64,000 nucleotides of DNA, from contig CP031585.1 in NCBI GenBank assembly GCA_003217735.2, positions 2,591,501 through 2,655,500 on the forward strand. The letters run 5' to 3'. Both the position numbers and the translations under genes were made by a program. Source of the DNA: Marinibacterium anthonyi (GTDB taxonomy: Bacteria > Pseudomonadota > Alphaproteobacteria > Rhodobacterales > Rhodobacteraceae). The notes beneath the pieces are model-generated. The model did no database searches. It was not told the origin of the DNA and was given only the letters and a program-made list of their open reading frames with translations. Positions 1 through 64,000 of this stretch are shown piece after piece; positions within the stretch are counted from its first letter, which is position 1; each line of letters starts with the position of its first letter.

Positions 1-653
1 ACGATGACATTTCGGGGCGCCTGCGGGTTGATATGCCCAGCCGGATCGCGCGTCGTCTGATCATCCCGCATTTGCACGAATTCCGTGCCCGTTATCCGGC
101 GGTGACGCTGGAGATCAGTGCCACCGACCGGATGATCGATCTGGTGTCCGAGGGGATCGACGCGGTGGTACGTTTGGCCGTTTTGGAAGACAGTGAACTG
201 ATCTGCCGCCGGATCGGTGATGTGCCGATGCTGACCTGTGCCGGGGCGGGGTATCTGGCGCAATATGGTACGCCGCTGACCCCTGCCGATCTCGCGGATC
301 ATCACCTTGTCAATTACGCCCTGCGCATGCCCGCGCTCTCATCCAAATGGGAAGGTCTTGAGGGCGGACGTGAGATCACCGTCGCCATGCAAAGCCACCT
401 TTGCGTCGACAATGCGGAAAGCTATGTAGCCGGTGCGCTCCACGGGCACGGGCTGATCCAGGTTCCCGTCTATGACGTCGCCGATGACATCGCGGCGGGT
501 CGACTGGTCGAGGTGTTGGGCGAGTTTCGGCCCTCTCCTGTGCCGATTTCGATCCTCTTTGCGCGCCGGCGTCATCTCGCCCCTCGGCTCAGAGCATTCA
601 TGGATTGGCTGGAGGAGGTGTTGCGGCGTGAGGGTGTCACTGCTGCACCCTAG
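1..653 (+). CDS. LysR-family transcriptional regulator, C-terminal part
   Basis: The reading frame is open from the first base, so the gene is cut by the window edge. The visible 217 codons form the effector-binding domain of a LysR-type regulator. It begins with the typical inter-domain strand (GRLRVDMPSRIAR) and continues through the two-lobed periplasmic-binding-like fold. The N-terminal helix-turn-helix lies outside the window. The target and inducer cannot be told. It ends about 575 bases before the first conjugation-module gene, so it may be host DNA or element cargo. Confidence 0.85.
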   Translation, partial: DDISGRLRVDMPSRIARRLIIPHLHEFRARYPAVTLEISATDRMIDLVSEGIDAVVRLAVLEDSELICRRIGDVPMLTCAGAGYLAQYGTPLTPADLADHHLVNYALRMPALSSKWEGLEGGREITVAMQSHLCVDNAESYVAGALHGHGLIQVPVYDVADDIAAGRLVEVLGEFRPSPVPISILFARRRHLAPRLRAFMDWLEEVLRREGVTAAP

Positions 654-1229
654 CGCGGGACGAACTTCGTTCCGGATTGACATTAAGGGATCATATCGGC
701 AGCACGCTGGAAGAACTGACTACCCGATCGTCAGGATGCCGGTATGGAGCGATGTGCGGATCGGCAAGAGGCCCGCGTCGCGGCACGTGGCTGCGCGGTG
801 GAGGTGGCGGAGCGTTCGAGCGGCAGACTGCACCTGTGATCGCGGGGGGCACGTCCGGCGGGGCGCCTGGAGTGTGATGCGCATGGCCTGTCGCGGGCGA
901 GCAAACCCGCCGGTGGAAAGACCGGTCAGGCTGATGAGCATCCGCGGTTGCCATCGTCTCCGTTCTTTGTCCGTCCCATCTCTGCTCCATACGGCCCTTT
1001 CAATGGCCTGATCTGGCCGAAGACCGGCTTTGCCTCGACCGGCTTGGCGCAACAGCGCCACCATAACTTTCTTCCCCTGGGCTGTGCCCATTCCGCGCGA
1101 GACAAGAAAGTTCTGCCTTTGCTGTCCGGCCCCCGGCACGCCGGGGGTGCGCCGCCGGTCGTCTCCGGCCTGTCGATCGCCATCGGGCCGCAATGGTGCG
1201 GACCCGGAAACGGAAAACGGAGACTTAAA
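654..1229. other. Long non-coding leader before the first DUF736 gene
   Basis: No convincing gene is seen in these 576 bases. The part nearest the DUF736 gene carries a strong GC hairpin at 1130-1147 (seven paired bases, CACG loop) and ends in a purine-rich ribosome-binding stretch near 1217-1222. The frame of the DUF736 gene is open back to 948, but the upstream codons look unlike a protein, and the family starts at the methionine at 1230. A regulatory 5' leader is possible but unproven. Confidence 0.4.
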
Positions 1230-1553
1230 ATGGCAACCATCGGCACCTTCAAGAAGACCGGCAACGAATTCACCGGCGAAATCGTCACTCTCAGCGTCCA
1301 GGCCAAGGGCGTACGCATCGTCCCCGACACCCGGGCCATCGGCGAGAACGCCCCCAGCCACCGGGTCCTGGTCGGCCGCGCCGAGATCGGCGCCGCCTGG
1401 TCCAAGCGCTCGGGCGAGGGCCGCGACTATCTGGGCCTCAAGCTCGACGATCCGAGCTTCACCGCCCCGATCTACGCCAACCTCTTCGACGACGAAGACG
1501 GCGAGAGCTACGCGCTGATCTGGTCCCGTCCCAACGGTCGCCGCAGCGAGTAG
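1230..1553 (+). CDS. DUF736 family protein (first copy)
   Basis: This 107-residue protein belongs to the DUF736 family, which is very common on alphaproteobacterial plasmids and ICEs and has no established function. The family start MATIGTFKK is clear, and the C-terminal part (LDDPSFTAPIYANLF) is the usual conserved block. The ATG at 1230 is preferred over the upstream in-frame codon at 948 because of the purine-rich Shine-Dalgarno region just before it. A second, diverged copy lies at 6886-7221 in the same module. Two tandem hairpins follow the stop codon. Confidence 0.9.
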   Translation: MATIGTFKKTGNEFTGEIVTLSVQAKGVRIVPDTRAIGENAPSHRVLVGRAEIGAAWSKRSGEGRDYLGLKLDDPSFTAPIYANLFDDEDGESYALIWSRPNGRRSE

Positions 1554-1584
1554 CGGCGCCGTGAGGCGCCGGCCGAGAGGCCGG
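1554..1584 (+). terminator. Tandem hairpins with GNRA-type loops after DUF736
   Basis: Immediately after the stop codon are two inverted repeats. The first is CGGCGCC/GGCGCCG around a GTGA loop (1554-1571). The second is CCGGCC/GGCCGG around a GAGA loop (1569-1584). The stems overlap by three bases. Both loops fit the GNRA tetraloop pattern. There is no T tract, so the pair may act as a 3' stabilising or pausing structure rather than a classical intrinsic terminator. Confidence 0.45.
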
Positions 1585-1690
1585 GGCCCGCCCGCCGAAC
1601 CAGGCAACCGAATCAGTTTTCCGGTTCGGCGGCGCCAAGACGAAAACGCGATATAAACGCTGAAGAATTTCGGTGGAGATTCATGCGAAG

Positions 1691-1707
1691 ACGACTATAA
1701 TAGTCGT
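1691..1707 (+). promoter_or_regulatory. Palindrome overlapping a TATAAT box, likely operator of the XRE gene
   Basis: ACGACTA and TAGTCGT form a perfect 7-bp inverted repeat separated by TAA. The centre contains a perfect -10 hexamer TATAAT at 1696-1701. The site lies 42 bases before the XRE regulator start. A repressor bound here would cover the -10 box, which suits autorepression by the adjacent XRE protein. No good -35 box is seen. Confidence 0.55.
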
Positions 1708-1748
1708 AGTTCTGGCGTGCGCGCCGGGCCGGATGGGAGGTGATCTGC

Positions 1749-1997
1749 ATGATCACCGCCCGACAATCGCGGGCCGCGCGCGCGCTTCTTGGCTGGACAC
1801 AGGAGCAGCTTGCGGATGAGGCCCGGGTATCTTTGACCGCGCTCAAGCGCCTCGAGTCCGAAAGCGGGCTCGAGGTCTACGAGACCACGCGCGATCAGGT
1901 TCGACGGGCGTTCGAAGCGAATGGCATTCTGCTCCTGAACTCCGACCAGGGGATTGGAGTCATGCATGTGCAGGCGAAGGCCGTCGCTAAGAGCTGA
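1749..1997 (+). CDS. XRE-family HTH regulator
   Basis: This small (82 residue) single-domain DNA-binding protein has an XRE-type helix-turn-helix: SRAARALLGWTQEQLADEA forms helices 1-2 and RVSLTALKRLE the recognition segment. Such proteins control plasmid and ICE transfer or maintenance genes. The ATG at 1749 is chosen over the one at 1740 because GGGAGGTG at 1735-1742 then sits at normal Shine-Dalgarno distance. Its own promoter carries a palindrome over the -10 box (1691-1707), and a 9-bp inverted repeat lies before the next gene (2061-2085). Both are candidate targets. Confidence 0.8.
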   Translation: MITARQSRAARALLGWTQEQLADEARVSLTALKRLESESGLEVYETTRDQVRRAFEANGILLLNSDQGIGVMHVQAKAVAKS

Positions 1998-2060
1998 CTA
2001 TTCCGGCAGGTTTCGCCGTGAACGGAATTGCGCTATTGCCGTGCTCACGAAAACGTCAAC

Positions 2061-2085
2061 CTTCTGTGCTAGGACTGCACAGAAG
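2061..2085 (+). promoter_or_regulatory. 9-bp perfect inverted repeat upstream of the small conserved gene
   Basis: CTTCTGTGC at 2061-2069 and its exact reverse complement GCACAGAAG at 2077-2085 are separated by 7 bases. The site is in the short gap between the XRE regulator and the next gene, about 12 bases from that gene's start. A dimeric repressor site is the simplest reading. A small RNA hairpin in the leader is also possible. Confidence 0.45.
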
Positions 2086-2096
2086 CCGCAGTGGGG

Positions 2097-2366
2097 ATGC
2101 GTGTGACGATCAGCAGCTTGCAGGATGTGCCGCCGCAGGGGGCCGTGGTGACGGATTATGACCGTCGCCACATGGCGCAGTATATGCGTTTGCTCGATGC
2201 TGCAGGCGAGGGCGCGAGCTGGCAGGAGGCGGCGCAGATCATTCTGGGTTTCGATACGCAGAAAGAGCCGGAGCGGGCGCGCCTGGTCCACGACGCCCAT
2301 CTTGAACGCGCGCGCTGGCTGAGTTCCGAGGGCTATCGGCAGTTGGCGGCGGGGCGCACCGGCTGA
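2097..2366 (+). CDS. Small conserved mobile-element protein (DUF2285-associated type)
   Basis: This 89-residue protein has the sequence pattern TDYDRRHMAQYMRLLDA...SWQEAAQIILG, seen in small proteins encoded beside DUF2285 genes in alphaproteobacterial ICEs. It is often annotated only as a DNA-binding-domain or hypothetical protein. A regulatory role is inferred from position, not shown. The ATG at 2097 is one of three closely spaced starts (GTG 2091, ATG 2097, GTG 2103), and none has a strong ribosome-binding site. Confidence 0.6.
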   Translation: MRVTISSLQDVPPQGAVVTDYDRRHMAQYMRLLDAAGEGASWQEAAQIILGFDTQKEPERARLVHDAHLERARWLSSEGYRQLAAGRTG

Positions 2367-2473
2367 GAAGGTGATGCGTGCCACGCATCACCTGATGCCT
2401 TGGGGCGGACTTCCCAAGTGATTGATCTCTCGGAATCCTTTTCCTGAGATCAACCCAGGGGAGAGGCGATGCC

Positions 2474-2797
2474 ATGCAACCCGACCGCTCGAATTGGCGT
2501 GACCAGGCGGCCTATGACTATCTCGATGATCTGGCCGCGCCGGAACTCGGCTGGGAGTGCCTGCGCCGCAATCCCGAATATCAAGATGACTATGCAGAAC
2601 TTGCAGGGGGACCACCTGAGAGGGCTGACCTGAGGGATCAGGTCGGCCGTCGATGGGGTCTGTGCTTTCCCGATACGGCCCGGTTTGACCGCGACTGTCG
2701 CCGAGATATTCTGGCGCCCCGAAATCGATACCAGCGCCGTGATCCTCGCGGTCGCCCCCGAGGCACTCGCAGGAGAGACTGGCGCGCCCGGCGATGA
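2474..2797 (+). CDS. DUF6499 transcriptional-regulator-like domain, likely 5' part of a split gene
   Basis: The first about 65 residues (SNWRDQAAYDYLDDL...GWECLRRNPEYQDDYAEL) match the DUF6499 domain found at the start of DUF2285 regulators on ICEs. After WGLCFP near 2670 the frame gives arginine-rich shadow translation, while the +1 frame carries the expected continuation (AEIFWRPEIDTS). The start at 2474 has GGGAGAGG ten bases upstream. The real product is probably one protein made of this N-terminus and the next frame, so either a frameshift has broken it or a frameshift is used. Confidence 0.7.
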   Translation: MQPDRSNWRDQAAYDYLDDLAAPELGWECLRRNPEYQDDYAELAGGPPERADLRDQVGRRWGLCFPDTARFDRDCRRDILAPRNRYQRRDPRGRPRGTRRRDWRARR

Positions 2798-3248
2798 GAT
2801 AGTTGCCCCGAAGGGCAGGGCATCGCCCATTGGCAAGCACCTGCGCCACAGGCTGCCGGACGGGACATACCTGCATCTCGTCGTTCCCCTGAAAGACCGT
2901 GGTCGGCTTGTTGCCACTGTTCCTCTCGGCCCCGAGGGCCTTGATCGCATCGAGGCGATCCAGCGGCTGCTGGCGGACCAGCATAGACGTCGTTCAATCC
3001 CGCGCGACACCCGCCTGACCGCGCAGCAGAAAGCGCGCCTGCGGCGTGTCCTTCAGGCCTCCGACGCCGCTTTCCATGGCGCGACCCAGAAGCAGATCGC
3101 CGAGGTGCTGTTCCGGAGCGGTCGCCTGGACCGCGATGAATGGCAGGTCTCCTCGGCCCGTTTTGCCGTTTCCAGCCTCCTTCGCGAGGGCCGCGACCTG
3201 ATCGCCGGCGGCTATCGCAAGCTCCTTCATCACCAGCGCCGCCTCTAG
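2685..3248 (+). CDS. DUF2285 domain protein, likely 3' part of the split gene
   Basis: This 187-codon frame carries the DUF2285 region: a central block LPDGTYLHLVVPLKDRGRL and a C-terminal helix-turn-helix-like block ending LLREGRDLIAGGYRKLL. In related ICEs DUF6499 and DUF2285 are often one polypeptide. Here the first possible start is a TTG with no ribosome-binding site, and the frame is open back to 2634, so the frame most likely continues the DUF6499 gene through a +1 shift near 2669-2684. Binding to DNA is inferred from the family. Confidence 0.7.
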   Translation: MTATVAEIFWRPEIDTSAVILAVAPEALAGETGAPGDEIVAPKGRASPIGKHLRHRLPDGTYLHLVVPLKDRGRLVATVPLGPEGLDRIEAIQRLLADQHRRRSIPRDTRLTAQQKARLRRVLQASDAAFHGATQKQIAEVLFRSGRLDRDEWQVSSARFAVSSLLREGRDLIAGGYRKLLHHQRRL

Positions 3249-3385
3249 GTCGGCGATCGCACGCCGCGGTGTGCGAATTTACCCCTGCCAACTCCCCACT
3301 GCATCTGACCGGGCGCGCTTCGCCATCGTGACCGTCATCAGCCGCTGTTTCGCGGCACTGGTCATACACAGTAGGGAGACGCCCG

Positions 3386-3667
3386 ATGTCCGCCATCTCA
3401 ACCGAACTTCCCCCGCGCTATCTGCGCACCAAGGAAGCAGCGCAGTTCCTCAGCCTGTCCGCTCGCACGCTGGAGAAGCACAGGACCTACGGCACCGGTC
3501 CCGCCTACCACAAGCTGGGCGGGCGTGTGGTCTATGCGATCGAGGACCTGCAGGCCTGGGTCGGACGCGGTGCTGTCACCTCGACCTCCGACCCGCGCGG
3601 GCAGGTGCTGCCAGCGAAACGCCACACGCTCGCCAATCTGCCGCAGCCCGGCCGTTTCGTACGCTGA
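3386..3667 (+). CDS. AlpA/excisionase-like HTH protein
   Basis: This 93-residue protein has a MerR-like winged helix of the HTH_17/AlpA type: PPRYLRTKEAAQFLSLSARTLEKHRTYGTGPAYHKLGGRVVYAIEDLQAWV. The family contains excisionases and plasmid regulators that sit directly upstream of repA in this ICE type. It probably acts as a regulator or a recombination directionality factor. It is preceded by GTAGGGAGACG, a good ribosome-binding site, and is followed 18 bases later by the initiator gene, so they are probably co-transcribed. Confidence 0.8.
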   Translation: MSAISTELPPRYLRTKEAAQFLSLSARTLEKHRTYGTGPAYHKLGGRVVYAIEDLQAWVGRGAVTSTSDPRGQVLPAKRHTLANLPQPGRFVR

Positions 3668-3685
3668 CGCACCGGCAATGCCGTC

Positions 3686-4861
3686 ATGACCGATGGACGC
3701 AAACCCCATTCCGAGCGCGGACAGCTCGATCTGTTCCGCGCGCTGCCCGGTGCCTTCGCCCCCAGAGATGCGCAGGACCTCATGGCCTATCCCTTCTTCT
3801 CCCTCGCCAAGTCGAAGCGCGTTGCGCCGATCGACTTTGCGGCGGGCAGCGTCAGCATCCGGGTCGAGGCTGTTCCCGATCACGGCATGGCCACGATCTG
3901 GGATGCTGACATACTGATCTGGGCCGCGAGCCAGATCGTCGAGGCGCGTGACGCGGGGCTGCGCACATCCCGGCTGATGGTTGCCACCCCATACGAGATC
4001 CTCACCTATGTCGGTCGCGGAACCAGTGTGCGGGATTACCAGCGCCTGAAGGCGGCGCTGGATCGCCTTCAGTCGACGACGATCTCCACCTCGATCCGGC
4101 AGCCGGCTGAAGGACGTCGCCATCGCTTTTCCTGGATCAACGAATGGCAGGAGCGCAGCGACAGGGACGGGCGCCCGGATGGTATCGAGCTGATCGTGCC
4201 TGACTGGTTTTACCAGGCGGTACTCGACAATGCGCTGATCCTCACCATCGACCGGGCGTATTTCGACCTGACCGGCGGGCTCGACCGTTGGCTGTATCGC
4301 CTGGTGCGCAAGCACGGTGGCCGGCAGCGGGATGGCTGGCGTTTCGACTTCCATCATCTTCACCAGAAGTCCGGGGCGCTGTCCCCCTTCAAGCGCTTCG
4401 CCTTCGAGCTTCGCGACATCATCAGGCGGCAGCCGCTTCCGGGCTACACGCTCTTTCTCGAGACAGAGGTTGGTGGCCGCAAGCTGTTGGCTTTCGAGCC
4501 TACTCCTGGCTGTAGAAAACCTGTGAATGGGCTCGTGCTATCGGGAACCCGGGCTATCGTGCTATCGGGAACCGGAGACTCGTGCTATCGGGAACCCAAA
4601 CAGGGGGTAACACACGGAAGCAAAAGCGAAAATCGCCCCCTTAACTTAGAGTCTAACAAAGAATCTAACTTTGAAGAGCGCGCGCGTGATGTGGAAAACC
4701 TCATCCGTGCCACCGCAAAAAGCCTGAGCCAGGCCGGTAAGACGAAGGCAGCCGTCGCCCCATCGGTGCCGCGAACGGCTTCTGATCAGGGTGTCGCAGC
4801 AGCCTCCGATCATCCAGATACGCCTCGCCTTCCTCTCGAATTGCCGGGAGGTGGCGAATGA
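3686..4861 (+). CDS. repA: Replication initiator protein A (RepA, RPA family)
   Basis: This 391-residue protein is of the RPA/plasmid-initiator family: the N-terminal block QLDLFRALPGAFAPRDAQDLM, the central ATPYEILTYVGRGTSVRDYQRLKAALDRL, and RWLYRLVRKHGG are all characteristic. It is expected to bind iterons and start replication of the circular element form. Three 17-18-base iterons lie inside the coding sequence at 4533-4597, after the conserved domain. The remaining C-terminal 90 residues are low-complexity and probably carry the origin more than protein function. The stop overlaps the parA start (ATGA). Confidence 0.85.
   Translation: MTDGRKPHSERGQLDLFRALPGAFAPRDAQDLMAYPFFSLAKSKRVAPIDFAAGSVSIRVEAVPDHGMATIWDADILIWAASQIVEARDAGLRTSRLMVATPYEILTYVGRGTSVRDYQRLKAALDRLQSTTISTSIRQPAEGRRHRFSWINEWQERSDRDGRPDGIELIVPDWFYQAVLDNALILTIDRAYFDLTGGLDRWLYRLVRKHGGRQRDGWRFDFHHLHQKSGALSPFKRFAFELRDIIRRQPLPGYTLFLETEVGGRKLLAFEPTPGCRKPVNGLVLSGTRAIVLSGTGDSCYREPKQGVTHGSKSENRPLNLESNKESNFEERARDVENLIRATAKSLSQAGKTKAAVAPSVPRTASDQGVAAASDHPDTPRLPLELPGGGE
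4533..4597 (+). repeat. Three iterons (TCGTGCTATCGGGAACC) inside repA, candidate replication origin
   Basis: The sequence TCGTGCTATCGGGAACC occurs at 4533, 4557 and 4580, with start-to-start spacings of 24 and 23 bases, about two helical turns. Repeated phased motifs next to an initiator gene are the hallmark of an iteron-controlled origin. Placement within the 3' part of the initiator gene is known for some alphaproteobacterial plasmids. The following stretch (about 4600-4680) is markedly more A/T-rich, as expected for an unwinding element. Confidence 0.75.
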
Positions 4862-5511
4862 TCATCGCTTTGCTCAATCAGAAGGGTGGCGTCGGCAAGA
4901 CGACGCTGGCGCTCCATATTGCTGGTGAATTGGCGCTGCAGGGCAAGCGTGTCACCCTGATCGATGCCGACCCGCAAGGCTCCGCCCTGGACTGGTTGCA
5001 GCAACGCGCCCGCGAAGGTCTGCCGCGGCTCTTCGGCACCCTCGGCCTGGCCCGTGACACCCTGCACCGCGAAGTCCCCGAACTTGCCCGCACAGTCGAT
5101 CATGTCGTTATTGATGGCCCACCGCGTGTTGCGGGGCTCATGCGCTCAGCGCTGTTCACCGCCGATCTGGTGCTGATCCCGGTACAGCCCTCGCCATTCG
5201 ATGGCTGGGCCTCTGCTGAGATGCTGTCCCTCCTTGCGGAGGCCCGCATTTATCGGCCGGAACTTGTCGCCCGCTTCCTGCTCAACCGCTGCGGCGCGCG
5301 CACCGTCATCACCCGGCACACCGCCGAGACACTGGCCGATCACGATCCTCCTGTGCTTGCCAGCATGATTGGCCAGCGCGTCGTCTTTGCTGATGCGGCG
5401 CAAACCGGTCGCCTCGCCAGTGACATCGACCGTCAATCGGCTGCTGCCCGAGAGATCGCGGCGCTGACGTCTGAGATCGGGCGCCTCGGTCTTGGGAAGG
5501 TGGCGGTATGA
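4858..5511 (+). CDS. parA: ParA-family partition ATPase
   Basis: This 217-residue Walker-type ATPase has a deviant Walker A motif (NQKGGVGKTTLALH) at residues 7-20, Walker A' (LIDADPQGSALDW) and Walker B-like DHVVIDGPP. Its short length fits the small ParA subclass without an N-terminal HTH. It partitions or stabilises the element during its extrachromosomal phase, together with the RHH protein encoded next. The start overlaps the repA stop, and the stop overlaps the next start, so the genes are translationally coupled. Confidence 0.9.
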   Translation: MIIALLNQKGGVGKTTLALHIAGELALQGKRVTLIDADPQGSALDWLQQRAREGLPRLFGTLGLARDTLHREVPELARTVDHVVIDGPPRVAGLMRSALFTADLVLIPVQPSPFDGWASAEMLSLLAEARIYRPELVARFLLNRCGARTVITRHTAETLADHDPPVLASMIGQRVVFADAAQTGRLASDIDRQSAAAREIAALTSEIGRLGLGKVAV

Positions 5512-5762
5512 CCGGGCGTAATGACAAGCGTGGTTTCGCCGCGCGGCCGGTCGATGTCGAGACCTGGATCAAGGCTGGCGAGGCGCCATCCGCACACGGT
5601 CGCGCGGCGGCGATCTACACGGCCCGGCTCACCATCGACATCACCCCGGACCTGCGCGGTCGCATCAAGGTCGCAGCTTTCAGCCGCGGCGTCACTGTCG
5701 CTGACATGCTGCGCGAGTTGCTCGGGCGCGAATATCCAGAACCCGAAGGAGAACCTCAATGA
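5508..5762 (+). CDS. Ribbon-helix-helix partition partner of ParA
   Basis: This 84-residue protein has an unstructured basic N-terminus and a C-terminal ribbon-helix-helix core (IYTARLTIDITPDLRGRIKVAAFSRGVTVADMLRELLGREY). In this position it is the usual centromere-binding partner for the small ParA, working like ParG or a short ParB. ATGA overlaps link it to parA and to the DUF2840 gene. Confidence 0.75.
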   Translation: MTGRNDKRGFAARPVDVETWIKAGEAPSAHGRAAAIYTARLTIDITPDLRGRIKVAAFSRGVTVADMLRELLGREYPEPEGEPQ

Positions 5763-6280
5763 CCGGCTTTGTGATCTCCGGCGTGACCGGAGACGGATCG
5801 TTCGACGCCCGTTTCCGCGGCGAGCTGACGCGCGTGGAACTGACCTGGGTGGAGAAGCGGATCGAGTTCTGGATCAGGTTCGGCCAGGAGGCCGGAACGC
5901 AGATCCTCGATCGCAGCCGCCGCATCGTCTTCTTCCGTCCCGGCGCCGTGTTTGGCTTCGTCCGTTGGGCGGCGAATGACTACGGCACCGTTGTCTCGCG
6001 CATCGACATTGTTCGCGCGATCGCGGCTGGCAACTCCTACCAGACGCTGCCCTTCGTACGCCCCGGTGGCGAGATTTTATTGAAGATCGAAGGTTGGCCC
6101 AAGGTCGAAGAGGTTCTGCGTCATGTCGATGCGATCGAGGGTCTTGGCATCGACCCTGCCGAGGTCGATCCCGACCACTGGCGTCATGTCGGGCACTGGA
6201 TGAAGGCGGGCGAAGCGCCGCGACCCTATTCGGCAGAACGCCATGATGCGTGGCTCCGGCGTCGGGAGATCGGAAAATGA
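5759..6280 (+). CDS. DUF2840 family protein
   Basis: This 173-residue protein has the DUF2840 sequence pattern: FRPGAVFGFVRWAANDYGTVVSRIDIVRA in the middle and FVRPGGEILLKIEGWPKVEEVL later. The family is found almost only in conjugative elements between parA and traF and has no known function. Its start and stop codons overlap those of its neighbours, so it is part of the parA-traF operon. Confidence 0.85.
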   Translation: MTGFVISGVTGDGSFDARFRGELTRVELTWVEKRIEFWIRFGQEAGTQILDRSRRIVFFRPGAVFGFVRWAANDYGTVVSRIDIVRAIAAGNSYQTLPFVRPGGEILLKIEGWPKVEEVLRHVDAIEGLGIDPAEVDPDHWRHVGHWMKAGEAPRPYSAERHDAWLRRREIGK

Positions 6281-6819
6281 CCCGTGTCCGCTACATCATG
6301 GTGACGGTTGCCGCGCTCGCCGCCGTCATCGCCGGCAGCATTCCGACTGCGCCACGGCTGGTCTGGAACGCCTCGGCCAGCGTGCCGATTGGTTTCTACA
6401 CCATTGCGCCGGTGGACCGGCTCGCGGTGCCAGATCTGGTCGTGGTCATGCCGCCCGAACCCTTTGCGGGTTTCATGGTCGCGCGCGGCTATGTCGGTCG
6501 CAATGTGCCGATCCTGAAGCGCGTCACCGGGCTGCCGGGACAACGGGTCTGCCGGGACGGCGCCGCGATCACCGTCGATGGCAGACACCTGGGGGAGGCG
6601 CGAGCGCTCGACAGCCAGGGCCGCGATCTTCCCGTCTGGCAGGGCTGCCGCACCATCGTAGAGGGCGAGGTCTTCCTGATGAACCCGGCGGTCTCTGACA
6701 GCTTCGATGGCCGCTACTTCGGTCCGTTCCCCACCTCGGCAGTGATCGGCCGGGCCAGTCCACTGTTCACCGACGAGGGTGGCGATGGCCGCCTCGTCTG
6801 GCACACGCCGGAGCGGTGA
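6277..6819 (+). CDS. traF: TraF conjugal transfer peptidase (S26 family)
   Basis: This 180-residue protein has one N-terminal membrane segment (residues 6-25) followed by an S26 signal-peptidase fold. The probable catalytic Ser is in SASVPIGFY and the Lys in ILKRVTGLPGQRV. In RP4-like systems TraF processes and cyclises the TrbC pilin. TrbC is encoded at 16032-16364 here, so the pair fits. The ATG at 6277 overlaps the DUF2840 stop and is preferred over the upstream in-frame codon at 6250. Confidence 0.88.
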   Translation: MTRVRYIMVTVAALAAVIAGSIPTAPRLVWNASASVPIGFYTIAPVDRLAVPDLVVVMPPEPFAGFMVARGYVGRNVPILKRVTGLPGQRVCRDGAAITVDGRHLGEARALDSQGRDLPVWQGCRTIVEGEVFLMNPAVSDSFDGRYFGPFPTSAVIGRASPLFTDEGGDGRLVWHTPER

Positions 6820-6885
6820 CGCGCGTTTATGGCGGGACGTGCCAGCGGCCTGCCTCCCATTCACCTCATGAGGAAGGAGCCTCCA

Positions 6886-7221
6886 ATGCCACAGATCGGC
6901 CAATTCATCCGCACCCCGTCCGGCTATTCCGGACAGCTTCGCTCGCTCTCTCTCGACCTGGAACTGACCTTTGTTCCCACCGACAATGTCGATTCAGAGA
7001 AAGCTCCCGCCTATCGCATCCACCTCGGTGACGAGGAGGGCCCGGAGGTTGGCGCGGGCTGGAAACACACCGGCGAAACCGCAGGGGCGTTCGTCTCGGT
7101 CCTGCTCGATGATCCGGTTTTCCGGCATCCGATCCGCGCCCGCCTGTTCCAGTCGGATGAGGAGGGCAGGGACTGGGGGCTGCACTGGACCCGCCCGAAG
7201 AAGTGCGATGAGCGGGACTGA
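6886..7221 (+). CDS. DUF736 family protein (second copy)
   Basis: This 111-residue DUF736 protein is diverged from the copy at 1230-1553 but keeps the family pattern: an N-terminal MPQIGQFIRTPSGYSG strand, then GAGWKHTGETAGAFVSVLLDDPVFRHPIRARLF. AGGAAGGAG at 6871-6879 fixes the start at 6886 rather than upstream. It lies between traF and the transglycosylase, so it is probably part of the transfer operon. Function is unknown. Confidence 0.88.
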   Translation: MPQIGQFIRTPSGYSGQLRSLSLDLELTFVPTDNVDSEKAPAYRIHLGDEEGPEVGAGWKHTGETAGAFVSVLLDDPVFRHPIRARLFQSDEEGRDWGLHWTRPKKCDERD

Positions 7222-7223
7222 CG

Positions 7224-7985
7224 ATGATCATGTCCTGCACCCGTCCCGCCTCGGGGAGAGGTGGCATCTGCCGCCGCATACTCCTTCTTCTTTCCGGCCT
7301 CCTCATCCCGGTCACCGCCACGCAGCCGCTCTTGGCGCAAACCAGCGTGCCCGAACACGCAATCGCCGCGCATCCCTACGCCGCCCAAGTCACCGAGGCA
7401 TCGCAGCGCTTCGGCATTCCGACGACATGGATCATGGCCGTGATGCGGGCAGAGAGTGCGGGCGATCTGCGTGCGGTGTCTTCCGCTGGCGCGATGGGGT
7501 TGATGCAGGTCATGCCCGACACCTGGGCCGGGCTGCGCATCCGTCATGGCCTCGGCCGAGACCCTTTTGAGCCGCGTGACAACATCCTCGCGGGCACGGC
7601 CTATCTGCGCGAGATGTGGGACCGCTACGGCAATGTCGCGGCGATGCTGGCGGCCTATAATGCCGGTCCCGCCCGCTACGACGAATACCGCTTGGCGGAT
7701 CGTCAGCTGCCCGCCGAGACGCGCGCCTATGTCGCTGCGCTTGCGCCCGTGCTGCTTGGCGAGCGGCCATCGGACGGCACTTTTGCTGCAGCCCAGCCCC
7801 GCGATTGGCGTGAGGCGGCAATCTTCATCAGTCGCGACGACGGGACCTCTGCGACCGATCCTGTGGCGCCTCACCCGACGGTCGGCGCCGCTCCTTCACT
7901 CGTCCCGGCGGTGCCGCGGGCGGGCATCGCCCCGCAGGCCGAGGGCCTCTTCGTCAGGCGAGAAACTGGTGAGGCCCGGCCATGA
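7224..7985 (+). CDS. Conjugation-associated lytic transglycosylase
   Basis: This 253-residue protein has an N-terminal export signal ending near LLAQT (residues 18-40) and a soluble lytic transglycosylase domain: IMAVMRAESAGD with the catalytic Glu, SAGAMGLMQVMP, and MLAAYNAGP. It would open peptidoglycan in the periplasm for assembly of the type IV secretion channel (VirB1 role). It starts two bases after the DUF736 stop. The Pro-rich C-terminal 60 residues are probably disordered. Confidence 0.88.
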   Translation: MIMSCTRPASGRGGICRRILLLLSGLLIPVTATQPLLAQTSVPEHAIAAHPYAAQVTEASQRFGIPTTWIMAVMRAESAGDLRAVSSAGAMGLMQVMPDTWAGLRIRHGLGRDPFEPRDNILAGTAYLREMWDRYGNVAAMLAAYNAGPARYDEYRLADRQLPAETRAYVAALAPVLLGERPSDGTFAAAQPRDWREAAIFISRDDGTSATDPVAPHPTVGAAPSLVPAVPRAGIAPQAEGLFVRRETGEARP

Positions 7986-8086
7986 CCCGCGCGACGACAC
8001 TTCGCATTCCGTCGTGCTCTGGCGTGTCTTGGAGGGCGCGAGGGGTGGCGGGAGGCACCACGACCGAAGGATGGCAGGATAAAAGG

Positions 8087-8218
8087 GCGCACGGTGCGCG
8101 GCGGTTGGGCGGTTGTTTTTGTTCATGTTTTTGTCGCGTTTCGCACCGTGTGACGCGTCTTCGCACCCTGCGCTATCCGCCTAACGCTCTGAAGTTCAGC
8201 GCGGTTTCGCACTGTGTG
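8087..8218 (+). promoter_or_regulatory. Candidate origin of transfer (oriT) repeats before the relaxase gene
   Basis: The intergenic region before the relaxase holds three direct copies of a TTTCGCACCGTGTG-like motif (8138-8152, 8159-8172, 8204-8218) and an inverted relative, the near-palindrome GCGCACGGTGCGC, at 8087-8099. A T-rich segment at about 8115-8140 lies between them. Relaxases usually act at repeats next to their own gene. The nic site cannot be fixed from sequence alone. Confidence 0.5.
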
Positions 8219-8228
8219 GGGAACTCCC

Positions 8229-9983
8229 ATGCCCGATGATCATGAGTTCCGCATCCGCCCGGGGCGTATCCGTTCGACACGGGCGCAGCAGGCCCGTCCC
8301 TTTGTCGCACAGGCCCTGGCTGCCGCGAAAAAGGCCGGTGGTGGCGTCTCGCGGGCAGGGCGTGTCACCCCGGGCAATCGGTCCCGCTTCGGGCGTGGTC
8401 AGCGTGCCAGCATTCAGGCCAACCGCCTCATCACCGCCCGCACGCGCGGCGCGGTGATCAAGGCGCGTGTGGTGCGGCACAGCGGGAAATCCGCGCCTCT
8501 CGGAGCCCACCTCGATTACCTGCGCCGGGACGGCGTGACCCGGGACGGGGAGAAGGCCAGGCTCTTCGGATCGGGAACGGAGGATCCCGATGGCCGGACC
8601 TTTGCCGAGCTGTGTCGCGATGACCGTCATCATTTCCGTTTCATCGTCTCGCCCGACGACGCGCCCGACATGTCTGACCTGCAATCCTTCACCCGCGATC
8701 TCGTCGGGCGGATGGAACAGGATCTCGGCACGTCTCTTGACTGGGTCGGTGTCGATCACTGGAACACCGCTCATCCGCACGTCCATCTGATCGTTCGGGG
8801 CGTACGCGACGACGGCCAGGATCTCGTGATCTCGCGGGACTACATCAAGGAGGGGATGCGCGACAGGGCACGGGATCTCATCACCCAGGAACTGGGCCCA
8901 CGCAGCGATCTCGACATCCGCCGGACACTTGAACGCCAGATCGAGGCCGAGCGCTGGACGCAGCTCGATCGTCAGTTGCTGCGGGATGCGGGGCGTTCGC
9001 GCATCCTCGACATGGCGCCGGATGCGGATCGGCAGCCGGACGCGTTTCACGCGCTGAAGATCGGGCGGCTGCGCCGGTTGGAAGTCCTTGGCGTCGCCGA
9101 CCAGACCGGACAGTCGCAGTGGCACATCAGGGACGATGCCGAGGCGGTCCTGCGCGAGATGGGGGAGCGTGGCGACATCATCAAGCGAATGCATCGCGCT
9201 CTGACGGACCGCGGGATCGAGCGCGGGTCCTCGAGTTACGTGCTTGCCGCGGAGAGCCTCGATGTTCCCGTCATCGGTCGTCTGGTCCAGCGCGGTCTGG
9301 ATGACGAACTGAAGGGGACAGCCTATGCCGTCGTCGATGGCGTCTATGGCCGGAGCCACCATATCCGATTGCCTCATCTCGACGCCGCCGGCGACAGCGC
9401 TCCGGGCTCGATCGTGGAGCTCCGCACCTATGACGATGCGCGCGGCCAGCGTCGTGTCGCACTGGCGGTCCGGTCCGACCTGGACCTCGCTGCGCAGGTG
9501 ACCGCGTCCGGGGCCACCTGGCTCGACCGGCAGGCCATCGCGCGCGACCCGCTCGCCCTGTCGGACCAGGGCTTCGGTGCCGAGGTCCGGCAGGCCCTGG
9601 AAGCCCGGGCCGAGCACCTGACCGCGGAGGGGCTCGCAGAACGGCGGGGCGGCAGGGTGGTCTTTGCCCGGCGCCTGCTCGGAACTTTGCGCGACCGGGA
9701 GTTGCAGGCGGTGGGCGCGCAGCTCTCGGGGGAGACCGGGTTGCCGTTCAACAAGGCGGAAGCGGGCGACTACGTCAGCGGCCTCTATCGCCAGCGTCTC
9801 GCGCTGACTTCGGGGCGCTTTGCGATGATCGAGGGCTATGGCGCTGACGGAGCGCTCGGCTTCCAGCTGGTGCCCTGGTCGCCCTCCCTCGAAAAGCATC
9901 TCGGCCGGGATGTCACCGGCGTCGCGCGCGGGGACGGCGGGGTCGATTGGGACTTCGGCCGCAAGCGCGGCCTCGGCCTCTGA
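8229..9983 (+). CDS. rlxS: Relaxase/mobilisation nuclease, VirD2-like with DUF3363 domain
   Basis: This 584-residue protein is the relaxase type of Tn4371-like ICEs. The N-terminal basic region is followed by the nuclease domain, with YLRRDGV around the expected catalytic Tyr and the metal-binding His cluster HPHVHLIVRG near residues 180-188. A long DUF3363 C-terminal part follows. It would nick oriT and lead the strand to TraG and the Trb channel. The ATG at 8229 is chosen; the frame is open to 8214. Candidate oriT repeats precede it, and traG follows 26 bases later. Confidence 0.88.
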   Translation: MPDDHEFRIRPGRIRSTRAQQARPFVAQALAAAKKAGGGVSRAGRVTPGNRSRFGRGQRASIQANRLITARTRGAVIKARVVRHSGKSAPLGAHLDYLRRDGVTRDGEKARLFGSGTEDPDGRTFAELCRDDRHHFRFIVSPDDAPDMSDLQSFTRDLVGRMEQDLGTSLDWVGVDHWNTAHPHVHLIVRGVRDDGQDLVISRDYIKEGMRDRARDLITQELGPRSDLDIRRTLERQIEAERWTQLDRQLLRDAGRSRILDMAPDADRQPDAFHALKIGRLRRLEVLGVADQTGQSQWHIRDDAEAVLREMGERGDIIKRMHRALTDRGIERGSSSYVLAAESLDVPVIGRLVQRGLDDELKGTAYAVVDGVYGRSHHIRLPHLDAAGDSAPGSIVELRTYDDARGQRRVALAVRSDLDLAAQVTASGATWLDRQAIARDPLALSDQGFGAEVRQALEARAEHLTAEGLAERRGGRVVFARRLLGTLRDRELQAVGAQLSGETGLPFNKAEAGDYVSGLYRQRLALTSGRFAMIEGYGADGALGFQLVPWSPSLEKHLGRDVTGVARGDGGVDWDFGRKRGLGL

Positions 9984-10009
9984 TCAAACACAGGAAAGGA
10001 GCGACAGTC

Positions 10010-11995
10010 ATGTCCGCGACCAAGATCCTCTGGGGCCAGATCTCCATCGTCTTCCTCATCATTCTGGCCACCACCTGGGGCGCGACACAATATGTGGCTG
10101 CAAGCCTCGGCTATCAGGCGCAGCTGGGCCCGCCCTGGTTCGTGTTGTTTGGGACGCCCATCTACTATCCTCCCGCCATCTTCTTGTGGTGGTATTTCTA
10201 TGAGGCCTACGCGCCACCGGTCTTCGCGACAGGCGGGATCATCGCTGCCTCGGGGGGCTTCATCGCTATCGGTGTGGCCATCGCCATGTCGGTCTGGCGT
10301 GCCCGCGAGGCCCGCAACGTTGCGACCTATGGATCAGCCCGATGGGCCGAGAAGGGCGAGGTGAAGGCGGCTGGATTGCTGGACCCGGATGGAGTGGTCC
10401 TCGGTCGCTATGAGCGGCAGTATCTGCGCCACGATGGGCCGGAGCATGTGCTTTGCTTCGCGCCGACGCGCTCCGGCAAGGGGGTAGGGCTCGTCGTACC
10501 CTCTCTTCTCACCTGGCCTGGCTCGGCCATCGTTCATGACATCAAGGGAGAGAACTGGCAGTTGACCGCCGGGTTCCGCGCCCGGCACGGTCGGGTCCTG
10601 CTATTCGATCCGACCAATCCGAACTCTTCGACCTACAACCCGCTGCTGGAAGTGCGCCGCGGCGAGTGGGAGGTTCGCGATGTCCAGAACATTGCAGATA
10701 TTCTTGTCGACCCCGAGGGAAGTCTGGAGCGGCGGAACCACTGGGAGAAGACCAGCCACAGCTTGCTCGTCGGTGCGATCCTGCACGTCCTCTATGCCGA
10801 GAAGGACAAGACGCTGGCCGGTGTCGCCAACTTCCTGTCCGACCCGCGGCGTCCCGTGGAGTCCACACTCCGGGCGATGATGCGGACGTCGCATCTGGGC
10901 GAGAGGGGGCCGCATCCCGTGGTCGCCAGTGCCGCCCGCGAGTTGCTCAACAAGTCCGAGAATGAACGCTCCGGTGTGCTTTCGACGGCGATGTCTTTCC
11001 TTGGCCTCTATCGCGACCCCGTGGTCGCGCAGGTCACGCGCCGCTGCGACTGGCGGATCGGTGACATTGTCGGGGGAGTGCGCCCCGTCACGCTGTATCT
11101 CGTGGTGCCGCCCTCTGACATCAATCGCACCAAGCCGCTCATCCGGCTGATCCTCAACCAGGTCGGCCGACGCCTGACCGAAGACCTACAGGGCAAGGAT
11201 GACCGTCATCGGCTACTTCTGATGCTCGATGAGTTCCCGGCGCTTGGCCGGTTGGATTTCTTCGAGAGTGCGCTGGCCTTCATGGCGGGCTACGGGCTGA
11301 AGAGCTTCCTTATCGCCCAGTCGCTGAACCAGATCGAGAAGGCCTACGGCCCGAACAACTCGATCCTCGACAATTGTCATGTCCGTGTGAGCTTCGCGAC
11401 CAATGATGAGCGCACAGCCAAGCGTGTATCCGACGCTCTCGGCACGGCCACCGAGATGAAGGCGATGAAGAACTATGCAGGCCACCGTCTGGCGCCGTGG
11501 CTTAGCCATCTCATGGTGTCCCGGTCGGAAACCGCGCGGGCGTTGCTCACCCCCGGAGAAATCATGCAGCTGCCGCCTTCCGATGAGATCGTCATGGTGG
11601 CCGGCACACCCCCGATCCGCGCGACGAAAGCACGGTATTACGAAGATACGCGGTTCACGGAGCGGGTCTTGCCGCCACCCGACTTAGTGGATGTAGGCCC
11701 GTCCGGGAAGGATGACTGGAGTAGTCTGGCAGTCCCAACGCAGGAAGACGAGCTGGAGCCAGTCTCCAAGGCGGGATCGGAGGATGAGGATCCGACAGCA
11801 TCGGAGCGCCGTCTTCAGCCGGAGTTGGCACAGCCTCAGCCGGTCGACAGGCAGACGCCTCTTGAGAACGAGTTTGAATTCGACCTACCCGAGGATGAAG
11901 AGGCTGGCGCCATCCGCAATCGCCGCATCATGCAGCAGATGCGCGGTGTCGCGCGCCAGGTTTCCCTCAATCCTGACGACGGCATGGAGCTTTGA
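10010..11995 (+). CDS. traG: TraG/VirD4 type IV coupling protein
   Basis: This 661-residue hexameric ATPase links the relaxosome to the secretion channel. It has two or three N-terminal membrane segments (residues about 8-95), Walker A APTRSGKG near 150-157, Walker B LLLMLDEFPALG near 401-412, and the conserved block SLNQIEKAYGPNNSILDNCHVRVSFATND. The acidic C-terminal 90 residues are low-complexity. AGGAAAGGAG just upstream fixes the ATG at 10010; the frame is open further back, into the relaxase tail. Confidence 0.93.
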   Translation: MSATKILWGQISIVFLIILATTWGATQYVAASLGYQAQLGPPWFVLFGTPIYYPPAIFLWWYFYEAYAPPVFATGGIIAASGGFIAIGVAIAMSVWRAREARNVATYGSARWAEKGEVKAAGLLDPDGVVLGRYERQYLRHDGPEHVLCFAPTRSGKGVGLVVPSLLTWPGSAIVHDIKGENWQLTAGFRARHGRVLLFDPTNPNSSTYNPLLEVRRGEWEVRDVQNIADILVDPEGSLERRNHWEKTSHSLLVGAILHVLYAEKDKTLAGVANFLSDPRRPVESTLRAMMRTSHLGERGPHPVVASAARELLNKSENERSGVLSTAMSFLGLYRDPVVAQVTRRCDWRIGDIVGGVRPVTLYLVVPPSDINRTKPLIRLILNQVGRRLTEDLQGKDDRHRLLLMLDEFPALGRLDFFESALAFMAGYGLKSFLIAQSLNQIEKAYGPNNSILDNCHVRVSFATNDERTAKRVSDALGTATEMKAMKNYAGHRLAPWLSHLMVSRSETARALLTPGEIMQLPPSDEIVMVAGTPPIRATKARYYEDTRFTERVLPPPDLVDVGPSGKDDWSSLAVPTQEDELEPVSKAGSEDEDPTASERRLQPELAQPQPVDRQTPLENEFEFDLPEDEEAGAIRNRRIMQQMRGVARQVSLNPDDGMEL

Positions 11996-11997
11996 TC

Positions 11998-12426
11998 ATG
12001 ACCACCAGCCGCAAAAAGACGAAGATCTCGGTCTACCTCGATCCTGAGGTCATGCAGATGCTGGCAGACTTCGCCGCCCGGCGCGACAGATCCCAATCGA
12101 TGGTGGCCGAGGCCGCGATCGCATCCTTCCTCTCTCCGGATGACGCGGAGCGCCGGGATGCGGTTCTCGCGAGGCGCCTGGATCAGGTCGACAGGCGGAT
12201 CACCCGACTGGAACGCGATGTCGGGATCTCCGTCGAAAGCCTGGCTGTGTTCATCCGTTTCTGGCTTGCGACGACACCGGCTCTGCCGGAACCCGCAGCC
12301 AAGGCTGCAAGGGCAAAGGCAGGGGAGCGTTACGAGGCATTTATCTCGGCTCTCGGTAGACGCCTGGCCCAGGGGCCGAAGCTGCGGCAGGAGGTGTCGG
12401 AGGATGTGGATGGGGTTGGCAGGTAA
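11998..12426 (+). CDS. CopG-family ribbon-helix-helix protein
   Basis: This 142-residue protein has an N-terminal ribbon-helix-helix: KKTKISVYLDPEVMQMLADFAARRDRSQSMVAEAAI. The rest is helical, with RRLDQVDRRITRLERDVG able to form a coiled coil. This gene follows traG in many ICEs of this type and is thought to regulate transfer genes. It starts just after the traG stop. The next gene of the backbone, trbB, is displaced by 2.6 kb of manganese cargo. Confidence 0.85.
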   Translation: MTTSRKKTKISVYLDPEVMQMLADFAARRDRSQSMVAEAAIASFLSPDDAERRDAVLARRLDQVDRRITRLERDVGISVESLAVFIRFWLATTPALPEPAAKAARAKAGERYEAFISALGRRLAQGPKLRQEVSEDVDGVGR

Positions 12427-12670
12427 CCAGAAACAAAGATCGTGTAGGTGTACGGCTTCGATCCAAATGACGGCTCGTAGGCAAGAGTGAAATCTATGGA
12501 TTGATTAACTCAAGCCAGGCGTGAGTGACTGCGCTGCGGGCGCGTGGCTCCCGATCTGTGGCAGGCTTCCCTTTCTGTCTCAGTCCCCTGTGCCTTGGTC
12601 CAACTTCACAGCATGTTAGCCGACGTCGCATCGCGCGGCATTTTTGAGAGCGCAACAAATGAACTCTTGC
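12427..12670. other. Non-coding junction between CopG gene and mntH
   Basis: No gene or clear terminator is seen in these 244 bases. The region marks the left edge of the manganese cargo. I found no obvious direct or inverted repeat pairing it with the region before trbB. Confidence 0.4.
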
Positions 12671-13960
12671 TCAATTGATGAGGAATGGGATCGGTACACC
12701 AAAGGTCTGTGCGAGCAGAACAAAGTTCAGCGACAGCACTGCAATTGCGCCGAGGATCGCGAGAACCCGCGTTACAGTTCCTATGGCGAAGGTACCCATG
12801 ACGCAGCGACGCGATGTGAAGATAACCAGTGCGATCATTGGCACTGGCAGGGCGATCGACAGCACCACCTGACTCATCACGAGGGCGTCAGTGGCATTGT
12901 AGCCAACGGCGACAACAGCGAACGCTGGCACCATCGTCACCAGCCGCCGGACCCAAATCGGTACATGGAAGTGAAGGAAACCCTGCATGATCATCTGCCC
13001 GGCCATCGTGCCCACCACCGAGGACGACACACCCGAGGTGATCAACGACACTAGGAATACGGCGGCCGCAGCCGAGCCGAGAAGTGGTGTCAGTGTATGA
13101 TAGGCGGTCTCGATTTCGGCCACGGTACTATGGCCTTGATGAAAGGCAGACGCTGCCATCATCACCATTGCCATGTTGACCATGCCGGCGACCGCGAGTG
13201 CGATCACCACCTCAATGTTCGAGAACCGTAGCACCTTGCGTCGGTCTTCGTCGTGACGGACCTCCGCACGATTTTGTGTTAAGCCTGAATGCAGATAGAC
13301 CGCATGTGGCATCACCGTGGCCCCGATGATTCCGACCGCAATGGTCAGCGCGGTAGCGTCAGGCAGGTTCGGGGTCACCAGCCCCACGGCGGCGGAGCCC
13401 CAGTCGATCGGTGCGATGAAAATCTCGATCAAGTAACACAACGAGATAATCGCGACCATTGTACCAATGATTAGCTCCATTGGGCGGAAACCCCGGCGCT
13501 CGAAGATCAAGATACCGTAGGTCACGATGGCGGTCACCACCATGCCCCAGATCAGCGGCATATTGAACAGGAGCGCCAAGCCGATTGCGCCACCGAGAAA
13601 TTCAGCGAGGTCGGTGGCCATGGCGGCAACCTCACTAACCGCCCACATCGCCCAGACGACAGGGCGGGGAAAATTATCCCGCGACATCTCGGCCAGGTTC
13701 TTGCCAGTGACGATCCCCAGCCGCGCAGACAGGGACTGGAACAGCATCGCAATCAGGTTGGCCAGCAGGACCACCCACAGAAGCACGTAGCCATAGCCGG
13801 CACCCGCTTGGATGTTGGTCGCATAGTTGCCTGGGTCGACATAGGCGATTGAGGCTATCACTGCGGGACCGACGAAGAGGAACTTGCTGCCAAAGCCACG
13901 CCGCTCGCCAGAGAGAACGGCGCTCATACCACGGCGCGTGCGCTCTGTGCTGATCATCAA
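12671..13960 (-). CDS. mntH: Manganese transporter MntH (NRAMP family)
   Basis: This 429-residue proton-coupled Mn(II) importer of the inner membrane has about eleven hydrophobic segments. The two metal-site signatures are present: DPGN in helix 1 (IASIAYVDPGNYATN) and MPHAVYLHS in helix 6. The transport signature near GLALLFNMPLIWG is also kept. It is divergent from mntR, with two matching MntR-type operators in the 181-base gap. As ICE cargo it would give extra manganese uptake, useful under oxidative stress or iron limitation. Confidence 0.93.
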   Translation of the reverse strand: MMISTERTRRGMSAVLSGERRGFGSKFLFVGPAVIASIAYVDPGNYATNIQAGAGYGYVLLWVVLLANLIAMLFQSLSARLGIVTGKNLAEMSRDNFPRPVVWAMWAVSEVAAMATDLAEFLGGAIGLALLFNMPLIWGMVVTAIVTYGILIFERRGFRPMELIIGTMVAIISLCYLIEIFIAPIDWGSAAVGLVTPNLPDATALTIAVGIIGATVMPHAVYLHSGLTQNRAEVRHDEDRRKVLRFSNIEVVIALAVAGMVNMAMVMMAASAFHQGHSTVAEIETAYHTLTPLLGSAAAAVFLVSLITSGVSSSVVGTMAGQMIMQGFLHFHVPIWVRRLVTMVPAFAVVAVGYNATDALVMSQVVLSIALPVPMIALVIFTSRRCVMGTFAIGTVTRVLAILGAIAVLSLNFVLLAQTFGVPIPFLIN

Positions 13961-13987
13961 GTCGTCCCCGGTATGCCTAGGCTTTTT

Positions 13988-14006
13988 AATATAGCCAAGG
14001 CTTCAT
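13988..14006 (-). promoter_or_regulatory. MntR-type operator, mntH side
   Basis: The 19-base site AATATAGCCAAGGCTTCAT is a dyad (AGCC-A-AGGCT) 28 bases before mntH. It matches the site at 14060-14078, read in the other orientation, at 17 of 19 positions. Two such sites in one divergent promoter region strongly suggest binding by the DtxR-family regulator encoded beside them, repressing mntH when manganese is plentiful. Confidence 0.75.
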
Positions 14007-14059
14007 ATCCTGCAACAGTAAACATCATACAGGCTGGACAGCAGACGATCGGTGTAAAG

Positions 14060-14078
14060 ATAAAGCCTGGGCTATATT
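14060..14078 (+). promoter_or_regulatory. MntR-type operator, mntR side
   Basis: On the minus strand this site reads AATATAGCCCAGGCTTTAT, 17 of 19 bases identical to the mntH-side site. It lies 64 bases before the proposed mntR start and suggests autoregulation of mntR. Confidence 0.75.
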
Positions 14079-14141
14079 GATTTCCTTACATTCAAAATGC
14101 TACATTCCCTCGCACTTCAGATGAATGAGTTCAGGACCGCG

Positions 14142-14582
14142 ATGACCGAACACGATACGCCCCCGACCGAGATTTCGCCCACGGAACAGGCGGGGCGTTT
14201 CGCCCGTGCACGAGAGAAGCAGTCGATGGCGATCCTGGAGGATTACGTAGAGATGATCGGCGACTTGATCGCGATGCATGGCGAGGCCCGGGTTGCCGAT
14301 ATTGCCGAACGTATGGGTGTGGCCCATCCTACCGCCACCAAGGCGGTGGCGCGGCTCAAGCGAGAGGGTCTGGCGACCTCACGCCCATATCGCGGGGTCT
14401 TCCTTACCGACAAGGGCGAAGCGCTCGCAAATTGGGTACGCGTTCGCCATCGAACGGTGGTCGACTTACTGATCGCAGTCGGCGTGCCTCAGGAAACCGC
14501 CGAGGCGGATGCAGAGGGGATCGAGCATCACGTCTCCCGTCGCACGCTGAAGGCCTTCGAAGCTTATTTGACTGGCAAGTGA
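14142..14582 (+). CDS. mntR: Manganese-responsive regulator MntR (DtxR family)
   Basis: This 146-residue regulator resembles the proteobacterial MntR. It has an N-terminal winged helix (VADIAERMGVAHPTATKAVARLKREGL) and a dimerisation/metal domain with EDYVEMIGDLI and DAEGIEHHVS supplying the usual Asp, Glu and His ligands. With manganese bound it would repress mntH. The ATG at 14142 has AGGA at good distance. The frame is open to 14097, but that start lies close to the operator and lacks a ribosome-binding site. Confidence 0.88.
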   Translation: MTEHDTPPTEISPTEQAGRFARAREKQSMAILEDYVEMIGDLIAMHGEARVADIAERMGVAHPTATKAVARLKREGLATSRPYRGVFLTDKGEALANWVRVRHRTVVDLLIAVGVPQETAEADAEGIEHHVSRRTLKAFEAYLTGK

Positions 14583-15039
14583 TCACGTCGATGAGGTTCT
14601 GCGCGAACCGATACCTTCACGACTACGCTGATAATAATCAGCGAGTCAGAGCAAGACTGGGCAATCTTGGGAAAGAGATTCTCGACACGTCGCATTGTCC
14701 TCTTACAAATGCGAAATTCCACGGGGTACAAGTCTGCGCATTTCCGTCGTACACCCAGAATTTCCCGGAAGTAAGCACTCCCTGTTCCCGAAATTGCGGT
14801 GGCCGTCACATGATCAGTACATCTCTGGTTCGGCGCCGTTGATTCCAGGTTTCGCCACGACCTAGTGACCGATGACATCCTACTTGGTGGGTGAGGCATG
14901 TTCCGCCGTTTTCCTGTCTTTGCACGCCACGCTACGAAGACCCTCGGAACCCTGTTGAGTTCTAGGCATTTACGGCTTTCTTAATCGACCCCGATCCAGG
15001 GCGGCCTGTTGGAGGCGCCCGTAAGGGAACGGGGCCGGC
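14583..15039. other. Non-coding right flank of the manganese cargo
   Basis: No convincing gene is seen in these 457 bases. A 7-bp inverted repeat (CGCTGAT/ATCAGCG, 4-base loop) at 14626-14643 follows mntR and may be a weak terminator; no T tract follows. The part from about 14990 onward is GC-rich again and leads into the trbB ribosome-binding region, so the cargo edge probably lies near there. Confidence 0.4.
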
Positions 15040-16035
15040 ATGGCGAAGTCCGATCAGAGACCAGAAGTGATCCGGAGAGGCGCGCGGATGCTGCGCACCG
15101 CGCTCGGGCCGGCGATCGCCGGGTTTCTGGACGACCCCATGACCGTCGAGGTGATGCTCAACCCCGATGGGCGGCTCTGGGTCGACCGACTTTCCGAGGG
15201 GCTGGCCGACAGCGGCAAGATGCTGAGCGCAGCGGACGGCGAGCGCATCGTTCGACTGGTCGCGCACCATGTCGGCGTCGAAGTTCATAGCCTGTCCCCT
15301 CGCGTTTCCGCAGAACTGCCGGAAACCGGTGAGCGTTTCGAGGGGCTCTTGCCGCCCGTCGTCGCGGCTCCAGCCTTCGCCATTCGCAAGCCCGCTGTCG
15401 CCGTCTTCACACTCGAAGACTACGTAGAAGCCGGGATCATGACCTTGATGCAAGCCAAGGCGCTGCGCCAGGCGGTTGCGACCCGTGCGAATATCCTGGT
15501 GGCGGGGGGCACCTCGACAGGTAAGACCACGCTGACCAATGCGCTGCTCGCCGAGGTGGCGAAGACCTCCGATCGCGTCGTGATCATTGAGGACACCCGA
15601 GAACTGCAGTGCGCCGCGCCGAACCTCGTGGCGATGCGCACCAAGGACGGCGTTGCAAGCCTGTCCGATCTGGTGCGCTCTTCGCTGCGTCTGCGCCCCG
15701 ATCGTATTCCGATCGGTGAGGTGCGTGGCGCCGAGGCGCTTGACCTGCTCAAAGCCTGGGGAACCGGCCATCCCGGCGGCATCGGCACCATCCATGCCGG
15801 TACCGGGATCGGCGCGCTGCGCCGTCTCGAGCAACTCATCCAGGAAGCCGTCGTTACCGTGCCCCGCGCCATGATCGCGGAGACCATCGACCTCGTGGCC
15901 GTCCTGGCCGGGCGCGGCTCCGCACGGCGTCTGGCCGAACTCGCCCGCGTCGAGGGCCTGGGGCCGGACGGCGACTACCGGATTTCACCTGCCATATCAG
16001 ATCCCACCACTCACGAACAAGGAGATCCCGAATGA
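15040..16035 (+). CDS. trbB: TrbB, VirB11-type secretion ATPase
   Basis: This 331-residue hexameric ATPase of the conjugative type IV secretion system works at the cytoplasmic face. Seen motifs are Walker [16 protein letters not shown] (about 157-171), the Asp/Glu box [11 protein letters not shown], Walker B-like [18 protein letters not shown] and the His box [12 protein letters not shown]. It is the first gene of the trb operon. The stop overlaps the trbC start. Confidence 0.93.
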
Positions 16036-16364
16036 TCCGTCACGCCCTGCGCATCCGCCAGCACATCGCCACGGCCGCCGCCGCCACCTATGTCAGCCTG
16101 TTCATCGCTCCGGCTGCGCACGCCTCCGGGTCCTCCATGCCCTGGGAAGCGCCTCTTCAATCCATCCTCGACTCCGTCGAGGGGCCAGTGGCCAAGATCG
16201 TGGCGGTGATCATCATCATCGTCACCGGTCTGACGCTGGCCTTCGGCGATACCGGCGGCGGCTTCCGGCGGCTGATCCAGATCGTCTTCGGGATTTCCAT
16301 CGCCTTTGCGGCCTCGTCCTTCTTCCTGAGCTTCTTCAGCTTTGGTGGCGGAGCGCTGATCTGA
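16032..16364 (+). CDS. trbC: TrbC, conjugative pilin precursor (VirB2-like)
   Basis: This 110-residue protein has a long signal region cleaved near AHASG (about residue 36), then two hydrophobic helices (IVAVIIIIVTGLTLAFGD and IVFGISIAFAASSFFLSFF) as in VirB2/TrbC pilins. It is the likely substrate of the TraF peptidase encoded at 6277-6819. ATGA overlap with trbB; its last base is the first of trbD. Confidence 0.9.
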   Translation: MIRHALRIRQHIATAAAATYVSLFIAPAAHASGSSMPWEAPLQSILDSVEGPVAKIVAVIIIIVTGLTLAFGDTGGGFRRLIQIVFGISIAFAASSFFLSFFSFGGGALI

Positions 16365-16645
16365 TGGCGGTGAGTTTCGAGGCCCTCGACGCGGTGCCGG
16401 GGATCAGCGTGCCGGTCCACCGTGCGCTGACCGAGCCGATCCTGCTCGGCGGCGCACCGCGCTCGGTTGCCATTCTGAATGGCACGCTCGCCGGTGCGGT
16501 CGGTCTCGGGCTTCAGCTCTGGCTGGTCGGGATCCTGATCTGGGCCGTCGGCCACATCGCTGCTGTCTGGGCGGCCAGGCGCGATCCGCTCTTCGTCGAG
16601 GTCGCCCGCCGCCATCTGCGCATTCCCGGTCATCTCTCGGTGTGA
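16364..16645 (+). CDS. trbD: TrbD, VirB3-like channel protein
   Basis: This 93-residue inner-membrane protein of the VirB3/TrbD family has the typical N-terminal VPVHRALTEPILLGGAPRS segment and one membrane region around residues 40-65. It works beside the TrbE ATPase in the secretion channel. The start overlaps the trbC stop by one base. Confidence 0.9.
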   Translation: MAVSFEALDAVPGISVPVHRALTEPILLGGAPRSVAILNGTLAGAVGLGLQLWLVGILIWAVGHIAAVWAARRDPLFVEVARRHLRIPGHLSV

Positions 16646-16651
16646 ACCCCC

Positions 16652-19162
16652 ATGATGAATCTCGCAGAATACCGTCGCACCGCCTCGCGCCTCGCCGACT
16701 ACCTGCCCTGGGTGGCGCTGGTCGGGGAGGGCGTGGTCCTCAACAAGGACGGCTCGTTCCAGAGGACGGCGAAGTTTCGGGGTCCCGATCTCGACAGTGC
16801 CGTCGCGGCCGAACTGGTCGCGGTCGCCGGGCGGCTGAACAACGCTTTCCGTCGCCTCGGTTCCGGGTGGGCGATTTTTGTGGAAGCTCAGCGCTCTGAG
16901 GCCGCGACCTATCCCGCAAGCATCTTCCCCGATGCGGCTTCTGCGCTGGTCGATGCCGAGCGCAAGGCCGATTTCGAAGAGGAGGGGAGCCATTTCGTAT
17001 CCGGCTACTTCCTGACGCTCCTCTGGCTTCCACCGGCGGAGGACGCGGCACGCTCAGAAACCTGGCTCTACGAGGGCCGCGAAACCTCGGGTGTGAACCC
17101 CTGGGAACAGGTGCGCGGCTTCATCGACCGTACCGATCGCGTGTTGGCGCTGCTCGACGGCTTCATGCCGGACTGCCACTGGCTCGATGACGCCGCTACG
17201 CTGACCTACCTGCATTCGACGATTTCGACCAACCGTCATCGCGTGCGCGTGCCCGAGGTGCCGGTCTATCTCGACGCGCTCTTGCCCGACCAGCCGCTGG
17301 CCGGTGGGCTGGAGCCGCGTCTGGGCGATCATCATCTCCGCGTCCTGACGATCACCGGCTTTCCCGGCGTCACGACGCCGGGCCTGCTCGACGAGCTGAA
17401 CCGGCTGGCCTTTCCCTATCGCTGGTCGACCCGGGCCATCCTCATGGACAAGCTGGATGCAACCAAGCTGCTAACCCGGATACGTCGTCAGTGGTTTGCC
17501 AAGCGTAAGTCCATCGCCGCGATCCTCAAGGAGGTGATGACCAACGAACAATCCGCGCTGGTCGATACCGATGCGGCGAACAAGGCCGCTGACGCGGACA
17601 TGGCCTTGCAGGAACTCGGCGCGGATGTGGCCGGCATGGCCTATGTCACCGCGACGATCACGGTCTGGGATGAGGACGTCCGCCGCGCTGACGAGAAGCT
17701 GCGGCTGGTCGAGAAGATCGTCCAGTCCCGCGATTTCAGCGTCATGGTCGAGACGGTCAATGCGGTCGATGCCTGGCTCGGAAGTTTGCCCGGGCATGCC
17801 TATGCCAATGTCCGCCAGCCGCCGATCTCCACGCTCAATCTCGCCCACATGATCCCCCTCAGTGCCGTGTGGGCGGGGCCGGAACAGGATGAGCATTTCG
17901 GCGACGCTCCGTTGCTCTACGCCAGGACCGAAGGCTCCACCCCGTTCCGGTTTTCTCTCCATGTCGGCGATGTCGGGCACACACTCGTCGTCGGCCCGAC
18001 CGGCGCGGGCAAATCCGTGTTGCTGGCGCTGATGGCGCTTCAGTTCCGGCGGTACTCGCGCAGCCAGATCTTCGCCTTCGACTTCGGCGGTTCTATCCGC
18101 GCCGCCGCGCTTTCCATGGGCGGCGACTGGCATGACCTCGGCGGAGAGCTGACCGACGCGGACGAGAGTTCCGTCTCGCTACAGCCGCTGGCCCGCATTC
18201 ACGAGACGTCGGAGCGCGCTTGGGCGGCTGACTGGATTGTCGCCATGCTGACGCGCGAGAACATCCAGATTACCCCGGATGTGAAGGAACATATCTGGAC
18301 GGCACTGACCTCGCTGGCCTCGGCCCCTGTGGGCGAGCGGACCATGACCGGCCTCGCGGTCCTGCTGCAATCCAACGACCTGAAGCAGGCGTTGCGCGCA
18401 TATTGCGTCGGTGGACCCTATGGCCGGCTGCTCGATGCCGAGACCGAACAACTGGGATCGGCGGATGTGCAGGCCTTCGAGATCGAGGGGCTGGTGGGAA
18501 CTGGCGCGGCGCCCGCCGTCCTCTCATACCTGTTCCACCGGATCGGTGATCGGCTCGACGGACGACCCACGCTGCTCATCATCGACGAGGGTTGGCTCGC
18601 GCTCGATGACGATGCCTTCGCGGAGCAGCTCCGCGAGTGGCTGAAGACGCTGAGGAAGAAGAACGCCTCGGTGATCTTCGCGACGCAGAGCCTCAGCGAC
18701 ATCGATGGCAGTACCATCGCGCCGGCGATCATCGAAAGCTGCCCGACGCGGCTCCTGCTGCCGAACGAGCGGGCCATCGAGCCTCAAATCACCGCGATCT
18801 ATCGCCGCTTCGGCCTCAATGACCGACAGATCGAGATCCTCGCGCGGGCCACGCCCAAGCGCGACTACTACTGCCAGTCGCGGCGCGGCAACCGGCTGTT
18901 CGAGCTGGGTCTCAGCGATGTCGGGCTCGCGCTCTGCGCGGCGTCGTCCAAATCGGATCAGGCGCTGATTGCCGAGATCTGTGCTGAGCACGGCCAAGAC
19001 GGCTTCCTCGACGCTTGGCTGAAGGCGCATGGCCTCGATTGGGCCGCCGACCTGATCCCCGACCTCACCAATCTCGCTATCGACGCAGAGGGGGCATCTC
19101 CGGCCTCCGCTGTTGTTGAGGACGCCGACATCGACCTTGAAGAAGAGGAAGTCACACCATGA
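16652..19162 (+). CDS. trbE: TrbE, VirB4-type secretion ATPase
   Basis: This 836-residue ATPase powers pilus assembly and DNA transfer. Its N-terminal domain begins with the family pattern LAEYRRTASRLADYLPWVALVGEGVVLNKDGSF. The RecA-like domain has Walker A GPTGAGKSVLLALM near 449-462 and Walker B PTLLIIDEGWLAL near 641-653. The length is normal for the family. The acidic C-terminal tail overlaps the trbJ start (ATGA). Confidence 0.93.
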   Translation: MMNLAEYRRTASRLADYLPWVALVGEGVVLNKDGSFQRTAKFRGPDLDSAVAAELVAVAGRLNNAFRRLGSGWAIFVEAQRSEAATYPASIFPDAASALVDAERKADFEEEGSHFVSGYFLTLLWLPPAEDAARSETWLYEGRETSGVNPWEQVRGFIDRTDRVLALLDGFMPDCHWLDDAATLTYLHSTISTNRHRVRVPEVPVYLDALLPDQPLAGGLEPRLGDHHLRVLTITGFPGVTTPGLLDELNRLAFPYRWSTRAILMDKLDATKLLTRIRRQWFAKRKSIAAILKEVMTNEQSALVDTDAANKAADADMALQELGADVAGMAYVTATITVWDEDVRRADEKLRLVEKIVQSRDFSVMVETVNAVDAWLGSLPGHAYANVRQPPISTLNLAHMIPLSAVWAGPEQDEHFGDAPLLYARTEGSTPFRFSLHVGDVGHTLVVGPTGAGKSVLLALMALQFRRYSRSQIFAFDFGGSIRAAALSMGGDWHDLGGELTDADESSVSLQPLARIHETSERAWAADWIVAMLTRENIQITPDVKEHIWTALTSLASAPVGERTMTGLAVLLQSNDLKQALRAYCVGGPYGRLLDAETEQLGSADVQAFEIEGLVGTGAAPAVLSYLFHRIGDRLDGRPTLLIIDEGWLALDDDAFAEQLREWLKTLRKKNASVIFATQSLSDIDGSTIAPAIIESCPTRLLLPNERAIEPQITAIYRRFGLNDRQIEILARATPKRDYYCQSRRGNRLFELGLSDVGLALCAASSKSDQALIAEICAEHGQDGFLDAWLKAHGLDWAADLIPDLTNLAIDAEGASPASAVVEDADIDLEEEEVTP

Positions 19163-19941
19163 CACGCAAGATCACGTTTCGGTTCGCCGGCACGTCGCTG
19201 CTCGCCCTCGCGCTGGCGATGCCCATCGCCATGTCGCCCATCGCAGCGCCGCCCGCCCATGCGCTCTTCGGCATCGGCGGGGGGCCCTTCATCGTCTACG
19301 ACCCGACCAACCACGCGGAAAATCTCCTGACCGCGGCGCGGGCTCTGGAGCAGATCAACAACCAGATCGCACAGATCCAGAACGAAGCGCAGATGCTGAT
19401 CAACCAGGCGCGCAATCTCGCCAACCTGCCGTATTCCGCGCTCCAGCAGATCCAGCAGAACGTCAGCCGCACGCAGCAACTCTTGGCCCAAGCGCAGAAC
19501 ATCGCCTTCGACGTTCAGAGCATCGACCAGATGTTCCAGCAAGACTATGGCAACCTTTCCCTGACGGCGACCGACCAGCAGCTGATCGCCGAGGCTCGGT
19601 CCCGTTGGGAGAACACGGTCGGTGGCCTACAGGATGCGATGCGCGTGCAGGCCGGTGTCGTCGGCAATATCGATGCCAACCGTTCGGAAATGTCGGAGCT
19701 CGTGGGGCAGAGCCAGAACGCGGTCGGTGCTCTGCAGGCCACACAGGCGGGCAACCAGCTCCTCGCACTGCAATCGCAGCAGCTCTCGGACCTGATCGCG
19801 GTGATCTCGGCAAACGGTCGCGCCAACGCGCTGACCGAGGCCGAGCGCGCCACCGCTGCGGAACAAGGCCGCATCCAGCGCGAGCGCTTCCTGACGCCGG
19901 GCTCGGGCTACCAGCCCGGCAACGCGCAAATGTTCAACTGA
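19159..19941 (+). CDS. trbJ: TrbJ, VirB5-like minor pilus/adhesin protein
   Basis: This 260-residue exported protein has a signal peptide ending near PAHA. It is then mostly helical and Gln/Asn-rich, with the conserved start FGIGGGPFIVYDPTNHAENLLTA and long coiled-coil stretches (LEQINNQIAQIQNEAQMLINQ). It is expected in the periplasm or at the pilus tip. ATGA overlap with trbE. Confidence 0.9.
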   Translation: MTRKITFRFAGTSLLALALAMPIAMSPIAAPPAHALFGIGGGPFIVYDPTNHAENLLTAARALEQINNQIAQIQNEAQMLINQARNLANLPYSALQQIQQNVSRTQQLLAQAQNIAFDVQSIDQMFQQDYGNLSLTATDQQLIAEARSRWENTVGGLQDAMRVQAGVVGNIDANRSEMSELVGQSQNAVGALQATQAGNQLLALQSQQLSDLIAVISANGRANALTEAERATAAEQGRIQRERFLTPGSGYQPGNAQMFN

Positions 19942-19958
19942 GGCCGGGAGGGGAGACG

Positions 19959-20246
19959 ATGGAGGGGAAGGTGCTGGCCCGGATCGTGGCCATCGTGTTC
20001 GTGGCGATCGCTATCACCGCCACAGTGATCGAGGTCACGCGGGAGGAGGGGCCCGCGCCGGCCAGCACCGCGCTCGCGCTCCAGCCGTCTGCCGATCCTC
20101 TCCGCGCGACGCTGCGCCGGTGCCAGCAGCTTGGCGAGGCCGCTTCCAGCGATGCCGACTGCCTCGCCGCCTGGGCAGAGAACCGCGACCGGTTCCTCGG
20201 CCGGACGCCTGCATCTGAAGCGCCGCAGCGTCCGGGAGATCAGTGA
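19959..20246 (+). CDS. trbK: TrbK-like putative entry-exclusion protein
   Basis: This 95-residue small membrane protein has one N-terminal hydrophobic helix (RIVAIVFVAIAITATVIEV) and a short periplasmic part with two cysteines (LRRCQQLGEAASSDADCLAAW). This is the pattern of the TrbK-alt proteins encoded between trbJ and trbL, which are proposed to block redundant transfer between carriers. GGGAGGGGAGACG just upstream gives the ribosome-binding site. It is not the RP4 lipoprotein type. Confidence 0.75.
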   Translation: MEGKVLARIVAIVFVAIAITATVIEVTREEGPAPASTALALQPSADPLRATLRRCQQLGEAASSDADCLAAWAENRDRFLGRTPASEAPQRPGDQ

Positions 20247-20249
20247 GCC

Positions 20250-21599
20250 ATGGGTGGAACCGGCGTCATCGACAACTTCCTGGGCATCTTCACCAGCTAT
20301 ATCGACAGCGGGTTTGGGCTGCTCGGCGGCGAGGTCGCCTTCATTGCCACCACGCTGATCGTCATCGATGTGACGCTGGCGGCCCTGTTCTGGGCCTGGG
20401 GCGCCGATGATGACATCATTGCCCGACTGGTGAAGAAGACGCTCTTTGTCGGGGTCTTCGCCTATATCATCTCCAACTGGAACAACCTCGCCCGGATCGT
20501 CTTCGAGAGCTTCGCGGGCCTCGGTCTGATGGCCTCCGGCACCGGGTTTTCCGCCGCCGATCTTCTGCGCCCCGGCCGCGTCGCCGAGACCGGGCTCGAG
20601 GCCGGACGGCCGCTGCTCGAGAGTATCTCCGATCTGATGGGCTGGGTCGCGGTCTTCGAGAACCTCGTCCAGATCCTTTGCCTGTTCTTCGCCTGGGCGC
20701 TGGTGATCCTCGCCTTCTTCATCCTCGCGGTTCAGCTCTTCGTTACCCTGATCGAGTTCAAGCTCACGACTCTCGCGGGCTTCGTGCTGATCCCCTTCGG
20801 CCTGTTCGGCAAGACCGCCTTCATGGCCGAGCGCGTGCTGGGCAACGTCATTTCCTCCGGCATCAAGGTTCTGGTCCTCGCCGTGATCATCGGCATCGGA
20901 TCGACGCTCTTCGGTCAGTTCACCGCGGGTTTCGGCGGCGTGACCCCGACCATCGATGATGCCATGGCGATTGTGCTGGCCGCCCTGTCTCTGCTGGGCC
21001 TCGGAATATTCGGCCCTGGCATCGCCTCGGGACTGGTGTCCGGCGGGCCGCAACTCAGCGCGGGGGCGGCCATAGGCACCGGCCTTGCCGTTGGTGGCGC
21101 TGCGATCGGGGCCGGAGGGGCAACCATGCTCGCAGCACGCGGAGCCGGATCTGCACTCTCCGGAGGCGCCGCCCTCGCACGCGGCGGCGCGGCCGCGGCG
21201 GGCGCTGCCTCGAGCGCCTACACGCTCGGCTCGATGGGCGGAGGAGGTCTCGCCGGCGGGATGGCTGGTGTAGCGCGCGCCGGGGCCGCCGCCTCGGCAT
21301 CACCGCTCAAGAAGGCGTCCTCTCGCGCGGCTGGCGGCATCCAGTCCAGCTACGCCGAGGGCGTCAAGGGCGGTGTTGCGGCGACGGGCGGAACCACCTC
21401 GATGGGCACGGTCGGCGGAGCGGCGCCCGTGCCTTCTTCCAGCCCGTCCGCCTCCGATGGCCCGCCAGCCTGGGCGAAGCGCATGCGCCATAGCCAGGCC
21501 GTGAGCCATGGCGTGCGCGCTGCCGCCCATGCCGTCCGGTCGGGTGACAGCCACGGCTCGGGCACCTCCGTCAATCTCTCCGAAAGGGATCGCTCATGA
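20250..21599 (+). CDS. trbL: TrbL, VirB6-like polytopic channel protein
   Basis: This 449-residue inner-membrane protein has about six membrane segments in residues 25-260, with the conserved region LITFIEFKLTTLAG-like (VTLIEFKLTTLAGFVLIPFGLFGKTAFMAERVLG). The C-terminal 190 residues are a Gly/Ala/Ser-rich low-complexity tail, usual for the family. It follows the TrbK-like gene after three bases, and its stop overlaps trbF. Confidence 0.92.
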   Translation: MGGTGVIDNFLGIFTSYIDSGFGLLGGEVAFIATTLIVIDVTLAALFWAWGADDDIIARLVKKTLFVGVFAYIISNWNNLARIVFESFAGLGLMASGTGFSAADLLRPGRVAETGLEAGRPLLESISDLMGWVAVFENLVQILCLFFAWALVILAFFILAVQLFVTLIEFKLTTLAGFVLIPFGLFGKTAFMAERVLGNVISSGIKVLVLAVIIGIGSTLFGQFTAGFGGVTPTIDDAMAIVLAALSLLGLGIFGPGIASGLVSGGPQLSAGAAIGTGLAVGGAAIGAGGATMLAARGAGSALSGGAALARGGAAAAGAASSAYTLGSMGGGGLAGGMAGVARAGAAASASPLKKASSRAAGGIQSSYAEGVKGGVAATGGTTSMGTVGGAAPVPSSSPSASDGPPAWAKRMRHSQAVSHGVRAAAHAVRSGDSHGSGTSVNLSERDRS

Positions 21600-22285
21600 A
21601 CCTCTTCAGGCGCTCCGCCACCCATTATGGCAAGACACCTCAGCCAGAGACGCCTTACCAGAAGGCCGCGCAGGTCTGGGACGAGCGTATCGGCTCCGCC
21701 CGCGTTCAGGCCCGCAACTGGCGCTACATGGCCTTTGGCAGCCTGATCCTGGCGGCGGGTTTTGCCGGCGCCCTGGTCTGGCAATCCGCACGCGGCACGG
21801 TAGTGCCCTGGGTCGTTCAGGTCGACGCGCTCGGCGAGGCCCAGGCTGTCGCCCCGGCTTCCGCCGACTACGAGCCGACCGATCCGCAGATCGCCTTCCA
21901 TCTCGGTCGTTTCATCGAACAGGTCCGGTCGATCCCCGCCGATCCGATTATCGTGCGGCAGAACTGGTTGCGCGCCTATGAGTTCACCACGGATCGTGGG
22001 GCGGCCGCGCTCAACGACTTCGCTCGCGCCAACGACCCCTTCACACGCGTCGGTCGTCAACAGATCGCTGTCGAGGTGTCCTCCGTCATCCGGGCCTCGC
22101 CGGGATCGTTCCGCGTTGCCTGGACCGAGCGCCACTACGAGAACGGCCAGCTTTCCACGACCGAGCGCTGGACCGCGATCCTGACCGTCGTGATCCAGAC
22201 GCCGCGCAGCGCCGAGCGCCTGCGCGCCAATCCCCTCGGAATCTATATCAATGCGATCTCCTGGTCGCGGGAGATGAGCCAATGA
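21596..22285 (+). CDS. trbF: TrbF, VirB8-like channel protein
   Basis: This 229-residue bitopic protein has one membrane helix (YMAFGSLILAAGFAGALVW, about 42-60) and a periplasmic VirB8 domain (PTDPQIAFHLGRFIEQVRSIP... VAWTERHYENGQL...ILTVVIQTP). The family N-terminus ATHYGKTPQPETPYQKAAQVWDERIGSA is clear. ATGA overlaps join it to trbL and trbG. Confidence 0.92.
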   Translation: MNLFRRSATHYGKTPQPETPYQKAAQVWDERIGSARVQARNWRYMAFGSLILAAGFAGALVWQSARGTVVPWVVQVDALGEAQAVAPASADYEPTDPQIAFHLGRFIEQVRSIPADPIIVRQNWLRAYEFTTDRGAAALNDFARANDPFTRVGRQQIAVEVSSVIRASPGSFRVAWTERHYENGQLSTTERWTAILTVVIQTPRSAERLRANPLGIYINAISWSREMSQ

Positions 22286-23310
22286 CTGAACAGCATCTTC
22301 ATGCAAACAGGTCTTCGGACATCAGGACGCCGACGTTGGTTGCTCTGCTGCTGTCCGCGTCCTTGTTGGCGGGGTGTGCCAGTAACCGGGTGCCGGAATT
22401 CAGCTATGACGAGTCCGTGCCGCCGCTGCCCACTCCGCCCGGCTCGGCTGCCGAGGAACGCCCTCGGCCCTTGCACACGCCGCCAGTCTGGACTGTGGCG
22501 CATGGCGGAGCGGCGGCGGGCACGCCGACCGGACGTATCGAAAACGCCAATGCCGCCGCCCGGGTCGAACCGCGCCGCGAAGGATATTACAATGCGATCC
22601 AGATCTATCCCTGGTCGGAAGGAGCCCTCTATCAGGTCTATGCCGCGCCGGGTCAGATCACCAACATCGCACTCGAGCCGGGCGAGCGTCTGACCGGCGC
22701 AGGCCCGATCGCCGCGGGAGATACCACGCGCTGGATCATCGGCGACACGGAGAGCGGGACCGGATCCACCGCCCGCGTCCACATCCTCGTCAAACCGACG
22801 CGGGACGACATCTCGACCAATCTGGTGATCAGCACTGACAGGCGGGTGTACACGATCGAGCTGCGTGCGCGCGAGGCGCTCTACATGCCCTCCGTCGCCT
22901 GGGCTTATCCGGCTGCGCCGCGTGGCGGTCGACAGGCTGTGGCGCCCGCGCCGACCATCCCGGCACCATCTGCCCGCAATCATCGCTACGGCTTGCAGAT
23001 CCAGGGGGACAGCCCGCCCTGGCGACCGGTCTCGGTCTTCGACGACGGCCGCCGCGTCTATGTCGTCTTCCCTGCTGGCATCGCCCAGGGCGAGATGCCG
23101 CCGCTCTTCGTGCTCGGCGCCGACGGAGAACCGCAGATCGTGAACAGCCGTATTCACCGGAACGTTCTGATCGTGGATCGCCTCTTCGGTGCGGCGGAGC
23201 TCCGGCTGGGAGCAGGAGACCGCCAGCAGGTGGTCCGGATCGTGCGCATGGAGGAACGCGAGGCCGATGCGCGGACGGAGGGGGATTCGCGAAGGGGAGG
23301 GGAGTCATGA
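22282..23310 (+). CDS. trbG: TrbG, VirB9-like outer-membrane complex protein
   Basis: This 342-residue protein has a lipoprotein-type signal (LLSASLLAGCASN) and a VirB9/TrbG beta-sandwich region, seen as ENANAAARVEPRREGYYNAIQIYPWSEGALYQVYAAPGQITNIALEPGE. It forms the outer-membrane core with TrbI. ATGA overlaps with trbF and trbI show translational coupling. Confidence 0.92.
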   Translation: MTEQHLHANRSSDIRTPTLVALLLSASLLAGCASNRVPEFSYDESVPPLPTPPGSAAEERPRPLHTPPVWTVAHGGAAAGTPTGRIENANAAARVEPRREGYYNAIQIYPWSEGALYQVYAAPGQITNIALEPGERLTGAGPIAAGDTTRWIIGDTESGTGSTARVHILVKPTRDDISTNLVISTDRRVYTIELRAREALYMPSVAWAYPAAPRGGRQAVAPAPTIPAPSARNHRYGLQIQGDSPPWRPVSVFDDGRRVYVVFPAGIAQGEMPPLFVLGADGEPQIVNSRIHRNVLIVDRLFGAAELRLGAGDRQQVVRIVRMEEREADARTEGDSRRGGES

Positions 23311-24428
23311 GTGACACCGATCCTGCAGCTCCGATGCGTCTGCGCCCCGATCCGCCGCGCGTGACGAGGCTGTCGCGCAAGGTTCTGGCCGGTGTCGGAG
23401 CTGTCACCCTCTTCGGCATCGGGGGTGCGCTGATCTATGCGCTTCAGACCCGTGAGGCAGGGCCGGGAGGTGGAGCACTCTACTCCATCGACAATCGACC
23501 GGCAGCGGACGGCCTGGAAGGGCTGCCGTCCGACTATACCGGACCGGTTCTGGGGCCTGCGCTGCCCGGTGACCTCGGGCGGCCGATCCTCGATGCGCAG
23601 GAGCGGGGAGTGCCCGTAGGCACTCCGCCGATTGTGGGCCCGACCGTCGATCCGGACGCGGAGCGCCGCAGGGCAGAGGAGGAAACCGCGCGTCTGAGCG
23701 GTGTCTTCTTTCAGACGGCGTCTGGCAGGGCAACGACGGCCGGGGTCGGCGTGAACCTTCCGGGCCTTGGGGGCTCCGAGCAACCTGAGGGGAGCCGGCA
23801 TTCGGCTTTCCTCAACGGTCCGGTGGACCGGCAGACCGTCGCATCGGATCGCATTCAGCCGCCAGCCTCGCCGTACATCCTTCAGGCGGGAGCGGTGATC
23901 CCGGCCGCGCTCATCACCGGCATCCGCTCTGATCTCCCGGGGCAGATCACCGCGCAGGTCACCGAGAACATCTATGACAGCCCGACCGGATCGCTGCTGT
24001 TGATCCCACAAGGTACCCGCATCATCGGCCAATACGATGACGGCGTGACGTTCGGCCAACGCCGCGTGCTGTTGGTCTGGAACCGCGTGATCCTTCCCGG
24101 GGGCCGATCCATCGTTCTCGAACGTCTGCCAGGCGCGGATGCGAGCGGCTATGCCGGCCTCGAAGATGGCGTTGACTATCACTGGTGGGATCTGATGCGC
24201 GCGGCGGGTCTGTCCACGCTGCTCGCTATCGGCGCGGACCTCGCCACCGATGACGAAGACCGCCTGGTCAAGGCGATCCGCGATGGAGCGGTGGACACAA
24301 TCAACCAGGCCGGCCAGCAGATCGTCCAGCGTCAGTTGCAGGTCGCGCCTACGCTGACCATCCGTCCGGGGTTCCCGGTCAGGATCATCGTCACCCGCGA
24401 TCTGGTATTTGAACCGGCAGGAGGTTGA
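23307..24428 (+). CDS. trbI: TrbI, VirB10-like envelope-spanning protein
   Basis: This 373-residue protein has a cytoplasmic N-terminus, one membrane helix (about residues 31-50), a Pro-rich spacer and the C-terminal VirB10 beta-barrel domain (ILQAGAVIPAALITGIRSDLPGQITAQVTENIYDSPTGSLLLIPQGTRIIGQYDDGVTFGQRRVLLVW). It links the inner and outer membrane parts of the channel. It is the last core trb gene. Confidence 0.93.
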   Translation: MSDTDPAAPMRLRPDPPRVTRLSRKVLAGVGAVTLFGIGGALIYALQTREAGPGGGALYSIDNRPAADGLEGLPSDYTGPVLGPALPGDLGRPILDAQERGVPVGTPPIVGPTVDPDAERRRAEEETARLSGVFFQTASGRATTAGVGVNLPGLGGSEQPEGSRHSAFLNGPVDRQTVASDRIQPPASPYILQAGAVIPAALITGIRSDLPGQITAQVTENIYDSPTGSLLLIPQGTRIIGQYDDGVTFGQRRVLLVWNRVILPGGRSIVLERLPGADASGYAGLEDGVDYHWWDLMRAAGLSTLLAIGADLATDDEDRLVKAIRDGAVDTINQAGQQIVQRQLQVAPTLTIRPGFPVRIIVTRDLVFEPAGG

Positions 24429-24430
24429 TC

Positions 24431-24670
24431 ATGTCGAAACTGAAGCTTGGGCCGCTGGCCGATGACAAGCCGGTGAAGGTGACAGTGGAATTGCCCGCGT
24501 CCGTTCATCGCGATCTTGTCACCTATGCCGAGGTGCTGAGGCAGGAGACGGGGCAGCCTGAAAGTGACCCTGTCCGGCTGATCGCGCCGATGCTCGAACG
24601 GTTCATGGCTACGGATCGCGTGTTTGCGAAGGCGCGCCGTGTTGCCCAATCCCACAGGAATGCCCGCTGA
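24431..24670 (+). CDS. DUF2274 family protein
   Basis: This 79-residue basic protein is of the DUF2274 family, always found directly after trbI in this ICE type (MSKLKLGPLADDKPVKVTVELPASVHRDLVTYAEVL). The pattern suggests a short ribbon-helix-helix-like fold, so a regulatory role is possible but unproven. The ATG at 24431 is taken. Its 3' 62 bases overlap the convergent LysR gene. Confidence 0.85.
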   Translation: MSKLKLGPLADDKPVKVTVELPASVHRDLVTYAEVLRQETGQPESDPVRLIAPMLERFMATDRVFAKARRVAQSHRNAR

Positions 24671-25583
24671 TCGGCCCGCGTTTTTCCAACTCTGCCTTAG
24701 CCCTTGCCATGCTCAGAAAGCGCCTGAACGCCGGGTTGTCGTTATTCGGCGACCAGATTGCAGAAAATGGCAGGCGCTCGCCCTTTATCGGTCGAAAAAC
24801 AAGTCCAGGATAGTTCGTCGCCGTCATCGCCTCGCTGACTACGGTCAAACCTCGCCCAATGGCAACCAATGACAGCAGGTTATCTCGACTTACGGATTGC
24901 ACATGTATGTCAGGGTGACAACTGAGGTCTGCCAGCTTCCGTACCAGGTAGTCGTAGATTTCTTGGCCCGGGGCAGTTTCGCTGACCATGAAGGCCTCAC
25001 AACTTAGCTCGTGCCAGTCGACTGCTGTCAGGATGGCTAACTCATGACGTTCAGGCAGGACAACGAAAACACCTTCTGACCACATAAAAGCGCTATCGCA
25101 ATCTTGCCACGCTCTGGTTCCGGTTAGGAAAGCGACGTCGAGTTCCAACTGACGGATGGCAGCGAGATGTTCTTCAGGGTTTCCATCGATCAGTTGGATC
25201 TGTACGTCATTGTGCTGATCCCCGAAGGAGCGGAGCAGTTCGGCTAGAAAGCCCGACGCAATCGATGAATAGATACCGATTTTTATACGACCGTTTTCTG
25301 ATCTGCCAAGTAATGCAATTGCGTGCAGGCTCTCATCTAGCCCGCGAATTGTCTGACGTGCTCGAGGTAGAAACTGGTGCCCGGCGCGGTTTAGGCTCAC
25401 GCCGCTTCGATGACGGTGAAACAATGATGTTCCGAGTCGATCCTCAAGGTCGCGGATGCAACGGCTGACTGAGGACTGTCGGATACGCATAACGCTACCA
25501 GCCTTTCGGAAACTGCCATGATCAGCAGCGTTGACGAAGCATCGAAGGTGTCGAATCTCAATTTCACGTTTTCTCCTTTCCAC
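24609..25583 (-). CDS. LysR-family transcriptional regulator
   Basis: This 324-residue protein has an N-terminal winged HTH (IRHLRCFVNAADHGSFRKAGSVMRIRQSSVSRCIRDLEDRLG) and a full effector domain (KIGIYSSIASGFLAELLRSF and following). LysR genes often close the trb end in Tn4371-like elements. The 3' end overlaps the DUF2274 gene by 62 bases in convergent orientation. No cognate target is evident, because the divergent side faces the 3' end of the P-type ATPase gene. Confidence 0.88.
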   Translation of the reverse strand: MERRKREIEIRHLRCFVNAADHGSFRKAGSVMRIRQSSVSRCIRDLEDRLGTSLFHRHRSGVSLNRAGHQFLPRARQTIRGLDESLHAIALLGRSENGRIKIGIYSSIASGFLAELLRSFGDQHNDVQIQLIDGNPEEHLAAIRQLELDVAFLTGTRAWQDCDSAFMWSEGVFVVLPERHELAILTAVDWHELSCEAFMVSETAPGQEIYDYLVRKLADLSCHPDIHVQSVSRDNLLSLVAIGRGLTVVSEAMTATNYPGLVFRPIKGERLPFSAIWSPNNDNPAFRRFLSMARAKAELEKRGPISGHSCGIGQHGAPSQTRDP

Positions 25584-25694
25584 TGTCCGACATCCTCTCG
25601 CACCTCGTGTTCAGGTCCTTTTCTGTGGAGCCCTACACCTCAACCCAAGTCTTCAAACCTTGTTTCAAGGCGGCGTATGCTCTGCGTGGAAATG

Positions 25695-28025
25695 CTAGCG
25701 ATTGTCAGACGGATTGAAGCGCAACAGTCGCAGGGCATTGAGCGTGACCAGCACCGTGGCCCCGGTATCGGCCAGGATGGCGATCCAGAGCCCGGTCAGC
25801 CCCAGCACGGACGTCACCAGGAACACGGCTTTAAGACCCAGCGCCAGGGCCACGTTCTGACGGATGTTGGCCATGGCGGCCCGTGCAAGCCGGATCAGGG
25901 CCGGTACGTCCACCACCCTGTCGCGCAGGATCGCCGCATCGGCGGTTTCCAGTGCCACGTCGGTGCCCGAGCCCATCGCCACACCCACGTTCGCCTGCTT
26001 TAGCGCCGGTGCGTCGTTGATGCCGTCGCCAATCATCATGACGCCGCCGGTTGCGCCCATCTCGCGGATCAGCCTCAGCTTGTCCTCGGGCATCATGCTG
26101 GCGTGGAATTCCATGCCGAGCTGCCCGGCGATGGCTTCGGCCGTGCGGGGATTATCGCCGGTCAGGATCACCGGCGCGATGTCCATCGCCCGCAGCTGGG
26201 CCATGGCCTCGGCGGCGTCGTTGCGCGGCTCGTCGCGCAGGGCGACGAGGCCAAGGGGCTGGCCTGTGCGGAACACCGCGACCACCGTCTTGCCCTCGGT
26301 CTCCAGCCGCGCCGCGATCTCGGACTGGTCGTCGGCGATGCCCCCGGACTCCTCGGCGTGGCGAGGCGAGGACACCCAGGCCTTCGCGCCGCCCACCAGT
26401 GCCTCGACGCCCTTGCCGACGATGGCGCGTGCGTCGGTCGCGGGCAGGGCCTCGATCCCCGCCTCCTCCGCCCGACGCAGGATGGCCTGGGCCAGCGGGT
26501 GCGACGATCCGGTCTCGACCCCGGCCGCGACGGCCAGCAGGTCGCTTTCAGACACGCCGGGCGCGGGCACGATGTCGGTCACCTTCGGTTTGCCGTGGGT
26601 CAGTGTGCCGGTCTTGTCGAAAGCGATCGCCAAAACCTTGGCGGCGGCCTCGATGACCGCGCCGCCCTTCATCAGAAGGCCCTTCCGGGCGCCCGAGGAG
26701 AGGGTTGAGGCGATCGAAGCCGGAACCGAGATCACCAGGGCGCAGGGGCAGCCGATCAGCAGCAGCGCGAGGCCGCGATAGATCCAGGTGTTCCAGTCGG
26801 CCCCGGTAGCGAGCGGCGGGATCAAGATGACCAGCGCCGCCAGCACGACGATGGCGGGCATGTACCAGCGGCTGAACCGGTCGATGAACCGCTCAGTTGG
26901 CGCGCGGGCGTCCTCGGCCTCCTCGACCAGCCGAATGATGCGCGCAATCGTGTTGTCCGCTGCGGCTTTCGTCACCGTCACGCGAAGCGCGGCCTCGGTA
27001 TTGATCGATCCCGCGAAAACCGATTCTCCCGGCCCCCGGGTAACCGGGACGCTTTCACCGGTCACGGGACTTTCGTCGATACCGCTGGTGCCCTCGGCAA
27101 TCTCGCCATCGGCCGGGATGCGGTCCCCGGGGCGCACCAGAACGCGCTGGCCGACCTCGAGCTGGTCGGCCGGGACTTCGCGGGTCTTGCCGTCGATTTC
27201 CAGAAGTGCGGTCTTGGGCACCAGATTGGCCAGCGCCCTGATGCCGTCGCGCGCCTTGCCGGCGGCGACACCTTCAAGCACCTCGCCCACGGCAAAGAGG
27301 AACACCACAAGCGCCGCTTCCTCGGCTGCACCGATGAACAGGGCGCCGATGGCGGCGATGGTCATCAGGCTTTCGATGGTGAAGGGCTGCCCGAGGCGAA
27401 CGGCCTCGAAGGCGCGCTTCGCCACCGGGGCGACGCCGATCACGCAGGCGAGGGTAAAGGCCCAGTAACCGTAGTCCGCCGAGGTCAGAAGCTCGAAACC
27501 CCATGCAAGGACAAGCAAGGCCCCCGTGAAGATCACCAGCCGTCCCTTGTTGGTCTGATACCACGCCTTGCCGCGATCGGCGGGGTCATCATGCACATGA
27601 CCGGGGCTGCCATGCCCGGAATCGGCCTTTGCAGACGACGGCCCTTTGTCATCGCCTTTGACGTGGTCATGGTCGTGGTCGGCATGATCGTGATCGTGGC
27701 CTTCGCAGTCAGGGCCATGAGAGTGCGCCTTTTTCGGGGCGTCGAGCGTATTCTCCGGCGACGACGCGCCACGCTGCGCAATCCCGTATCCGAGGCGCTT
27801 CACGATGGCCTCGATCTCGGCAGGGTCCGTACTGGCAGGCTCCAGATCCAGCGAAAGGCGCTCACTCATCAGCGCTACCTTTACTCCGCTGACACCCGGA
27901 AGGCGCTCGACGGCCTTCGTCACTTTTAACGTGCAGGCGGCACAATCCATGCCGCTGACAGTCCAGTCTCGGCGCTCGGCTCCACTCATTTTCTTTGCTC
28001 CTGGCCCGGCAACTGGCCGGGGCAA
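25695..28025 (-). CDS. cadA: Zn/Cd/Pb-translocating P1B-type ATPase
   Basis: This 776-residue heavy-metal efflux ATPase has an N-terminal HMA domain with GMDCAAC (about 21-27), a long His/Asp-rich linker (about 96-125), SPVTGESVPV actuator loop, the CPC metal motif IGCPCALV near 425, phosphorylation site DKTGTLTHG near 470, GSSHPLAQ and GDGINDAPAL near 668. The CPC and His-rich features fit the Zn/Cd/Pb subgroup. It is read leftward from a MerR-type promoter (28042-28072) that shares its core with other promoters in the island. Confidence 0.93.
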   Translation of the reverse strand: MPRPVAGPGAKKMSGAERRDWTVSGMDCAACTLKVTKAVERLPGVSGVKVALMSERLSLDLEPASTDPAEIEAIVKRLGYGIAQRGASSPENTLDAPKKAHSHGPDCEGHDHDHADHDHDHVKGDDKGPSSAKADSGHGSPGHVHDDPADRGKAWYQTNKGRLVIFTGALLVLAWGFELLTSADYGYWAFTLACVIGVAPVAKRAFEAVRLGQPFTIESLMTIAAIGALFIGAAEEAALVVFLFAVGEVLEGVAAGKARDGIRALANLVPKTALLEIDGKTREVPADQLEVGQRVLVRPGDRIPADGEIAEGTSGIDESPVTGESVPVTRGPGESVFAGSINTEAALRVTVTKAAADNTIARIIRLVEEAEDARAPTERFIDRFSRWYMPAIVVLAALVILIPPLATGADWNTWIYRGLALLLIGCPCALVISVPASIASTLSSGARKGLLMKGGAVIEAAAKVLAIAFDKTGTLTHGKPKVTDIVPAPGVSESDLLAVAAGVETGSSHPLAQAILRRAEEAGIEALPATDARAIVGKGVEALVGGAKAWVSSPRHAEESGGIADDQSEIAARLETEGKTVVAVFRTGQPLGLVALRDEPRNDAAEAMAQLRAMDIAPVILTGDNPRTAEAIAGQLGMEFHASMMPEDKLRLIREMGATGGVMMIGDGINDAPALKQANVGVAMGSGTDVALETADAAILRDRVVDVPALIRLARAAMANIRQNVALALGLKAVFLVTSVLGLTGLWIAILADTGATVLVTLNALRLLRFNPSDNR

Positions 28026-28041
28026 TCTTTGACCGAGTCGG

Positions 28042-28072
28042 TTCTTAAAGGCTATAGTAACTGTAGCTTCAA
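28042..28072 (-). promoter_or_regulatory. MerR-type promoter of the P-type ATPase gene
   Basis: On the minus strand there is TTGAAG, a 19-base spacer and TAAGAA, with the dyad CTACAG-TTA-CTATAG inside the spacer. The stretched 19-bp spacing is typical of promoters switched on by MerR-family metal sensors. The dyad closely resembles the PbrR/ZntR/CadR operators as remembered (CTATAG-TAA-CTAGAG for pbr). The candidate regulator is the MerR protein at 52644-53072. Confidence 0.8.
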
Positions 28073-28256
28073 GCCCTTTTCGTTACTGCGACGATTGCGT
28101 CGCCCACATTGTTCTCTGATCGATGTCGGTATCAGCGAACGGCTGCAATCTATTGGGAGTCTTCGCCTAGCTGATCGGGTTCTGTCGCGACCAGTGCCGC
28201 AGGAGATCCCCATCTGACGGACAGGATGCTTTCCACAACAAAAACCAGGAAGGCCC

Positions 28257-28287
28257 TTGAAGCTACAGGGGCTAGAGGTTTTATACC
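28257..28287 (+). promoter_or_regulatory. MerR-type promoter of the L,D-transpeptidase gene
   Basis: TTGAAG at 28257-28262, a 19-base spacer containing CTACAG-GGG-CTAGAG, and TATACC at 28282-28287. The -35 box and first half-site are identical to those of the P-type ATPase promoter 185 bases away on the other strand. The transpeptidase start codon lies 57 bases downstream. Confidence 0.8.
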
Positions 28288-28343
28288 GCATCTATCGCGT
28301 ACAAGCGATCGAACCGGTTCACTGTGCATTTGGGAAATTTGAG

Positions 28344-29006
28344 ATGCTGACGAGACGACATTTTATCCAGACAACTGCAGCGCTGCTCCCGTCGTCGGTC
28401 CCGACGCTTTCGTTTGCCAATAACTGGCCCAGCGAACAACAGAAAGCCGCTTGGGACGCAGAGGTCACCCCATTTGGCTATGATCCCGCGACCACGAACC
28501 CTTGGGGGCTGCATCCCAGGTTCCTTCCTCAACGGGTATTGGCGAACGACGAACTGCGTCCCGGAGATATCCATGTCGATGCCGTGGCAAGGTACCTCTA
28601 CCACATAGAGGAAGGCGGTACCGCCATGCGTTATGGTGTAGCCATTGCCCAGGGGGATCTCTACGAGCCAGGTACGTACACGATCAGGCGCAAGGTCGAA
28701 TGGCCCCACTGGCGGCCGACACAGAACATGATCGAACGGGATCCCCAGAATGCTCAGTATGCAGATGGCGTGGAGCCCGGCCCCGCCAATGCGCTCGGTT
28801 CAAGAGCACTTTACCTGTACGTCGGCGACAGGGATACATATCTGCGGATTCATGGCACGCCGTATCCCGAAAGCATTGGCGGGCGGGCAAGCTCAGGCTG
28901 CGTTCGAATGGTGATGGCTCATATCAACGATCTGTTCGAAAATGTTGAGATCGGCTCGACAGCTTATCTTTACTCAGCAGAAGACAGCCTCGTGAGGCCG
29001 GGGTGA
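28344..29006 (+). CDS. Tat-exported L,D-transpeptidase (YkuD family)
   Basis: This 220-residue protein has a twin-arginine signal (MLTRRHFIQTTAALL) and a YkuD domain with HGTPYPESIGG and the catalytic SSGCVRM (Cys near residue 185). Such enzymes form 3-3 crosslinks in peptidoglycan or attach proteins to it in the periplasm. The ATG at 28344 is chosen because it gives the signal peptide; the frame is open back to 28257. It has its own MerR-type promoter, so it is probably metal-induced, suggesting wall reinforcement during metal stress. Confidence 0.88.
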   Translation: MLTRRHFIQTTAALLPSSVPTLSFANNWPSEQQKAAWDAEVTPFGYDPATTNPWGLHPRFLPQRVLANDELRPGDIHVDAVARYLYHIEEGGTAMRYGVAIAQGDLYEPGTYTIRRKVEWPHWRPTQNMIERDPQNAQYADGVEPGPANALGSRALYLYVGDRDTYLRIHGTPYPESIGGRASSGCVRMVMAHINDLFENVEIGSTAYLYSAEDSLVRPG

Positions 29007-29047
29007 CCTCTGGCCTTCCCCCTGAGGCGTGGAAGGCCGGAAATCGC

Positions 29048-29335
29048 TCAAGATACCGGCTGCTGCACCACGCATATCGGGCGGCCGCCAGTTGCGCGAA
29101 GCGGCACGAGAGTGGTTTCCACAGGGCCGGCATGCATATACCAGTAACAATCGTCTTCGCTTAGCAGGCGGGCCGTCGACAAATCCTGACCGGGAGCGGC
29201 GATGGCAGCAACGTTCTCTGGGATATTGCCGACTTCATATCGATCGTCCGGTCCTTCCAAGTTTGTGATCCCGCAACTGGTCAGCATCGCGGAGGCGACA
29301 ATCACCAGGGAACAGGTTCTGAACTTTGTTTGCAT
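29048..29335 (-). CDS. Small predicted lipoprotein
   Basis: This 95-residue protein has a lipoprotein signal (LVIVASAMLTSCGIT), so Cys21 would be lipidated. The mature part is short, with two further cysteines (DDCYWY and RPICVV) that could pair or bind metal. I do not recognise a family. It converges on the L,D-transpeptidase gene. A dyad resembling the island's MerR operator core lies about 110 bases upstream (29442-29456). Confidence 0.65.
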   Translation of the reverse strand: MQTKFRTCSLVIVASAMLTSCGITNLEGPDDRYEVGNIPENVAAIAAPGQDLSTARLLSEDDCYWYMHAGPVETTLVPLRATGGRPICVVQQPVS

Positions 29336-29435
29336 GGCTGCCTCTCTTGCCTCGTTTGCGCGCGGCTTGGTATGTTGCTAGGTCAAGGCGCTGTTCACTG
29401 CGCTCGCATCGATTGGATGCATGTTTCGTGAGCAT

Positions 29436-29456
29436 CTATAGCTCTAGTATCTATAG
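29436..29456 (-). promoter_or_regulatory. Possible MerR-type dyad upstream of the lipoprotein gene
   Basis: On the minus strand the core reads CTATAG-ATA-CTAGAG, matching the island operators' 6-3-6 layout, followed by a third CTATAG half. The -35 position is not a good TTGAA match, so this is weaker than the four clear promoters. Confidence 0.4.
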
Positions 29457-29974
29457 ATTTTGTCTATCTTTACGGCAACTCTGGCTGAGGTCAATCAAGT
29501 TTTCCGGACTATTGTGAGACGCGACGTCTCCCTGTCTGCGAACTGCGGCATCGCAGCCCGGCGAAGGTGTTACTTGGTAGGTGATGGACAAATAGCTCCA
29601 ACTGCACCGCTCCTGGCCATAGAGTGACATAAGGCATCCGAGTTAATTCTATAACCCTCAGTGTTTCATAAGCTGTGTCAGGCGATCGATCAAGATGTTG
29701 TGGCGGCAGCGCCCGTTTGCCCTTTATCTAGATCCTGGGGCCGATCCGTTTCACCCGGTCCATTCGGCGTAAGACGCAAACTGCTTACTCTGATCGCTGT
29801 TCATGATCTCAGATGGATCGAAGCGGCGGAACGCCTTGTGTGGTGCTCCGACACAGAAGCTGGTCCCGAGCAGTGCCTTCTTCCGATGATGGATCATCGT
29901 CGGATGCATACGGTACTCCGCGGCACATGCGTCACGGTGGGCTCACCCTTCACGGTCTCCAGCGCCAATGGAAC
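29457..29974. other. Non-coding region left of IS66
   Basis: No convincing gene is seen. The last 8 bases (29967-29974, AATGGAAC) are the left copy of the IS66 target duplication. Joining the IS66 flanks restores no recognisable reading frame across the insertion point, so the element probably landed in intergenic or already decayed DNA. Confidence 0.4.
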
Positions 29975-30002
29975 GTAAGCGATGTTCCGGGATCACGGGA
30001 TC

Positions 30003-31571
30003 TCAGGTTGACGGCTTGAAATTCCATGGAAGAAGTTCGTCGATCCGCTTCTGCGGATGTCCGGCGGCGATCGCCTCCAGCGTGGCCTTGAGATAGGCGA
30101 AGGGTTCGACGCCGTTGATCTTCGCCGTCTCGATCAGCGACGCAATGCGGCCCCAGGACCGGCCGCCCTCGTCATGGCCCGCGAATAGGGCATTCTTGCG
30201 GTTGAGGGCAATTGGCCTGACGAGATTTTCCACGGAATTGGAGTCGATCTCGATCCGTCCGTCCGTCAGGAAGGTCTGCAGCCCGTCCCAATGATTGTGG
30301 ATGTAGGCGAGCTTCTCGCCCAGCCGGGATTTGGCCGAGACCCGGCGCCGCTGCTCCTGCAGCCAGGTGCCGAAGGCCGCGATCAGCGGCGCGGTGCGGG
30401 CCTGGCGGGCCGAGAGGCGCTGGCCGGGGCCCATGCCGCGGATCTCCGCCTCGATCCGGTAGAACTCGGCGATGCGGCGGAGGCCCTCGGCAGCAATCTC
30501 CGACCCGTCGCGATCGAAGACCTCCTTCAGCTTGCGCCGCGCGTGTGCCCAGCAATGGGCGACGGTGACCGGGGCGCCGCCCTTTCGGGAGGGGCGGGTC
30601 AGGCGGTTGTAGCCTGGATATCCGTCGAGTTGCAGGACGCCGTCGAAGCCGGCCAGGAATGTCTCGGCATGCTCGCCGCCGCGGCCGGGGGCGTAGAAAT
30701 AGACCACGCCGGGCGGGTCGTCCCCGCCCCAGGCACGATCGTCGCGGGCGAGCGCCCAGAGATATCCCGTCTTGGTCCTGCCCCTGCCGGGATCCAGCAC
30801 CGGCGCCGTTGTTTCGTCCATGAAGAGCTTGGATGAGCTTTTCAGGTGCTCCGCCAGCCGGTCCACCACCGGGCCGAGATGAAAGGCCGCCCTGCCGACC
30901 CAGTCGGCCAGCGTGCTGCGGTCGATGGACAGGCCCGAGCGGGCGAAGATCTGGCTCTGGCGGTACAACGGGGAATGATCCGCGTACTTGCAGACAGCGA
31001 CATGGGCGATCAGCGCCTCGGTGGGCAGCCCGCCCTCGATCAGGTGCGCAGGCGCCGGAGCCTGGATGACGCCGTCGGTGCAGATCCGGCAGGCGTATTT
31101 CGGGCGGATCGTGACGATGACGCGGAACTGCGCCGGAACGATGTCGAGGCGTTGGGTCCGGTCCTCGCCGATCTTGTGCAGCTGCCCGCAGCCGCAGGGG
31201 CAGTCCAGGCTCGCGGGCTCGATCGTCTCCTCGATCCGGGGCAGATCGGCCGGGAGATTGCCGCGGTTGCGCTTCGCGGCGGGTCTCTTGCGAGGAGCAT
31301 CCCCGGGAGTGGATGGCTCCGCCGCCTTCTGCGCTTCGACCTCGGCCACGGCCGTTTCCAGATCCTCGAAAGCCAGCTGCCGCTCGTCTTCGCTGAGTTT
31401 CTCGGACTTCTTCCCGTAAAGGGCCTGGTTCAGCTCGGCGATCAGGTTCTCCTGGCGGCGGGTGATCTCCTCCAGCTCGGCCACCCGGGCAGCCTGCGCC
31501 TGCAATGCCTCGAAGGCCGCCCGGTATTCCGGGGGCAGGACGGACAGGTCGAGATCGGCGGCGGGGGTCAT
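30003..31571 (-). CDS. tnpC: IS66 transposase TnpC
   Basis: This 522-residue DDE transposase has an N-terminal leucine-rich coiled coil (about 20-55), a zinc-binding region (CPCGCGQLHKIGED), and the catalytic acidic residues in LFMDETTAPV, LQLDGYPGYN and SNSVENLVRP. The full length and absence of stops suggest activity. It is transcribed with tnpA and tnpB. Confidence 0.95.
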   Translation of the reverse strand: MTPAADLDLSVLPPEYRAAFEALQAQAARVAELEEITRRQENLIAELNQALYGKKSEKLSEDERQLAFEDLETAVAEVEAQKAAEPSTPGDAPRKRPAAKRNRGNLPADLPRIEETIEPASLDCPCGCGQLHKIGEDRTQRLDIVPAQFRVIVTIRPKYACRICTDGVIQAPAPAHLIEGGLPTEALIAHVAVCKYADHSPLYRQSQIFARSGLSIDRSTLADWVGRAAFHLGPVVDRLAEHLKSSSKLFMDETTAPVLDPGRGRTKTGYLWALARDDRAWGGDDPPGVVYFYAPGRGGEHAETFLAGFDGVLQLDGYPGYNRLTRPSRKGGAPVTVAHCWAHARRKLKEVFDRDGSEIAAEGLRRIAEFYRIEAEIRGMGPGQRLSARQARTAPLIAAFGTWLQEQRRRVSAKSRLGEKLAYIHNHWDGLQTFLTDGRIEIDSNSVENLVRPIALNRKNALFAGHDEGGRSWGRIASLIETAKINGVEPFAYLKATLEAIAAGHPQKRIDELLPWNFKPST

Positions 31572-31625
31572 GCATGCAGCATAGCCCGGAGCGCGCCACT
31601 GCAGGCGTGGAAAAGACCCCGCGAG

Positions 31626-31976
31626 TCATTCCGCCACAGCAGGCCGCCTGGCTTCGAGCGCCTTCACCTTGCGCCAGTCCAGCCCGGCAAACAGCGCCTC
31701 GAACTGTGCGCGGTTCAACGACATCACCCCGTCGGTCACGGGAGGCCAGACGAAGCCGGAATCTTCCAGGCGCTTGTACGCCATCACGAGACCTGTGCCG
31801 TCCCAGAACAGGATCTTCAGCCTGTCGGCCCGTTTCGCACGGAAGACAAAGACAGCGCCCGCGAAAGGGTCCTCCTTCAAGGCCGACTGCACCAGCGCGG
31901 CCAGGCCGTCATGGCCTTTCCTGAAGTCGACGGGCTTCGTGGCTATCAAAATGCGCACCCGGTCGGACGGGATCAT
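31626..31976 (-). CDS. tnpB: IS66 accessory protein TnpB
   Basis: This 116-residue protein has the family pattern PVDFRKGHDGLAALVQ...FVFRAKRADRLKILFWDGTGLVMAYKRLE. It is required with TnpA for IS66 transposition, by an unclear mechanism. Its ATG overlaps the tnpA stop (ATGA). Confidence 0.95.
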   Translation of the reverse strand: MIPSDRVRILIATKPVDFRKGHDGLAALVQSALKEDPFAGAVFVFRAKRADRLKILFWDGTGLVMAYKRLEDSGFVWPPVTDGVMSLNRAQFEALFAGLDWRKVKALEARRPAVAE

Positions 31977-32356
31977 GCCAGCGCCCGCACCACGGAGGCG
32001 ATCCGCTCTGCCGACGCGCCGGGCTCGAGCCGCACGGTCACCGCGCCGACGGCGATCTCGACGCTGCCGCTGGCAGAAGGCCCCGTATCCGTCGGCGATT
32101 CCGCCGGGGCCACCATCAGCGACACGAACTCGACCGCGTCCTCGGGGGCTGGCAGCACCAGCCGGCCGTCCCGCGCCATCCGCCGCCAGGCCGAGACCTG
32201 GTTGGCCTGCAGCCCGTGCCGCGCGGCCACCGCGTTCACGGTCGCGCCGGGGCGCAGCGTCTCGGCGACAATCTCCGCCTTCAGCTCGTCCGGCCACTTC
32301 CGGTTCCTGCGCTGCGTCTCGCGCTCGTTCGTGAGAACCTCAAAATGTGCGCTCAT
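31973..32356 (-). CDS. tnpA: IS66 accessory protein TnpA
   Basis: This 127-residue protein has an N-terminal helix-turn-helix (RKWPDELKAEIVAETLRPGATVNAVAARHGLQANQVSAWRR), typical of IS66 TnpA. The ATG at 32356 is preferred, since GGGAGTG lies nine bases before it; a GTG at 32368 is also possible. Confidence 0.92.
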   Translation of the reverse strand: MSAHFEVLTNERETQRRNRKWPDELKAEIVAETLRPGATVNAVAARHGLQANQVSAWRRMARDGRLVLPAPEDAVEFVSLMVAPAESPTDTGPSASGSVEIAVGAVTVRLEPGASAERIASVVRALA

Positions 32357-32609
32357 TGAGAAAGTCACTCCCTGCTCGTTGCAGGAAATGAGATCTCAGA
32401 ACCGCCGTCTCACAAACAGGTGGGACCCAGGCTTCGCTTACAATGGAACCTGAAAGCCTGCTTCACGGTTCCTGCGTTTGGAGGTGTCCCGATCTCTGTT
32501 TCTTGGGTGGCCGCAGAGGGGAGATACTTGATTCCCTCGCCGTCCGGTTTTCCGGGAGTAACTAGCACCATTATTGAAGTCCTCAGGAAAGAAAACTCCA
32601 GAAACTCCC

Positions 32610-32640
32610 TTGAATCTACAGCCACTAGAGGGAGTATGTG
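32610..32640 (+). promoter_or_regulatory. MerR-type promoter upstream of the zinc-ribbon/CtaG genes
   Basis: TTGAAT at 32610-32615, a 19-base spacer containing CTACAG-CCA-CTAGAG, and TATGTG at 32635-32640. It has the same layout as the promoters at 28042, 28257 and 52505. The start of the downstream open frame lies about 30 bases away. Confidence 0.75.
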
Positions 32641-32670
32641 CAGGACAGACGAGACCTAGAGGGATTCTCC

Positions 32671-33084
32671 ATGTCCAGCCAGCCGAATTCCAACGACGAG
32701 CATGACAGCCGCGCCCAACACTGTGGCGCATCGGATACCACATCCACGACCTTGGGTCCGTCAATGATCAAGATCATGCGGGCCACAGCGTCGATGCGGG
32801 GACCAAGCCACCGGCGCCTTCTGGCAAAGGCCACAGTTTCCTGGTGCACGGCTTCGACGACGCTGAAGGAGCCGCGCTTTTTCGCGGGCACTAACGCGTC
32901 CGGCGGCTTTACCGCGTTCGGCACGGCTACGATGTTTGGTGCCATCGCGTCTGGCGTCGGCGCGTCGTTGCTGGTCGTTAGCAACGCGCTGCGGTTTTGG
33001 AAGATGAGGGAAGAATCGTCTCCCCACAGCGGCGGTGCGGCTGTCTATGGCACCGGAAAGGTAGGGTTGGCACATGGTCATTGA
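32671..33084 (+). CDS. Hypothetical protein, possible remnant of a P1B-type ATPase
   Basis: This 137-codon frame begins at an ATG with AGAGGGA upstream and just after a MerR-type promoter, so it is probably translated. The N-terminal 90 residues match nothing I recognise. The C-terminal stretch FGAIASGVGASLLVVSNALRF closely resembles the last membrane helix of heavy-metal P-type ATPases (compare ILADTGATVLVTLNALRLL in the intact ATPase at 25695). This may be an internally deleted ATPase gene. Its end overlaps the zinc-ribbon gene start by 11 bases. Confidence 0.5.
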   Translation: MSSQPNSNDEHDSRAQHCGASDTTSTTLGPSMIKIMRATASMRGPSHRRLLAKATVSWCTASTTLKEPRFFAGTNASGGFTAFGTATMFGAIASGVGASLLVVSNALRFWKMREESSPHSGGAAVYGTGKVGLAHGH

Positions 33085-33418
33085 ACTGAAAGAGCCGGGG
33101 CGGGAGCCTGAACGGCGTCAGAAGGAAGCGAAAGAGAACGGCATGAACGCCAGAGGCGGAATGAGGTGCCCGGTCTGTGACGTGCCGCTGAGCATGTCGG
33201 AACGGCAGGGAGTCGAGGTAGACTTTTGCATGGAATGCCGTGGGGTCTGGCTGGACCGCGGCGAACTGGACAAGATCGTCGAGCGCAGCTCGCGCGAGTT
33301 CGCGGTCGGCAACGCCCCCGGATATGACAACACAATGCCCAGGGACTACGGCGGGCACGGCAGTCACAAGCAGCGCGGCTACCGCCGCAAGTCCTGGCTG
33401 CATGAATTGTTCGACTGA
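33074..33418 (+). CDS. TFIIB-type zinc-ribbon protein
   Basis: This 114-residue protein has one zinc ribbon, MRCPVCDVPL then VDFCMECRGVWLDRGELDKIVE, as in the zf-TFIIB family of small bacterial proteins, and a basic, Gly/His-rich tail. Function is unknown. The upstream start overlaps the preceding frame; an internal ATG at 33143, just before the ribbon, is also possible. It lies under the MerR-type promoter at 32610. Confidence 0.8.
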   Translation: MVIELKEPGREPERRQKEAKENGMNARGGMRCPVCDVPLSMSERQGVEVDFCMECRGVWLDRGELDKIVERSSREFAVGNAPGYDNTMPRDYGGHGSHKQRGYRRKSWLHELFD

Positions 33419-33465
33419 CCGCCGGAAGTGTTTCTGGCAGGATCTTCCCGGCGCGCGGCAGAGGG

Positions 33466-34392
33466 ATGAAAACCTCTGACGGAAGAACCGCCGCGGCCGT
33501 CAGCCGCGGCGACGTCCTGGCCCCGGGGCTTATCGCCGTCCTTGGCGCAGCCTTGTGGGCTGGCAGCACATTCGTGCCGACCAGCCTGCCATTCTTTCTG
33601 CCATACGAGTTCTCATGGCTCATTTACCTTGCCATCAGCCTGTCGGGATACTGGTTCCTCAGAGGGTTGCGCAGGATGCCGGCCGATGACCGGCCGCCGG
33701 TCTGGCGCCGAGCCGCGTTCTTCGCGGGTCTGGCGCTGCTCTGGACGGTGACGCAGACCCAGTTCGAATTTCTCGCGCAGAGGATGTTCTTCACCAACCG
33801 GCTTCAGCACGTCGCCATGCACCACGTCGGCGCGATGCTCGTCGCGCTTGGATGGGCCGGCCCCGCCATCCTGGCCGGCGGGCCGGACTGGCTGAGACGG
33901 ATCGTCGGGAACCGATACCTGCGCTCGACGGTGTCCGTGGTGCAGCATCCGGCCGTCGCGGTGCTTCTCTTCGTTGGCCTGTTCTATTTCTGGCTGATAC
34001 CGCCCGTGCACTTCCGCGCGATGCTGGATCCGGTCCTGTATCAGGTGATGAACTGGTCGATGGTGGTCGACGGTATCGTGTTCTGGACGCTGGTGGTCGA
34101 CCCCAGGCCCACAGGTGTCGCGCGGGTCAGCTACGGCGTTCGCGCCGCACTGGCGATCGGCGTCATGTTCCCGCAGATCGTTCTGGGCGCGCTCATCACC
34201 TTCGCGGAACGGGATCTTTTTCCGTATTACGCCTTCTGCGGCCGTTACTTTCCTTCGATCGGCGCGGTTGCCGATCAGCAGATAGGCGGAATCGTGATCT
34301 GGATCCCGCCGGCAATGATGAGCGTGATCGCTCTGCTGATCGTCGTCAGAAACATGATGCGAGAACAGGACGCAAAGCATCTCAGCCGCTGA
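33466..34392 (+). CDS. ctaG: CtaG-like cytochrome c oxidase assembly protein (first copy)
   Basis: This 308-residue polytopic membrane protein of the caa3-type CtaG family has about seven helices, conserved His residues (LQHVAMHHVGAMLVALGW, FYFWLIPPVHF) and the C-terminal DQQIGGIVIWIPPAMMSVIALLIV segment. The family helps insert copper into oxidase subunits. A convergent SCO gene overlaps its 3' end by 11 bases, and SCO proteins are also copper delivery factors. A second, distinct CtaG lies at 43449-44501. Confidence 0.88.
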   Translation: MKTSDGRTAAAVSRGDVLAPGLIAVLGAALWAGSTFVPTSLPFFLPYEFSWLIYLAISLSGYWFLRGLRRMPADDRPPVWRRAAFFAGLALLWTVTQTQFEFLAQRMFFTNRLQHVAMHHVGAMLVALGWAGPAILAGGPDWLRRIVGNRYLRSTVSVVQHPAVAVLLFVGLFYFWLIPPVHFRAMLDPVLYQVMNWSMVVDGIVFWTLVVDPRPTGVARVSYGVRAALAIGVMFPQIVLGALITFAERDLFPYYAFCGRYFPSIGAVADQQIGGIVIWIPPAMMSVIALLIVVRNMMREQDAKHLSR

Positions 34393-35005
34393 GGAGACGT
34401 CTCAGATCGCGCGCGGCGGCGTCGATATCCGCATCGGTCGTGTCGAATTGCGGCCACATGACCCGTGCGGCGCTGGTGGCTTCGAAGATGTAGACCGATT
34501 TTCCGTGAGAGACGGCATAGTCGGGCTTGTCCGGACCCGGCCTGTCGACCCTGTACGTCACCTTCAGACGCCTCGCGAGGCGCGCGAGCTGATTGTCCGT
34601 TCCGCGCAGCCCCTGCGCCCGTGGCGTGAAGGCCGAAACATAGTCCGCCATCGCGGGGAGCGTGTCCCGCAGGGGATCGACCGTGACGAAAAGCACGGTG
34701 ATCGCCTCCGCATCGTCCCCGAGCCTGTCCAGGACGGCGCTCAGGTTTGCCAGCGTCATCGGGCATATGTCAGGGCAGAAGGTGAACCCGAAGAACATCG
34801 CGACAACCTGCCCGCGATAGTCCGCTTCGGTCACGGCCGCGCCGTCTCGGGCGCGGGTCATCGCAAAGGCCATCTCGGGCAACAGGCCGGTGACATCCTT
34901 GCCGTACCAGCCGCCATCGTCACAGGCCGACAGGGGCAACAGTGCGCCGGCCAAGGCCAGGCGGAGGATGCCCCGGCGGGTCGCAAGCCGGTCAGAACGG
35001 GGCAT
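34382..35005 (-). CDS. SCO1/SenC-type copper chaperone lipoprotein (first of three)
   Basis: This 207-residue protein has a lipoprotein signal (LALAGALLPLSACDD) and a thioredoxin-like SCO fold with the copper/redox motif FTFCPDICPMTL and the conserved His in VSHGKSVYIF. It delivers copper to, or reduces, the oxidase CuA site on the periplasmic side. The ATG at 35005 is preferred to the track of open frame back to 35092. It overlaps the end of a 51-residue upstream gene by 14 bases. Confidence 0.9.
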   Translation of the reverse strand: MPRSDRLATRRGILRLALAGALLPLSACDDGGWYGKDVTGLLPEMAFAMTRARDGAAVTEADYRGQVVAMFFGFTFCPDICPMTLANLSAVLDRLGDDAEAITVLFVTVDPLRDTLPAMADYVSAFTPRAQGLRGTDNQLARLARRLKVTYRVDRPGPDKPDYAVSHGKSVYIFEATSAARVMWPQFDTTDADIDAAARDLRRLLSG

Positions 35006-35147
35006 AGACGACAACAAGCGCAACTGCGAACGCACCGCCCAGGAACAGGCAGCCGACGGCGGAGAGGATGAGGAGCATATTGCGGTTTTCACGTTTCTTC
35101 AGTGTGCGAAGTTGTTTTGCCGTGCCTGGGTCGGCGCCTTCGTTCAT
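34992..35147 (-). CDS. Small single-helix membrane protein, 51 residues
   Basis: This short gene starts at an ATG with GGAGG seven bases upstream and encodes a charged N-terminus (QLRTLKKRENRN) followed by one long hydrophobic helix (MLLILSAVGCLFLGGAFAVA). Its stop lies inside the start of the SCO gene, so the two are translationally coupled. Small single-span proteins accompany oxidase assembly genes in many bacteria, which suggests a partner role for SCO or CtaG. No family is recognised. Confidence 0.7.
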   Translation of the reverse strand: MNEGADPGTAKQLRTLKKRENRNMLLILSAVGCLFLGGAFAVALVVVYAPF

Positions 35148-35202
35148 GCGGTCCTCCGGGACGGTTCTGATGTGCGTTCGGGACGCTGGCCTTCAGGTGC
35201 CA

Positions 35203-37305
35203 TCATCGGTAAGCCGATCTCGGTTGCATTCCTAAATAGCTTTCCAGAACAGATTGATAGACAGTAACGGCTGCCTCATCGAGGAGGCGGGCCTGAAGGC
35301 TCGCTGCGAGTTCGTCATGTCTTTTTTCGCGCAAGAGGTCTTCAATGTATGGCCGCGCTTCTTCGAGCGATACCGGCTGGGCTTCGGTGCGTTCCAGAAC
35401 CTCGACGATGTAGAGACTGTCGCCGAGTTCGAAAGGCTTGCCGATCTCGCCCGGCTCAAGTGCCATGACCGCCTGATGGAATGGGTGATCGAACATCTCT
35501 GACAGCGGGTCAGCACCCTCACCGACCCAGCCGCTCAGTTCTCCGCCCGTTCCCGCACTGTCGGAATCCTCGGAGTAGTCCCGCGCGACGGTCGCGAATT
35601 CCTCGGGTTTGCCCAGGAAGCCGGGGACCAGCTTCGCGTAGGCTTCGTCCGCCCGTTCGCGCGCGCGGGCTTTTTCGTCCGCGGTACTGCCCAAACCGAT
35701 GCGGACATAGCGGATTCTGGCTTTTGGCGGGTAGGCAATCAGGTCGCTGTTCCGGCTGTAGTAGTCCTGGATATCCGCGTCGCTCACCACGACCTGGTCG
35801 TCAACCTCTTCCTGCTCCATCATTTGTGCCATCAGCCGCAACCTGGATTCGTCGGCCTGTGGGCGCGTCTTCACATCGAGAAGCTGATCGTAGGTGTCGC
35901 TGACCAGCAGCATTCTGTCGATCAGATCGTCCGCGAGACGCTTCATACCGTCCGGGGCACTGTATTCAAGCCGCGACCCGCGGGGCAGTTCCCGAAACTC
36001 GTCGTAGAACTGCCCGAGGCTGTAACGCTCGCTCTTGATCGTGAACAGCGTCTTGTCGCCGTTCGCCGCGAACCAGGCCTCCTCCTTCCGCCGTGCGACG
36101 GCTTCGGCGACCTCCGCACGGACCTCGGAGAGCTCTCGTGTCCGGGCCGGCCTGGACTCGACGAGGCGCACGACATAAAATGCGTCTTCCGCTTGGAAGA
36201 CGCTGGCGAGTTCGCCCGGCACCAGCGCGAATACGGCCGTCTCCCATTCAGGCGCCTCGGTGCCCTCCGCGACCGCGCGGCCCGACGCCATCCTGGTTCC
36301 CTCCTTGTCGGCAGCGGCTTCGGTGAATGTCGCTCCTCCGCGAATCCGCAAGAGGGCGTCGGCGGCTTTCTGGCGCGCCGCGTCCCCGAACGAGCCAATC
36401 GGAAACGCAAGTTCATCGACGATCACGCTCCGGGTCAGTTTGAAGCTGTCCCGGTTCTCATCGTAGTATCGTCGCAGTTCGTCGTCCGTGGGCGACGGCA
36501 CTCGCAGAAGGTCGTAGTTCCTCGTGATCGAGGCGTTGGACCTGAGGCGCTCGACATAGGACGCGACGTAGTCAGGTTCGCGCCGGGCCTTCAGCGTCCG
36601 GCTGATGCCTTCCCGCGCTTCCTCGAAGGTCTGGCCGGCAAGGGCGGCTCGGTTCGCATCATAATAGGCGCGAAGGTCGCTCTCGCTGACCGTGAGTTGT
36701 TCTTCATGGATCTGGTCGGACAATGCGGCAAGCGACAACTCTTCGTCGATGTGCTTCGCGGCATGACGGAACGATTCGTCGCCTTGCGGCTTTCGCTCGG
36801 CGGCCCATCGCAGGACGATCCGATCCGAGATCAGGTCCTCGACCACGCCGACGATGGCGTTCGGCGATCGCATCAACACATCGGCGTCCTCGCTTGACAT
36901 CATCCTCATGTGCTCCGCGATGTCGTCCAGCGTGATCCTTCCCCCGTCGTATGTCGCGACCACATCCGGTGCCGGCGGATTGTCGGCCACCTGATCTCCG
37001 GATGCATAGTACCAGACCATCACGGTAACGGTGCCGATGGCCCCGACAAGTCCGCCCATCCGCCAGCGGCGTATCCCAGAGCCGCGCGATGGCCGGGTTT
37101 CGGGCGCGGGTCTGGCGCTGTCGCCGGGCGTGCCGCGGGTGGTTTCCCGATCCGCGCCGGCGTTGCCGTCAAGCGATGGCCGCGTGATTCCGGAACCGTG
37201 GGTTCCCGGTTCCTCCGAGGCGCTTTCTGCCTCCGGCTCCGAATCCGCCCGGCCGCGCAGGCTGGCGATCACGTCCTGCCAGTTTTGCTTCCAGCCCCCG
37301 GCCAT
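35203..37305 (-). CDS. Membrane-anchored PpiC/SurA-like peptidyl-prolyl isomerase
   Basis: This 700-residue protein has an acidic cytoplasmic N-terminus (about 80 residues), one membrane helix (GGLVGAIGTVTVMVWYYASG) and a large periplasmic part. That part contains SurA/PpiD-like chaperone helices and at least one parvulin domain (ARIRYVRIGLGS to FELGDSLYIVEVLERTE); a degenerate second one lies in the middle (FPIGSFGDAARQ to EDAFYVVRLVE). The ATG at 37305 directly follows the HflK stop. It is likely an envelope foldase co-expressed with HflK and HflC. Confidence 0.85.
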   Translation of the reverse strand: MAGGWKQNWQDVIASLRGRADSEPEAESASEEPGTHGSGITRPSLDGNAGADRETTRGTPGDSARPAPETRPSRGSGIRRWRMGGLVGAIGTVTVMVWYYASGDQVADNPPAPDVVATYDGGRITLDDIAEHMRMMSSEDADVLMRSPNAIVGVVEDLISDRIVLRWAAERKPQGDESFRHAAKHIDEELSLAALSDQIHEEQLTVSESDLRAYYDANRAALAGQTFEEAREGISRTLKARREPDYVASYVERLRSNASITRNYDLLRVPSPTDDELRRYYDENRDSFKLTRSVIVDELAFPIGSFGDAARQKAADALLRIRGGATFTEAAADKEGTRMASGRAVAEGTEAPEWETAVFALVPGELASVFQAEDAFYVVRLVESRPARTRELSEVRAEVAEAVARRKEEAWFAANGDKTLFTIKSERYSLGQFYDEFRELPRGSRLEYSAPDGMKRLADDLIDRMLLVSDTYDQLLDVKTRPQADESRLRLMAQMMEQEEVDDQVVVSDADIQDYYSRNSDLIAYPPKARIRYVRIGLGSTADEKARARERADEAYAKLVPGFLGKPEEFATVARDYSEDSDSAGTGGELSGWVGEGADPLSEMFDHPFHQAVMALEPGEIGKPFELGDSLYIVEVLERTEAQPVSLEEARPYIEDLLREKRHDELAASLQARLLDEAAVTVYQSVLESYLGMQPRSAYR

Positions 37306-37306
37306 G

Positions 37307-38437
37307 CTACCGAAGCCCAGTCGGCGAAAGGATCGGGCCAGAGGACTCCTCGCCGAAGAGCTTGAGGTTGAAGCGTCCTCCCCGTTCTGTATCAAGCGCA
37401 TAGACTCGGACCCGGGGAAGGATCTTCTCGATGGTATCAAGAAACATGCGATACCGGGTCACGTCTTCGCCAAAGGAGACCGAGTTGCTGCGATATTCGG
37501 CCAGAAGATACTCGAAGGCCTGGGCCGCGCCGGTGGCAGACGCCAGGACGCCGGACCTGTAGGCCTGCGCCTCGGCCGCCAGTCGCTGCGCCTCGCCACG
37601 GGCTTCGGGGATCAGGCTGTTCGCGTAACCGCGCGCTTCGTTTATCATCCTGGCCTTTTCTTCTCTGGCCGTGTTCACACCCGAAAAGGCATCGGCGACG
37701 TCCTGTGGCGGGAAGGCCTTCTGCAGGTCGATGCCCACGATCGCCAGCCCGCTGCCGTAGGCATCGAGGCGCCGCTGGGCCTCGTCGCGGATCGACTGCT
37801 GAAGCGACTGGCGGCCGCTGGTGAGAAGCGCGTCCACGGGCAGTCCGGTCACGAGTTGCGTCACCGCGCCGCGAAGCGCGTCGCGCACGGTAAGATAGGG
37901 TGCATTGCCGATGTTCAGCAGATAGTCCGCCGGATCCCGAACCTGATACTGCGCGATCACTTCGATATCCACGACATTGGTGTCGCCCGACAACGCCTGA
38001 AGTTTCGACGGGGGCTCGGGGTGGCTGTGATCTTCCTCCTTCGCGTCGATGCCGACCTGTTCGCGGCGCACCGTGCTGACGTTGACGACATCCACACGGT
38101 CGACGGGCCAGGGCAGCCGATAGTGAAGCCCCGGCTGCATACGTGGTGCGACGACGGCGCCGAAACGCCGGACCACAGCGGCTTCTCCCGGTGCCACCGA
38201 GTAGACGCCCGTGGCGAGATAGACGGCCAGACCCGATGCGAGCAGACCCCAGACCAAATAGACCGGCCGGAAGTGGCCAAGCGCAACCCGCATGTCTGCG
38301 ACGGGCGACTCGGCGCCGGTGGCAAGGCCGCGGGCTGCGTCCGCCGCGGCTTTCCGAACCCGTCGGGCGCGGCTCTTCCACCTGCCAGCCGGCCTGGGCG
38401 CTGAGTTGTCATGCGAGAGAGGGTTGTCGTCGCTCAT
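37307..38437 (-). CDS. hflK: HflK-like SPFH membrane protein
   Basis: This 376-residue protein has a Pro/basic N-terminus, one membrane helix (VYLVWGLLASGLAVYLATGVY, near 59-79) and an SPFH/band 7 domain starting VAPGEAAVVRRFGAVV, with the long helix rich in Ala/Glu/Arg (ARMINEARGYANSLIPEARGEAQRLAAEAQAYR). HflK with HflC forms a cage around the FtsH protease. No ftsH is in the window, so it would act on the host enzyme or on its own. ATGA overlap with hflC. Confidence 0.9.
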   Translation of the reverse strand: MSDDNPLSHDNSAPRPAGRWKSRARRVRKAAADAARGLATGAESPVADMRVALGHFRPVYLVWGLLASGLAVYLATGVYSVAPGEAAVVRRFGAVVAPRMQPGLHYRLPWPVDRVDVVNVSTVRREQVGIDAKEEDHSHPEPPSKLQALSGDTNVVDIEVIAQYQVRDPADYLLNIGNAPYLTVRDALRGAVTQLVTGLPVDALLTSGRQSLQQSIRDEAQRRLDAYGSGLAIVGIDLQKAFPPQDVADAFSGVNTAREEKARMINEARGYANSLIPEARGEAQRLAAEAQAYRSGVLASATGAAQAFEYLLAEYRSNSVSFGEDVTRYRMFLDTIEKILPRVRVYALDTERGGRFNLKLFGEESSGPILSPTGLR

Positions 38438-39399
38438 GGCCGGACCCCCGGCACATTGCTCCGGCCTGTATCCGCCTCGGCATCGGCAAGATTGCTCGAA
38501 CCTGTGGAGGGGGGCGGTTGCAGCACGCTGCGCGGATCGAGATAGCGCAACAGTTCAGAGTCGGACGGCAGAATGAGGGTCGTGCCGTCGTCGATGAACT
38601 TGTCGTATGATTCGAGTGTCCGGGAAAACTGGTAGAACTCCTTGTCCTTGCCGAACGCCCCTGCGTAGATGGATACCGCATCCGCGTCGGCGCGGCCGCG
38701 CGTCTCGGTGGCGTCCTGGCTTGCCGCAGCCAGGATCGCTGCCTTCTCCGTATCGGCCTCCGCCCTGATCCGGGCTGCTTCCTCGGTCCCTTCGGAGCGA
38801 AACTGCCGCGCTATAGCTTCGCGCTCGGACCGCATCCTCTGGAATACGCTCGAAAGGTTAGCGGGCGGGAAGGTCAGTTCCTTGAGCTGCACGTCAGTTA
38901 CGGTGAACCCGTAAGGCTCCGTCCGGGCCGCGGCGCGCTCGCGCACGGCCGCCAGGGTATCGGGAAGCTTGACGTTGGAGGTATCCACCGTAACGAGTTG
39001 ACCCAGCTCGACCTGCCCGAGTGCCGCACCCAGTTCGGACCGCACGATATCATTCAGCCGCAAGTCCGCGCCGCGCAAGTCGCGGACGTTCTTGACGAAG
39101 GCGAGCGCATCGGTCACGCGCCATGTCGCGTAGGCTTCCGCGACGATGTTCTTCTTGTCGCCGCTGAGAAACTCGGTTCGTGGCAGTGTGTAGACCTGCA
39201 ACTGATTGCTGATCTTGACGACGCTCTGCACCGGATCGGGCAGCTTTGCATAAAGCCCGGGTTCGTTAATGATCCTCACGGGGTTGCCGAACTGGGTAAC
39301 GATGGCATCCTCGGTGGTATCGACCTGAAAGTAGACCAGGCTGACGGCCAGGAACGCGAGCGCCAAGGCCCCGAAGCCAAGAAAGCGAAGGATTTTCAT
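38434..39399 (-). CDS. hflC: HflC-like SPFH membrane protein
   Basis: This 321-residue protein has an N-terminal signal-anchor (LRFLGFGALALAFLAVSLVYFQ) and an SPFH domain of HflC type (EDAIVTQFGNPVRIINEPGLYAKLPDPVQSV; FRSEGTEEAARIRAEADTEKAAILAAA). Expected to pair with HflK. It lies 31 bases after the CDF::HflK fusion gene, and all four genes run leftward in one operon. Confidence 0.92.
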   Translation of the reverse strand: MKILRFLGFGALALAFLAVSLVYFQVDTTEDAIVTQFGNPVRIINEPGLYAKLPDPVQSVVKISNQLQVYTLPRTEFLSGDKKNIVAEAYATWRVTDALAFVKNVRDLRGADLRLNDIVRSELGAALGQVELGQLVTVDTSNVKLPDTLAAVRERAAARTEPYGFTVTDVQLKELTFPPANLSSVFQRMRSEREAIARQFRSEGTEEAARIRAEADTEKAAILAAASQDATETRGRADADAVSIYAGAFGKDKEFYQFSRTLESYDKFIDDGTTLILPSDSELLRYLDPRSVLQPPPSTGSSNLADAEADTGRSNVPGVRP

Positions 39400-39430
39400 A
39401 TTTGGAGTACCCCACGTGTTTTCTGATCGG

Positions 39431-41026
39431 TCAGGGCTGCAAGCGCCGGCCGGATGGCTGCGGGAGCCAGAGATCGGTCGTGTCCGGCGTGGTGGCCGGA
39501 TCGACGATCAGTTTGCGAACGCCGTTCAGAGACCGCTCGACAGCTTCCAGATACAGTCGCTGACGCGTGATCTCTGGTGCCTTCGAGTAAGCGGTCTGAC
39601 GCGCAACGAAACTCGCGGCTTCCCCGGACGCCCGCGCGAGCCTCTCGGCTGCGTAGGCCTGCGCGGACTGACGCATTCGATCCGCATCGCCGCGGGCCAC
39701 GGGCAACACCTCGTTTCGGTAGGCGGTCGCCTCGTTGACGAAAGTGTTGCGATCCTCGCGTGCGCTTGCGACATCGCGGAACGCCTCGGCGACTTCGCGC
39801 GGAGGCGCGCTCTCGAGGAGCTGTACGCCCGAGACGCGCAGCCCGCTTTCGTTCCGGTCAAGCGCGGCCTGCGCGGTGGCCATCGCTTTCTGCTCGATTT
39901 CGGTCTTGTCGACAGTCAGCAGCGCGTCCACGGATTCGCCGGCGACGACGCCGCGGAAAGCGGCGATCGACGTCTCCATCACCAACTCCTCGGGATCCGC
40001 GACATTGAGAAGATAGGCGGCAGGATCCTGCACCGTGTAATGAACGCTTGCCCGCACCGAAATCAGGTTCTCGTCGCCGGTCAGCATCTGGGTTGGCGGT
40101 GTCTCGATCCGGCGCACCTGATCGGAGGCGACAACATCGACGCGCTCGACAGGCGCTGGCCAACGGTAGTGCAGGCCGGGTCCGGTCCGGGCGACGACCG
40201 CGCCGAACCGTCGGACGACCGCCGTCTCGCCTGGCTGCACGGTGTAAAAGCCGCTAACGAGAAACAGCCCCGCAATGAGAAATGCACCGGCGGGAACGAC
40301 CGCCCGAAGATTGACATGCTTCGGGGCGGTCACCCCGGTCTCGCCCTCCAGATCCAGGAGGCGCCGCTGTCGCAGAGCCGCGATGGCCGAGGCGGCGATC
40401 TGGAACCCCGACAGGAAGACCATCACGGCAACGATCGCCGCCGCCGCCAGATCGAGTTTCGACAACCCCAAAGCGGAGCCGGCCAGTCCAACGACGACAA
40501 CGATGGAGGCATAAATGTCGACCTGAGAGTGGTAGCCGCTCGCGATCAGGGCCGGCGACCCCGTCTGGCGGCCAACGTAAAGTTTATAGCGGGCGATCAC
40601 ATAGGCCACTGCGACGCTGACGAGCGAGGCCAGCGTGATCGGGCCCAGGTTCCGAAGTTCCGCGCTTGTCCCGGCCAGGACGTCGATAACGATCTCGATG
40701 CCGACATAGAAGATCGCTCCGGAAACGATCAGGGCTATGAGGTTTTCCAAGGCGCCTACGCCCTGCCGCACCGGATCAGAGCCGCGGATCCGGCGGCTGA
40801 GGTACAGCCCGGCAAGGACAAAAAGGCCGATAGCCAGGTCCGTCAGCGAATGCAGGGCGCTGGATCGCAAAGCAATGCTTCCGGATACGCCCGAAAGCCA
40901 GAACTTGAACAAGATCAGCAGAACGTTGATCATGGCCGTGATGAGTACTGTGCGTTCCTTGCGGTCCATCGTACGGAAGACCTCTCTCTCGTTTCCTTGA
41001 CCGGCTTTGATAGACGAATGGCGCAC
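39431..41026 (-). CDS. Fusion of a cation-diffusion-facilitator membrane domain to an HflK-like SPFH domain
   Basis: This 531-residue protein has two parts. Residues about 20-230 form a six-helix CDF membrane domain with both metal-site signatures: HSLTD in helix 2 (near 59-63) and HSQVD in helix 5 (near 165-169). Residues about 245-520 are HflK-like (VQPGETAVVRRFGAVV). The usual cytoplasmic CDF domain is missing, replaced by the SPFH part. It may couple divalent metal export or sensing to membrane protein quality control. The GTG at 41026 or the ATG at 40969 could be the start. Confidence 0.85.
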   Translation of the reverse strand: MRHSSIKAGQGNEREVFRTMDRKERTVLITAMINVLLILFKFWLSGVSGSIALRSSALHSLTDLAIGLFVLAGLYLSRRIRGSDPVRQGVGALENLIALIVSGAIFYVGIEIVIDVLAGTSAELRNLGPITLASLVSVAVAYVIARYKLYVGRQTGSPALIASGYHSQVDIYASIVVVVGLAGSALGLSKLDLAAAAIVAVMVFLSGFQIAASAIAALRQRRLLDLEGETGVTAPKHVNLRAVVPAGAFLIAGLFLVSGFYTVQPGETAVVRRFGAVVARTGPGLHYRWPAPVERVDVVASDQVRRIETPPTQMLTGDENLISVRASVHYTVQDPAAYLLNVADPEELVMETSIAAFRGVVAGESVDALLTVDKTEIEQKAMATAQAALDRNESGLRVSGVQLLESAPPREVAEAFRDVASAREDRNTFVNEATAYRNEVLPVARGDADRMRQSAQAYAAERLARASGEAASFVARQTAYSKAPEITRQRLYLEAVERSLNGVRKLIVDPATTPDTTDLWLPQPSGRRLQP

Positions 41027-41198
41027 TGAACATCGGTGAGGTTGCCATTCGCGCCGACAGTCCCTCTAGGGGAAGGTTGTTTCACTGCTTTGTCGCTTTG
41101 GTAGGGCTTTCTGACGAACGTTATCAATCTGGCCGTCTGTAAAATCTTGCCACATCTTTTTTCGGGACGCCCCGCCGTGCCGCGGGTATCAGGACGTC

Positions 41199-41921
41199 AT
41201 GACAGAGCACCAAGCACACATTCTAGTCGTCGATGACCACCACGAGATCCGCGAACTGGTTGCCGGACTTTTGTCTCGGGCCGGATACCGTGTGAGCAGC
41301 GTCGCGGACGGCGTACAGATGCGCCGTCTTCTGAAAGTCCAACAGATTGACCTTGTCGTTCTCGACCTCATGCTTCCCGGCGATGACGGGCTGACGCTCT
41401 GCCGTGATCTTCGCGCCAAATCCGAGCTGCCCGTGATCATGCTTACCGCAAGAGGAGAGGAGTTCGACCGGGTGCTCGGGCTTGAAATGGGAGCGGACGA
41501 TTACCTGCCCAAGCCCTTTGGCGGCCGGGAACTGATCGCACGGATCCGCGCCGTTCTAAGGCGGGCAAGAGCACTTCCGGTGGGCGAAAGCAAATCTTCC
41601 GTCGCAGCGTGGCGTTTCGACCGTTGGATCTTTGATCTTGCCGCAAGGAGGCTAAGGTCCGTTTCCGATGTGGTCGTGCCCCTGAGCACGTCTGAATTCA
41701 ATCTCCTGAGAGTCCTTATCGAAAGGCCGGGAACGGTGCTGACCCGGGAACAGTTGCTCGATCTGACCCGCGGTCGAGATGCCGACTTTGTTGACCGGAG
41801 CATAGACACGAGAATTAGCCGCCTGCGCCGGAAGATTGAGCTGGACCCTCAAAATCCCGAAATCATCAAGACCGTATGGGGCGGCGGATACATCTTTTCA
41901 GCTGAGGTGGTCCGGGGATGA
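41199..41921 (+). CDS. OmpR-family response regulator
   Basis: This 240-residue protein has a receiver domain (HILVVDDHHEIREL; phosphorylated Asp in VVLDLMLPGDDG near residue 56; Lys in YLPKPFGGREL) and a C-terminal winged helix (STSEFNLLRVLIERPGTVLTREQLLDLTRGRD). The start is 173 bases from the divergent CDF::HflK gene. The stop overlaps the histidine kinase start, so they form one operon. Targets may include the neighbouring membrane-stress genes; this is inferred from position. Confidence 0.92.
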   Translation: MTEHQAHILVVDDHHEIRELVAGLLSRAGYRVSSVADGVQMRRLLKVQQIDLVVLDLMLPGDDGLTLCRDLRAKSELPVIMLTARGEEFDRVLGLEMGADDYLPKPFGGRELIARIRAVLRRARALPVGESKSSVAAWRFDRWIFDLAARRLRSVSDVVVPLSTSEFNLLRVLIERPGTVLTREQLLDLTRGRDADFVDRSIDTRISRLRRKIELDPQNPEIIKTVWGGGYIFSAEVVRG

Positions 41922-43342
41922 GGCGCCTCTTGCCGAAGAGTCTCGTCGGCCAAACAGCTGCCGTGTTAATACTCGGGCTGATCGCTACCCATTTGCTGAC
42001 AATCATAATTTTCGAGGAACATCGCAGGGTCGTCCTAAACGAGACCGAGCAACAACATATCGCACAACTCGTCGCGGCGATTTCCGACATCATTCTAAGT
42101 GTACCTGATGATGATCGCGAGTTGGTCGCGCGCGCCTCCGAAAGTCATAGCTTTCGAGTCTCCTTGGTGCCTATCACCCCTTCTTCGGTTAATGTGGTGG
42201 ACGACCCGCAGTCTGCCCGCCTTGGCGAACTGCTCAAGCGTCGGATACAAACGGCCGTGGATGAGCCAATCCAAGTGGAAATCGGCGAGGCCAAGCCACA
42301 GGATGAACTGTCAGTCAACGCAACGATCGTTGAATGGCTTCAAACGCGATTGCTGCGCATGGCTACGGGACATGATCAGGATACTGCGCTCCTTGTTTCG
42401 GTGCCGCTACCGACGGGTGAACGGATTGATTTCACAACCATGCTACCCCTAGCGGCGGCTCCCGGATGGCCAAAAGTGGTCGCAACGACGGGAATCTTTC
42501 TTTTCGCTGTCCTTCTGCTTTCTGTCTGGACAGTCAGACGGCTGCTCTTGCCGGTGCGGGTCTTTGCCGACGCGGCAACTTCATTCTCTCAAGACGTTCA
42601 GGCGCCGTCCCTGCCTCTGACCGGACCGTACGAACTTCGTGAGGCGATAGGAGCATTCAATGAGATGCAACTCCGTATCCGTTCACAATTCGAACAACGC
42701 ACACAAATGCTTGCCGCCATCTCGCATGATCTGCGAACGCCGCTTACGGTCGCTCGGCTGAGGGCCGAGACAATTGACGAATCTGATGTCCGGGAGCGGA
42801 TCGTCAGTTCGCTTGCCGAAATGGACCAGATGCTACAGACCACTCTCGCCTTCGCTCGCGAGGGAACCGAAAGCGAATCGACTAGCATGACGAACCTTGG
42901 TGCCCTTGTTGAAGCGATTTGCGATGATTTGGCAGAGTTGGAGTATGATGTGACGGCCGCGATTCCGGACGGTATTATTTTGCCTTGCAGGCCCGTAGCC
43001 TTGAAGCGTGCTCTGACGAACCTGATTGAGAACGCGATACGTTATGGCACTTGCGCAGTTGTCGATGTTCGGTCCGATGCCCAGGCAGCCGAAATTGTCA
43101 TTGCCGACAGCGGCCCCGGTATCCCGGCCAAAGACTTGGAGCGAGTATTCCTTCCGTTTCATCGACTGGATGCTTCACGCAATCGAGAGACCGGAGGCCT
43201 GGGGTTGGGACTGGCAATAGCGAAGAGAATTGTAGAGTCTCACGGTGGCCAAATACGGCTCTCCAACCGAGATGTGGGCGGGCTGGAAGTCCGCGTCAGT
43301 TTGCCGGTGCATTTCACCAAAGAGCTTCAAGACGTCAAGTAG
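41918..43342 (+). CDS. Sensor histidine kinase
   Basis: This 474-residue kinase has two membrane helices (about 9-29 and 186-206) around a periplasmic sensor of about 150 residues, a HAMP region, a dimerisation domain with the phosphorylated His in SHDLRTPLTVARLR (near 269), and an ATPase domain with NLIENAIRYG, DSGPGIP and GGLGLGLAIAKR. The sensor has no metal-rich cysteine or histidine cluster, so its signal is unclear. It pairs with the adjacent OmpR-type regulator. Confidence 0.92.
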   Translation: MRRLLPKSLVGQTAAVLILGLIATHLLTIIIFEEHRRVVLNETEQQHIAQLVAAISDIILSVPDDDRELVARASESHSFRVSLVPITPSSVNVVDDPQSARLGELLKRRIQTAVDEPIQVEIGEAKPQDELSVNATIVEWLQTRLLRMATGHDQDTALLVSVPLPTGERIDFTTMLPLAAAPGWPKVVATTGIFLFAVLLLSVWTVRRLLLPVRVFADAATSFSQDVQAPSLPLTGPYELREAIGAFNEMQLRIRSQFEQRTQMLAAISHDLRTPLTVARLRAETIDESDVRERIVSSLAEMDQMLQTTLAFAREGTESESTSMTNLGALVEAICDDLAELEYDVTAAIPDGIILPCRPVALKRALTNLIENAIRYGTCAVVDVRSDAQAAEIVIADSGPGIPAKDLERVFLPFHRLDASRNRETGGLGLGLAIAKRIVESHGGQIRLSNRDVGGLEVRVSLPVHFTKELQDVK

Positions 43343-43448
43343 CGAGCCGTCTGCATCTTCGGATCGGTCTGCTCGCCGAGAACTGCGCCGATCAGGTGGT
43401 TCCTCTCCGTCAAAACCTGGACCTGTGAAAACACTCGGTGCGCAATGC

Positions 43449-44501
43449 TTAGAATGCATAGACGATCGTCACCACTGTGGCCATTACGATCGTGAACATC
43501 GCAAAAGCGCACAGAGCGAGAGTCCGACCCATGTCTCTGTTCGGCCCATTCACTTTCAAACGCAACTCTGCGGCGGTTTCTGGAAACTCCAGTGCCGCAG
43601 AATTCGAATTACGCATCAAGTCGCCGCGGGAGTTCCAACGCCGCTCTTCCGCTGCGTTCCAGCCATTCATCACGAGAATGATCGCCACAATCAAGACCAT
43701 CGAGGAGGGAATCCAAATCATGTATCCGCCGACCGTCTCGTCCACCAGGGAGCCAAGTCTGCCACTATGATATGGCGAAGATCGCAGAACATATAAGCTA
43801 ACCTCCTTGAACGTTGTCAAAGAACCCAGGAAAATGTTTGAAACGATGACCACGAAACCCGAGATTAGCCGCGCCCCGCGCCGGGCTCCTTCCGGCGGGT
43901 CGCGGTGATCGAACATCATTGAAAAATACCAAAGTCCCGCCAGAGTCATCGACAGATGAGCCAGTATCTCTAAGAGCGCAATCTTCTGCGCGAGAGCGAA
44001 TAGCTGCGGCACCTGCCAAATGAAGAGCGATCCGACAAGACAAGCGGTGGCAATACTAGGACGCGTCATGAACCTTGCAATGTGCCCGCCGCCAAGCTTT
44101 CTGAGACTTTTTCGCCATTGCCTGCTCGACCCGGCTTTCAAGATATGCCACGGCTGGGACACTGCGATGACAAGTGGTCCCACTAAGCGCAACAAAAGAT
44201 GCTCGACCTGGTGTGCCGAAAATTGGCTGTGTCCCAAAGGGGCAAGAGGCGCACTTGTCGCGACGAGGACGATGGCAAGGCCGGCAAAGAAGAGAGCACG
44301 ACGCCAGATCGTTATCTTTCCGACAAAGCGAGCGGTTGTCTTGAGGCCACGAAGATACAAAGATGTTGCAAGGCCGATGAATACGAATGAGATCGGCGAA
44401 ATCATATAGCCGAATGGATCGTAAAAGATCAGACCGTTGAACAACTGCTCACTCCTTGTCATTGGTTTGGTGCCAGATGCGTCCGACCTGAGTAGGCACA
44501 T
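43449..44501 (-). CDS. CtaG-like cytochrome c oxidase assembly protein (second copy)
   Basis: This 350-residue polytopic membrane protein is of the CtaG family but distant from the copy at 33466: SQFSAHQVEHLLLRLVGPLVIAVSQPWHIL, MFDHRDPPEGARRGARLISGF and DETVGGYMIWIPSSMVLIVAII are recognisable. It has a C-terminal extension of about 60 residues ending in another hydrophobic helix. The start may be the ATG at 44462 (MTRSEQLFNG) rather than 44501. It lies at the left end of the long minus-strand block and could be transcribed with it. Confidence 0.82.
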   Translation of the reverse strand: MCLLRSDASGTKPMTRSEQLFNGLIFYDPFGYMISPISFVFIGLATSLYLRGLKTTARFVGKITIWRRALFFAGLAIVLVATSAPLAPLGHSQFSAHQVEHLLLRLVGPLVIAVSQPWHILKAGSSRQWRKSLRKLGGGHIARFMTRPSIATACLVGSLFIWQVPQLFALAQKIALLEILAHLSMTLAGLWYFSMMFDHRDPPEGARRGARLISGFVVIVSNIFLGSLTTFKEVSLYVLRSSPYHSGRLGSLVDETVGGYMIWIPSSMVLIVAIILVMNGWNAAEERRWNSRGDLMRNSNSAALEFPETAAELRLKVNGPNRDMGRTLALCAFAMFTIVMATVVTIVYAF

Positions 44502-44808
44502 CCCGCCCTCTCAACCCTAGGCCTGCCAAATCGGCCGGAGTTCCTCGCTACCCAAACAGAAAAAGGTTGGCACCGAGTTGGAAGAACGCATCGCCTTACC
44601 GCCCCCTGAATGTGGCTCTCCGCCGCGGCAGTGTATTCAATGGTCGCGCTGTGTCTGCTGCCTTGAAGCCCCCAACAGCGGAGTTCGACGCACTTATCGG
44701 CTGCTGGGCCAAGCCAGAAACAGCCAATTCCAATATGAAAATGGCAGGGAAAGCGCGTGGCTGTAAGTTTATCTGACGTTCCAGTTCGCATCAGAAAGGG
44801 GAGGTCTC
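44502..44808. other. Non-coding gap between CtaG and the small membrane protein
   Basis: No gene, terminator or MerR-type operator core is seen in these 307 bases. The gap may separate the long minus-strand operon from the second ctaG gene. Confidence 0.35.
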
Positions 44809-44976
44809 TTATGAAGTAATACGCATTATGAACAGCGACACGATGAATGCGAGAAGGCCGAAAGCGATACCCGAGCTGACCGCATATTGCATGATATCCA
44901 GCCGGTTTCCTTTACGGCGACGCGCCAGATACCCACCCCAAATTGCTCCTGCGAGGATACCCGCGATCGTCACCAT
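44809..44976 (-). CDS. Small two-helix membrane protein, 55 residues
   Basis: This short protein has two hydrophobic segments (TIAGILAGAIWGGYLA and GIAFGLLAFIVSLFIM) separated by a basic loop (RRRKGNRLD). GGAGG lies just before the ATG at 44976, which is inside the end of the lnt gene, so it is translationally coupled to it. No known family is recognised. An assembly or transport partner role is possible. Confidence 0.65.
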   Translation of the reverse strand: MVTIAGILAGAIWGGYLARRRKGNRLDIMQYAVSSGIAFGLLAFIVSLFIMRITS

Positions 44977-46553
44977 GACTTTGCCTCCGCTGATGCCTTT
45001 TGATTTCTTGCCCGATGCATGCCTGACAACCGTGAGCCAAGAAACACGATCCAAGTGACGGCTGTTAACGCTAGGAGCATCCAGTCGCCGAACCGTGCAT
45101 ATGGCGTGGGTTCGAGGGCGCCGGGAAGTTCGGCATCGATGACACCGGTCTCTTCGATGCCAAGCTTCACAATGAGCTCGCCCTTCGCGTCGATTACCGC
45201 TGAGATGCCGGTGTTCGCGGCCCTCACAATCGGAAGTCCTTCTTCGACGGCACGCATGCGGACCGCAGCAAGGTGCTGCTCGGGTCCAATACTGGTGCCG
45301 AACCAGGCATCGTTGGTGGCGTTGAATATCCAGTCGGGCCGATGCTGATCGTCGATGACGTCGCCTGGAAAGATGATCTCGTAGCAGATGGCCACGGCCA
45401 GCGGGGGAGCGCCGGGCAGGGTCAGCGTTCGCGGTCCTGCACCGGGCGTAAAGTCTCCCAGGCCTTGGGTGATCCGGTCGAGCTTAAGCCAGTCGCGGAA
45501 GGGGACATACTCGCCGAATGGAACGAGATGGTGCTTTGCATAGCCGGTCAGAATGTCTCCGGTTTGATTGTAAGCTTGGACGGTGTTGAAATAGAGCGTT
45601 TCTTGGTCCTTTCGCGTGCGGTCCGGGACGCCGGTCAGAAGCAAAGCGCCGTCCTGCAAGATGGCGGCAATGCGAGATCGCGCCCGCAGATCCTCATCGA
45701 GAAAGCCCGGAAAGGCGGTTTCCGGCCACAGGAGCACATCCACCTCGCCGGGACCGCTCGAGAGGTCCAGATAGCGCGTTAAGGTCGCGACTCGCTGTTC
45801 GGGCGCCCACTTCTCCCTTTGCGGCACGTTGCCTTGAACTATGCGCACATCGACTCCGGGCGCAGGTCTCGGCTCTAACCCGAGTCGGCCTTGGCCTACG
45901 GTCCATGTCGTCGCGATCACGGCCGCGAACAGACTAGCGGGGACCCAGCGCCGCCGTCTCTCCGTCACCAGGGCCGCGGCCGGCAGCGTTCCGGCCAGGA
46001 CTAAAAGAAAGCCCAGCCCATAGCTGCCGATCCATGCGGCCGGCTGCCTCAGTGTCGGGTAGTCGACAAGGGCGTAGGCGGTGAGGTTCCAGGGAAATCC
46101 CGTGAAGACGTGCCCGCGCAGCCACTCTGCCGCCGTCCAGGAGGTTGCGAATAGCAGGCAGGTCGTTACGCCGGTGACCGCAAAGCGGGACGTAGTGCTG
46201 GAAAACAGCGCCGCCGCCAAGGCCGGAAAGGTGGCCAGACCGGCGGCCAGTGCCGCAACGGCCGGGATCGCCAGCGCCCCAAATTTATCGGGGTCCACAT
46301 AGAAGCTCTCGGAGATCCATGAGAGGCCAAAGCCGAATTGACCGAGACCAAAGGCCCACCCGACCAGTGCGGCTGCCCCGACGGAGCCAGCGCGCAGCAG
46401 AAGAAGCAGCACTGAAAAGGATACGGGCACGAGCAGAATGATCGAGAAGGGCGGAAGCGACAGAACGGTCATCGCTCCTGCTGCGGTCGCGACAATGGCG
46501 CGAGACGGCAAGGAAGTCACCCAGCCTCTGTAAAAAGGCAAAGGCGACCTCAT
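44970..46553 (-). CDS. lnt: Apolipoprotein N-acyltransferase Lnt
   Basis: This 527-residue inner-membrane enzyme transfers the third acyl chain to lipoproteins. About six N-terminal helices are followed by a periplasmic nitrilase domain with the Glu in LLWPETAFPGF, Lys region AKHHLVPFGEYVPF and catalytic Cys in AICYEIIFPG (near 389). The ATG at 46553 overlaps the lspA stop. Being encoded with lspA on an accessory island suggests an additional lipoprotein maturation pair, or one tuned to metal stress. Confidence 0.9.
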   Translation of the reverse strand: MRSPLPFYRGWVTSLPSRAIVATAAGAMTVLSLPPFSIILLVPVSFSVLLLLLRAGSVGAAALVGWAFGLGQFGFGLSWISESFYVDPDKFGALAIPAVAALAAGLATFPALAAALFSSTTSRFAVTGVTTCLLFATSWTAAEWLRGHVFTGFPWNLTAYALVDYPTLRQPAAWIGSYGLGFLLVLAGTLPAAALVTERRRRWVPASLFAAVIATTWTVGQGRLGLEPRPAPGVDVRIVQGNVPQREKWAPEQRVATLTRYLDLSSGPGEVDVLLWPETAFPGFLDEDLRARSRIAAILQDGALLLTGVPDRTRKDQETLYFNTVQAYNQTGDILTGYAKHHLVPFGEYVPFRDWLKLDRITQGLGDFTPGAGPRTLTLPGAPPLAVAICYEIIFPGDVIDDQHRPDWIFNATNDAWFGTSIGPEQHLAAVRMRAVEEGLPIVRAANTGISAVIDAKGELIVKLGIEETGVIDAELPGALEPTPYARFGDWMLLALTAVTWIVFLGSRLSGMHRARNQKASAEAKSW

Positions 46554-47020
46554 GGACCAGTCCGGTGTGCTTGCTGGATCTTCGGCCCAACGAGGAGCAA
46601 TCCGACGCCACATACCACAAACACATCGGCTATGTTGAAGGCGGGCCAATGGGCGGTGCTCACATAGAAATCGAGGAAATCCGTGACCCCCTGAAAACGC
46701 AGGCGATCCGTTACGTTGCCGAAAGCGCCTCCTATGATCGCGCCGTATGCGACGGCTTCGACTCTGTTGGCAGCTTGACACATCATGAACGTGAACCAGA
46801 CGCAGACGGCAATGGCCAGCGCCGCCAGGACCCACCATGGTGTGCCGCTGAGAAGGCCGAAGGTCACGCCGTCATTACGAAAGTACGTGAGATTGAACCC
46901 AGGTACGATCGGGAAGCCATTGCGCAGGGCTTCCGCATTGGCAACCACGATGGCTTTTGTGATCTGATCTACGGCGAAAGAAATGAATATGGCAAGCGTG
47001 CCGATTGCTAACGTTTTCAT
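46550..47020 (-). CDS. lspA: Lipoprotein signal peptidase LspA
   Basis: This 156-residue inner-membrane aspartyl peptidase has four helices and the motifs VDQITK, FRNDGVTFGLL, GGAFGNVTDRLRFQGVTDFLDF and AFNIADVFVV, including both catalytic Asp residues. LspA homologues are known in lead-resistance (pbr) operons, which fits the PbrR-type regulator nearby. The ATG at 47020 (MKTLAIG) is preferred; the frame is open to 47032. ATGA overlap with lnt. Confidence 0.9.
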   Translation of the reverse strand: MKTLAIGTLAIFISFAVDQITKAIVVANAEALRNGFPIVPGFNLTYFRNDGVTFGLLSGTPWWVLAALAIAVCVWFTFMMCQAANRVEAVAYGAIIGGAFGNVTDRLRFQGVTDFLDFYVSTAHWPAFNIADVFVVCGVGLLLVGPKIQQAHRTGP

Positions 47021-47036
47021 TTCGGCAGACATCGCC

Positions 47037-47819
47037 TCACCTTAGCCTAGCGTCGAGAAAAAGCATTATGACCAAGCCAATTGCCAGGCCGAGGACTGCT
47101 CTGTTTTGGCGCCCTTTTCGGTGGCTACTAGGGATGATCTCATGGCTGCTAACAAAGAGTGTTGCGCCCGCCGCGAGAGCCACGCCCCATTGAAGATAGC
47201 CTACCGAAGAATTAATCATGGCAGCACCAAAAAGGCCGCCAACCGGCTCGATGAGGCCGGTCAAAGCAGCGATTAACCAAGCGTGATGCTTAGAATACCC
47301 CTCTCCGAGGAGTGCGGCTGCCACCGCTAGCCCTTCAGCCGCGTTCTGCAATCCAATTCCAATACCGAGCGGTATACCGCCCGACATCCCATCGGCCGCA
47401 ATCCCAATTCCCAATGCAAACCCTTCGGGGAAATTATGGACTGTGATCGCGAAGATAAAGATCCAGACACGGCAAAGCGTTGCGCCATCAGATGTTTTGG
47501 AGTGCGGATTTAGCCGCTCGCTGGGTATCCTTTGGTTTATCTGGGCTACTTCACTCAAGCCAAGAAAGACGGCGAAGCAGACTATAGCGGCAGGGGCAGC
47601 GCCATATTCGAACAATCCTTTGGCTCCGTCTAGGGCCAGAAAAATCATGGATACTAGTAGGGTCGCGAGCATTACGCCTACTGAAACGCAGAGAACGGAG
47701 TCGCGCATCGATCTGGAAGGAATATGTCCGAACAGGACTGGAGCCGCCCCAAGGGCTGTCAGCATACAGGTGGCAAAGCTTCCGAGAAAGCTGAGCACTA
47801 CCGGGGGAGACGTTTCCAT
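47037..47819 (-). CDS. ZIP-family divalent metal transporter
   Basis: This 260-residue membrane protein has about eight helices, with the two ZIP metal-site signatures VHNFPEGFALGIG and GLQNAAEGLAVAAALLGEG in helices 4 and 5. ZupT-like ZIPs carry zinc and other divalent metals into the cytoplasm. Import seems odd beside efflux genes, and transport direction or a metal-balancing role is uncertain. It is 4-17 bases from its operon neighbours. Confidence 0.88.
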   Translation of the reverse strand: METSPPVVLSFLGSFATCMLTALGAAPVLFGHIPSRSMRDSVLCVSVGVMLATLLVSMIFLALDGAKGLFEYGAAPAAIVCFAVFLGLSEVAQINQRIPSERLNPHSKTSDGATLCRVWIFIFAITVHNFPEGFALGIGIAADGMSGGIPLGIGIGLQNAAEGLAVAAALLGEGYSKHHAWLIAALTGLIEPVGGLFGAAMINSSVGYLQWGVALAAGATLFVSSHEIIPSSHRKGRQNRAVLGLAIGLVIMLFLDARLR

Positions 47820-47831
47820 TTCGGAGCTTGC

Positions 47832-48287
47832 TCACCCTTCTGGGTAACTCGCATAGATCTCGGTCGATCCGTCCTGCCGGATGAGAAAGACATCGTAGGC
47901 TTCCCGGTCTTCCTCGGGGCCCATGCCCGGTGAACCGTAAGGCATGCCGGGCACCGCAAGACCGATTGCATCAGGGCGTTCATCGAGAAGACGACGGATG
48001 TCGGAGGCCGGTACATGCCCTTCGATCACATAACCGTCCACTAGGCCAGTATGGCAGGAGACCATGCGCTGCGGCACACCCATCTCGAGCTTGAAACGAA
48101 CAAGCAGCCCGCCAAACACGTCCTCGCCGGTGGGCGCAAAACCGTTCTCTTTGAGATGGTTCATCCACGACAGGCAGCAGCCGCAGCCGTTCGTCTTGCG
48201 AACCTCGATTGGTGTAACTTCCGCGATCGCCTGGGCAGCCGGAAGCAGTAAGATTGCGAGAACAAGTGTATGTTTCAGTCGTTTCAT
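47832..48287 (-). CDS. DUF411 periplasmic metal-associated protein
   Basis: This 151-residue exported protein has a signal peptide ending near AQAIA and the DUF411 pattern with the CGCC motif (VRKTNGCGCCLSWMNHL), then VPQRMVSCHTGLVDGYVIEGHVP and GLAVPGMPYGSPGM. DUF411 genes accompany copper and silver resistance loci, and the cysteines probably bind metal. It lies between the ZIP and M23 peptidase genes in the long operon. Confidence 0.9.
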   Translation of the reverse strand: MKRLKHTLVLAILLLPAAQAIAEVTPIEVRKTNGCGCCLSWMNHLKENGFAPTGEDVFGGLLVRFKLEMGVPQRMVSCHTGLVDGYVIEGHVPASDIRRLLDERPDAIGLAVPGMPYGSPGMGPEEDREAYDVFLIRQDGSTEIYASYPEG

Positions 48288-48290
48288 GGA

Positions 48291-49664
48291 TCATAGGCTT
48301 TCAGTTGTTTGCAGGGCGATCTCGCGGTCCAGGCGGGCGGCCAGAAGGGCGCGTGCCTCAGAAAGTCGCGACAACGCTGTGTCATCCGTCTGGCGCTCAG
48401 TTGCACTGGCGAGACGGTCATCGGTGAGAGGATCTGTTGGGCGACCTTCGACGAGAACCTCGTAGTGAAGATTGGGCCCGGTTGCCGTACCCGTGGCGCC
48501 GACGCGACCAATCATGTCCCCCGCCGCCACGCGCTGGCCTTGAGCTAGCTCGTCGGGGGTCGAGCTGAGATGTGCGTATCTCGTCATGGTGTCCGAGCCG
48601 TGAGAGAGTTCAACGACGCGGCCGTACCCATTTCGCCAGCCGATGAAGCTGACTTGACCGGGGGCTGTCGCATGGACCGGAGTTCCACCCTCCGCCGCGA
48701 AGTCGACTCCAGTGTGCATTCGAACATTGCCATAGACCGGGTGTGTGCGACGTCCAAACACAGAACTGAGGCGCGCGCCTTCGACCGGTTGTGCAAAGAC
48801 CCGCAAGACCTCACCATCCACATAGATCGTAGCCTGACCGCTTTCGTTATCCGGCCAGACGATTTCGTAGAGGGCTCCGCCGATCTCCAGAGCAGCGAAT
48901 GCCAGGTCAGGCTGCCCGATTCTTTCGTTTCCAAGCCGGGCCTCTCTCCAAAGAAGTTGCAGCTTTTCGCCGCCCGACATGTCACGACGGAAATCCACAG
49001 TTCCGCCGAGCATTTGCGCAAGGTCCACGGCAAACCGGGCGGGCATGTCGGCCTCTTCGAGGGCGGCGAAGAGTGAACTGCCGATCACCGCCTCACCCGC
49101 GAGGGTCACGAGTTCGGGTTCAGGTGAAACGACTGATGTAGACAGCTCTTCACCGAAGGTGGCCTCAATCCGAACACCGTCTCCGACGGTAAGCGATACC
49201 GAGCGCGCAGCACCATCTGCGGTCGAGATGAGGGTGATGGAATGTCCGGGCCGGAGGCGCCGCAGGTCATATTCAGCACCTATTGCCAAGGCGACTTCTG
49301 CCCGGGTGTTTGCCGCGAGGCCGGCCTCCGCCAGGACGGCATCGAGGGTTTCGCCAGGCGCGATTTCGCGCGACCATCTCGTCAGAACGGGTTCAATCTC
49401 CGGCAATGCAGTGTCGTTGGCCGCGATCTCCTGCAGGAGCGGCAAGGGTTTGAATTCGGGAATTCTTTCGATACCTGGCTGTCCCTGTGCCGGAAAGGCG
49501 GTTTCCAAAACCCTGGGAGCTTGCAACGCCGGCGGAGACCACGCGCTAGCTGCGGCGAGCGCCGGAGGAACCGGATCGCTCGACCATTCCCAGGATAATG
49601 CAAGTCCCCCAGCGGACAATGCCGCTAAGCCTGTGAAACTTGCCGCGAATATTCCGAACTTCAT
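48291..49664 (-). CDS. M23-family peptidoglycan endopeptidase
   Basis: This 457-residue protein has an N-terminal signal or anchor (IFAASFTGLAALSAGGLAL), a middle region like OapA/LysM-linked domains (LTRWSREIAPGETLDAVLAEAGL), and a C-terminal LytM zinc domain with HTGVDFAAEGGTPVHAT (about 315-331) and YAHLS (near 364). It would cut peptide crosslinks in the wall. Together with the L,D-transpeptidase it suggests wall remodelling as part of the response. Confidence 0.88.
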   Translation of the reverse strand: MKFGIFAASFTGLAALSAGGLALSWEWSSDPVPPALAAASAWSPPALQAPRVLETAFPAQGQPGIERIPEFKPLPLLQEIAANDTALPEIEPVLTRWSREIAPGETLDAVLAEAGLAANTRAEVALAIGAEYDLRRLRPGHSITLISTADGAARSVSLTVGDGVRIEATFGEELSTSVVSPEPELVTLAGEAVIGSSLFAALEEADMPARFAVDLAQMLGGTVDFRRDMSGGEKLQLLWREARLGNERIGQPDLAFAALEIGGALYEIVWPDNESGQATIYVDGEVLRVFAQPVEGARLSSVFGRRTHPVYGNVRMHTGVDFAAEGGTPVHATAPGQVSFIGWRNGYGRVVELSHGSDTMTRYAHLSSTPDELAQGQRVAAGDMIGRVGATGTATGPNLHYEVLVEGRPTDPLTDDRLASATERQTDDTALSRLSEARALLAARLDREIALQTTESL

Positions 49665-49673
49665 GGTGGCCCC

Positions 49674-50288
49674 CTAAGATTCTTCTTCAAGTGCACGCCG
49701 GATTTTAGGCACGGCGAATTCTCTCGGTTCGTGATAGTCGATCATGGAGACGAACCGGCCCGAACGATCGAACAGGAAGACACTCGCGGTATGGTTCATC
49801 GTGTAATCGCCGCTTTCGGTCGGTACGCGCTCGTAGCTTGCACGGAAACCGCGCACGGCTTGTGCGATCTGATCTTGGGCCCCGGTCCATCCACGGATAG
49901 CTGAATGGAAATAGCTGACATACTCTGCCATCGTTTGGACGGTGTCTCGCGCAGGATCGACGGTGATAAAGACCACATTCATCTCCGTGGCGTCGTCGCC
50001 CAGGTCGTCCAGCCAGCCTGAGATGTCCGAAAGCGTGGTCGGGCAGACGTCCGGGCAGTAAGTAAAGCCGAAGAACACCATTGAAGGGCGCCCGATCAGG
50101 GTTTCCGGCCCGACCTCGTTGCCCTCGTGGTCGGTTAGGCGGAAGCTCATAGCGGACAGCGGCAGGGGAAGCTGACCCTCGGGCTCTGGTGCGCCTGGCC
50201 CGTCCACGCGCCACCAACCTACGAAAAGCGCGAGAGCAAGTGCCCCAACGCCCGCAGTACAATAACTCAAGATTGCCCGTCGCCGCAT
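49674..50288 (-). CDS. SCO1/SenC-type copper chaperone (second of three)
   Basis: This 204-residue protein has an N-terminal membrane anchor (GALALALFVGWW) and the SCO motif FTYCPDVCPTTLSDISGW with the distal His in MNHTASVFLFDRSGRF. Its start overlaps the PCuAC stop by one base. Clustering with PCuAC is common, as both pass copper to oxidase subunits in the periplasm. Confidence 0.92.
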   Translation of the reverse strand: MRRRAILSYCTAGVGALALALFVGWWRVDGPGAPEPEGQLPLPLSAMSFRLTDHEGNEVGPETLIGRPSMVFFGFTYCPDVCPTTLSDISGWLDDLGDDATEMNVVFITVDPARDTVQTMAEYVSYFHSAIRGWTGAQDQIAQAVRGFRASYERVPTESGDYTMNHTASVFLFDRSGRFVSMIDYHEPREFAVPKIRRALEEES

Positions 50289-50755
50289 CAGCTTCGAGGA
50301 CCGGTGGCCGCGATACCTCTTACACTTACAGCGACCGGAATCCGACCGCCGTCGTCGAAGATTAATTCGAGCTTTATTCTGCTGCCTTCCAGCATCGGCT
50401 CTTTCAATCCCATCAGCATGATGTGCAAGCCACCCGGTTTCAGTTCGACCTCGCGACCTGGCGCAATGGAAAGGTCACCGACGTAGGCCATCGACGACAC
50501 GCCATTTGCGTCGGTTGCGGTGCGGTGGACTTCCGCTCTATCTGCTATCTGGGTTTCGATCCCAACCAACGTGACGACCTTGCCCCCCGTATTTCTGATG
50601 GTGAGGTAGACGGCCCCAGGTCGGCTTATGCCGATTGACGCTCGTGCCCAGACATCATCAACCAGAATCTCTTGGGAATCTGCTTGGCTGGGCGCTGAGA
50701 AACCTGCAAAAATCACGATAGGAATCAATGCTGCAATGATAGTTCGTCTTTTCAT
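50288..50755 (-). CDS. PCuAC periplasmic copper chaperone
   Basis: This 155-residue protein has a signal peptide (residues 1-23) and the PCuAC copper site: VHRT, MAYVGD and GGLHIMLMGLKEPM provide the Met/His ligands. It hands Cu(I) to SCO or the oxidase CuA site. The ATG at 50755 is chosen; the frame extends upstream to 51040 without protein-like sequence. It overlaps the downstream SCO gene by one base. Confidence 0.9.
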   Translation of the reverse strand: MKRRTIIAALIPIVIFAGFSAPSQADSQEILVDDVWARASIGISRPGAVYLTIRNTGGKVVTLVGIETQIADRAEVHRTATDANGVSSMAYVGDLSIAPGREVELKPGGLHIMLMGLKEPMLEGSRIKLELIFDDGGRIPVAVSVRGIAATGPRS

Positions 50756-50781
50756 AAGCGCTTTCCGATCGTCATATGTAT

Positions 50782-51441
50782 TCAGCTCCGCGCCGCGGCC
50801 ACTTCGGCCGCAACAACGCGTCGCAGTTCGGCCTCCCCGAACGGGTTCAGCGGGCGGCCGTTCACGAAGAAGGTTGGTGTCTGGCTTACGCCCATGGCTT
50901 CGACATCCGCGCGATCTTGGTTGAGAACGGCCGTCGTCCCTGGAAAGAGCAACTGGTCGCGCGCCTCCTCGACGGCCAGTCCGGCGGAGGCGGCGATATC
51001 GAGGATCAGACCCGGTTCTGGCGCCCCATGAGAGGCCCAACGCGGCTGCTCGCGCAGGACGGCTTCGAGCACGGGTTCGAAGACGTCCTGCATGCGAGCC
51101 GCCTCGAGCACCCGGATGGCCTCTTCTGACGCCTCACCATGGAATGGCGTGTAACGGATCACCACGCGCACGGCGTCGCCGTGTTCGGACATGATGTTTT
51201 TGACCACCGGATAAAAGGCCCGACAAGCCTCGCAGGCCGGGTCGAAGAATTCGACTATCGTTACAGGCGCGCTTTCCGACCCGAGGATCGGCGAGTAGGA
51301 CCGGATCAGCGCATCGGACAGTTCTGGCGGAACAGCCTCTCCCACGGGGGCCGGGGAAGGGCGGGTCACATACCAGGAAGCTGCGCCAAACCCTGCTAGA
51401 CCAAAGGTGAGCACGGAGAGGATCAGTGCACGTCTGTTCAT
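50782..51441 (-). CDS. DsbA-type thiol oxidoreductase
   Basis: This 219-residue protein has a signal or anchor segment (LILSVLTFGLAGFGAASWYV) and a DsbA-like thioredoxin fold with the CxxC site FFDPACEACRAFYP and the cis-Pro region VSQTPTFFVNGRPL. It would oxidise thiols in the periplasm with the DsbB encoded next; the genes overlap (ATGA). It is related to the thioredoxin-like DsbA subgroup found with copper resistance genes. Confidence 0.9.
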   Translation of the reverse strand: MNRRALILSVLTFGLAGFGAASWYVTRPSPAPVGEAVPPELSDALIRSYSPILGSESAPVTIVEFFDPACEACRAFYPVVKNIMSEHGDAVRVVIRYTPFHGEASEEAIRVLEAARMQDVFEPVLEAVLREQPRWASHGAPEPGLILDIAASAGLAVEEARDQLLFPGTTAVLNQDRADVEAMGVSQTPTFFVNGRPLNPFGEAELRRVVAAEVAAARS

Positions 51442-51860
51442 TCTTGCGGTTCCCTCAGGGAGAGGGCGGAGAGTGCTCCAATCACGGTGAAGGCGACCAA
51501 CGCCAACAGCGGAACCGGAATTCCGAAGACTAACTGGTTGTCGTCGGTGCAGGAGGGGCCGGTCGCGGTGCAGGGCTGAATTTGCTCGGGGATCAGGCCT
51601 GTGTACAGACCAAGATGCCAGACCGCCACGGCCGCGCCGCCCAGGGCGAGCGCGATCCCGTAGCGCCCGACGCCATGGTCACTCCACCACAGCCCGAGCC
51701 CGAGGATGATCACCAGCGGAAACATGAAGGCGCGTTGGAACCAGCAGAGCACACAGGGCGTCTGGCCGAGCACTTCGCCGATAAAAAGAACCGCCAACGA
51801 GGAGGACGTGGCGACGGTCCAGGCCAGCCCGATGGCCATGTCTCCGGTAACACGTTTCAT
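51438..51860 (-). CDS. DsbB-type disulfide bond formation protein
   Basis: This 140-residue protein has four membrane helices with the two cysteine pairs of DsbB: TPCVLCWFQRAFMFP and CTATGPSCTDD. It reoxidises the DsbA partner and passes electrons to quinone. Encoded between SCO and DsbA in the metal-response operon. Confidence 0.9.
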   Translation of the reverse strand: MKRVTGDMAIGLAWTVATSSSLAVLFIGEVLGQTPCVLCWFQRAFMFPLVIILGLGLWWSDHGVGRYGIALALGGAAVAVWHLGLYTGLIPEQIQPCTATGPSCTDDNQLVFGIPVPLLALVAFTVIGALSALSLREPQE

Positions 51861-51865
51861 GTCGG

Positions 51866-52468
51866 TCAGATCCTTTCCTGCAGATCAACAAGGATCTCTT
51901 CGGCGGACGTGCCGTAGGGCCAGGAGGTTGAGTAACCCGCCTGTGGGTCAAATAGGAACAGGTTCGAGGTATGGCTCATCGTGTAGCCCCCTGGAGCGGA
52001 TGCCTCCTCGTTCCTTTCAAAAAATATGGGGAAGTTATCAGATATCGCGGCCATCTGTTTCGCCGTGCCAGTCAGACCGATGATACCTGAGTCAAACTGC
52101 TCCACGTATTGGGAGAGTACCTTCGGACTATCACGTTCCCAATCTATTGTAATGAAAATGGGCTGGACCCTTTCTGCCTCGTCGCCCAGTCCCTCCATTA
52201 CGGCGGCGACCTCGGAGAGTGTTGTCGGACAAATGTCCGGGCAATTTGTGAATCCGAAGAAAATCAGCATCCAACGGCCGGAAAAGTCGCGCTGTGTTTG
52301 GATCATACCACGATGATCCGTCAGCTCGAATTCCGCGAAAAACGGGCTGTCGTTTGCGGGCCGAGCGTTTTCGGAGACAGCAACAGGCCGCAGTAGCAAC
52401 CCGATGTACAAGAGCGCTGCCGCGGCTACCATCGCCCACAGTATTTTCTGGAAGCTAGAAAGGCTCAC
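51866..52468 (-). CDS. SCO1/SenC-type copper chaperone (third of three)
   Basis: This 200-residue protein has an N-terminal membrane anchor (ILWAMVAAAALLYIGLLL) and the SCO motif FTNCPDICPTTLSEV with the distal His in MSHTSNLFLFDPQAGY. It is the first gene of the eleven-gene minus-strand block and starts 37 bases after the -10 element of the MerR-type promoter at 52505-52535. Confidence 0.92.
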   Translation of the reverse strand: MSLSSFQKILWAMVAAAALLYIGLLLRPVAVSENARPANDSPFFAEFELTDHRGMIQTQRDFSGRWMLIFFGFTNCPDICPTTLSEVAAVMEGLGDEAERVQPIFITIDWERDSPKVLSQYVEQFDSGIIGLTGTAKQMAAISDNFPIFFERNEEASAPGGYTMSHTSNLFLFDPQAGYSTSWPYGTSAEEILVDLQERI

Positions 52469-52504
52469 ACTGCTCCGCCCGATTCCGATTGTTTGCTTGG
52501 GCTG

Positions 52505-52535
52505 CGTCTACGACCTCTAGCAGCTGTAGCTTCAA
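52505..52535 (-). promoter_or_regulatory. MerR-type promoter of the SCO-Dsb-PCuAC-Lnt operon
   Basis: On the minus strand there is TTGAAG, a 19-base spacer containing CTACAG-CTG-CTAGAG, and TAGACG. The -35 box and first half-site are identical to those at 28042 and 28257. The promoter is divergent from the merR gene, 109 bases away, the classical arrangement for a MerR-family activator. Confidence 0.8.
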
Positions 52536-52609
52536 GCCAAGATGCCGTCGAAAGGCTCAGCTTCACTGAACTGTGAATGACATTCAGACTTGTCATCGAT
52601 CCGGCAGGA

Positions 52610-52628
52610 ATCTACATAGGCTGTAGAT
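52610..52628 (+). promoter_or_regulatory. Palindrome before merR, likely autoregulatory site
   Basis: ATCTACA and TGTAGAT form a perfect 7-bp inverted repeat with TAGGC between, reading as CTACAT-AGG-CTGTAG in the island's 6-3-6 operator layout. It lies 15 bases before the preferred merR start and would overlap its promoter or leader. Confidence 0.55.
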
Positions 52629-52643
52629 ATGGGGTCGGGTAAG

Positions 52644-53072
52644 ATGCTGACAATTGGCGCGATGGCGAGAAAAACCGGGACAAAAGTCCAGACGATCCGC
52701 TACTACGAGCAGATAGGGCTAATGCCAGAGCCAGGCAGAACCGAAGGCGGCCAACGCCGCTACGGAGACACTGAACTCGATAGACTGTCATTTGTTCGAC
52801 ACGCGCGGCAACTGGGGTTTTCGCTTGACGCCATTCGTGAACTCCTGAATCTGAGCGACAATCCTGGAACGTCCTGCGCCGAAGCGGATGCCATTGCACG
52901 CCGGCAGCTTAAGCAAGTCGAGCAACGATTGAGCCGACTAGAGGCGCTACGTACTGAGTTGAAACGAATGGTTCATGAGTGCAGTGGTGGACGAACCGCC
53001 GATTGCCGTGTCCTTGAGGTATTGCGTGACCACTCCGAATGCCTCACCGAGCACGAAGACGTTGGTCTTTGA
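52644..53072 (+). CDS. MerR-family metal-responsive regulator (PbrR/CadR/ZntR type)
   Basis: This 142-residue activator has an N-terminal winged HTH (TIGAMARKTGTKVQTIRYYEQIGLMPEPGRTEGGQRRY), a long dimer helix, and a C-terminal metal loop with cysteines at TSCAEAD, HECSGG and ADCRVLE. This pattern is that of divalent metal sensors of the PbrR/CadR/ZntR group, not the Cu(I) sensor CueR. The common start MLTIGAM at 52644 is chosen; an ATG at 52629 is also in frame. It is the likely activator of all MerR-type promoters in the island. Confidence 0.9.
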   Translation: MLTIGAMARKTGTKVQTIRYYEQIGLMPEPGRTEGGQRRYGDTELDRLSFVRHARQLGFSLDAIRELLNLSDNPGTSCAEADAIARRQLKQVEQRLSRLEALRTELKRMVHECSGGRTADCRVLEVLRDHSECLTEHEDVGL

Positions 53073-53213
53073 GAGGCTTAAATCGGCTTGTGATGAAACC
53101 TTAGGAAGCTTGTTAGGATCGTGTAGGGATCAGTTCCGGTAATTCGGAATGGCGTCCGGGTTGCAGACCGTAATCGCGAATTTCTGGGCGAGAGCTAAGG
53201 ACTGGTCGGTGCA

Positions 53214-54284
53214 TCAATCGTTGTCGATTGCGAACTGCAGTCCGGACCAGTTTGCATATTTGTCGCCACTTTCCCGGATGTGCGTATAGCGTTTCAGGCT
53301 AACCCAAGACTTGTGTCCACTGACCGCTGCAACGTGGGGAATGTTCCAACCCATCTCGAACAACCGAGAAATGCCTTCGTGGCGCAGATCGTGGAAGTGC
53401 AGATCCTCGATCCCGAGCAGCTTGCAAGCTCGGGTGAAGTTAGCCGTGATTGCGTCCGGGGAGTAGGGGAAGATCTCAGTTTTATGCCCGGGCATGCTGT
53501 CGACGATCCGAATGGCCTCTTCAGGCAAGTCGACCCAAGTATCGTTTCCGAGCTTTTCGCCGGGATGCTTCATGTCACGGACCAGAACGCGCTCGTGCCC
53601 CTCCTGGTAGTCATCCCAGGTGAGGCGGGTGATCTCTGCCTGTCGGCGCGTCGAGAAGAGAGCGAAAACGATCACCTTGTGCATGGGCATGGCCTGAGGT
53701 GTTCTCTGGCGCCGATCAATGAAATGATCCAGCAGCCGGTCGAGTTCATCGAGGGTGGGCCTGCGGTTCCGCTGCGCTGAACGGGAGATGATCCCCATGC
53801 GGCGCGCGACGGTGATCGCGTCTTTCATCTCCCGGTCATCCAGTCGAAAGTCCCACATCGGTCGTGCTATGGCGAATATGGAGGCGAGATGGCTCGCGTA
53901 GTTCCCGACGGTTTGCGGTTGCCCAGGCAGTGACTGAAGGAACTCGATGATATCCTTCGACTTGATGGTGGAGCAGGGCAGATCGGCGATTGGGTAGGTC
54001 GCGATGGTCCTGAGGACCTGTGCCTTTGTGCGACCGATCTCCTTCACCGTTTCTTCGGTGTAGCGCTCGATCGCTTTGGACAGCGGAGGGTCCGATACGG
54101 TCAGCTCTTCCAGCGCACCAGGCTTGGCAAGCTCTTTCTCACGTTTCTTAATCCAAGCGGTTGCCGTAGGGCGTCTGTCAAAGGTCTTCGTCTCATGATA
54201 GGAGGTTCCTTCTCGCATCACTCGCACGCGCGCAAGGTAGCTGTTGCTGCCATCCTTTCGCTTGCGTGTACTGATCGAGCCCAT
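53214..54284 (-). CDS. int: Tyrosine-type integrase
   Basis: This 356-residue site-specific recombinase has an N-terminal arm-type domain, core-binding domain and catalytic domain with Arg in FSTRRQAEITRL, HDLRHEG (His-x-x-Arg), GHKSW and the nucleophile Tyr in LKRYTHIRE. The promoter side holds repeats of TTGGTACA (54299-54366) and then the interrupted ssp ATPase gene, so integration likely occurred there. Which element it serves (the ICE, the metal island or both) cannot be decided without the other end. Confidence 0.92.
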   Translation of the reverse strand: MGSISTRKRKDGSNSYLARVRVMREGTSYHETKTFDRRPTATAWIKKREKELAKPGALEELTVSDPPLSKAIERYTEETVKEIGRTKAQVLRTIATYPIADLPCSTIKSKDIIEFLQSLPGQPQTVGNYASHLASIFAIARPMWDFRLDDREMKDAITVARRMGIISRSAQRNRRPTLDELDRLLDHFIDRRQRTPQAMPMHKVIVFALFSTRRQAEITRLTWDDYQEGHERVLVRDMKHPGEKLGNDTWVDLPEEAIRIVDSMPGHKTEIFPYSPDAITANFTRACKLLGIEDLHFHDLRHEGISRLFEMGWNIPHVAAVSGHKSWVSLKRYTHIRESGDKYANWSGLQFAIDND

Positions 54285-56110
54285 GTTGACCTCCTGACTT
54301 GGTACATGGGAATCCTATTTGGTACATTGTGCCAAGTCCAGCGTCGAAATCGGCGTATTTGGTACAGAACAGGCCGGAAAGAGACGAAGATGAGGCGCGG
54401 ATAAGTGACTGATAAAGTGAAAGAACAAGATTTATTAGTGGCCTCCCGCCTGTCCGTGGCGCCCATGAACAGTGGATGAAACTTGCTGGACCGTAGCGCC
54501 CGTTCATACGCGCTGATTGCGTCGACCGGTGTCTCGCCTTGCGTTGGCAAAGGGAATACAATGCGTCCAACAGTATCTTGGGAATAGGCAGGTGGAGGTA
54601 GCGCGTCCAATCCGGATATTGGCTCGATCGACATTTCGAACCATCTCATGGCCCCGGTATGTTCATGATGGCGCTTAGCAAGTACTGGCTGCAGATCAGC
54701 TAGGGTTCGAACCAGATTTAGATCGACTTCATTTGTCTCGGCGATCGCTTCTTGTAGTCGTGCTTCGACATCGAAATCTGATCCTGCGTAAAGCACATAG
54801 ATGCCAGCGTGTTTTCTAAATACGATCTCTGATTGACGTTCCAGGCGCGCCAATGCGGTATCGATGTTAGGTCTGTCGATCCCGTGGAGGGCCAATGCGA
54901 TCGTCGCAGGCCGGGTTGCGAGCCCTGATCTGTCCTTTAATAGGTCTAGGACTGCTATCGTCTTAAGTGCCTTCAGTTCCGTATCGCTAGCCCCACGTGC
55001 TATAGCTCTTTCGATAACGTCGTGCGCCAGCGCCCACCGGCGACCGTCAGGAGAGGACAGAATTGCGGGCTCGAAATTGGCCTGCAAGTAACTCCAGAGG
55101 AGATAGGGCGGGTAGAAGTTGTCGGAAGCCTCGCCGGTCAATGCGTCCTGCAAGCCAAAAGGCTCGGCCGAACTCAAGAACGAGAATATGCTCCGTTGGT
55201 TTTGGCCAAACCTCCTTCGAGACAAAGGACCCAAGAGACAGGCTACAAAGGGATGAAGTGGTGCTGTTCGCGCCAGTTTGCCGGCCATGCGTTTTGCATC
55301 GGATTTGCTCCTCGCCGGCCGGAGTTGATCAACGCATGCTTCGGCCAGTGGAAGTGCTTTTCGGACCGCGCGTTGACGACCAAGTGCCTCGCCGACAAGT
55401 TCGATGGTCTCTTCCAGCGAAACGGAAATCGAAATATCGACATATCGGCCTTGGATTTTAGCCCATGAGTCCCGCGCTTTTCGGCTCAGGCGCTCAGCAT
55501 ACTCCTCGAAGGCCTGATGCAAGATCCCGAGCAAGATCAGTTTGCCTTGACTGCGGGACGCAAGTTCTGCGAGGTCCTGCAGTAGGTGTATATCTCCCTC
55601 TCCATCGGCAGCGGCTTCCAAGCCTCGCCCGAGCTCGTCCATGATGAGTAGAAGGCCGCGGTCTGTTGATCTGCGCTCGATTTCGCCAAGGATAGTGGCA
55701 GATGCAGCATCCGTGGGAAGTCCCAAATGCTCGGCGAGTTGAGCAGAAATGGAGCGGCGTTCGGTGACGAGTGGCAAAACGCTCCATCGAGCCGGGAAAT
55801 GGGGTAGAGCGGCCTTCAACGCGGCTGTGACCGCGTCGCCAAACAATGAAGCGGCTTGTTCCCGGATAGGCTTGGGGGCGCCAAACAGGCAGGCAAGTGC
55901 CAACGCCAGGCTCGATTTGCCGCCTCCATATGGACCCGTCCATGTGAACGCACCTTGTTCAGTGTCGGCAATATGCGCGGCCATAAAAGTTATTGCAGCT
56001 TGAAACGATGGCGGGCAGTAGAAGCCGTCGATAGCTGCGGTAGAGGCGAAATCGGAGTCGATCCGTACTGACCGGCGAAATCTTGGTGTGATAGTTATCG
56101 GGTCGCTCAT
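54218..56110 (-). pseudogene. sspC: Truncated ATPase of an Ssp-type phosphorothioation module (SspC-like)
   Basis: This ATPase has Walker A GPYGGGKSSLALAL near 58-71 and Walker B LLLIMDELGRG near 152-162, in the position and size range of SspC. The frame is protein-like down to about 54430 and then reads through the integrase promoter, ending out of frame within the integrase gene. The true C-terminus is missing, as is a downstream PAPS-reductase-like sspD. ATGA overlap with the DUF4007 gene. A general DNA-linked AAA ATPase is the fallback call. Confidence 0.7.
54299..54366. repeat. Phased TTGGTACA repeats upstream of the integrase
   Basis: TTGGTACA occurs at 54299-54306, 54319-54326 and 54359-54366, with start-to-start distances of 20 and 40 bases. 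A similar inverted copy (CTTGGCACA on the minus strand) lies at 54329-54337. Phasing by multiples of two helical turns suggests binding of one protein on one DNA face: integrase arm sites, an excisionase, or a repressor of int. Confidence 0.6.
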
Positions 56111-57045
56111 GCAGCCTCCCGTGCGTTTGCATTCGAAAGGGCATCACGAAGGTATTTCTGATCAAGGCGCGCTGAACAGTTTCCATTGCGGATAATTTGC
56201 CGAAGTCCGGCCGTTTCCGACCAGGCGAGCGCCCCACTTGAAATCTCTTCGAGCCGCTCAAGCCGTTCGACGATGTCGTCTTCGTTGAGTAGAAAAACTC
56301 TGCCGGGAGATCGCGGTGCGTATGCCGCGTTTTCAAATGACATCGTATTTTGTGCAGGCGAGAATTTTTCCCAAAACTCATTGAGACAAAACAGAAATAT
56401 CGCGTCCGGAAGGTTGGGCTTTCGTCCACGCGAAAGTCGTGATCTCTGTTTGTCCATCGGACGGATTAGCCCGAGCTCGGCGAGAATTGAATCGCCAGAA
56501 TCGCTTGAACCGCGGCCGCCAATATATGTTCTGAGTAGGCATTGGAGATCGCGGTCAACAGTCATGGAGGCAACCCGACTCCATGAGCATTCTTGAGCCA
56601 GTGTCAGTAGGGCGGCTACAATATCTTGCCTGACAAAGCTGCCACCGCGGAACTCGTTGAAGAGCCAATAGGCCGACGTCAGTCGAGGACGCGCCGCCAA
56701 ATGCCAATGGAGCAACCATAGGGAGGAATCTTCTTCAAGATATGGGTCAATTCCATCCTGACCGAACAGCATGTCTCCAAGCCACGTCGCGACGAGGCCC
56801 TCACTTGTTTCATCGAGAATGCCAGAGCCGGTTGCCCAATATCGAATCGCACCTACCATGTTTCGGCCCACGCCGAAGCGCGCGATTGATTCTGGATCGC
56901 GGAATACATGGACAGCAGCTTTGGGCGAGGGGGCGTCGACGACAGCGTGATAGGCTTTTTGTAGCCACCCGTACCGCAGGGGGAAGGTCTCATGCCCCGA
57001 AAAGCATGGGCGGTACTGATCGCTTTTTAGTTCTTGAGCACTCAC
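56107..57045 (-). CDS. sspB: DUF4007 protein, SspB-like nickase candidate
   Basis: This 312-residue protein has the DUF4007 pattern (FSGHETFPLRYGWLQKA, SIARFGVGRNMVGAIRYWATGSG, SSLWLLHWHLA). As I recall, SspB of the single-strand phosphorothioation system is a DUF4007 protein with DNA-nicking activity. The GTG at 57045 is preferred because AGGAGG lies six bases before it. The upstream ATG at 57066 has no ribosome-binding site and would overlap the divergent gene's frame. It is coupled to the ATPase gene. Confidence 0.8.
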   Translation of the reverse strand: MSAQELKSDQYRPCFSGHETFPLRYGWLQKAYHAVVDAPSPKAAVHVFRDPESIARFGVGRNMVGAIRYWATGSGILDETSEGLVATWLGDMLFGQDGIDPYLEEDSSLWLLHWHLAARPRLTSAYWLFNEFRGGSFVRQDIVAALLTLAQECSWSRVASMTVDRDLQCLLRTYIGGRGSSDSGDSILAELGLIRPMDKQRSRLSRGRKPNLPDAIFLFCLNEFWEKFSPAQNTMSFENAAYAPRSPGRVFLLNEDDIVERLERLEEISSGALAWSETAGLRQIIRNGNCSARLDQKYLRDALSNANAREAA

Positions 57046-57090
57046 GTCGCCTCCTGGGGATGTCATCCAGTACCAAAAAGCTATACAAGC

Positions 57091-57111
57091 TGCTGGAGAG
57101 TTCGTCCAGCA
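57091..57111 (+). promoter_or_regulatory. Inverted repeat in the ssp divergent promoter region
   Basis: TGCTGGA and TCCAGCA form a perfect 7-bp inverted repeat with a 7-base centre, just before the GAGGA ribosome-binding site of the cysteine desulfurase gene. It could be a repressor site or a leader hairpin controlling translation. Confidence 0.45.
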
Positions 57112-57122
57112 CCGAGGACCTT

Positions 57123-58262
57123 ATGCAGGCCGGAGACACCATCTACCTAGACTATCAGGCGGCAACGCCAACGGATGACCGCGTCTTGCGCGTGATGCAG
57201 TCCGCCTACGCGACGCACTTTGCTAACCCACATGCTGCTGATCACATCCTCGGTTGGCGAGCGGCGGCGGCTATTGACTCCGCCGCCTCTCAAATTGGCA
57301 CTCTTTTCGGCCTTCACGCTGATGATGTGATATTTACTTCGGGTGCAAGCGAAGCGAATGCGATGGCGTTTGGGGCGGCGAGAGTGATCGCGGCCCAAAC
57401 AGGACGTAACGAGGTTCTGATCGGTTCAGCAGATCACGGGTCTGTTCGGAATGAAGCGAGCAGTAGCGGGCTACGTGTCAGGCAAATCCCGCTCAATAAA
57501 CGAGGAGCCCCGGACCCCGACAGATTGCGGGAATTGATAAGCGATTGCACCGCGCTCGTTTCCGTCGTCGGCGTCAACAACGAGAACGGAACGATAGCGG
57601 AGCTCTTTGAGATTTCGACCCTCTGCAAGGCCGAAGGTGTTATTTTCCATGCGGACCTTGCTCAAGCGCCGCTTGCAATGGATATTGACCTCCTTAGCCT
57701 CGATATCCCGCTCGCGACGATTTCCGCGCACAAGATCTACGGCCCCAAGGGGGTTGGGGCACTGCTAGCGGGCCCCGGTACCTCTGAGTTAATTACGCCC
57801 ATTATCATGGGGGCCGGTCAACAGAATGGACGGCGCGGAGGAACGTTGCCTACAGAACTTATCATCGGGTTTGGCGAGGCCTGTCGCCTCGTTTCTATTG
57901 AAGGGCCGGCTGAGCGTGTGCGCGTTGGCTCGATTCGAGACGGATTTGTCAAAAAACTTGAGGAAAAACAGGTTGCTAGATTGATTGGGCAACTGGAGAA
58001 TCGTCACCCCGGCAATGCACTTATGCACTTCCCTGGGCAAAATGCCGCCGACCTTTTGGCGCGCTTGCAGCCTTACATTGCCGCGTCCACGCAGTCGGCT
58101 TGCTCTTCTGGGAGTGTTGAGCCCTCACATGTACTGAATGCCATGGGGATAGACAGAGAGTGCGCATCAGAGTGCATACGATTTAGCTTCGGCCGCTTTT
58201 CAGATGATCAGCAGGTCGATCAAGCAATATCTTACATACTGCGGGCTTCTGCAGAAAGTTAG
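57123..58262 (+). CDS. sspA: Cysteine desulfurase (DndA/SspA-like)
   Basis: This 379-residue PLP enzyme is of the IscS/DndA type: IYLDYQAATPTDDRV, FTSGASEANAMAFG, PLP Lys in TISAHKIYGPKGVGAL (near 203) and the mobile Cys loop STQSACSSGSVEPSHVL (near 327). It would mobilise sulfur for DNA phosphorothioation with the divergent sspB-like gene. The ATG at 57123 has GAGGA upstream; an ATG at 57060 is in frame but lies across from the other gene's start. No iron-sulfur assembly genes are nearby, which supports the Ssp reading. Confidence 0.85.
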   Translation: MQAGDTIYLDYQAATPTDDRVLRVMQSAYATHFANPHAADHILGWRAAAAIDSAASQIGTLFGLHADDVIFTSGASEANAMAFGAARVIAAQTGRNEVLIGSADHGSVRNEASSSGLRVRQIPLNKRGAPDPDRLRELISDCTALVSVVGVNNENGTIAELFEISTLCKAEGVIFHADLAQAPLAMDIDLLSLDIPLATISAHKIYGPKGVGALLAGPGTSELITPIIMGAGQQNGRRGGTLPTELIIGFGEACRLVSIEGPAERVRVGSIRDGFVKKLEEKQVARLIGQLENRHPGNALMHFPGQNAADLLARLQPYIAASTQSACSSGSVEPSHVLNAMGIDRECASECIRFSFGRFSDDQQVDQAISYILRASAES

Positions 58263-58377
58263 AGTATGTCGCGCATCCTTTACTGTCGTTTATGTCAATG
58301 CGTCCCGCTGTCTGTCCCTCCGTAGCTTCGGGACTGATTTGGGTTGCCAAACATAATGATCCGCGTGCACCGACGGC

Positions 58378-58578
58378 TCACCCATAGGCTTTGGAAAGGG
58401 ATGTTCCGCCCTTGAAAACGAGGTGCTCACCAAGCTCGGAACTGAAGAGGGTCTGAAGGGCCCAGACAACCCAGACGTCCTTTTCGAGCAGGTGCGCGGG
58501 CCGCCCGGAGCGATCTGCAGCTACGGCCAGGGCTTCCTTGCGGTCTGCAGGCGGCAAAGACAGGTAGGGTTCAGGCAT
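58378..58578 (-). pseudogene. Truncated AbiEii-type nucleotidyltransferase toxin
   Basis: Only the first 66 residues remain: [17 protein letters not shown] then [15 protein letters not shown], the start of the nucleotidyltransferase site of AbiEii/AbiGii toxins. The next part (the Asp-x-Asp region) is missing, and a stop follows at once. The break at about 58380 marks a junction with the DNA that carries the ssp locus. The start overlaps the antitoxin stop by 8 bases, the usual arrangement. Confidence 0.8.
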
Positions 58579-59167
58579 GCGCCGCCTTTCCGACACTGCG
58601 TGCAAGCCAAGTCGGGAACTGCGGTGCTGCGGTTGCCAATTCGTCAAATGCCGCTGCGGGCAGTTTCTGCTTCAGCGATCTAAGAGCTGTCTCTGCCTGT
58701 TCCGGCCCGAGCCAGGCCAGGGCGCGAACAGCACTGCCAGCCGGCCTCTTCCCGAGGGCGAGTTGCCATCGGGGGGCGTGGCGCAGTTCCACGAGTTGTT
58801 TGCCCAATGAGAGCGTGCGGCTGCGACCCGAGGTCAGGTACACGGAGCGAACAGGCACTTGCGTGGTCAGGCCGAGTGCATTCGCTTCGGCGGCGCCGGT
58901 TGGAACGATGACTTCGCCACGTTGCGCCGCGAGGGCCTCGACGGCCTGTTCCACGGACGGAGCGCGCGTTCCAAACCGGCTTTTGATCGGTCGCAGGTAA
59001 ACGCCGCGCCCGGCACGGATCAATTGGCCGCGCTCGGCAAGGCGCGACAAGGCCTGATCCACACCGGCACGGCTGCCGAGGTGCAGCAGGCCCTTTGCGG
59101 CAAGTGGCGCTCCTTCCGGAAGTCCCTCTGCATGGGTCAATATCTGTTCTGCAAGGTGCTGCATCAT
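58571..59167 (-). CDS. AbiEi-type antitoxin (DUF6088 family)
   Basis: This 198-residue protein has an N-terminal winged helix ([31 protein letters not shown]) and the AbiEi C-terminal domain. It represses its own operon and neutralises the AbiEii toxin. A perfect 10-bp inverted repeat lies just upstream (59175-59204). The toxin gene is truncated, so this is now an orphan antitoxin that could neutralise related toxins. Confidence 0.85.
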
Positions 59168-59174
59168 CGTTCTC

Positions 59175-59204
59175 CTGTCAGAAATATACGCAGTTTTCTG
59201 ACAG
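59175..59204 (-). promoter_or_regulatory. AbiEi operator palindrome
   Basis: CTGTCAGAAA at 59175-59184 and TTTCTGACAG at 59195-59204 form a perfect 10-bp inverted repeat with a 10-base centre, eight bases before the antitoxin start codon. AbiEi-type antitoxins bind inverted repeats at this place to repress their own promoter. Confidence 0.7.
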
Positions 59205-59299
59205 AATTCAATCCGTGCTGTCGGGCGAGGTGAGGAGGGGGGTAGCTTCGTGCCATGGGCAGCAGGCTGGCCTTCGACGAGTTTCAGAGGGGAACATGC

Positions 59300-59563
59300 T
59301 TATCGAAGGCCCTGCAGTTGCAGGCATTCCTTGACGGCTGCAGCCCGCCGCTTGTCTAGGTACTCGGCCAAATCGTCGATATGGACGCCTTTGGCGCATT
59401 TCTGTGACGCTTCCATGCGGACGAGGGGCAGGGCGATGGAACCAGCCGAGACTTTGCGGATGAACTTGTCGGTACTCAGACCGAAAAAATCCCTGGCGAC
59501 ATCCTCCGCAGGAATGATCGGTCGCCCGGAATACATCGCTATCAAGAGAAACGCCGTGTTCAT
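59300..59563 (-). CDS. PrtN-like (pyocin activator) regulator
   Basis: This 87-residue protein matches the PrtN family: MNTAFLLIAMYSGRPIIPAEDVARDFFGLSTDKFIRKVSAGSI, with LPLVRMEASQKCAKGVHIDDLAEYLDKRR. PrtN activates pyocin genes in Pseudomonas. On plasmids and ICEs it is a small regulator of unknown targets. No pyocin or phage genes are in the window. Confidence 0.8.
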   Translation of the reverse strand: MNTAFLLIAMYSGRPIIPAEDVARDFFGLSTDKFIRKVSAGSIALPLVRMEASQKCAKGVHIDDLAEYLDKRRAAAVKECLQLQGLR

Positions 59564-59891
59564 GATCCCGGAGTGAAGCACGATGGCATAGCTGGAAGAA
59601 GGGCGCGCAGCGGGTTGGCGGGGAAGTGGATAGCATGGCGCGCAAATCGGACGGTTGCGTTGAATCGGGGAGACTATTGGGAGCGCGTGAATGGGTGCGG
59701 TGCCGAGGCTTGGGCCTTTTGTGCGCGAGCCCCCACGCCAGGCAAAGCTACTGGAAAGAACGCGACACCAGTGCAGCATTTGCGGTGCAGACATCCCCGG
59801 ATCCCGCTGGGGCGCTGCCACTCTGACGGTGCCGGCAGGAGGAGGGTCATCCAGGCCCGCGGCACCGCCTTGAGGGCCGAGCCCTCCGGGC
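59564..59891. other. Non-coding region between PrtN-like and pRiA4b ORF-3 genes
   Basis: These 328 bases contain only short overlapping frames without protein-like character in any direction. No repeats or promoters stand out. Confidence 0.35.
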
Positions 59892-60509
59892 TCACCGACC
59901 AGAAGGCTTTGGCTTGGGCTGATGCAGGCGTCGGCTGGTGTTCTTGCGGAAGGTGTTGCGGAGATCCCTGTTGATCAGGTCGATGTCGAACCAGTCCGGA
60001 TCGAAATGCCCGCCGGCCCAGCGAAGGTTGGAGCTGTGGTCCTCGTGGTTCGGATCGCGGATGGTCTCGAGGAAATTGGCATAGGACCAGGGGCCGCCGA
60101 CGTCCTCGGGTGGCCGGGCACGGGCACCTTCGGTGCATTCTGCGTGGCGGGGCAGGGGATCGAGGGATAGCCACTCCTCAATCCGGATCACATGGGTCCA
60201 ATCATCGCCAAAGTCGTAAAGGTAAGTGAAGGTCAGATCCTGGCCGGTGAAATCCGCCAGCCTGACCCCGGTGTAGTCGAAGGTCTGCGGTCCGCCGAAA
60301 CCATCCTCAAGCTGATTGGGGTCGCCATAGCGCAGCCCGCCGATCCGGAACTCATGCAGATGGCTGTCGGTCCAGCTGAACGCGGCCTGCAGCACCAAGT
60401 GCAGCCTGTCGAGCGTCCAGTCCGACGGCACGACAAGTCGCCGCCAGATCGGCGGGTCAATCTCCGCCAGAGAGACATGCAGGCGGACGGCATTCGCGGG
60501 CTGGTACAA
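59892..60509 (-). CDS. Plasmid pRiA4b ORF-3 family protein
   Basis: This protein has the clear family pattern VRLHVSLAEIDPPIWRRLVVPSDWTLDRLHLVLQAAFSWTDSHLHEFRIGGLRYG and YLYDFGDDWTHVIRIEEWL. The family is widespread on plasmids and has no firm function. A TTG at 60509 with GGGGGG six bases upstream is the preferred start (205 residues), just after the H-NS stop. The frame is open to 60578, which would overlap that gene. Confidence 0.82.
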   Translation of the reverse strand: MYQPANAVRLHVSLAEIDPPIWRRLVVPSDWTLDRLHLVLQAAFSWTDSHLHEFRIGGLRYGDPNQLEDGFGGPQTFDYTGVRLADFTGQDLTFTYLYDFGDDWTHVIRIEEWLSLDPLPRHAECTEGARARPPEDVGGPWSYANFLETIRDPNHEDHSSNLRWAGGHFDPDWFDIDLINRDLRNTFRKNTSRRLHQPKPKPSGR

Positions 60510-60523
60510 GACAGGCCCCCCGG

Positions 60524-60841
60524 TCAGATCGCAAAATCGTCCAGCGATTTTCCCGAAGCCAGCGCCTCGGCGATCCATGCCGGTTTGCGCCCACGGCCAG
60601 ACCAGGTGATTTCGGCGTTCTCCGGATGGCGGTACTTGGGCGCGGACGCCGCGCGTTTCCGGGTGGGAGCCGCTTCCGCAAGCTCGTCGAAACTGAAACC
60701 GAGTTCGCGGGCCAAGTCGTCAACCTTGGCGCGGGCCTCGGCCTTGCGACGGTCCTCGAAACTGGCGATGGCCTTCGCAACATTCTTTTGCAACTGCTTC
60801 AGCTCGGGAAGCGACAAGGCGTTAAGATCGATATCCGTCAT
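60524..60841 (-). CDS. H-NS-family nucleoid protein
   Basis: This 105-residue protein has an N-terminal coiled-coil dimer part (LSLPELKQLQKNVAKAIASFEDRRKAEARAKV) and the C-terminal H-NS DNA-binding motif (YRHPENAEITWSGRGRKPAWIAEAL). Element-encoded H-NS proteins silence foreign A/T-rich DNA and lower the fitness cost of the element. GAGGA before the ATG at 60841 fixes the start. Confidence 0.92.
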   Translation of the reverse strand: MTDIDLNALSLPELKQLQKNVAKAIASFEDRRKAEARAKVDDLARELGFSFDELAEAAPTRKRAASAPKYRHPENAEITWSGRGRKPAWIAEALASGKSLDDFAI

Positions 60842-61200
60842 TTGGTCCTCTTTTATTGCCCGTTGGCTTTGAGCCCGAGCTCGCGGGAAGGAAGGCGTCT
60901 GGCGCTGGAAAACAGGCACCGCGATTGCGTGTCAGATAAGCGCAGATATCCTGGGGATTACAACACGTCGGGGATTGACGGCTCGCGGTTGGTGGCTTTT
61001 GCCTTTTTATGCCTGCCTCGGCTGAATACGAGGATTGTCTGGGGAAAGCCTTCCCCCTGGTCGGCACTGGCGTTGCCGACACACCCCCATCAGCGGGGAG
61101 ACCCCGCAACGCCCCCGAGAGTGAAAGTGCGGGTGGGTTTTCCGTGACGGGTTGAGGGCTGGAGGAGAGGCCTCCGGCGCCCGTCGCGGAGATCATCCCG
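60842..61200. other. Divergent promoter region between H-NS and ardC genes
   Basis: These 359 bases separate two divergent genes and should hold both promoters. No clear dyad or terminator stands out. Confidence 0.4.
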
Positions 61201-61947
61201 ATGGCGAGAGAGCATCGCGCGGCCCGCAAGGGCGGCCCGCGCACGAACCTTTATGACGACATCACCGACAAGATCATCGCAGAGCTGGAGGAGGGCCGGC
61301 TGCCCTGGGTCCAGCCCTGGGGGACGGCGGCGGCGCAAGCGCCGCTCGCCATGCCGCGCAACGCCAGCACGGGTCGGCAGTATTCCGGGATCAATGTCCT
61401 GATCCTCTGGGGCGCCGTGATCCAGCAGGGCTATCCAACCCAACACTGGCTGACCTTCCGCCAGGCGCTGTCGCTCGGCGGCAATGTCCGCAAGGGTGAG
61501 CGGGGCACAACCGTCGTCTATGCCGACCGTTTCACGCCAGAAGACGAGAAGCGTCGCGCCCGGGAGACAGGGGAAGACGCAAGCAGCATCCCGTTCCTGA
61601 AGCGCTTTACCGTGTTCAACGCGGCGCAATGCGAGGATCTGCCCGACGACATCGCCGTCGAGGCACCGCCACCGCCGCCCGGGCTGATCGAGCCGCGGGT
61701 CGAGGAACTGATCACCGCGACTGGTATCGACTTCCGGATCGGTGGCAACCGCGCCTTCTATGTTCCCGCGCTCGATTATGTGCAGGTGCCACCTCCGCAG
61801 GCCTATTTCGAGCCGATCAACTGGCACCGGACCGCCCTGCACGAGATGGGGCACGCGACAGGACATGCCTCACGGTTGGGGCGGGACTTCTCGGGCGGTT
61901 TCGGCACGAAGAAATATGCCTTCGAGGAGCTGATCGCCTTATCTTGA
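61201..61947 (+). pseudogene. ardC: ArdC antirestriction protein, truncated by an inserted element
   Basis: The N-terminal ssDNA-binding ArdC domain (LYDDITDKIIAELEEGRLPWVQPW; NASTGRQYSGINVLILWG; FRQALSLGGNVRKGERGTTVVYADRF) and the zinc peptidase signature (ALHEMGHATGHASRLGRD) are intact. The frame then ends at FEELIALS, where family members continue with EELVAE and about 50 more residues, including the third metal ligand. The break coincides with the start of a recombinase element, so this is an insertion truncation. Residual DNA-binding activity is possible. Confidence 0.85.
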
Positions 61948-62001
61948 CAGTCTGCACCGCATGCCACCCTGCCGTAGGATGGGTGACAGGCGTCGACGGT
62001 A

Positions 62002-62065
62002 GGCAGTTTTCAGGCTGGCCGCCGCGCTTACCAAAGAGCTGGCGGCGGCCAGCCTGAGAACTGCC
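62002..62065. repeat. 24-bp inverted repeat in the RIT left end
   Basis: Left arm 62002-62025 and right arm 62042-62065 are reverse complements at 23 of 24 bases, with 16 bases between them. The arms begin GGCAGT and end GCCGC. It lies 48 bases before the first recombinase gene and is a likely recombinase binding site or end structure. Confidence 0.85.
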
Positions 62066-62112
62066 GGGCCGAAGCGTGCACCGGGTGGGGGCATGGGGAG
62101 GGTTTTGCGCTG

Positions 62113-63462
62113 GTGTCGATTATTTCTGTTTGCGAGCGTCGCGTGGCCGGGGGTCTCGACGCGCATGTGCCGTTGATCCTGCGCGGTGACGCGCTCTACG
62201 ACCCCGATCTGGATCGCTTCTTTCTCGACCTGCCGCTATCGGGGATTCGATCGCGGCATTCGCTTCGCGCCCAGGCCTATGATGTGACAGTTTGGCTTCG
62301 CTTTCTCGATGCCTGCGGCAAGACCGTATGGGCTGCGACCCGCGACGATGTTGAGGCTTATCATCGTGCGCGCCGGCGCGGCGATGCTGGTCAGCGGATC
62401 ACGGCGGCAAGCTGGAACAGGGCCGTCGCCAGCCTTGATCGCCTCTATCGCTGGGGCGAGCGGCAAGGGCTGATCGCCGAGGCACCGTTCAACCGTCGTG
62501 CCGTGTGGCGACCGGCGCAGGGTGGACGTCGCGGAATGATCGCCGCGCGCAACGACGCCTATGAACGCGTTGCGAAGCGGTCGGATGTCCGGTTCGTCAC
62601 GATGGACGACTACCGCATCTTCCGCGAGGTCGGTCTGCGCGGCCTCGCGCCTGACGGCAGCGAACGCCCCGGCGCACGTGATCGGAACGGATTGCGCAAC
62701 GCACTCTTCGCCGATCTGCTCGTCACGACAGGTTTGCGACTGGAAGAGGCCTCAGGTCTGCTCGCCGGTGATCTCGCGGTTATCGTTCCGGACGGCGATG
62801 AGAACCGGCAGCTCTGGCTGCGCCTGCCGCCGCCGCTCACCAAGGGCGATCGCGGACGAAGTGTTCTGGTCCCACGCCGGCTGCTTCGTCAGATCGCGGC
62901 CTATATCGATGTCGAGCGCGCGGCAGGCGCGGCCAAATTCGTCGCGCGCGATGGTGCGGCGTGCTTTGACCGGCCGATCCATATCACCGACGCCGGTCTC
63001 GACCGCATGCGCGATGTCTGCACGCCAGAAGAACGATGCCGTCTGATCCTGTGCAGCGAGAACGGAACGCCGCGCGAGCCCGCGGCGCTATGGCTGACCG
63101 AGGTTGGACAGCCCGTTCGACCCAATTCCTGGGAGGTGATCTTCGCCCGCGCCTGCAAGCGCTGTAGAGACTATGGTTTCTCGTTGTCGATCAGCCCGCA
63201 CCAGCTGCGCCACACCTTCGCGGTCCATATGCTCGCCTTGCTGATCCAGGAGCGTCTGCGCGAAGCCGCATTGCCGGCGGGGCCGATGGAGAGCTACCGG
63301 CTGATCCTGGGCGACCCGCTGCAGCAGGTGCAACGCCTGCTCGGCCACGCGAGTCTCGCCACCACCTATATCTATCTCGACCATATTGCGACCCGCGCCG
63401 ATACGGTGGATTCGGCGGTCGAGGAGTTGCTGGCACTGCTGCCGGGACCGCAGGGCGCATGA
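62113..63462 (+). CDS. RIT tyrosine recombinase, first gene (RitA-like)
   Basis: This 449-residue tyrosine recombinase has an N-terminal SAM-like core-binding domain (HSLRAQAYDVTVWLRFLDACGKTVW) and the catalytic residues Arg in LLVTTGLRLEEASGL, SPHQLRHTFAVH (near 360-371), LLGHASLATTYIYLDH with the Tyr near 418. The GTG at 62113 is the first possible start. Its stop overlaps the next recombinase start (ATGA), as in RIT trios. Confidence 0.9.
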   Translation: MSIISVCERRVAGGLDAHVPLILRGDALYDPDLDRFFLDLPLSGIRSRHSLRAQAYDVTVWLRFLDACGKTVWAATRDDVEAYHRARRRGDAGQRITAASWNRAVASLDRLYRWGERQGLIAEAPFNRRAVWRPAQGGRRGMIAARNDAYERVAKRSDVRFVTMDDYRIFREVGLRGLAPDGSERPGARDRNGLRNALFADLLVTTGLRLEEASGLLAGDLAVIVPDGDENRQLWLRLPPPLTKGDRGRSVLVPRRLLRQIAAYIDVERAAGAAKFVARDGAACFDRPIHITDAGLDRMRDVCTPEERCRLILCSENGTPREPAALWLTEVGQPVRPNSWEVIFARACKRCRDYGFSLSISPHQLRHTFAVHMLALLIQERLREAALPAGPMESYRLILGDPLQQVQRLLGHASLATTYIYLDHIATRADTVDSAVEELLALLPGPQGA

Positions 63463-64000
63463 GCGGGCGTCCCCGCAAGGGCAGGCCCGTCGCTTTCGTA
63501 CCCGTCACGCCGGAGCGAGCCAATCCCGATCCGGTGCTCGGCCTCAGGTTCGTCATCGAGGCGCGGCATGGCGGGACCGTCCTGGTCGACATGACCGATC
63601 TCGATCCTCGTCCGCTCGCTATCGCCTTTGCCAGCGCGTTGCGCCGGTCGGCCGCGCTCGGCGGCCGGATCGGTGCGGCCAGCGTCATCAAACAGTATGT
63701 AAACTCCTATCGCCGTTTCTTCACCTGGCTTTCCGATGAGGCGGGGGAGGTGGACGGGCCCGAAGACGTGCGCGCAGCCCATGTCGACGGTTTCGCATCG
63801 GCACTCGAACGCGGGGGAATGGGCGCGATCTACCGGCATGTGACGGTCAGCAAGATCGTCAATACGCTGCGTGCGATAGAGGCGGATCGGCCCGACAGGA
63901 TCACGCCCGACCTCCATGAGCGGTTGCGCTATACAATGGCGACCTCGGCGGGACGCTCGACCCCGCGTGATGCCTACAGTCCCTTCGTCGCCCGCGCGCT
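63459..64000 (+). CDS. RIT tyrosine recombinase, second gene (RitB-like), 5' part
   Basis: A frame from the ATG at 63459 stays open to the window end (180 codons). The translated N-terminus contains a core-binding-type helical region (SVIKQYVNSYRRFFTWLSDEAGEVDGPEDVRAAHVDGFASAL). The catalytic domain lies outside. The overlap with the preceding recombinase gene and the same direction support membership of the trio. Confidence 0.8.
   Translation, partial: MSGRPRKGRPVAFVPVTPERANPDPVLGLRFVIEARHGGTVLVDMTDLDPRPLAIAFASALRRSAALGGRIGAASVIKQYVNSYRRFFTWLSDEAGEVDGPEDVRAAHVDGFASALERGGMGAIYRHVTVSKIVNTLRAIEADRPDRITPDLHERLRYTMATSAGRSTPRDAYSPFVARA

Follow-up and report, generated by a model that had tools for sequence, protein, structure and literature searches.

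The DNA analysed here, hereafter called the window, is a stretch of 64,000 nucleotides from Marinibacterium anthonyi. Coordinates refer to the whole window and residue numbers to a predicted protein of 512 amino acids, CDF::HflK, in which a cation diffusion facilitator (CDF) domain is fused to HflK. The fusion, its parts and the genes around it are:

39431..40969, minus strand: CDF::HflK fusion gene, 512 amino acids from the ATG at 40969
40355..40969, minus strand: six-helix CDF domain, residues 1-205, with no cytoplasmic domain after it and the site-B residues absent
40838..40852, minus strand: helix-2 metal site H40-S-L-T-D44, aligned to YiiP, H40 and D44 invariant
40517..40531, minus strand: helix-5 metal site H147-S-Q-V-D151, H147 and D151 invariant
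40304..40354, minus strand: variable linker, residues 206-222, under relaxed selection and of low model confidence
39434..40303, minus strand: HflK part, residues 223-512, comprising a membrane helix of its own (223-241), an SPFH domain and a long helix (391-463)
38434..39399, minus strand: HflC-type SPFH protein of 321 amino acids (TIGR01932, 169.5 bits, cut-off 134.4), in conserved order
37307..38437, minus strand: second HflK (HflK2) of 376 amino acids (TIGR01933, 209.7 bits, cut-off 159.4), in a clade of its own
35203..37440, minus strand: PpiC-type peptidyl-prolyl isomerase with Rotamase matches, its TTG start overlapping HflK2
41199..41921, plus strand: OmpR-like response regulator, divergent from the fusion in the window
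41918..43342, plus strand: EnvZ-like histidine kinase, adjoining the response regulator
25695..28025, minus strand: heavy-metal P-type ATPase of the Zn/Cd/Pb type, on the same island, ~7 kb beyond PpiC

The minus-strand frame is open throughout from 39431 to 41026, and a GTG at 41026 would give an alternative protein of 531 amino acids. The ATG at 40969 is the better start codon, because it is preceded by the stretch GAGAGAGG and because its methionine opens the peptide MDRKERTV, which is invariant across 12 aligned alphaproteobacterial rows. The true start of PpiC is probably further in than the TTG, relatives aligning from residue ~46.

Pfam families were matched by the fusion in the order Cation_efflux (96.1 bits, cut-off 26.6), then Band_7, and the NCBIfam models TIGR01297 (CDF, 97.5 bits, cut-off 82.35) and TIGR01933 (HflK equivalog, 223.6 bits, cut-off 159.4) were both passed. 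The cytoplasmic C-terminal domain of CDF proteins is absent, as had been predicted, and HflK begins after a linker of 17 residues. Hydropathy analysis identified seven hydrophobic segments, six belonging to the CDF domain and one to HflK (223-241), so that six further segments precede the HflK helix, compared with the single N-terminal helix of HflK. CDF proteins have both ends in the cytoplasm. The distribution of lysine and arginine in the fusion fits this topology, with 15 such residues in the N-terminus, loops 2-3 and 4-5 and the linker and two in loops 3-4 and 5-6 (the count omits loop 1-2). HflK is described as lying on the periplasmic side of the membrane (PMC12048511). On the basis of the seven segments and of the CDF and HflK topologies, the SPFH domain of the fusion should be on the periplasmic side, and the CDF cytoplasmic domain would therefore be missing, rather than replaced in place. 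The original prediction had set an HflK-like domain in place of the CDF cytoplasmic domain; the absence of the latter stands, but the replacement does not, since HflK retains its own helix and its SPFH domain is periplasmic by topology. CDF proteins are described as 'usually composed of two domains' (PMC7864060), the cytoplasmic domain being usual but not universal.

A monomer structure predicted from an alignment of 26 rows, only 11 of which covered the CDF part, recovered both folds, a six-helix CDF of the YiiP fold and HflK, in a moderate model (pTM 0.38). The best 50 of 1,049 Foldseek matches that were listed were HflK and other SPFH chains, with no CDF chain, and CDF chains head the VIA list of structure matches.

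Residues H40, D44, H147 and D151 align with the helix-2 and helix-5 ligand positions of YiiP (site A), and none of the 13 full-length copies, the window's among them, has lost any of the four, although one copy is just 39 % identical. In the same alignment, the fusion has no histidines in its counterpart of the histidine-bearing loop of YiiP (site B). The H/D/H/D pattern of the fusion, which favours zinc in the CDF family, is also that of the ZitB-like standalone CDFs compared, a set extracted by match coordinates. Scans of viral contigs for further CDFs returned nothing, or two distant CDFs which were misplaced by MAFFT and left out. The profile matches and the four ligands uphold the reading of the frame as a CDF domain with both HxxxD sites, followed by HflK; a loss of the metal residues across homologues, raised as a reason for doubt, was seen in none of the full-length copies. 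The description of the model CDF YiiP as a Zn/H+ antiporter (PMC10617992) makes the 'metal channel' suggested at the same time unlikely; the suggested arrangement in an SPFH ring is plausible.

Selection was estimated between the copies at loci L035 and L042, with dN/dS of 0.049/0.959 for the whole fusion, 0.028/1.015 for the CDF part, 0.058/0.944 for the HflK part and a higher 0.135/0.756 for the linker; in pairs involving the window, dS was near or at saturation. The CDF and HflK halves are both under strong purifying selection.

A search for other CDF::SPFH fusions found one on a plasmid, 11 at loci in further genomes and one on an IMG/VR contig. The conjugative plasmid of Aquibium oceanicum carries the same fusion (65.5 % identity over the whole query), annotated as plain HflK with the transporter half hidden. 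Ten of the 11 genome loci have the fusion at full length and one, from a Hyphomicrobiales MAG, is broken by a contig end; the fusion-bearing organisms are Carideicomes, Allosediminivita, Aminobacter, Tianweitania, two Rhizobiaceae, Chelativorans, Ahrensia, Oricola and Nitratireductor. Two rows are 99 % identical to the window and the other nine 65-68 %, the nine being close to one another (L040 and L041 are alike). Many rows being close, about two lineages are represented among them. A third lineage is the 39 % identical fusion of IMG/VR contig 2751185592_000002, which scored over the cut-offs of Cation_efflux (65.3 bits) and TIGR01933 (188.8 bits) and under the 82.35 cut-off of TIGR01297 (69.3 bits). 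The original prediction allowed that a sequencing error might have joined two genes at about 40290. The same in-frame fusion is present in independently sequenced records 65-99 % identical and in the one 39 % identical, and a joining of two genes by sequencing or assembly error has thus become negligible as an explanation; the CDF::HflK fusion is confirmed as genuine.

Sampled searches, in which few candidates were scored per genome and absence is therefore not proof, found the fusion in 3/394 genomes at the level of the family (three genera, namely the window's own, L033 and L034), in 1/398 at that of the phylum (the window's own), in 1/385 at that of the class, where three other matches were HflK only, and in 1/347 in the order of L035 (L035 itself). 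Two same-genus genomes searched were without the fusion. Two HflK-only matches from the class, L030 and L032, were considered as split fusions and rejected, being hflK-hflC loci without an adjoining CDF. The pattern scans, including the one that gave the 11 genome loci, reach near-exact peptides only; two further scans gave no copy, or just the IMG/VR contig already found. No description of a CDF-HflK fusion was found in the literature searched, which excluded most subscription journals, and the main text of a survey of SPFH evolution (PMC2636767) makes no mention of cation, fused or transporter; this counts as weak evidence of a fusion not yet described in print.

The fusion is part of a module with the fixed order two-component system / CDF::HflK - HflC - HflK2 - PpiC. 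Neither this operon and its mobility nor the Zn/Cd-type ATPase near it figured in the original prediction. The OmpR/EnvZ-like pair adjoins the fusion in 12/12 loci examined besides the window, and HflC, HflK2 and PpiC follow it in ten of the 12, the other two being cut; in L029, PpiC is split over two frames. A heavy-metal P-type ATPase gene comes directly after PpiC in all eight Rhizobiales-type loci with room for it, and SCO and CtaG genes occupy that position in the window, L033 and L034. The distant contig has the same gene order, followed by an ArsR/SmtB-type repressor gene and a P-type ATPase gene. We know of no metal-responsive behaviour of the module's two-component system. The three ATPases tested (window, L029 and the IMG/VR contig, L116) pass the Cd-type model TIGR01512 (539, 522 and 502 bits, respectively, cut-off 313.5), with two of them passing the Cu-type TIGR01511 as well. 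An identity as CopA was rejected for the recurring ATPase, since PRK11033 (Zn/Cd/Hg/Pb), whose own cut-off was reached by none of the three, outscored CopA in each (window 868/329, L029 841/377, L116 482/311). ZIP or Nramp importer genes are nearby in the window and in L029. The region 43449-51040 of the window contains a second CtaG-like gene, genes for a ZIP transporter, a DUF411 protein, an M23 peptidase, SCO and PCuAC, and, judged by eye, a putative spare pair of LspA and Lnt genes (lipoprotein processing).

The module is mobile: it lies on a metal island common to different genera at 97-99 % DNA identity, and it is also present on the conjugative plasmid and the IMG/VR contig. Two stretches of the window match L033, one of 18.5 kb (98.7 % DNA identity) and one of 3.0 kb (97.3 %), and two match L034 (11.1 kb, 97.8 %; 3.0 kb, 97.4 %). 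An IS66-family element at 29975-32440 of the window (transposase 30006-31571, minus strand; 8-bp target duplication) is missing from L033 and L034, which are otherwise 97-99 % identical. The region 53214-57066 contains a tyrosine integrase gene beside two large genes, one with only a weak AAA match, and these are possibly the mobility genes of the island. The IMG/VR contig (L116 1-20834, IMGVR_UViG_2751185592_000002), classed as viral in IMG/VR, contains the complete module and a transglutaminase-like gene; its module may be prophage cargo, and five flanking genes were tested, none of which matched a phage family in Pfam or came near any phage record. The gene table of a Nitratireductor rhodophyticola plasmid (L044 8045-13173) has a response regulator followed by a shortened PpiC and the ATPase, the kinase, CDF::HflK, HflC and HflK2 being gone, as if deleted. 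The SPFH trio can therefore be lost while regulator, PpiC and ATPase are kept.

Of nine fusion genomes searched for HflK, eight carried three such genes, two in the module and a third outside it, and one HflK was found in the ninth, where the cluster is broken by a contig end. A phylogenetic tree resolved as separate groups the fused HflKs (11 rows, SH-aLRT 99), the HflK2s (11 rows, 98) and other HflKs (25 rows, 95); it took in 25 of 38 comparison loci, 13 plus L040 and L116 being left out, and the tree program warned of long branches, including that of HflK2 with the HflC outgroup. The module has no ftsH, and the single FtsH gene over the cut-off in the genome lies away from it. Two accessory plasmid hflK-hflC pairs (L048 5914-9283 and L049 5956-9140) stand directly before cation/proton antiporter genes (Vibrio NhaA; Methylophaga), and the additional HflK of the window genome (L004) groups with them in the tree.

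CDF::HflK has the six-helix domain, the helix-2/5 H/D ligands and the YiiP fold in common with the CDF family (YiiP/FieF, ZnT, MamB-like), but is without the cytoplasmic domain and the site-B residues and is joined to HflK. With the HflK of HflK/HflC-FtsH it shares the HflK helix, the SPFH domain, the long helix and an hflC gene after it, but it has six extra N-terminal helices and forms a clade apart from the 25 other HflKs. The module, unlike the HflK locus, adds a second hflK and ppiC, and is an extra copy beside a third HflK in 8/8 complete-cluster genomes examined. The dome of stomatin around AQP1 or UT-B (PMC12407830) is a precedent for an SPFH dome enclosing membrane transporters; that dome is non-covalent and eukaryotic, whereas in CDF::HflK the transporter would be part of the subunit.

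Four annotated plasmid loci (Burkholderia, Paraburkholderia, Klebsiella and Rhizobium) encode a 'protease modulator HflK' of 568-672 amino acids whose N-terminal part has five or six additional hydrophobic segments; two SPFH genes and a P-type ATPase gene follow:

L128, 6158-12170: plasmid-type HflK - SPFH - SPFH - P-ATPase operon
L129, 6080-12132: operon of the same type
L130, 5809-11535: operon of the same type
L131, 5236-11264: operon of the same type

The plasmid type and the module share an N-terminally extended first SPFH protein, three SPFH genes in a row and a heavy-metal ATPase (~7 kb off in the window); the Paraburkholderia plasmid ATPase, the one tested, is a heavy-metal ATPase of the Cd-family type. 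The HflK model gave the plasmid-type HflKs 66-71 bits, below its cut-off of 159, and the four annotated stretches contain no PpiC and no two-component genes. The two plasmid-type N-terminal domains tested had no Pfam match (best E 0.62), and comparison with CDFs by hhalign (two-row query) gave 0.2 % probability over 17 columns, which is not significant. An HxxxD near the fifth helix is present in the Burkholderia and Paraburkholderia copies and absent in the Klebsiella and three Rhizobium copies. With this inconsistent motif and the non-significant match, homology of the domain to CDF is not supported, and the plasmid type is apparently a second membrane-domain::HflK design, unrelated to CDF::HflK. 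The Pseudomonas aeruginosa genes PA2437-PA2439 and hmtA (PA2435) resemble the plasmid type by gene content. The SPFH trio PaFlo5-7 of strain PA14, which we assume to be the PA2437-2439 locus, is reported not to be needed for growth, its absence reducing biofilm slightly and attenuating virulence in Galleria (PMC13086221). Together, the plasmid type and the PA2437-2439/hmtA locus suggest that SPFH trios linked to metals may form a wider class.

The reading we prefer, although it falls a little short of being probable, is that CDF::HflK serves as the subunit which brings a transporter into an accessory, metal-linked dome of the HflK/HflC type. The CDF half, with its transport site kept, would move a divalent metal from the cytoplasm to the periplasm, the substrate being Zn, Cd or Pb or, less likely, Co or Fe. 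Copper as the exported metal was considered in view of the copper-type neighbours and not adopted as the main reading, as CDFs carry divalent metals and Zn/Cd types are the nearest to the recurring ATPase. The CDF cytoplasmic domain normally helps to pair two CDF halves; in the fusion, the periplasmic HflK half would hold several CDF halves together while co-assembling with HflC and HflK2, and this oligomerisation could stand in for the lost domain. The exported metal would emerge beneath the dome or next to it, in a patch of membrane shared with the PpiC chaperone and with any FtsH recruited by the dome, and the Zn/Cd-type ATPase of the cluster would pump in parallel. In proposing this, we infer transport, its substrate and direction, dome assembly and stoichiometry, FtsH recruitment and metal induction of the module. 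The native form of E. coli HflK/C is described as an open nautilus, and shells also form without FtsH (PMC12048511), so that a metal dome need not contain FtsH. No arginine was found in the chain as aligned at the number of the published HflK Arg191-FtsH contact (PMC12048511).

The domains and folds, the conserved transport-site residues, the selection on both halves, the HflC and HflK2 genes after the fusion, also in the distant contig, the Cd-type model scores of the three ATPases, the ArsR/SmtB-type repressor gene beside the distant copy, the stomatin precedent and the FtsH-free HflK/C shells speak for such a dome. Against it count the TIGR01297 score of the distant copy, the passing of the Cu-type model by two of the three ATPases, the copper-type genes near the fusion in the window (SCO, PCuAC, DUF411 and CtaG), the Nitratireductor plasmid with the ATPase but without the trio, and the PA2437-2439/hmtA look-alike, which rises in zinc shortage and so suggests supply rather than export. 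Such a supply role, in which the module would serve scarcity, for instance by loading the periplasm or FtsH with zinc as the Zur-bound Pseudomonas locus might, would agree with the ZIP or Nramp importer genes near the module in the window and L029. CDFs normally export, however, and the genes around the module serve export or resistance (Zn/Cd-type ATPase, ArsR/SmtB repressor, copper chaperones). Loss of znuA raised PA2437-2439 and hmtA by 5.6- to 14.4-fold (PMC4542158), their proteins were higher in zinc-depleted cells, significantly for two (PMC11761036), and Zur bound the PA2439 promoter in vitro (PMC8531726), but hmtA mRNA was unresponsive to added zinc in one study (PMC8531726) and the Pseudomonas likeness is one of gene content. 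We consider zinc supply to be quite unlikely.

The CDF half might instead act as a sensor rather than a pump, its metal binding reshaping the dome and so adjusting substrate access to FtsH, and with it membrane quality control, to metal stress while moving little metal on balance. Control of FtsH by HflK/C is established (PMC12048511), the folding factor PpiC is encoded in the operon, and site B and the cytoplasmic domain, which are used in normal CDF transport, are missing. The helix-2 and helix-5 transport-site residues are kept, however, the whole six-helix fold is selected more strongly than a simple binding site needs, and FtsH is encoded by one strong gene elsewhere in the genome and by none in the module, all of which makes a sensor unlikely. 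An inert CDF half, acting as a membrane anchor or spacer and altering only the footprint of an HflK-like subunit, is improbable: the linker is variable, and some relatives have standalone CDF-like proteins without metal ligands (HAHT pattern), so that non-transporting CDFs do exist, but the four ligands are kept even in the 39 % identical copy and the CDF part is constrained at least as much as HflK.

SPFH complexes are described as widespread, with the client unknown for most bacterial ones (PMC12005517). In CDF::HflK, annotated as plain HflK on the plasmid, a likely client is joined to the SPFH subunit, and residue-by-residue knockout makes the role of an accessory HflK/HflC dome directly testable. 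The fusion suggests that, in some bacteria, a metal pump may be enclosed by a dome of protein. On the preferred reading, the pairing domain of a CDF would have been swapped for an oligomeriser on the opposite face of the membrane, which would be a natural test of the purpose of that domain. A more general proposal, which we put forward tentatively and on the doubtful side, is that bacteria assemble domes for metal transport: SPFH cages whose subunit has a transporter covalently built in, with export into a walled periplasmic compartment that also contains chaperone and FtsH. The CDF::HflK and the membrane-domain::HflK - SPFH - SPFH - P-ATPase modules would then have arrived independently at one principle, and plasmids, islands and perhaps prophages would have spread them.
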